Of a stretch of DNA of 15,542 bases, positions 1-15,542 are shown in pieces; the stretch's first letter is position 1; each line of letters starts with the position of its first letter. Position numbers and translations under genes: made by a program. The DNA comes from Myxococcales bacterium. Lineage in GTDB: Bacteria; Myxococcota; Polyangia; Polyangiales; Polyangiaceae. Under the pieces are notes generated by a model. It saw only the letters and a program-made list of their open reading frames with translations, was not told the origin of the DNA and did no database searches. The stretch is taken from the NCBI GenBank assembly GCA_020430865.1, contig JAGQIY010001255.1:1-15542 (forward strand). Reading direction: 5' to 3'.

Positions 1-129
1 CCTCTGCGCTGCGTCGACAGGGCTGTTCGCTCCGCGGCGTTCAGTGAGCAGTGCGTGTATGGCGCCGGATGGAACCATACGCCGCTGGATCCGCGGATGC
101 GGGCCGACGTTCGCCGGAGCTGGCGGTCC

Positions 130-146
130 TGGCACGCTCCCTGCTC
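130..146 (+). promoter_or_regulatory. Candidate sigma54 (-24/-12) promoter of the pgs operon
   Basis: The sequence reads TGGCACGctccCTGCTC. The -24 part, TGGCACG, matches the sigma54 consensus perfectly. GG (131-132) and GC (143-144) are separated by exactly 10 bases, as the -24/-12 class requires. The -12 part is CTGC rather than the commoner TTGC. The predicted transcript would start near 156, giving a leader of about 80 bases before the pgsB ATG at 236. A sigma54 activator gene with an intact GAFTGA loop lies 5.4 kb downstream on the same strand. Promoter activity is inferred from the match. Confidence 0.72.
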
Positions 147-235
147 TGCCGCGCGTCACCGGTGCTCCGGGCACCGCTCGAAGACGCACTTCCCTCGAGT
201 TCGTCACTCAACAGGACCTCCGAGAGTCACGCGAT

Positions 236-1453
236 ATGTCCACCTGGGCCTTGAGCCTGCCAACCGTGATTGGCGGGGCCAGCACGATCTTGTTTGGCCT
301 CGGCGTGGCTGAGGTGCTCCTGCATCGCAGGAACCTCGCCCGCATCCCGATCCGAATCCACGTCAACGGAACCCGCGGCAAGTCGAGCGTGACGCGCTTG
401 ATCGCCTCTGCGCTTCGCGAGTCCGGCCTGTGCACCTTCGCCAAGACCACCGGCACGCTTGCGCGGGTCATCCTGCCTGATGGCAGCGAGCTGCCAGTCT
501 TCAGGCCTGCGGGCGCCAACATCATGGAGCAGAAGCGCATCGTCGCCACGGCTCTGGCTTACCGCGCGGATGCGCTGGTCATCGAGTGCATGGCCCTGCA
601 GCCGGAACTCCAGGTGCTCAGCGAGCGGGGGCTGGTACGGGCCACCCACGCGGTGATCACCAACGCGCGCCCCGACCACCTGGACGTGATGGGGCCGGGA
701 CCGCGAGACGTCGCGCTTGCGCTTGCAGGCATGACCCCGGTTCGCGCCAAGTTGTTCACGCGCGAGCAGGAGCATCTCGACGTGCTGCAGGCCGCCGCCA
801 AGGATCGCAAGAGCGAGCTTTTCGCGGTGGACGACGCAGCGGTCGAAGACATCGACGAGGCGACCCTCGCGCGCTTTGGCTACACCGAGCACCGGGAGAA
901 CATCGCGCTCGCCCTGAGTGTGGTGGAGTCCCTCGGGGTGAGCCGCGAGGTGGCTCTGCGCGGGATGGCGAAGACGCCGCCTGACCCCGGCGCCCTGACG
1001 GTCCACGAACTCGACTTCTTCGGCAGACGCATCGTGTTCGTCAACGCCTTCGCGGCCAACGACCCGGTCAGCAGCGGTCAGCTCTGGCACCTGATGGTCC
1101 AGCGGTTTCCCGACGTGGACACGCGCGTCGCGATCTTCAACTGCCGCGCGGACCGCGCCGACCGCTCGCTCCAGCTCGCCGACGCGCTCAAGGACTGGAC
1201 GACGCCCGACCACATCGTGCTCATGGGAAGCGGGACCTATGCCTTCGCGCGCGCGTTCGAGCGGCACGGCGATCCCGCCAAGGTCGTCTTCGTGGAGGGT
1301 TACCGTACGGAAGAGATATTCGAGCGCGTGATCGGCCTGAGTGGCCGCTCTGCGCTCATCGTGGGTCTGGGGAACATCGGCGGGCAGGGTCTGCCGCTGG
1401 TGTCCTTCTTTGCGAATCGCGCGCCGCCGCAAGACGCGGCCAACGGAAGTTAG
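236..1453 (+). CDS. pgsB: Poly-gamma-glutamate synthase PgsB (CapB-like amide ligase)
   Basis: PgsB/CapB is the membrane-associated, ATP-dependent ligase that polymerises glutamate through gamma-amide bonds. The 405-residue product is close to the usual family length of about 390-400. A hydrophobic N-terminal segment at about 10-30 anchors it. A Mur-ligase-type P-loop follows (HVNGTRGKSS, about 42-51), then the family signatures VIECMALQPE (115-124) and ITNARPDHLDVMGP (141-154), and a glycine-rich VGLGNIGGQG near the C-terminus. The frame stays open upstream to 44. I chose ATG 236 because family similarity starts here and the candidate promoter at 130-146 lies inside the longer version. The stop is 6 bases before pgsC. 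Identification is firm; the start is probable. Confidence 0.93.
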   Translation: MSTWALSLPTVIGGASTILFGLGVAEVLLHRRNLARIPIRIHVNGTRGKSSVTRLIASALRESGLCTFAKTTGTLARVILPDGSELPVFRPAGANIMEQKRIVATALAYRADALVIECMALQPELQVLSERGLVRATHAVITNARPDHLDVMGPGPRDVALALAGMTPVRAKLFTREQEHLDVLQAAAKDRKSELFAVDDAAVEDIDEATLARFGYTEHRENIALALSVVESLGVSREVALRGMAKTPPDPGALTVHELDFFGRRIVFVNAFAANDPVSSGQLWHLMVQRFPDVDTRVAIFNCRADRADRSLQLADALKDWTTPDHIVLMGSGTYAFARAFERHGDPAKVVFVEGYRTEEIFERVIGLSGRSALIVGLGNIGGQGLPLVSFFANRAPPQDAANGS

Positions 1454-1459
1454 CGGAGT

Positions 1460-1915
1460 ATGGAAGAGTTTCTACCCCTGTCGATCGGGGTCGGTCTGTT
1501 CGTGAGCCTGATCCTCGCGGAGCTTTTCGGGATCGCGGCGGGCGGGATGATCGTGCCTGGCTACATCGCCCTGCACATCACGCGCCCCGTCGACATCTTG
1601 CTCACCTTGGTGGCGGCTTTCGCGACCTACCTGGTGGTCCACACCGCGAGCGCCTTCGTGCTGATCTTCGGTCGACGGCGCACGGTCCTGATGATCCTGG
1701 TTGGCTTCCAGATGGGGATCCTGGTCAGTTGGGTGGCTCCCCAGCTGAGCTTCGTGCATGGCATCGAGGGACGTGCCGTCGGCTACATCATCCCCGGCCT
1801 GATCGCGATCTGGCTGGATCGGCAGGGAGTCGTCGAGACCCTGAGCGCGATGACCGTGGCCAGCGTGCTCGTCCGCATGACGCTCATCTTGCTCGGTCTG
1901 GAGCTCGGGACATGA
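1460..1915 (+). CDS. pgsC: Poly-gamma-glutamate biosynthesis membrane protein PgsC (CapC-like)
   Basis: This 151-residue, very hydrophobic protein matches PgsC/CapC in size (about 149 residues) and in its hallmark repeats AGGMIVPGYIAL (about 27-38) and GYIIPGLIAI (about 108-117). I expect four or five membrane helices with a short basic loop (GRRR) near residue 71. PgsC forms the membrane complex with PgsB that synthesises and translocates poly-gamma-glutamate. GGAG sits only one base before the ATG. With a 6-base gap after pgsB, translation probably depends on reinitiation. Its TGA overlaps the ATG of the next gene (ATGA at 1912-1915). Confidence 0.93.
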   Translation: MEEFLPLSIGVGLFVSLILAELFGIAAGGMIVPGYIALHITRPVDILLTLVAAFATYLVVHTASAFVLIFGRRRTVLMILVGFQMGILVSWVAPQLSFVHGIEGRAVGYIIPGLIAIWLDRQGVVETLSAMTVASVLVRMTLILLGLELGT

Positions 1916-3048
1916 AGAAGATCTACTGGCGTCCTCCGAGTGTCTCGCGTCGGGCGCTGGCGCTGATTGCCGCCGTGGCCTTGATCGGTCTGAGCCTGGT
2001 CGAGACCTTCCCGCAGGAGCGAAAGCAGTCATTCCACAAGGAGAAGCTGGCGGCGGCGCAACTGGCGCGAACCGCGATGGGACGGATCAAGGAAGAGAAG
2101 CAGCGCCGCGGCATCACCATCGACCGCGAGTCGGATCCTGCTGGTACGGGCCTCATCGGTCACGCGGTGACCCCCGTGACCTCCAACACTGGCTACATAG
2201 AGAGCAAGCAGACCAGCACGAACCCGAACTTCGCGGCGGTCGTGGTGCACCTGCTCAAGCGCGCGGGAGTGGAAAACGGCGACGTCGTAGCGGTCGGGCT
2301 GAGCGGTTCGTTTCCCGGCCTGAATGCCTCGACCTACGCGGCCCTGGAGGTGCTGAAGGCCAAGGCCATCGTGATCGCCAGCGCGGCCTCCTCCGAGTGG
2401 GGAGCAAACGACGTGGAGCTGATGTGGCTCGACATGGAGCAGGTGTTGTTCGACGCCAAGCTGATCAGCTTTCGCGCCACGGCGGCGTCTCGGGGAGGCA
2501 TCGACGATCGTGGCTTCGGCCTGTCGCCGGAGGGCCGCCACCTGATCGATGCCCTGATCGAGCGCCGGGGCATACACAAGCTGACCCCCAAGAACCTCAC
2601 CGACTCGGTCGACCAGCGCATGCAGATCTACCGAGATCAAGCCGGGGATCGCCCGATCAAGGCCTACATCAACATCGGCGGTGGCGCTGCCTCCACGGGG
2701 ACTCACGTCGGGAAGAAGCTATTCAAGCCAGGCCTGAACACCGACGTGCCGTACGGCGCGATCGACTCGGTGATGCTGCGCTTCGCCCAGGATGGTGTGC
2801 CCGTGATCCACCTCTCGAACGTGAAGGTGATCGCCGAGCGCTACGGCTTGCCCATCGCCCCGCAGGAGCCGCCGCAGGTGGGCGTGTCCCGCGTGTTCGT
2901 GCGCGCAGAGTATGATGAGCGCCTGGTGGTAGGCGTGATCCTGGCGGTCGGCCTGGCCATGTTCGCCTTTCTGCGCCTGGATGTGGGGCTGCGGATCCTG
3001 GGAAGGCGGCGCGAAAGCAGCCACGCCCACCCGCAACGAATGGTATGA
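1912..3048 (+). CDS. pgsW: Poly-gamma-glutamate system protein (PgsW-like)
   Basis: This 378-residue protein resembles the family annotated as poly-gamma-glutamate system protein, which accompanies pgsB-pgsC in bacteria outside Bacillus. It has an N-terminal membrane helix (about 15-31) after a basic start, a large globular middle, and a second helix (about 337-356) followed by a basic tail (RRR), so both ends should be cytoplasmic and the middle periplasmic. Visible conserved-looking segments are GLSGSFPGLN (129-138), ASAASSEWGAN (156-166) and NIGGGAASTGTH (254-265). The biochemical role of the family is not known to me. The frame is open upstream to 1729, but the ATGA overlap with pgsC and the signal-anchor-like N-terminus fix ATG 1912. 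No PgsA/CapA homologue is visible in the window. Confidence 0.85.
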   Translation: MKKIYWRPPSVSRRALALIAAVALIGLSLVETFPQERKQSFHKEKLAAAQLARTAMGRIKEEKQRRGITIDRESDPAGTGLIGHAVTPVTSNTGYIESKQTSTNPNFAAVVVHLLKRAGVENGDVVAVGLSGSFPGLNASTYAALEVLKAKAIVIASAASSEWGANDVELMWLDMEQVLFDAKLISFRATAASRGGIDDRGFGLSPEGRHLIDALIERRGIHKLTPKNLTDSVDQRMQIYRDQAGDRPIKAYINIGGGAASTGTHVGKKLFKPGLNTDVPYGAIDSVMLRFAQDGVPVIHLSNVKVIAERYGLPIAPQEPPQVGVSRVFVRAEYDERLVVGVILAVGLAMFAFLRLDVGLRILGRRRESSHAHPQRMV

Positions 3049-4352
3049 AGGTGGGAGTGACCGCCAAAGGCACTCTCAGATCTCGTCAGCGACTGGGCAA
3101 GTATCGCATCGAGCGCCAGCTCGCCGAGGGGGGCTTCGCGACGGTGTATCGCGCAATGGACACCGTCGAGGGGATCCGTGTGGCGCTCAAGGTGCCTCGC
3201 GCAGAGCTGGTCGCTGGGCGTGAAGCCCAGGTGACCCATGAGGTGCGACTGGCTGCGCGGTTGGATCATCCCAACGTGCTCCCGGTGAAGAATGCTCAGC
3301 AAATCGATGGTGTGTTCGTCATCGCCTACCCCCTCGGTGAGAAGACCCTCGGCGATCGCATGGCCCGAAGGCTCTCGGCCAAGCGCGCCCTCGAGTATTT
3401 CGAGCAGATGCTCGAGGCAGTGGCTCATGCGCACAAGAACAAGGTCATCCACTGCGATCTGAAGCCCGAGAACTTCATCCTGTTCCGTGGGGATCGGGTG
3501 CGCTTGACCGACTTCGGGATCGCCAAGATCGCGCTCGCCACGCGCTCGTTGAGCGGCTCCGGCACCATCGGCTACATCGCTCCAGAGCAGGCGCTCGGGC
3601 GGCCCAGCCTGCGTAGCGACGTCTTCTCGCTGGCGTTGATGGCGTACCGGATGTTCACCGGCGAGTTGCCGGAGTGGCCGTTCAAGTGGCCGCCCCCGGG
3701 CATCGCCAAGCTGCGCGCCACGATCCACCCCGACTTCGTCGAGCTGTTGCGGCGCTGCCTGGAGGTGGACGAGAAGAAGCGACCAGCGGACGCGACCAAG
3801 GTGCTCGCCGCCTTTCGCCGACTGCGATCTCGAGCGCTCAAGCCGGGCGTGAAGAGGAAGCGCACCTCCAGCAAGCTAGCCTCGCCCAGCGCGTGGCGCA
3901 CCGTGCGCTTGAAGGAGTTCCTGCGGCGCTACGGCAAGCCGCTGCAGACTCGCGCCAACTGCGAGCAGTGCCACGGCCCGACGGCAGAGAGCATGTTGTG
4001 GTGCCCCTGGTGTGGGAAGAGCCGCGCCAAGTACGCCGGACCATCCGAGTTCAAGGCGCGCTGTCAACGCTGCGGGCGTGGACGCAAACCCGACTGGCGC
4101 TACTGCGCCTATTGCTGGGGGCCCGCGTTCAAGCAAATTTCCGAGCGGAGATACTCGGACAAGCGCTACACGGCGCATTGCGAGCACTGTGCCGGAGGCC
4201 TGATGCCATTCATGCGCTACTGCCCGTGGTGTCATCGCAAGGTAGTGCAGAAGTGGGAGGTGCACGCTGGCAACCGCTGCAAGGGCTGCGGCTGGGGTGT
4301 CCTGGACGACTACTGGGACTTCTGCCCGTGGTGCGGGAGGCGACGCCGGTGA
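3045..4352 (+). CDS. Ser/Thr protein kinase with four C-terminal zinc ribbons
   Basis: The 435-residue protein starts with a Hanks-type kinase domain (about 20-260): glycine loop AEGGFATV (27-34), ATP-binding Lys49 in ALK, alpha-C Glu66, catalytic loop HCDLKPEN (136-143), DFG (156-158) and APE (179-181). All catalytic residues are present. The Arg before the catalytic Asp is Cys137, so this is a non-RD kinase. A basic linker (about 261-300) leads to four CxxC...CxxC zinc-ribbon modules: Cys306/309/320/323, 340/343/354/357, 379/382/393/396 and 412/415/427/430, several with CPWCG knuckles. There is no membrane segment, so it should be cytoplasmic. ATGA overlap with pgsW and GTGA overlap with the phosphatase place it inside the pgs operon. 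Its substrate is unknown. Confidence 0.93.
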   Translation: MKVGVTAKGTLRSRQRLGKYRIERQLAEGGFATVYRAMDTVEGIRVALKVPRAELVAGREAQVTHEVRLAARLDHPNVLPVKNAQQIDGVFVIAYPLGEKTLGDRMARRLSAKRALEYFEQMLEAVAHAHKNKVIHCDLKPENFILFRGDRVRLTDFGIAKIALATRSLSGSGTIGYIAPEQALGRPSLRSDVFSLALMAYRMFTGELPEWPFKWPPPGIAKLRATIHPDFVELLRRCLEVDEKKRPADATKVLAAFRRLRSRALKPGVKRKRTSSKLASPSAWRTVRLKEFLRRYGKPLQTRANCEQCHGPTAESMLWCPWCGKSRAKYAGPSEFKARCQRCGRGRKPDWRYCAYCWGPAFKQISERRYSDKRYTAHCEHCAGGLMPFMRYCPWCHRKVVQKWEVHAGNRCKGCGWGVLDDYWDFCPWCGRRRR

Positions 4353-5176
4353 CGACCCGCTGCCTCTACACCGCAGAGGTGTTGACGGCCGCGGTCGGGT
4401 TTGCGTTGAGTCACGGCGTCGCGAGCGCGTTCACCCGACCCAGCCCGGTGCCCGTCGAGCGCGTGAACGAGGACAGCCTCTTGATCTTCGACGACGAGAG
4501 CGGCCCCGTGGTGCTCGCGGTGGCGGACGGAGCGGGGGGGCACCCGGGAGGTGCCGACGCCTCCAAGGCCGCGGTCCGAGCGCTGGCTCAAGCCCTGGAG
4601 ACGTCTCGGGAGGGCAACCGTCGAGACGCGATCCTCGACGGCTTCGAAGCCGCTAACCGCGCGGTAATGAACCTCGGTATCGGCGCGGCGACCACGCTGG
4701 CCGTCGCCGAGGTTGGGCGCGACTGGGTGCGCAGCTACCACGCCGGGGACTCCGGCGTGCTGGTGACCGGCCGACAGGGCAAGCTCAAGCTGGTCACCCT
4801 CAGTCACGCTCCCGTGGCCTACGCCGTCGAGGCAGGCTTCATCGACGAGGAGGACGCGCTCATCCACCGCGACCTCAACGTGGTGAACAACCTGATCGGG
4901 TTCGCGGATCTGCGCATCGAGATTGGTCCGCGCCGGCTGCTGAAGCGCTTCGACACCGTGGTCGTGGCGAGCGATGGCCTGTTCGACAACCTGCGCCAGC
5001 AAGAGGTCGCGAGCCATGTACGCGCAGGGCCCCTGGCGGCCTGCGCCCAGTCGCTGATCGGCCTCTGCACCCAGCGCATGCAGGAGACCGATGCGGACCT
5101 GCCGGGCAAACCGGATGATCTCTCCTTCGTGCTGTTCCGTCGCGCGGGAGTCGGGGAGAAGCCCGCCAGCGCCTGA
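4349..5176 (+). CDS. PP2C-family Ser/Thr phosphatase
   Basis: This 275-residue protein is a compact PP2C (PPM) metal-dependent phosphatase of bacterial size. Motifs in order: NED (40-42), ADGAGGHPGG (59-68, with metal ligand Asp60), GAATTLA (112-118), HAGDSGVLV (131-139), SDGLFDN (208-214) and PDDLSFVLF (255-263, second metal-binding Asp). No membrane segment or extra domain is seen. The reading frame is open back to 3674 in another frame of the kinase gene, but GTG 4349 overlaps the kinase stop as GTGA and the domain begins soon after, so that start is preferred. It presumably reverses the action of the adjacent kinase. It is the last gene of the five-gene pgs unit. Confidence 0.92.
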   Translation: MTTRCLYTAEVLTAAVGFALSHGVASAFTRPSPVPVERVNEDSLLIFDDESGPVVLAVADGAGGHPGGADASKAAVRALAQALETSREGNRRDAILDGFEAANRAVMNLGIGAATTLAVAEVGRDWVRSYHAGDSGVLVTGRQGKLKLVTLSHAPVAYAVEAGFIDEEDALIHRDLNVVNNLIGFADLRIEIGPRRLLKRFDTVVVASDGLFDNLRQQEVASHVRAGPLAACAQSLIGLCTQRMQETDADLPGKPDDLSFVLFRRAGVGEKPASA

Positions 5177-5184
5177 GCTTGACC

Positions 5185-5210
5185 TGCGCAGGCCGTGCAC
5201 ACGCTGCGCA
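5185..5210 (+). promoter_or_regulatory. Candidate upstream activator site (phased palindromes)
   Basis: TGCGCA (5185-5190), GTGCAC (5195-5200) and TGCGCA (5205-5210) are each perfect palindromes with centres exactly 10 bases apart, so they lie on one face of the helix. The group centres about 112 bases before the start predicted for the promoter at 5283-5299, within the usual range for enhancer sites of sigma54 activators. That this is the binding site of the activator at 5648 is inference. I did not find the same motif clearly repeated before the pgs promoter. Confidence 0.35.
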
Positions 5211-5282
5211 AGCTCCGTTGCCAGGACACGGGGCAGACGCTGAAGCGCCGCACATTTCGCTGGCCTCGCGCCAGGCGCCTCA

Positions 5283-5299
5283 CGGCACGAAACCTGCTT
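5283..5299 (+). promoter_or_regulatory. Candidate sigma54 (-24/-12) promoter of the orphan-activator unit
   Basis: The sequence reads CGGCACGaaacCTGCTT. GG (5284-5285) and GC (5296-5297) have the required 10-base spacing, and only the first base departs from TGGCACG. The predicted start near 5309 gives a leader of about 50 bases to ATG 5360. It shares the GGCACG and CTGCT elements with the promoter before pgsB, which suggests co-regulation. The genes downstream include a sigma54 activator, so autoregulation is plausible. Confidence 0.65.
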
Positions 5300-5359
5300 A
5301 TTGGACTGGGGTGTCGGCTCGGGGGTGAGGACCAGCGATGCGCGACCGAGGACCAAGCC

Positions 5360-5644
5360 ATGATTGTATCTCTGGATGTGGCGCAGCGGATCCGCGCTGA
5401 GTTGCTGCGCGTGAAGCGCCTGCGGGACGGGGTGCTGGCGGCCGCGCGAGCGGGCGATGGACAGCGCACCCTCGCCGGCGCCGAGGAACTCGGGCGTGCG
5501 CTCGACGACACCCTGGGGCTGGTGGACGCCGTGCTGGACGCCGTCGAGGAGGATCACCCATCGGGCCTCCGACCCCAGCCGGCGTTGCCGCGGGTCCCCA
5601 GGGTCTCCGCTCAGCGAGGTCTGCGAGCCAAGCAGGGGGGCTGA
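5360..5644 (+). CDS. Small hypothetical helical protein (94 aa)
   Basis: I do not recognise this protein. The first 60 or so residues look helical and amphipathic, alternating Leu/Val/Ala with Arg, Glu and Asp (for example RIRAELLRVKRLRDGVL and LGLVDAVLDAVEED). The last 30 are Pro/Arg/Gly-rich and probably disordered. There is no signal peptide, membrane segment or cysteine pair. ATG 5360 is preferred over the upstream in-frame start at 5195 because it has a well-spaced GAGG and the longer form would contain the candidate promoter. It ends 3 bases before the activator gene, so the two are probably co-transcribed. It could be a small partner of the activator or of the kinase; that is a guess from position. 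Confidence 0.6.
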   Translation: MIVSLDVAQRIRAELLRVKRLRDGVLAAARAGDGQRTLAGAEELGRALDDTLGLVDAVLDAVEEDHPSGLRPQPALPRVPRVSAQRGLRAKQGG

Positions 5645-5647
5645 GGC

Positions 5648-7135
5648 GTGAGCCTGGACGAGGCCGCTCCCGAGTCGCTCACGCAGGTAAATCCGGCGGA
5701 AGCCACGAACCCGTGGTCAAGCACGGCCCGCTCTCGGCATAGTGACGCCGAGATGACCGCGATTCGTGTGCTCGCTGTCGGGGTCTCACCCGAAGTGACT
5801 CGAAGCCTGCAAGGCTACGACCTCAGTCGGCTCGACCACGACGACCACCTGGCATCGGGCATCGAACAGCTCGATCCCGAGGTGCTGGTGATCGACCTGG
5901 GCGCACTGGGCGAGCCCGGCCTCCAGACGCTGCGCGCCGCGCGTCGCCGCTGTCCCGGAGCTGGCTTCGTGGCGTTGCTCACGGACGCATCTCACCCTCG
6001 CGCGGCGCTCGAGGCGGGAGCAGACGTCTTCATCGGTCGAGACAGCGCCGCTGATTGCGTCGACGTCGTGGTGACTCGCGCCTTCGACAAGGTGCGCGCC
6101 GCGCGGCGTGCCGCGCGGTTCGAGCGCGTCGCCCAGGATACCCTGAGCCTCGCGGCCTTCGAGCGCATCCTCGGCAACCATCCGCTGATGCAGCAGCTCT
6201 TGACCAAGGTCGCCCATGTCGCGCCGACCCGCTCCACCGTCTTGATCCATGGGGAAAGCGGCACCGGCAAGGAGCTGATCGCCAGCGCGCTGCACTACAA
6301 CTCCCGACGTCGCGAGGGCCCCTTCGTACGGCTCAACTGCGCGGCGCTGGCGGACTCGGTGCTCGAGAGCGAGCTCTTCGGTCACGAGAAGGGCGCCTTC
6401 ACCGGTGCGATCGCCCGGCGCGAGGGACGCTTCAAGCAAGCGGACAACGGCAGCCTGTTCCTGGACGAGGTGAGCGAGATCCCGATGCCGCTCCAGGTGA
6501 AGCTCCTCCGTTTCCTTCAAGAGCGTGAGTTCGAGCGGGTCGGTGGCAACGAGACGTTGAAGGTCGACGTGCGGATCATCGGCGCCACGAACCGGGATCT
6601 GAAGGCGCTGGTGGCGGATGGTAGATTCCGCGAGGATCTATACTATCGGCTGAACGTGGTGCGCCTCGACGTCCCTCCGCTGCGGGCGCGACCGAGCGAC
6701 ATCCTGCTGCTGGCAGAGCACTTCTTGCGGCGCTTCGCTGAAGAGAACGAGCGGCCCGCGGCGGCGACCGATGAGAGCGCGCGGCGCTTGCTGGTCGACT
6801 ACCCCTGGCCCGGCAACGTGCGGGAGCTCGAGAACGCCATGGAGCAGGCGGTCGTGCTCGCCGAGGGCGACACGCTGAGCGCCTCCGACTTGCCGCTCAG
6901 CATGCCCAGCTCCCAGGACAACGGCATCAAGCTGATGATCCCGGGGGTCACCATGGCCGAGATCGAACGCTTCGCCATCCTCCAGACCCTCAAGGCAGTA
7001 GGCGGATCGACGAGCCAGGCGGCTCGAGTGTTGGATATCAGCCGTCGCACGATACAGTACCGCCTGAAGGAATGGGGAATCGAGGACAAGGCCGGTGGGT
7101 ACGAAAACTCGCCCAGCGAGTCGGCAGAGGACTGA
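5648..7135 (+). CDS. NtrC-family sigma54-dependent activator with degenerate receiver
   Basis: The 495-residue protein has a disordered N-terminus (1-35), a receiver-like domain (about 36-150), an AAA+ sigma54 activation domain (about 172-410) and a Fis-type helix-turn-helix (about 450-477). The AAA+ part is complete: Walker A GESGTGKE (202-209), GAFTGA loop (249-254, contacts sigma54), Walker B SLFLDE (269-274), ATNRDL, and NVRELEN. The receiver keeps an Asp at the phosphorylation position (Asp83, in VLVIDLGALGEPG) and Thr112. It lacks the N-terminal acidic pair (VLAVGVSPE instead of VVDDD) and the conserved beta5 Lys, so ordinary phosphorelay control is doubtful. GTG 5648 follows AGGGGGG by about 7 bases; ATG 5753 (MTAIRV) is an alternative start that still keeps the receiver. 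Likely targets are the two sigma54 promoters in this window. Confidence 0.92.
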   Translation: MSLDEAAPESLTQVNPAEATNPWSSTARSRHSDAEMTAIRVLAVGVSPEVTRSLQGYDLSRLDHDDHLASGIEQLDPEVLVIDLGALGEPGLQTLRAARRRCPGAGFVALLTDASHPRAALEAGADVFIGRDSAADCVDVVVTRAFDKVRAARRAARFERVAQDTLSLAAFERILGNHPLMQQLLTKVAHVAPTRSTVLIHGESGTGKELIASALHYNSRRREGPFVRLNCAALADSVLESELFGHEKGAFTGAIARREGRFKQADNGSLFLDEVSEIPMPLQVKLLRFLQEREFERVGGNETLKVDVRIIGATNRDLKALVADGRFREDLYYRLNVVRLDVPPLRARPSDILLLAEHFLRRFAEENERPAAATDESARRLLVDYPWPGNVRELENAMEQAVVLAEGDTLSASDLPLSMPSSQDNGIKLMIPGVTMAEIERFAILQTLKAVGGSTSQAARVLDISRRTIQYRLKEWGIEDKAGGYENSPSESAED

Positions 7136-8202
7136 GTCTCAACGTTCGCCCGACCGAGGCTGCGGAGACCAAGCGCGGCCTACCGCCCGGCACGATCGTC
7201 TACACCGGCGAGGAGCGAGACGACCCGGTTCGCATCCGAGCGTTCGAGTTCGACTCCGATCGGCTCTCCGAGCGCGAGGTGAGTCCCGAGGCGGTGGGGC
7301 GCATCAGGCGCACCCCCAACAAGGTGCTGTGGCTCGACGTGGAGGGGGTGCACGACGTCCAGGTGCTCCAGGAGATCGGCAAGCTGTTCGAGCTTCACGA
7401 CCTGGTGCTGGAGGACATCGCCTCGGTCGGGCAGCGTCCGAAATTCGAGGGCTACGATGACTACGCCTACATCGTGCTCCGGATGCTGCACCGCCAGCCT
7501 GATGAGGGCGTGATCGACGAGCAGCTGTCCATCGTGCTCGGCCGAGGGTTCGTGCTCACCTTTCAGGAGCACCGCGGCGATGTCTTCGACGCGCTTCGCG
7601 AGCGTATCCGCACCGATCGCGGTCGCATCCGCCAGCAAGGCGCGGACTACCTCGCATATCGCTTGATCGACGTCACCGTGGATGGCTACTTCGATATCCT
7701 TGCGGATATGGACGACCAGATCGATGAGCTGGAGGAGGTCGTGCAGAGCAAGGCCAGCGGCGCTTCGATCCAGCAGGTCTACGCGATCCGTCGCGAGCTG
7801 GTCACCCAGCGTCGGGTCGTCTGGCCCCTGAGGGAAGTCGCCGCGTCGCTCGCCCGGGACGAGGTCGACCTGATCGGCGACTCGCTCAACCCCTACCTGC
7901 GCGACCTCCAAGACCACGTGGCGCGCGTGCTCGACCTGATCGAGTCCTTGCGTGAGAACGCTGATGGCCTGGTCGAGCTTGGACACAGCATCCAGGGACA
8001 GCGCCTGAACGAGGTGATGAAGCTCCTGACCATCATCAGCACGGTGTTCATCCCACTGAGCTTCATCGCGGGCCTCTACGGCATGAACTTCGACTACATG
8101 CCCGAGCTCCACTGGCGCTGGGGCTATTTCGCGGCGCTCGGCGCGATGCTCAGCGTGAGCCTGGGCCTGCTGTTCTACTTCCGCCGTCGGCACTGGCTCT
8201 AG
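7072..8202 (+). CDS. corA: CorA-family magnesium/cobalt transport protein
   Basis: The 376-residue protein is a pentameric inner-membrane Mg2+/Co2+ channel of the Thermotoga-type CorA class. Segments shared with that class include GLPPGTIVYTG (36-46), LVLEDI (111-116), QRPKFE (121-126), the WPLREV helix (251-256) and GMN in GLYGMNFDYMPELHW (335-348). A large cytoplasmic funnel precedes two membrane helices (about 316-336 and 351-370), and the protein ends in the basic RRRHWL. Its ATG overlaps the activator gene by 64 bases. Family similarity starts near residue 35, so translation could begin later. No ATG and only weak non-ATG starts occur between, so I kept 7072. Overlap suggests co-transcription with the activator. 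Confidence 0.92.
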   Translation: MGNRGQGRWVRKLAQRVGRGLSLNVRPTEAAETKRGLPPGTIVYTGEERDDPVRIRAFEFDSDRLSEREVSPEAVGRIRRTPNKVLWLDVEGVHDVQVLQEIGKLFELHDLVLEDIASVGQRPKFEGYDDYAYIVLRMLHRQPDEGVIDEQLSIVLGRGFVLTFQEHRGDVFDALRERIRTDRGRIRQQGADYLAYRLIDVTVDGYFDILADMDDQIDELEEVVQSKASGASIQQVYAIRRELVTQRRVVWPLREVAASLARDEVDLIGDSLNPYLRDLQDHVARVLDLIESLRENADGLVELGHSIQGQRLNEVMKLLTIISTVFIPLSFIAGLYGMNFDYMPELHWRWGYFAALGAMLSVSLGLLFYFRRRHWL

Positions 8203-8238
8203 CCCGTCGAGCCCGTCCGCCAGGGCGATCGGCGAGGG
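8203..8238. other. Short convergent intergenic gap, possible weak terminator
   Basis: corA (+) and the rimK-like gene (-) converge here, 36 bases apart. Short inverted repeats exist: AGCCC (8201-8205 or 8210-8214) can pair with GGGCT (8236-8240), and GCCC (8211-8214) with GGGC (8223-8226). There is no T-run on either strand, so any terminator role is uncertain. Confidence 0.25.
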
Positions 8239-9453
8239 CTACGACTCGGGATCGGGAGGTGGCTGGATCGTCGCCCCTGGGAGATCCTGCTTGCGTAGCT
8301 TGCGCGAGCGGCGGCGCTTGCGCTTCGGCAGCAGGGCGCGCATCTCTTCCAGCTTGCCGAAGCACAGCAAGCGATCGTGAGCCTTCAGCTCCCGGCTGCC
8401 CTTGGGGTTCGGGATCAGCTTGTCTCGGCGCTCCAGCTTGAGCACCACGATGTCCTTCTCCCTCAGTCCACAGGCGTCGATGGACTTGCCGACGAGCTCG
8501 GAGTCCTTGGGCACCATCAGCTCCGCGACGCCATAGCCCTTGGTCACGGTCAGGCGCTGACGCAGGTCGAGTTCCGGGAACGCGACCTGATCCTCGATGT
8601 ACTGGATGATGGTGTCCGCGATGTCGAGGTTGGTCGCGGTCTCGATACCCTGGAGGCCGGGTGAAGAGTTGACCTCCATCACCTTCGGGCCGTCGTGTCC
8701 CTCGAGCATGTCCACGCCCGCCATCTTGAGGCCCATGATCTGAGCGGCCCGCACCGCCGTACGCTCGTACTCCGGCTCGAGCTCGACCAGCTCCGCCTTG
8801 CCGCCGCGGTGGACGTTGCTGCGAAACTCGCTCCCCTGCGCCACGCGGCGCATCGCCGCCACCACGCGATCGCCCACGACGAAGGCGCGGATGTCCTTGC
8901 CGCGACTCTCGGAGACGAAACCCTGGATGAGGACGTTCTGCTTGGCGCTGTGCAAGGTCTCGATGATGGCCTCCGCCACCTTCATCGTTTCCGCCAGGAT
9001 CACGCCAACGCCCTGGGTGCCCTCGAGCAGCTTGATGATCACCGGCGCGCCGCCGACGCGGATGATGGCTGGCAGGATGTCACTTCGATCGCGCACGAAC
9101 GTGGTCGGCGGGATGCCGATGTCATGACGGCTCAGCATCTGCAGTGAACGCAGCTTGTCGCGACTGTTGCTGATGCCGTTGCTGGAGTTCAGGCAGAAGA
9201 CGCCCATCTGCTCGAACTGCCGCACGACCGCGGTTCCGAAGTAGGTGATGCTCGCGCCGACGCGGGGGATGATCGCGTCGTAAGTCGAGAGGCGCTTGCT
9301 CCTGAAGTACAGCTCCGGGTGCTCGCGCTCGAGGGAGATGGCGAAGTTCGTCGTGTCGAGCACCAGCGCCTTGTGGCCACGCTGCTGAGCGGCGCGCTTC
9401 AGGCGACGCGTGCTGTACGAGTCTCGAGCTCGGGAGAGGATGGCGATCTTCAT
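8239..9453 (-). CDS. rimK: RimK-like ATP-grasp glutamate ligase fused to an RCK_C domain
   Basis: Residues 1-292 of this 404-residue protein are a RimK-type ATP-grasp ligase: MKIAILSR start, NSRDKLRSLQML (96-107), Lys141 in VIIKLLEGTQGVGV, RGKDIRAFVVGD (184-195), and Mg-binding EVNSSPGLQGIE (260-271). RimK ligates glutamate residues, classically onto ribosomal protein S6. Residues about 302-374 (KGYGVAELMVPKDSELVGKSI to RLLCFGKLEEM) look like an RCK_C/TrkA-C ligand-binding domain. A strongly basic stretch (KRKRRRSRKLRK) and a Pro-rich tail follow. Classic RimK is about 300 residues and lacks this extension. ATG 9453 (AAGG about 10 bases upstream) gives the family start; GTG 9525 would add 24 unrelated residues. 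It lies 139 bases downstream of the RimB-like gene on the same strand. Confidence 0.9.
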   Translation of the reverse strand: MKIAILSRARDSYSTRRLKRAAQQRGHKALVLDTTNFAISLEREHPELYFRSKRLSTYDAIIPRVGASITYFGTAVVRQFEQMGVFCLNSSNGISNSRDKLRSLQMLSRHDIGIPPTTFVRDRSDILPAIIRVGGAPVIIKLLEGTQGVGVILAETMKVAEAIIETLHSAKQNVLIQGFVSESRGKDIRAFVVGDRVVAAMRRVAQGSEFRSNVHRGGKAELVELEPEYERTAVRAAQIMGLKMAGVDMLEGHDGPKVMEVNSSPGLQGIETATNLDIADTIIQYIEDQVAFPELDLRQRLTVTKGYGVAELMVPKDSELVGKSIDACGLREKDIVVLKLERRDKLIPNPKGSRELKAHDRLLCFGKLEEMRALLPKRKRRRSRKLRKQDLPGATIQPPPDPES

Positions 9454-9592
9454 CGCGACAGACCTTGGCGGTGCCCGTTCTGAGGATGGCGAGGACAGTG
9501 GGCGCTCGGTCCGCGGCGGGCTCACGAGCGACTGGGATCGGCGCCTGGCGCGGGCGCGTTGCCCAATTGATCACCGAGGTGCGCCACGGACG

Positions 9593-10063
9593 CTAGCTGG
9601 GTTTCTTCTTTTGGGGGTGAGGGGGGCGCTTCATACCGCCAGGCTTGCCGCACAGGTAGCGTTTCGACACGTCCACCAGGAAGTCGCGCTCGAGGGCCGT
9701 GCGTCCGATCAACATGCGGCACAACATGTCACCTCGAGAGACGAGGGAGAGCTCGATCTGCTTCGTCACACTTCCGAGGCGCAGGGTCGTGAGCACCACG
9801 TGCCGGTGCTGGAGCTGCCCTGTGGATGGCCGCACCCGGCTGACGCGCACGGGACTTGCAATCACGTGCTTGAAGCGACCGCTGCGGTCCAGCACCACGT
9901 CGAAGGCCAAGCGCCCGCTCGGTAGCTCACGGATGTGCTCGACGTGCAGCGAACTGGTCCTGGCGCCGGTGTCCACCTTTGCCAGCACACCCCCGATGTC
10001 CCAGTCAGGCAGCGCGACGTACTCGCGCCAGCCAACGAGCTGCTTCGGCTCACTTCGCGCCAT
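9593..10063 (-). CDS. RimB-like retropepsin-fold peptidase (putative ATP-dependent zinc protease family)
   Basis: This 156-residue protein belongs to the family annotated as putative ATP-dependent zinc protease (Pfam Zn_protease), now seen as retropepsin-like. The catalytic-Asp motif is KVDTGARTSSLH (29-40), and the second conserved segment is CRMLIGRTALERDFLVD (115-131). Family members are commonly paired with RimK-type ligases, as in Pseudomonas rimB-rimK, where the peptidase acts on the ligase/S6 system. That arrangement is seen here. The C-terminus is basic (KRPPHPQKKK). GGAG lies 4 bases before the ATG. A 28-base hairpin (10080-10107) sits 16 bases upstream of the start codon and could affect expression. 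Confidence 0.85.
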   Translation of the reverse strand: MARSEPKQLVGWREYVALPDWDIGGVLAKVDTGARTSSLHVEHIRELPSGRLAFDVVLDRSGRFKHVIASPVRVSRVRPSTGQLQHRHVVLTTLRLGSVTKQIELSLVSRGDMLCRMLIGRTALERDFLVDVSKRYLCGKPGGMKRPPHPQKKKPS

Positions 10064-10079
10064 GCGTCTCCAGAAGAAT

Positions 10080-10107
10080 GCTCCCCACGCCGCCCGGCGC
10101 AGGGAGC
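10080..10107 (-). terminator. Strong intercistronic hairpin, candidate terminator after the A2M gene
   Basis: On the - strand, GCTCCC-TG-CGCC, loop GGGC, GGCG-TG-GGGAGC form a 12-pair stem with a four-base loop. The two central pairs are G-U wobbles and the rest are Watson-Crick. It is followed by ATTCTTCT, a weak T-tract. It lies 37 bases after the A2M stop and just before the RimB-like gene, so it could end A2M transcripts or act as an attenuating leader structure. Confidence 0.5.
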
Positions 10108-10144
10108 ACGCTAGTACCCACCGCTCGACTTGTCGATTGCTTCG

Positions 10145-13100
10145 TCAGCGCACGGTCTGACTCTGCGAGGTGGAGAAGGCCCACACCGCGGGGTCGTACA
10201 TCGCCTCTGCTCGCGCAGGCGGACGTACGAAGCGTCCGCTCCGAGTCGCGCGCACCAGGTACTCCGCCTCGCGAGTCCCTGCGGGGAACCAGTCGGCGAA
10301 GAACGTCACGCGCTCGTCGTGGAGTTCACGCCAGTTCCAGATCCAGCTGCCGTCGACGTCCGCCGCTCGGGTCGCTGTCTTGAGTCGCGTGTCGATGGCT
10401 TCGAAGCCTGCGGGAAGCGCGTCCTGCACCGCGATCTGAGCGCGCGGCTGTGGACTCGAGACCGACAGCCGGACCTTCAATAGCTGCCCTTGCTTGACGT
10501 CCGTCACTGGCTGGGAGGTCTCGGCGTCGAGGAGTGTGCGGGTCACCGTCAGGCCGTGCTCCTCGGGTTGCTTGCCCAGCTCCGTGTCGACGAAGCGCAG
10601 GAGCGCGCTGTAGCGGGGCGTGCCGCCCCGTGCTTCCAGCCGCAACGCGAGGGTCTTGCCCGGCGCAGGCAGGTCTCTCGCGTCGATCTCGAAGCGCCGA
10701 GTGGGATGCGTCGCGTCAAGCGTGGCGCTGCCGATCCGCTTGTCTCCAAGGAACACGTCGACGAGCCCACGCCCGTCGCCGGCGGAGTGCTCCGCGTAGC
10801 TCGTCAGCGCGTAGAGCGCCCAGAGGTTGTTGTAGGTGGTCCCCCAGCTGCCGTCGGGTGCGCGCTTGCTCAGTACGCCCAGCACCAGCGGCTCGGCCTG
10901 CGCCAGCTTGCCTGCGTCGACCAGCGCCCGCACGCTGATCGCCGTCGAGCGCAGGTCCTTGCCGTAGGAGAAGGTGTCCAGCTCCTTCAACTCCGGGACG
11001 AGCGCGCCTCCACCGGGCGTCGTCTGCCTGGCTTGCTCGAGCGCGGAGACGAGGGCCGAGCCCTCTGGCTTGCTCGCGAGCGCGGTGCCGAGCAGCCCAG
11101 CGGCGAAGCGGGAGAGCCCCTGCGTGCCGGCCAGGCGCTTGCCGAGTCCGCTGTCTTCCCGGGAGCTGTCTGCGAAGACGAACGCAGCAAAGGGCTTCGT
11201 CTCCAGACTCGAGAACTGTCCGTGCATGTCGTCGCCGTCCTCCATGTGCTGCTTCAGGTAACCGAAGCCGCGCTCGATTATACCTCGAGCAACCGAGTAG
11301 CCATGGCTCTTCGCCGTGGTCAGGCCCCACAGCGCATAGGCGGTGAGGAAGCCCTCGGAGTCCGAGCTCGGCCAGAGCCCGAAGCCGCCGTCCTGATTCT
11401 GGTGCTCCAGGACGTGGGCGATCGCCGCGTCCATGCGCCTGTGATGCGCTGAACCCGAGAGGCGGCTATCTCCGGAGCGTCGCATCAGCTCCTCGAGCAT
11501 GACCAGGGGAATGAGGCGCGAGGTCGTTTGCTCCACACATCCGTGCGGATATTCCAGCAGGGAATCGATGCCACCTTGAAGGGACGCCAGGACCGAAGAC
11601 GAGAGAGACAGCTCCAGGCTGCCGACGCCGCTCTGCGCGCTGTCTGGCATCTTGATCGCGACGCTGGCCGATTTCTCGATCCTGCCATCTCCGACCAAGA
11701 GCTTCGTGTAGGGCAGCCTCGGCTGCACCGGGATCGTCACCTTCACGGCGTCCTGATCCGCGCCCGCCTCGAGCCGCGCCTTGACCACGAGGTCGCCGGG
11801 ATGCTCGGCCTTCACGCGGAACTTCAGGGCGCGCTGGCCGTCGGGGGTGAGGTCGAACTCGCGCTGGCTCTCACCGTCGATGCTCGCTGGCATCTGGCTC
11901 TTGGAGCCGGACTCCAGGCTCAGGCGGAACTTCGCCGGCCGACCCTTGCCCGCCTGTTCGTGAACCACGAAGCCGAGATCCGCGGTGTCGCCAACGGTCA
12001 GGAAGCGGGGCAGCGCGGGGACCACCTGGACCCGCTTCTTGGTGGTGATGCTGGCTTCGCTGCGACCGAAGCGCTGGCCCGCGTCGGCCGCCGCCGCCAT
12101 CACGCGCCAGCGAGTGAGGTTGTCGGGAAGCGGTAGCTTGACGCGGGCCTTGCCAGAGCGGTCGGTGACCACCCCGCGCTTGGAGAAGAACGCGGTGCCG
12201 AGGAAGCGTGAACGAAACGCACCCTCACCCCCACCCCCGCCGTAGTCGCCGCCGGTGTTGTCCCAGTAGAGCGGGTCCGGAGACACGAAGCGCATCAAGC
12301 TGCTCGAGCTGCGGACGTCGATGTCGTGCTCGGCATAGAGCGGCGCGAAGGGATCTGGCGTCTGATAGCCGGTCAGCATCAGCACGCCCTCGTCCGCTGC
12401 CCAGAGCGTGACCTCGGCCGACGCCGGGTGACCAGCCTGATCCTTCACCAGCACATCGACCAACGCCTCTTGGCCAGGTTCGTAGATCTGCTTCAGTGGC
12501 TTCAGCTCGACCTTCAGCCGTCGCTCCTCCGGACTCACCTCGAGGTTCGTATATCCCATACGGAAAGGTGCGCCTGCGGATGGTCCGCCGCGGTTCTGTC
12601 TGAATGATACGGCGGCCACCGAGACGAAGACGTTGGGCAAGTGCCGAGCGGCCAGGGGCACCTCGACCGGGCGCTCGGCGCCCTTCAGCTCCGTGGTGTA
12701 GGCGCTGATGATCCCTTCGCGCTCCAGGGTCACCAGCGCGGTGGATTTCGCGAAGGGTGAAGCCACGAACAGCTTGGCGGTATCTCCGGGAGCGTAGCTC
12801 TGCTTGTCTGCCTGGATGGACATCCGCGGATTGTTGTCCGCAGCGCCGTAGGCGCCGCCGCCGTACGCCCACACCCGCGTCTCCGCGTAGGCCTGCTCGC
12901 CTGCGATGCGAGCCTCTACGCGATAGTCTCCCCCCGCCGGCAGCGCGAAGTGGACGCGCGAGGCGGTCGCGCTGGCCTTCACGCGCTTGGTCTCCACGAC
13001 GTCTTCCTCCCAGCCCCCGCGGTAGCGGCTGCCGTAGCTGGTCTCCTCGGTGTAGCTCTTCCAGTAGCGACGATGCAGCGTGACTTCGATCGCCTTGCCC

Positions 13101-14725
13101 GCTGCAGGCGCTCCGTCCGGCTTCTGCGCTAGCACCTCGATGTCCCAGCCGCGCGTCGGGTTCACGGCCCAGCTGTCGTTCTTCAGCCCGACCGCGGCGC
13201 TGCCGGTGGCGCGCGGGATCGCGACCTGGGTGCTGACGCTGTCGCCCCCGGCGTCGCTGACGTCGGCGTTGATCACCAGATCGATGGTCTGCGAAATTTG
13301 TTCCTCGCGGATTAGATCGGGGCTGATCTGGATCTTGCCGTTGCCTTGTTCGTCGAGCTCGAGGTCGGCGTCGATGCGCTGGACGGAGCTCGTCCCGGAG
13401 CCGTTGCCGAAGCTGAATCCGGCGTCGTTGTAGCTCTGGTGCTGCCTGGTACTGATCGAGTAGCGAACCTTGCCGCGCTTGACCGGGGCGCCCCACAGGT
13501 AGTTCGCGCTGACTGGCAGCACCAGGGTCCCGCCTTCGGCCTCATCGAGGGTGCCGCCGAGCTTCACCTCGAAGTGCGCGGCGCGGTACTTGCCAACCTC
13601 GAACGTGCTGCTCAGATCGCCCTTCCCCGAGGCGAGGCGCACGTGGTAGCTGCCAAGGCGGGAGCTCGTGGGTAGCTTCAGGTCAGAGCGCAAGGTGCCG
13701 AAGCGGGTCGGTCGGAGCGTCTTCTTCAGGACCTCATTTCCGTCGGGATCTCGAACGCTCAGCTCGAACGCGCCGCGCGGCACCTGCAGCTTGCCCCGGC
13801 TGTCGCGCTTGCGCAGGACGCCGAGCAGGTTCACCGTCTCGCCGGGGCGGAAGATCCCGCGCTCCGCGGTGACGATGCCGCGCAGACCCTCGGCGTCCTC
13901 CCAGTAGGAGCTGGGGAGACCGTAGCTCCAGGTGTCCACGCCGTCGCTCCAGCGCTCGCTCTGCAGGGCCAGCGCGTGGCTGGTCTCCGCGCGCACCACC
14001 AGCGGCTGCTCGGCGTCCTTGTTGGCGCTCGGCAGGTAGAGCCGGGAGCGCGCGGGCAACTTCAAGATCCCCGAGGTATCCGTGTAGCCGGTGAAGCGCA
14101 CGCTCTGACCCTGGGTGATCGTCACCCGCGCTGCGGCTTGAGGTTTCCCGTCACTCGTGCGCGTGACCCAGACGAGGCCGCTCTGAGCGCCGAGCTTCAG
14201 CAAGCTCGCCAGGCCGCCACGCTGAACGACGCTGGCTCTGCTGTAGGTTCCCGGAGCCTCGAGCACGACGAACAGCAGCTCGGCGCGCTTGCCCCCGGGT
14301 CCCTTGACCGCGACGAAGGGGTCCAGCTCGACGCGCGTCTCGAGGCGCGGATCCTCGGCGGCCACGACGCGGGTGGTTGCGCGCGCAGAGAACTGGCGTC
14401 CGAGCTTCCCGAGCACGTCTTCGAAGGGGCCGTGGTCGCCCACGTACTTGCTCACGTGGGTGAACTCGGCGGTGCTGATCGGCACCACCCGCAGCCGGGC
14501 GCTCTCCACGCCCTTGATCAAGATCGGCAGCTTGCCTGCGGGCCCTAGCACGACCTGACCCGTTGGCATATTGATGCTCGGCGGCGGGAGGTTCTGCTCT
14601 TGGCTGGTGGCAGGCAGTAGCTCCTCCTGCACGCCGTCGATGGACTCGTTGGTGGGACTGGTCTCGCACCCCAGGAAGCAGAGCGCGAGGCTCAGGGTCC
14701 ACAGGCTGTTGGTTCGCATGCTCAT
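10145..14725 (-). CDS. Bacterial alpha-2-macroglobulin lipoprotein (YfhM-like)
   Basis: This 1526-residue protein is a periplasmic protease trap. The signal peptide (SLWTLSLALCFLGC) ends in a lipobox-like FLGC with Cys20 as lipid site. Macroglobulin beta-sandwich domains follow, including the MG2-type ERGIFRPGETV (288-298). The bait region lies about 795-845 and contains a five-glycine run near 829. The A2M-domain signature LPLPDNLTRWRVMA starts near 862. The thioester motif GCVEQ (Cys1063, Gln1066) is intact. A helical toroid domain and a C-terminal receptor-like domain complete it. It is near E. coli YfhM (1653 residues) in size. The ATG overlaps the pbpC stop as ATGA, the classic A2M-PBP1C pairing. 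AAGGA is better spaced (8 bases) for the ATG at 14719, two codons later. Confidence 0.95.
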   Translation of the reverse strand: MSMRTNSLWTLSLALCFLGCETSPTNESIDGVQEELLPATSQEQNLPPPSINMPTGQVVLGPAGKLPILIKGVESARLRVVPISTAEFTHVSKYVGDHGPFEDVLGKLGRQFSARATTRVVAAEDPRLETRVELDPFVAVKGPGGKRAELLFVVLEAPGTYSRASVVQRGGLASLLKLGAQSGLVWVTRTSDGKPQAAARVTITQGQSVRFTGYTDTSGILKLPARSRLYLPSANKDAEQPLVVRAETSHALALQSERWSDGVDTWSYGLPSSYWEDAEGLRGIVTAERGIFRPGETVNLLGVLRKRDSRGKLQVPRGAFELSVRDPDGNEVLKKTLRPTRFGTLRSDLKLPTSSRLGSYHVRLASGKGDLSSTFEVGKYRAAHFEVKLGGTLDEAEGGTLVLPVSANYLWGAPVKRGKVRYSISTRQHQSYNDAGFSFGNGSGTSSVQRIDADLELDEQGNGKIQISPDLIREEQISQTIDLVINADVSDAGGDSVSTQVAIPRATGSAAVGLKNDSWAVNPTRGWDIEVLAQKPDGAPAAGKAIEVTLHRRYWKSYTEETSYGSRYRGGWEEDVVETKRVKASATASRVHFALPAGGDYRVEARIAGEQAYAETRVWAYGGGAYGAADNNPRMSIQADKQSYAPGDTAKLFVASPFAKSTALVTLEREGIISAYTTELKGAERPVEVPLAARHLPNVFVSVAAVSFRQNRGGPSAGAPFRMGYTNLEVSPEERRLKVELKPLKQIYEPGQEALVDVLVKDQAGHPASAEVTLWAADEGVLMLTGYQTPDPFAPLYAEHDIDVRSSSSLMRFVSPDPLYWDNTGGDYGGGGGEGAFRSRFLGTAFFSKRGVVTDRSGKARVKLPLPDNLTRWRVMAAAADAGQRFGRSEASITTKKRVQVVPALPRFLTVGDTADLGFVVHEQAGKGRPAKFRLSLESGSKSQMPASIDGESQREFDLTPDGQRALKFRVKAEHPGDLVVKARLEAGADQDAVKVTIPVQPRLPYTKLLVGDGRIEKSASVAIKMPDSAQSGVGSLELSLSSSVLASLQGGIDSLLEYPHGCVEQTTSRLIPLVMLEELMRRSGDSRLSGSAHHRRMDAAIAHVLEHQNQDGGFGLWPSSDSEGFLTAYALWGLTTAKSHGYSVARGIIERGFGYLKQHMEDGDDMHGQFSSLETKPFAAFVFADSSREDSGLGKRLAGTQGLSRFAAGLLGTALASKPEGSALVSALEQARQTTPGGGALVPELKELDTFSYGKDLRSTAISVRALVDAGKLAQAEPLVLGVLSKRAPDGSWGTTYNNLWALYALTSYAEHSAGDGRGLVDVFLGDKRIGSATLDATHPTRRFEIDARDLPAPGKTLALRLEARGGTPRYSALLRFVDTELGKQPEEHGLTVTRTLLDAETSQPVTDVKQGQLLKVRLSVSSPQPRAQIAVQDALPAGFEAIDTRLKTATRAADVDGSWIWNWRELHDERVTFFADWFPAGTREAEYLVRATRSGRFVRPPARAEAMYDPAVWAFSTSQSQTVR

Positions 14726-15542
14726 GTTCCTTCCACGTGGAAATCATGGTCCGTGGAGCGTTCGACGACGTGCCCGGCCGCGTCGAGCAGATCGACGCGC
14801 GCGGTGTGGTCGCCAGGAGTCAGGGGCCAGGTCGCGCGGAAGGTGCCGCCCTCCAGCGGCTTGCCGTCGACCTCGAAGCGAGCTCTCAGACCTGGCCTGG
14901 GCGTGGCCCGGAGCTCCAGCGCAAGGGCGCGCCGGGGCAATAGCGGATCGATGCGGAAGCGCGCTCCGGGGCTCGGTTGCTCGAGGAGTGGGCGTCGAGC
15001 GAGCACTGACCAGTCAGACCTGGGCTGGGGCGCCTTGGCGATCTCGCGCCAGCTTGGCGTTCCGCCGCTCGGCAGGGACAGCGCGATGGAGCGGGCCAGA
15101 GGCGCGGCGCCCCGCATGGCGAGGAGTCCGTGCAGCGGCGTGCCGTCGAAGTTCCCAATCCAGACTCCGACGCTGAAGCGCGCCGTGACGACGACCGCCC
15201 AGTTGTCACAGAACGACTGCGACGTGCCGGTCTTCCCTGCGAGTGTGGTTCCGAATCCATCGCTGCCGAAGGGCGTCTCGACGCCGAACTCCAGTTCCCG
15301 GGTCTTCGGGTCGGAGAGCATCGCCAGCACGGCGCGGGCATCGTGCTCGGAGAACACGCGCTGCGACCCGCGCTCACTCTGCCCTTCCAGCAGTGTCCAG
15401 CGCGCGTGAATCCCGTCGTTGGCCAGAGTCGCGTACGCGTTCGTCAGGTCCGTCAGCCGCACGCTGGTGCCGCCAAGCGCCAGCGCCAAGCTGGCTCGCG
15501 TATCCTCAGGGATCAGATCCAGCGCGACCAAACGCTGCTTGA
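14722..15542 (-). CDS. pbpC: Penicillin-binding protein 1C, C-terminal part (cut by window edge)
   Basis: Only the last 273 or so codons are present, and the frame runs off the right edge with no start inside. The transpeptidase KTG box is in AGKTGTSQSF (Lys codon 15232-15234), preceded by the family-typical LTDLTNAYATLANDG. The last 80 or so residues (from FRIDPLLPRRALALEL to DHDFHVEG) match the C-terminal beta domain of PBP1C (BiPBP_C). PBP1C is an inner-membrane class A peptidoglycan synthase thought to repair the wall where A2M has trapped an invading protease. Its TGA overlaps the A2M start codon. The glycosyltransferase domain and SxxK/SxN motifs should lie to the right of the window. 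Confidence 0.93.
   Translation of the reverse strand, partial: KQRLVALDLIPEDTRASLALALGGTSVRLTDLTNAYATLANDGIHARWTLLEGQSERGSQRVFSEHDARAVLAMLSDPKTRELEFGVETPFGSDGFGTTLAGKTGTSQSFCDNWAVVVTARFSVGVWIGNFDGTPLHGLLAMRGAAPLARSIALSLPSGGTPSWREIAKAPQPRSDWSVLARRPLLEQPSPGARFRIDPLLPRRALALELRATPRPGLRARFEVDGKPLEGGTFRATWPLTPGDHTARVDLLDAAGHVVERSTDHDFHVEGT

Follow-up and report, generated by a model that had tools for sequence, protein, structure and literature searches.

A kinase–phosphatase module found beside amino-acid ligases is joined to poly-gamma-glutamate synthase genes in one myxobacterial lineage

The Ser/Thr kinase and PP2C-type phosphatase encoded behind the poly-gamma-glutamate synthase (pgs) genes of an uncultured myxobacterium constitute a module of their own, which lies more often than chance allows beside RimK- or glutathione-synthetase-like ATP-grasp ligases accompanied by a peptidase. 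The pair is joined to pgs in one lineage only. Its recurrence beside enzymes that join amino acids suggests a means, so far unstudied, of turning such enzymes on and off.

The pgs operon and its conservation in a second species

The window, by which we mean the whole 15,542-nucleotide stretch of DNA analysed, carries a head-to-tail string of five genes on its forward strand. The first, pgsB (236–1453), encodes the Mur-ligase-type subunit of the synthase (TIGR04012, 447 bits against a cut-off of 222.7; PF08245), the second, pgsC (1460–1915), its membrane subunit (TIGR04011, 128 bits, cut-off 96.45; PF14102), and the third, pgsW (1912–3048), a "poly-gamma-glutamate system protein" (TIGR04332, 323 bits, cut-off 100). 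These are followed by a Hanks-type Ser/Thr kinase with four C-terminal zinc ribbons (3045–4352; PF00069, 123 bits; PF12773) and by the PP2C-type Ser/Thr phosphatase (4349–5176; PF13672, 63.9 bits, cut-off 24). Adjacent PgsB and PgsC equivalogs, both above their curated cut-offs, predict a poly-gamma-glutamate synthase. The scans of window proteins gave no match to PgsA/CapA, in a contig that begins 235 nt before pgsB, and the third place is taken by pgsW. The PgsW protein has predicted N- and C-terminal helices and no Pfam domain match; its AF2 model (pLDDT 85) matched no PDB fold at E ≤ 0.001, with a highest TMq of 0.18 among the matches listed. Candidate viral relatives of PgsW were also sought, and none was confirmed.

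The kinase contains the ALK, HCDLKPEN and DFG motifs of a Hanks-type enzyme, with HCD in place of HRD. In an alignment of 48 kinase sequences, HCD was present in at least 33 and HRD in at least 11, and residues K49, D138, K140, N143 and D156-G158 were conserved; the zinc ribbons of the C-terminal tail hold eight CxxC motifs. The metal-binding aspartates of the phosphatase (D60-G61, D209-G210 and D256-D257) were similarly conserved among 31 aligned sequences, that of the window included.

Beyond the PP2C gene lies a unit of two genes, a 94-residue open reading frame (orf94, 5360–5644) and, as the first-pass annotation had proposed, a sigma54 activator (5648–7135). The latter has an AAA+ sigma54 interaction domain (PF00158, 240 bits), a GAFTGA loop and a Fis-type helix-turn-helix (PF02954), which places it among the bacterial enhancer-binding proteins. 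Neither Pfam nor PADLOC gave a match to orf94, and NCBIfam gave none to its longer form (5195–5644). Next come a corA-type Mg/Co transporter gene of uncertain start (7072–8202, forward; TIGR00383, 310 bits, cut-off 200.75) and two genes on the reverse strand. One of these, rimK (8239–9525), is convergent with the operon and encodes an ATP-grasp alpha-L-glutamate ligase with a C-terminal TrkA_C domain (PF08443, 190 bits; PF02080); it belongs to the RimK subfamily (TIGR00768, 256 bits, cut-off 143) and falls just below the S6-ligase model NF007764 (328 against 331). The other, upstream of rimK (9593–10063), encodes a RimB-like retropepsin-type protease that passes PF05618 (76 bits, cut-off 27) and fails the RimB equivalog NF052261 (81 bits, cut-off 200).

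The annotation had claimed that the first five genes are joined by 4- to 6-base junctions and hence made together. The junctions read from the sequence agree: a 6-nt gap separates pgsB from pgsC, and the next three are 4-nt overlaps (ATGA, ATGA and GTGA, the last between kinase and PP2C). Gene starts are approximate, having come from a home-made caller that overlooked the kinase of two loci, L190 and L205, both recovered by six-frame search. A second species, the metagenome-assembled genome Co_bin.42, shares 80–85% DNA identity with the window and has the same gene order from pgsW onward. Its locus L001 matches positions 1963–7023 at 81%, and its L230 matches 7019–14116 at 80–85%, so that orf94 (77% identical over 83 residues), the activator, corA, rimK and rimB are all retained downstream of pgsW, kinase and PP2C, whose products are 92%, 96% and 88% identical. 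In both species the kinase gene begins within the pgsW stop (ATGGTATGA), despite some 19% DNA divergence; an ATGA-type overlap after pgsW occurs in four of 80 pgsW loci, L001 among them. Together, the overlapping genes and their retention support the predicted co-expression of pgsBCW with the kinase and phosphatase.

Distribution of the kinase–PP2C pair

Among the 80 pgsW loci, the order pgsB-pgsC-pgsW is found in 75; four more are cut by a contig end or lack a match, and one (L070) differs. The gene-order search in relatives for which the annotation had called went largely against its proposal: the order from pgsW on is kept in Co_bin.42, and the pair is absent after pgsW from the remaining 79 loci (in 11 of the 80, no more than 1.5 kb of contig follows pgsW). 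A conserved pgs-kinase operon was consequently rejected. In the family of genome G001, pgsW occurs in 23 of 108 genomes and the kinase (E ≤ 1e-100) in two, in the second of which pair and pgs operon lie apart; conversely, among 42 kinase loci, pgs genes were present in the window only. The self-contained pgs circuit with built-in kinase and phosphatase that the annotation had proposed therefore gives way to a portable kinase/phosphatase module, joined to pgs in one lineage.

The pair occurs without pgs in both Myxococcota and Planctomycetota, where phylum was deduced from reference loci (Polyangia for Co_bin.42, Pirellulaceae for L022). PP2C adjoins the kinase in 27 of the 42 loci, on the same strand in 23, and in three of five loci added later. 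In six of 46 kinase-positive genomes (13%) the kinase has an ATP-grasp ligase (PF02955) no more than 5 kb away, where 0.17 (0.4%) would be expected from the size of each genome and the number of ligase copies in it (Poisson P 3e-8), the ligase families having been selected after the neighbourhoods had been inspected. These ligases are of the RimK/glutathione-synthetase type (GSHS), and a peptidase gene is present in all six cases. The arrangements include rimK-rimB-kinase-PP2C (L199), kinase-PP2C-AstE-GSHS (L103), MATCAP-GSHS-kinase-PP2C (L187), kinase-PP2C facing GSHS-MATCAP (L192) and a divergent GSHS-AstE (L219). Such differences in order argue for repeated joining, and a quick tree of the kinases accounts for the ligase label with six changes, at least three of them required by well-supported branches. 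In ACE_MYX1, a related metagenome-assembled genome, kinase-PP2C converges on rimK-rimB (72/65/84/87% identical) with no pgs adjacent, its pgsW lying about 0.64 Mb away on the same contig.

An earlier enrichment test, which counted any ligase or peptidase match, gave 11 of 42 kinase loci against four of 89 control loci (Fisher P 6e-4); one kinase-locus match (L102, 39 bits) is weak, and one control (L156) had been chosen for its rimK, a bias against the claim. With the five later loci the count is 11 of 47, and none of those five, sampled after the idea arose, has a ligase beside the kinase. In 40 of the 46 genomes, some on short contigs, no ligase lies within 5 kb of the kinase, and of the six kinases linked to a ligase, those of G133 and G096 have no zinc-ribbon tail. 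Tens to hundreds of kinase candidates per genome were counted at first look in these bacteria, so a kinase as mere neighbour means little.

Possible roles of the pair

The reading that we favour, at slightly below even confidence, is that the pair would switch amino-acid ligases on and off as a portable Ser/Thr module, with RimK-RimB as its older local partner, and that it has been coupled in this lineage to poly-gamma-glutamate synthase. The kinase and PP2C would act on ligases that mostly join glutamate through reversible Ser/Thr phosphorylation, and the older partner at the locus would be the poly-alpha-glutamate or protein-glutamylation pair RimK-RimB. The ATGA overlap with pgsW would then have made the Mur-type gamma-polymer synthase a second client, or have placed it under the same signal. 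A cytosolic kinase could phosphorylate a ligase subunit (PgsB, the PgsW tail, RimK or RimB), its zinc-ribbon tail may sense a metal or bind the target, and PP2C would reset the phosphorylated subunit. Transcription of orf94 and the activator, and perhaps of pgsBCW, probably falls to sigma54 holoenzyme under the activator encoded at 5648–7135. A broader proposal, to which we give a lesser though appreciable chance, is that a widespread and undescribed module of zinc-ribbon Hanks kinase and PP2C uses reversible Ser/Thr phosphorylation to control ligases of unrelated folds, namely ATP-grasp enzymes of the RimK/GSH-synthetase type and, at this locus, the Mur-type PgsB; the synthesis of alpha- and gamma-polyglutamate would then answer to a single signal in this lineage.

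We consider it rather unlikely, while deserving of weight, that the kinase and PP2C functionally belong to RimK-RimB or to neither system, pgsBCW having merely landed upstream, with equal dosage and no regulation of the gamma polymer. The ACE_MYX1 locus, where the pair stands against rimK-rimB without pgs, is what such an arrangement would predict, as is the absence of the pair from the other pgsW loci. Genome G227 points the same way: its pgsBCW abuts rimK without a zinc-ribbon kinase, so that the flank of rimK accepts a varying set of neighbours. (The sole kinase there, some 4.5 kb before pgsB, is a generic one with 28% identity across the kinase domain.) Against a chance landing stands the kinase start inside the pgsW stop, kept in both species despite their divergence.

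The circuit of the first-pass annotation, read here as one where the kinase–PP2C pair targets the sigma54 activator and the activator drives two sigma54 promoters in a feedback loop on polymer synthesis, appears improbable. The activator is adjacent in both species, and it carries the GAFTGA and Walker motifs but no Pfam match to the receiver that defines an NtrC-type response regulator (no Response_reg match at E 0.001); no standard receiver is recognised in its N-terminal part, and receiver-containing NCBIfam models align from residue 53 onward at scores below their cut-offs. The two promoter-like sites also fit such a circuit in sharing the form GGCACG-N4-CTGCT. The first, TGGCACG-N4-CTGCT (130–145, forward), has 11 of 12 consensus positions and lies 91 nt before the pgsB ATG; the second, CGGCACG-N4-CTGCT (5283–5298, forward), has 10 of 12 and precedes the activator unit. 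Both putative sites have the GG-N10-GC core and the near-consensus flanks of a sigma54 promoter. The matches behind the annotation's two sigma54 promoters stand, and the second is conserved in L001; by number alone, such matches do not exceed chance (four matches with at most two mismatches, against 2.58 expected in shuffles). The second site rises above chance because it lies within an 18/18-nt identical block, the longest in the spacer between PP2C and orf94, which is 60% identical in L001 (permutation P 0.004). This comparison covers the second site only, since L001 begins within pgsW.

Other genomes weigh against the circuit. No gene called at the ACE_MYX1 kinase-PP2C locus matches the activator, and its five best relatives elsewhere (L130–L134, 57–65% identical) have no adjacent pgs, kinase-PP2C or corA, though one (L152) adjoins an AstE-GSHS pair. 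In pgsB upstream regions of loci labelled Polyangia, Polyangiaceae or Myxococcales, no sigma54 match exceeds 8 of 12. A recurrent sigma54 site before pgsB was weak as a candidate: 11 or 12 of 12 positions match in five of 70 loci, the window included, and in six of 356 leader genes of the same loci, two of these being pgsB itself; the excess is modest and mostly in loci labelled Planctomycetota. A tie of the activator to pgs or kinase-PP2C in relatives was not seen: among nine larger contexts the activator was called in seven, and none has the pair or corA adjacent. Related activators (E ≤ 1e-100) occur in 96 of the 108 family genomes. One relative has a weak GSHS-like match (46 bits) some 4 kb away (L155), and two lie about 8 kb (L149) and 11 kb (L150) from pgsB, which was taken as chance.

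A conflict or defence role for the pair, with its place near these genes an accident, is highly improbable: PADLOC kinase-based models match the kinase domain (PD-T4-6 up to 175 bits, mad6 157 bits) but leave the zinc-ribbon tail outside, NCBIfam MAD6 reaches 130 bits against a cut-off of 460, and the PADLOC scan of four window proteins gave one trace match for PP2C and none for orf94 or PgsW.

Comparison with known systems

To our knowledge, little is known of on/off control of polyglutamate ligases in bacteria. The pair, which recurs beside such ligases in two phyla and is tied here to poly-gamma-glutamate synthase by translational coupling, offers an enzyme with its regulators in a set small enough to test, at a locus that brings alpha and gamma glutamate polymers together. 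The Bacillus synthase, PgsBCA(E)/CapBCA(E), has pgsA/capA in third place. The present operon resembles it in the adjoining PgsB and PgsC, in the same order as in Bacillus, and differs in having pgsW third, a kinase and PP2C appended and a sigma54-type promoter-like site. The pgsB-pgsC-pgsW order is that of the PgsBCW systems (TIGR04332) seen in Myxococcota, Planctomycetota and other groups, from which it is set apart by the kinase-PP2C after pgsW: 79 of 80 lack it there (11 of them ending within 1.5 kb), the window's close relative being the exception.

A kinase/PP2C-controlled pgs or RimK system was not found among the papers listed in searches of the open-licence literature, and the amidoligase survey of Iyer et al. 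(2009) may cover such neighbourhoods. PASTA kinase and Stp1 PP2C pairs (PknB/Stk1) likewise encode a PP2C beside a Hanks-type kinase; the present kinase scores 146.5 bits against the Stk1/PknB cut-off of 450 and has zinc ribbons in place of any PASTA match, and its PP2C scores 94.5 bits against a cut-off of 230. In Pseudomonas, RimA-RimB-RimK is reported to be a polyglutamylation system in which RimK is controlled post-translationally by RimA, RimB and c-di-GMP (PMC11957791, PMC10092738). That system shares with the present locus a rimK together with a RimB-type protease, a glutamate ligase with regulators of its own; here the RimB-like protein falls below the equivalog cut-off, RimK carries TrkA_C, and a kinase and PP2C lie nearby.

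Gene arrangement and its conservation

The window is a contig of 15,542 bases. Its first five genes, pgsB, pgsC, pgsW, kinase and PP2C, each score above a curated family or domain cut-off, and their junctions (one 6-nt gap and three 4-nt overlaps) bear out the short spacing described in the first-pass annotation. In translation, the kinase possesses the invariant lysine, HCDLKPEN and DFG, and is of the HCD kind, like at least 33 of 48 aligned sequences; its tail carries eight CxxC motifs and would therefore form four zinc ribbons. The aspartates of PP2C are retained in the alignment. Downstream lie a 94-aa ORF (orf94), a sigma54 activator and corA; the activator contains GAFTGA, and a Pfam scan gave no match to a receiver domain in it. 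The strand opposite to corA and the operon carries rimK and a rimB-like gene; beyond these come an alpha-2-macroglobulin gene and a truncated penicillin-binding-protein-like gene (Transpeptidase, 23.3 bits; cut-off 22.1 in a profile scan).

The arrangement from pgsW on recurs in one other species, the MAG Co_bin.42, whose contigs L001 and L230 match window positions 1963-7023 (81% identity) and 7019-14116 (80-85%) and join at one shared point relative to the window. This comparison begins at pgsW, pgsB and pgsC lying outside its coverage, and gives protein identities of 92% for PgsW, 96% for the kinase, 88% for PP2C, 77% for orf94, 87% for the activator, 91% for CorA, 92% for RimK and 95% for the RimB-like protein. 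A second pgsBCW in Co_bin.42 (locus L013) is without the kinase-PP2C pair. This genome thus has two pgsW genes (L013 and L001), and the L013 pgsBCW proteins are 57-60% identical to those of the window.

Partners of the kinase-PP2C pair

The first-pass annotation had named absence of the pair next to pgs in related genomes as a finding that would refute its circuit, and the comparison of pgsW loci went largely against the circuit. Among 80 PgsW-encoding genome loci (the best 80 of 123), kinase and PP2C follow pgsW in L001 only, with 11 of the 80 contigs stopping within 1.5 kb past pgsW and probing the pair's presence only in part. The pair is not a pgs component. Different kinases adjoin pgs in loci L027 and L038 (catalytic-domain scores of 46 and 70 bits), to be read against the tens to hundreds of kinase candidates in each genome surveyed. 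In the family of the Polyangia genome G001, pgsW occurs in 23 of 108 genomes and the kinase in 2 of 108.

Full-length kinase relatives (E up to 1e-100) were found in 16 of 329 genomes of Myxococcota and 14 of 294 of Planctomycetota (19 of 392 in a larger, overlapping draw), the phyla being taken from the titles Polyangia for G001 and Pirellulaceae for L022, a locus of genome G239; a looser set (E up to 1e-60) comprised 16 of 144 genomes in the class of G001. In 27 of the 42 kinase loci the kinase has PP2C as its neighbour, on the same strand in 23, and so it does in three of five later loci. Among the 42, pgs genes occur in the window only. Kinase and PP2C are therefore a stable pair, with pgs as a rare partner. 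The zinc-ribbon tail is absent from 11 of 46 kinases, including two of six ligase-linked ones.

Several other features of the pgs loci were observed. The PgsW C-terminus frequently bears, behind a variable tail, a conserved E-P/Q-M-V or -I motif (window 3040-3048; L001-L080), with MV or MI endings in 46 of 80 loci; this is possibly a docking or acceptor motif. Relatives of a giant protein with FecR, VIT and VWA domains by Pfam (L013, 1548-6584) occur on the pgsB-upstream side in six of 80 loci (L013, L007, L012, L014, L018, L035). Genes for TerC-family membrane proteins are present in nine (L002, L003, L004, L007, L009, L013, L014, L018, L035), at several of these shortly past pgsW.

Sigma54-type sites

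A sigma54-like site at 130-145, 91 nt upstream of pgsB, agrees with 11 of 12 consensus positions, and a second at 5283-5298, in the PP2C-orf94 spacer, with 10 of 12. Their number is not above chance, four sites with at most two mismatches being present in the window against 2.58 expected. The spacer is identical between the window and L001 in 112 of 187 aligned columns, and the block CGGCACGAAACCTGCTTA at the second site is unbroken (permutation P 0.004). Conservation thus supports this site as a candidate; the test spans the second site, as L001 does not reach 130-145.

Sites matching 11 or 12 of 12 positions precede pgsB in five of 70 upstream regions, the window counted, against 0.18% of random stretches. 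Relative to leader genes at these loci, of which 6 of 356 have such a site (two of the six being pgsB itself), the excess before pgsB is modest. Among the nine pgsB upstream regions scoring at least 9, the window apart, none has Polyangia, Polyangiaceae or Myxococcales in its locus title. Besides the window, near-perfect sites (11 or 12 of 12) precede pgsB in L042, L026, L068 and L076. Three of these four loci bear titles of Planctomycetota groups, and in L076 an activator gene lies immediately upstream.

ATP-grasp ligases and the proposed role of the pair

After PP2C, the most widely spread neighbours common to kinase loci are ATP-grasp ligases with a peptidase. Gene orders vary: rimK-rimB-kinase-PP2C (L199), kinase-PP2C facing rimK-rimB (L099), kinase-PP2C-AstE-GSHS, where GSHS is a glutathione-synthetase-like ligase (L103), MATCAP-GSHS-kinase-PP2C (L187), kinase-PP2C facing GSHS-MATCAP (L192), GSHS-AstE divergent from the kinase (L219), and rimB-rimK-astE ~6-7 kb away (L190). 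To allow for the number of ligase copies that each genome carries, 47 kinase-positive genomes were scanned with PF02955, a profile that matches RimK as well as glutathione-synthetase-like ligases; G001, whose contig ends at the activator, was omitted, leaving 46. A copy lies within 5 kb of the kinase in six (G076, G749, G133, G096, G372, G390) against 0.17 expected, and within 10 kb in seven against 0.31, expectations that use rounded genome sizes and ignore contig ends. The Poisson P for the former, 3e-8, applies to a family picked after viewing the neighbourhoods and to genomes that are not independent. Two results count against the association: five kinase loci fetched afterwards contained no ATP-grasp ligase (0/5), and some kinases, two of the six linked ones included, lack the zinc-ribbon tail. 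On a quick kinase tree the ligase label is not clustered, requiring six changes with L001 omitted, or seven with L001 counted as ligase-free, at least three of them forced by starred branches.

MATCAP/QEGLA-type carboxypeptidases, a family named after tubulin tyrosine carboxypeptidase, lie near the kinase in L187 (644-1828), L192 (5010-6914) and L197 (13835-15262), directly adjoining a GSHS-like ligase in two of the three. An AstE-GSHS pair also adjoins an activator gene at L152 (4357-6311), whose product is 62% identical to the activator of the window.

By its family, PgsB is a Mur-type ligase predicted to produce gamma-linked polyglutamate, which places the window's pair between two glutamate-polymer systems. 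In the related genome G076 the pair faces rimK-rimB and has no neighbouring pgs genes; in G227 it is pgsBCW that faces rimK, and the zinc-ribbon kinase is absent there. From these neighbourhoods we propose that kinase-PP2C may switch amino-acid ligases by phosphorylation. RimK-RimB would be its older local client, and coupling to pgsBCW would have arisen in the window's lineage via the ATGGTATGA overlap between the pgsW stop and the kinase start.

Among the matches listed in the literature searched, which did not cover the 2009 amidoligase survey, there was no report of kinase-PP2C coupled to pgs or of a cross-phylum link between kinase-PP2C and ATP-grasp ligases. Individually, the parts of the window are of known kinds.
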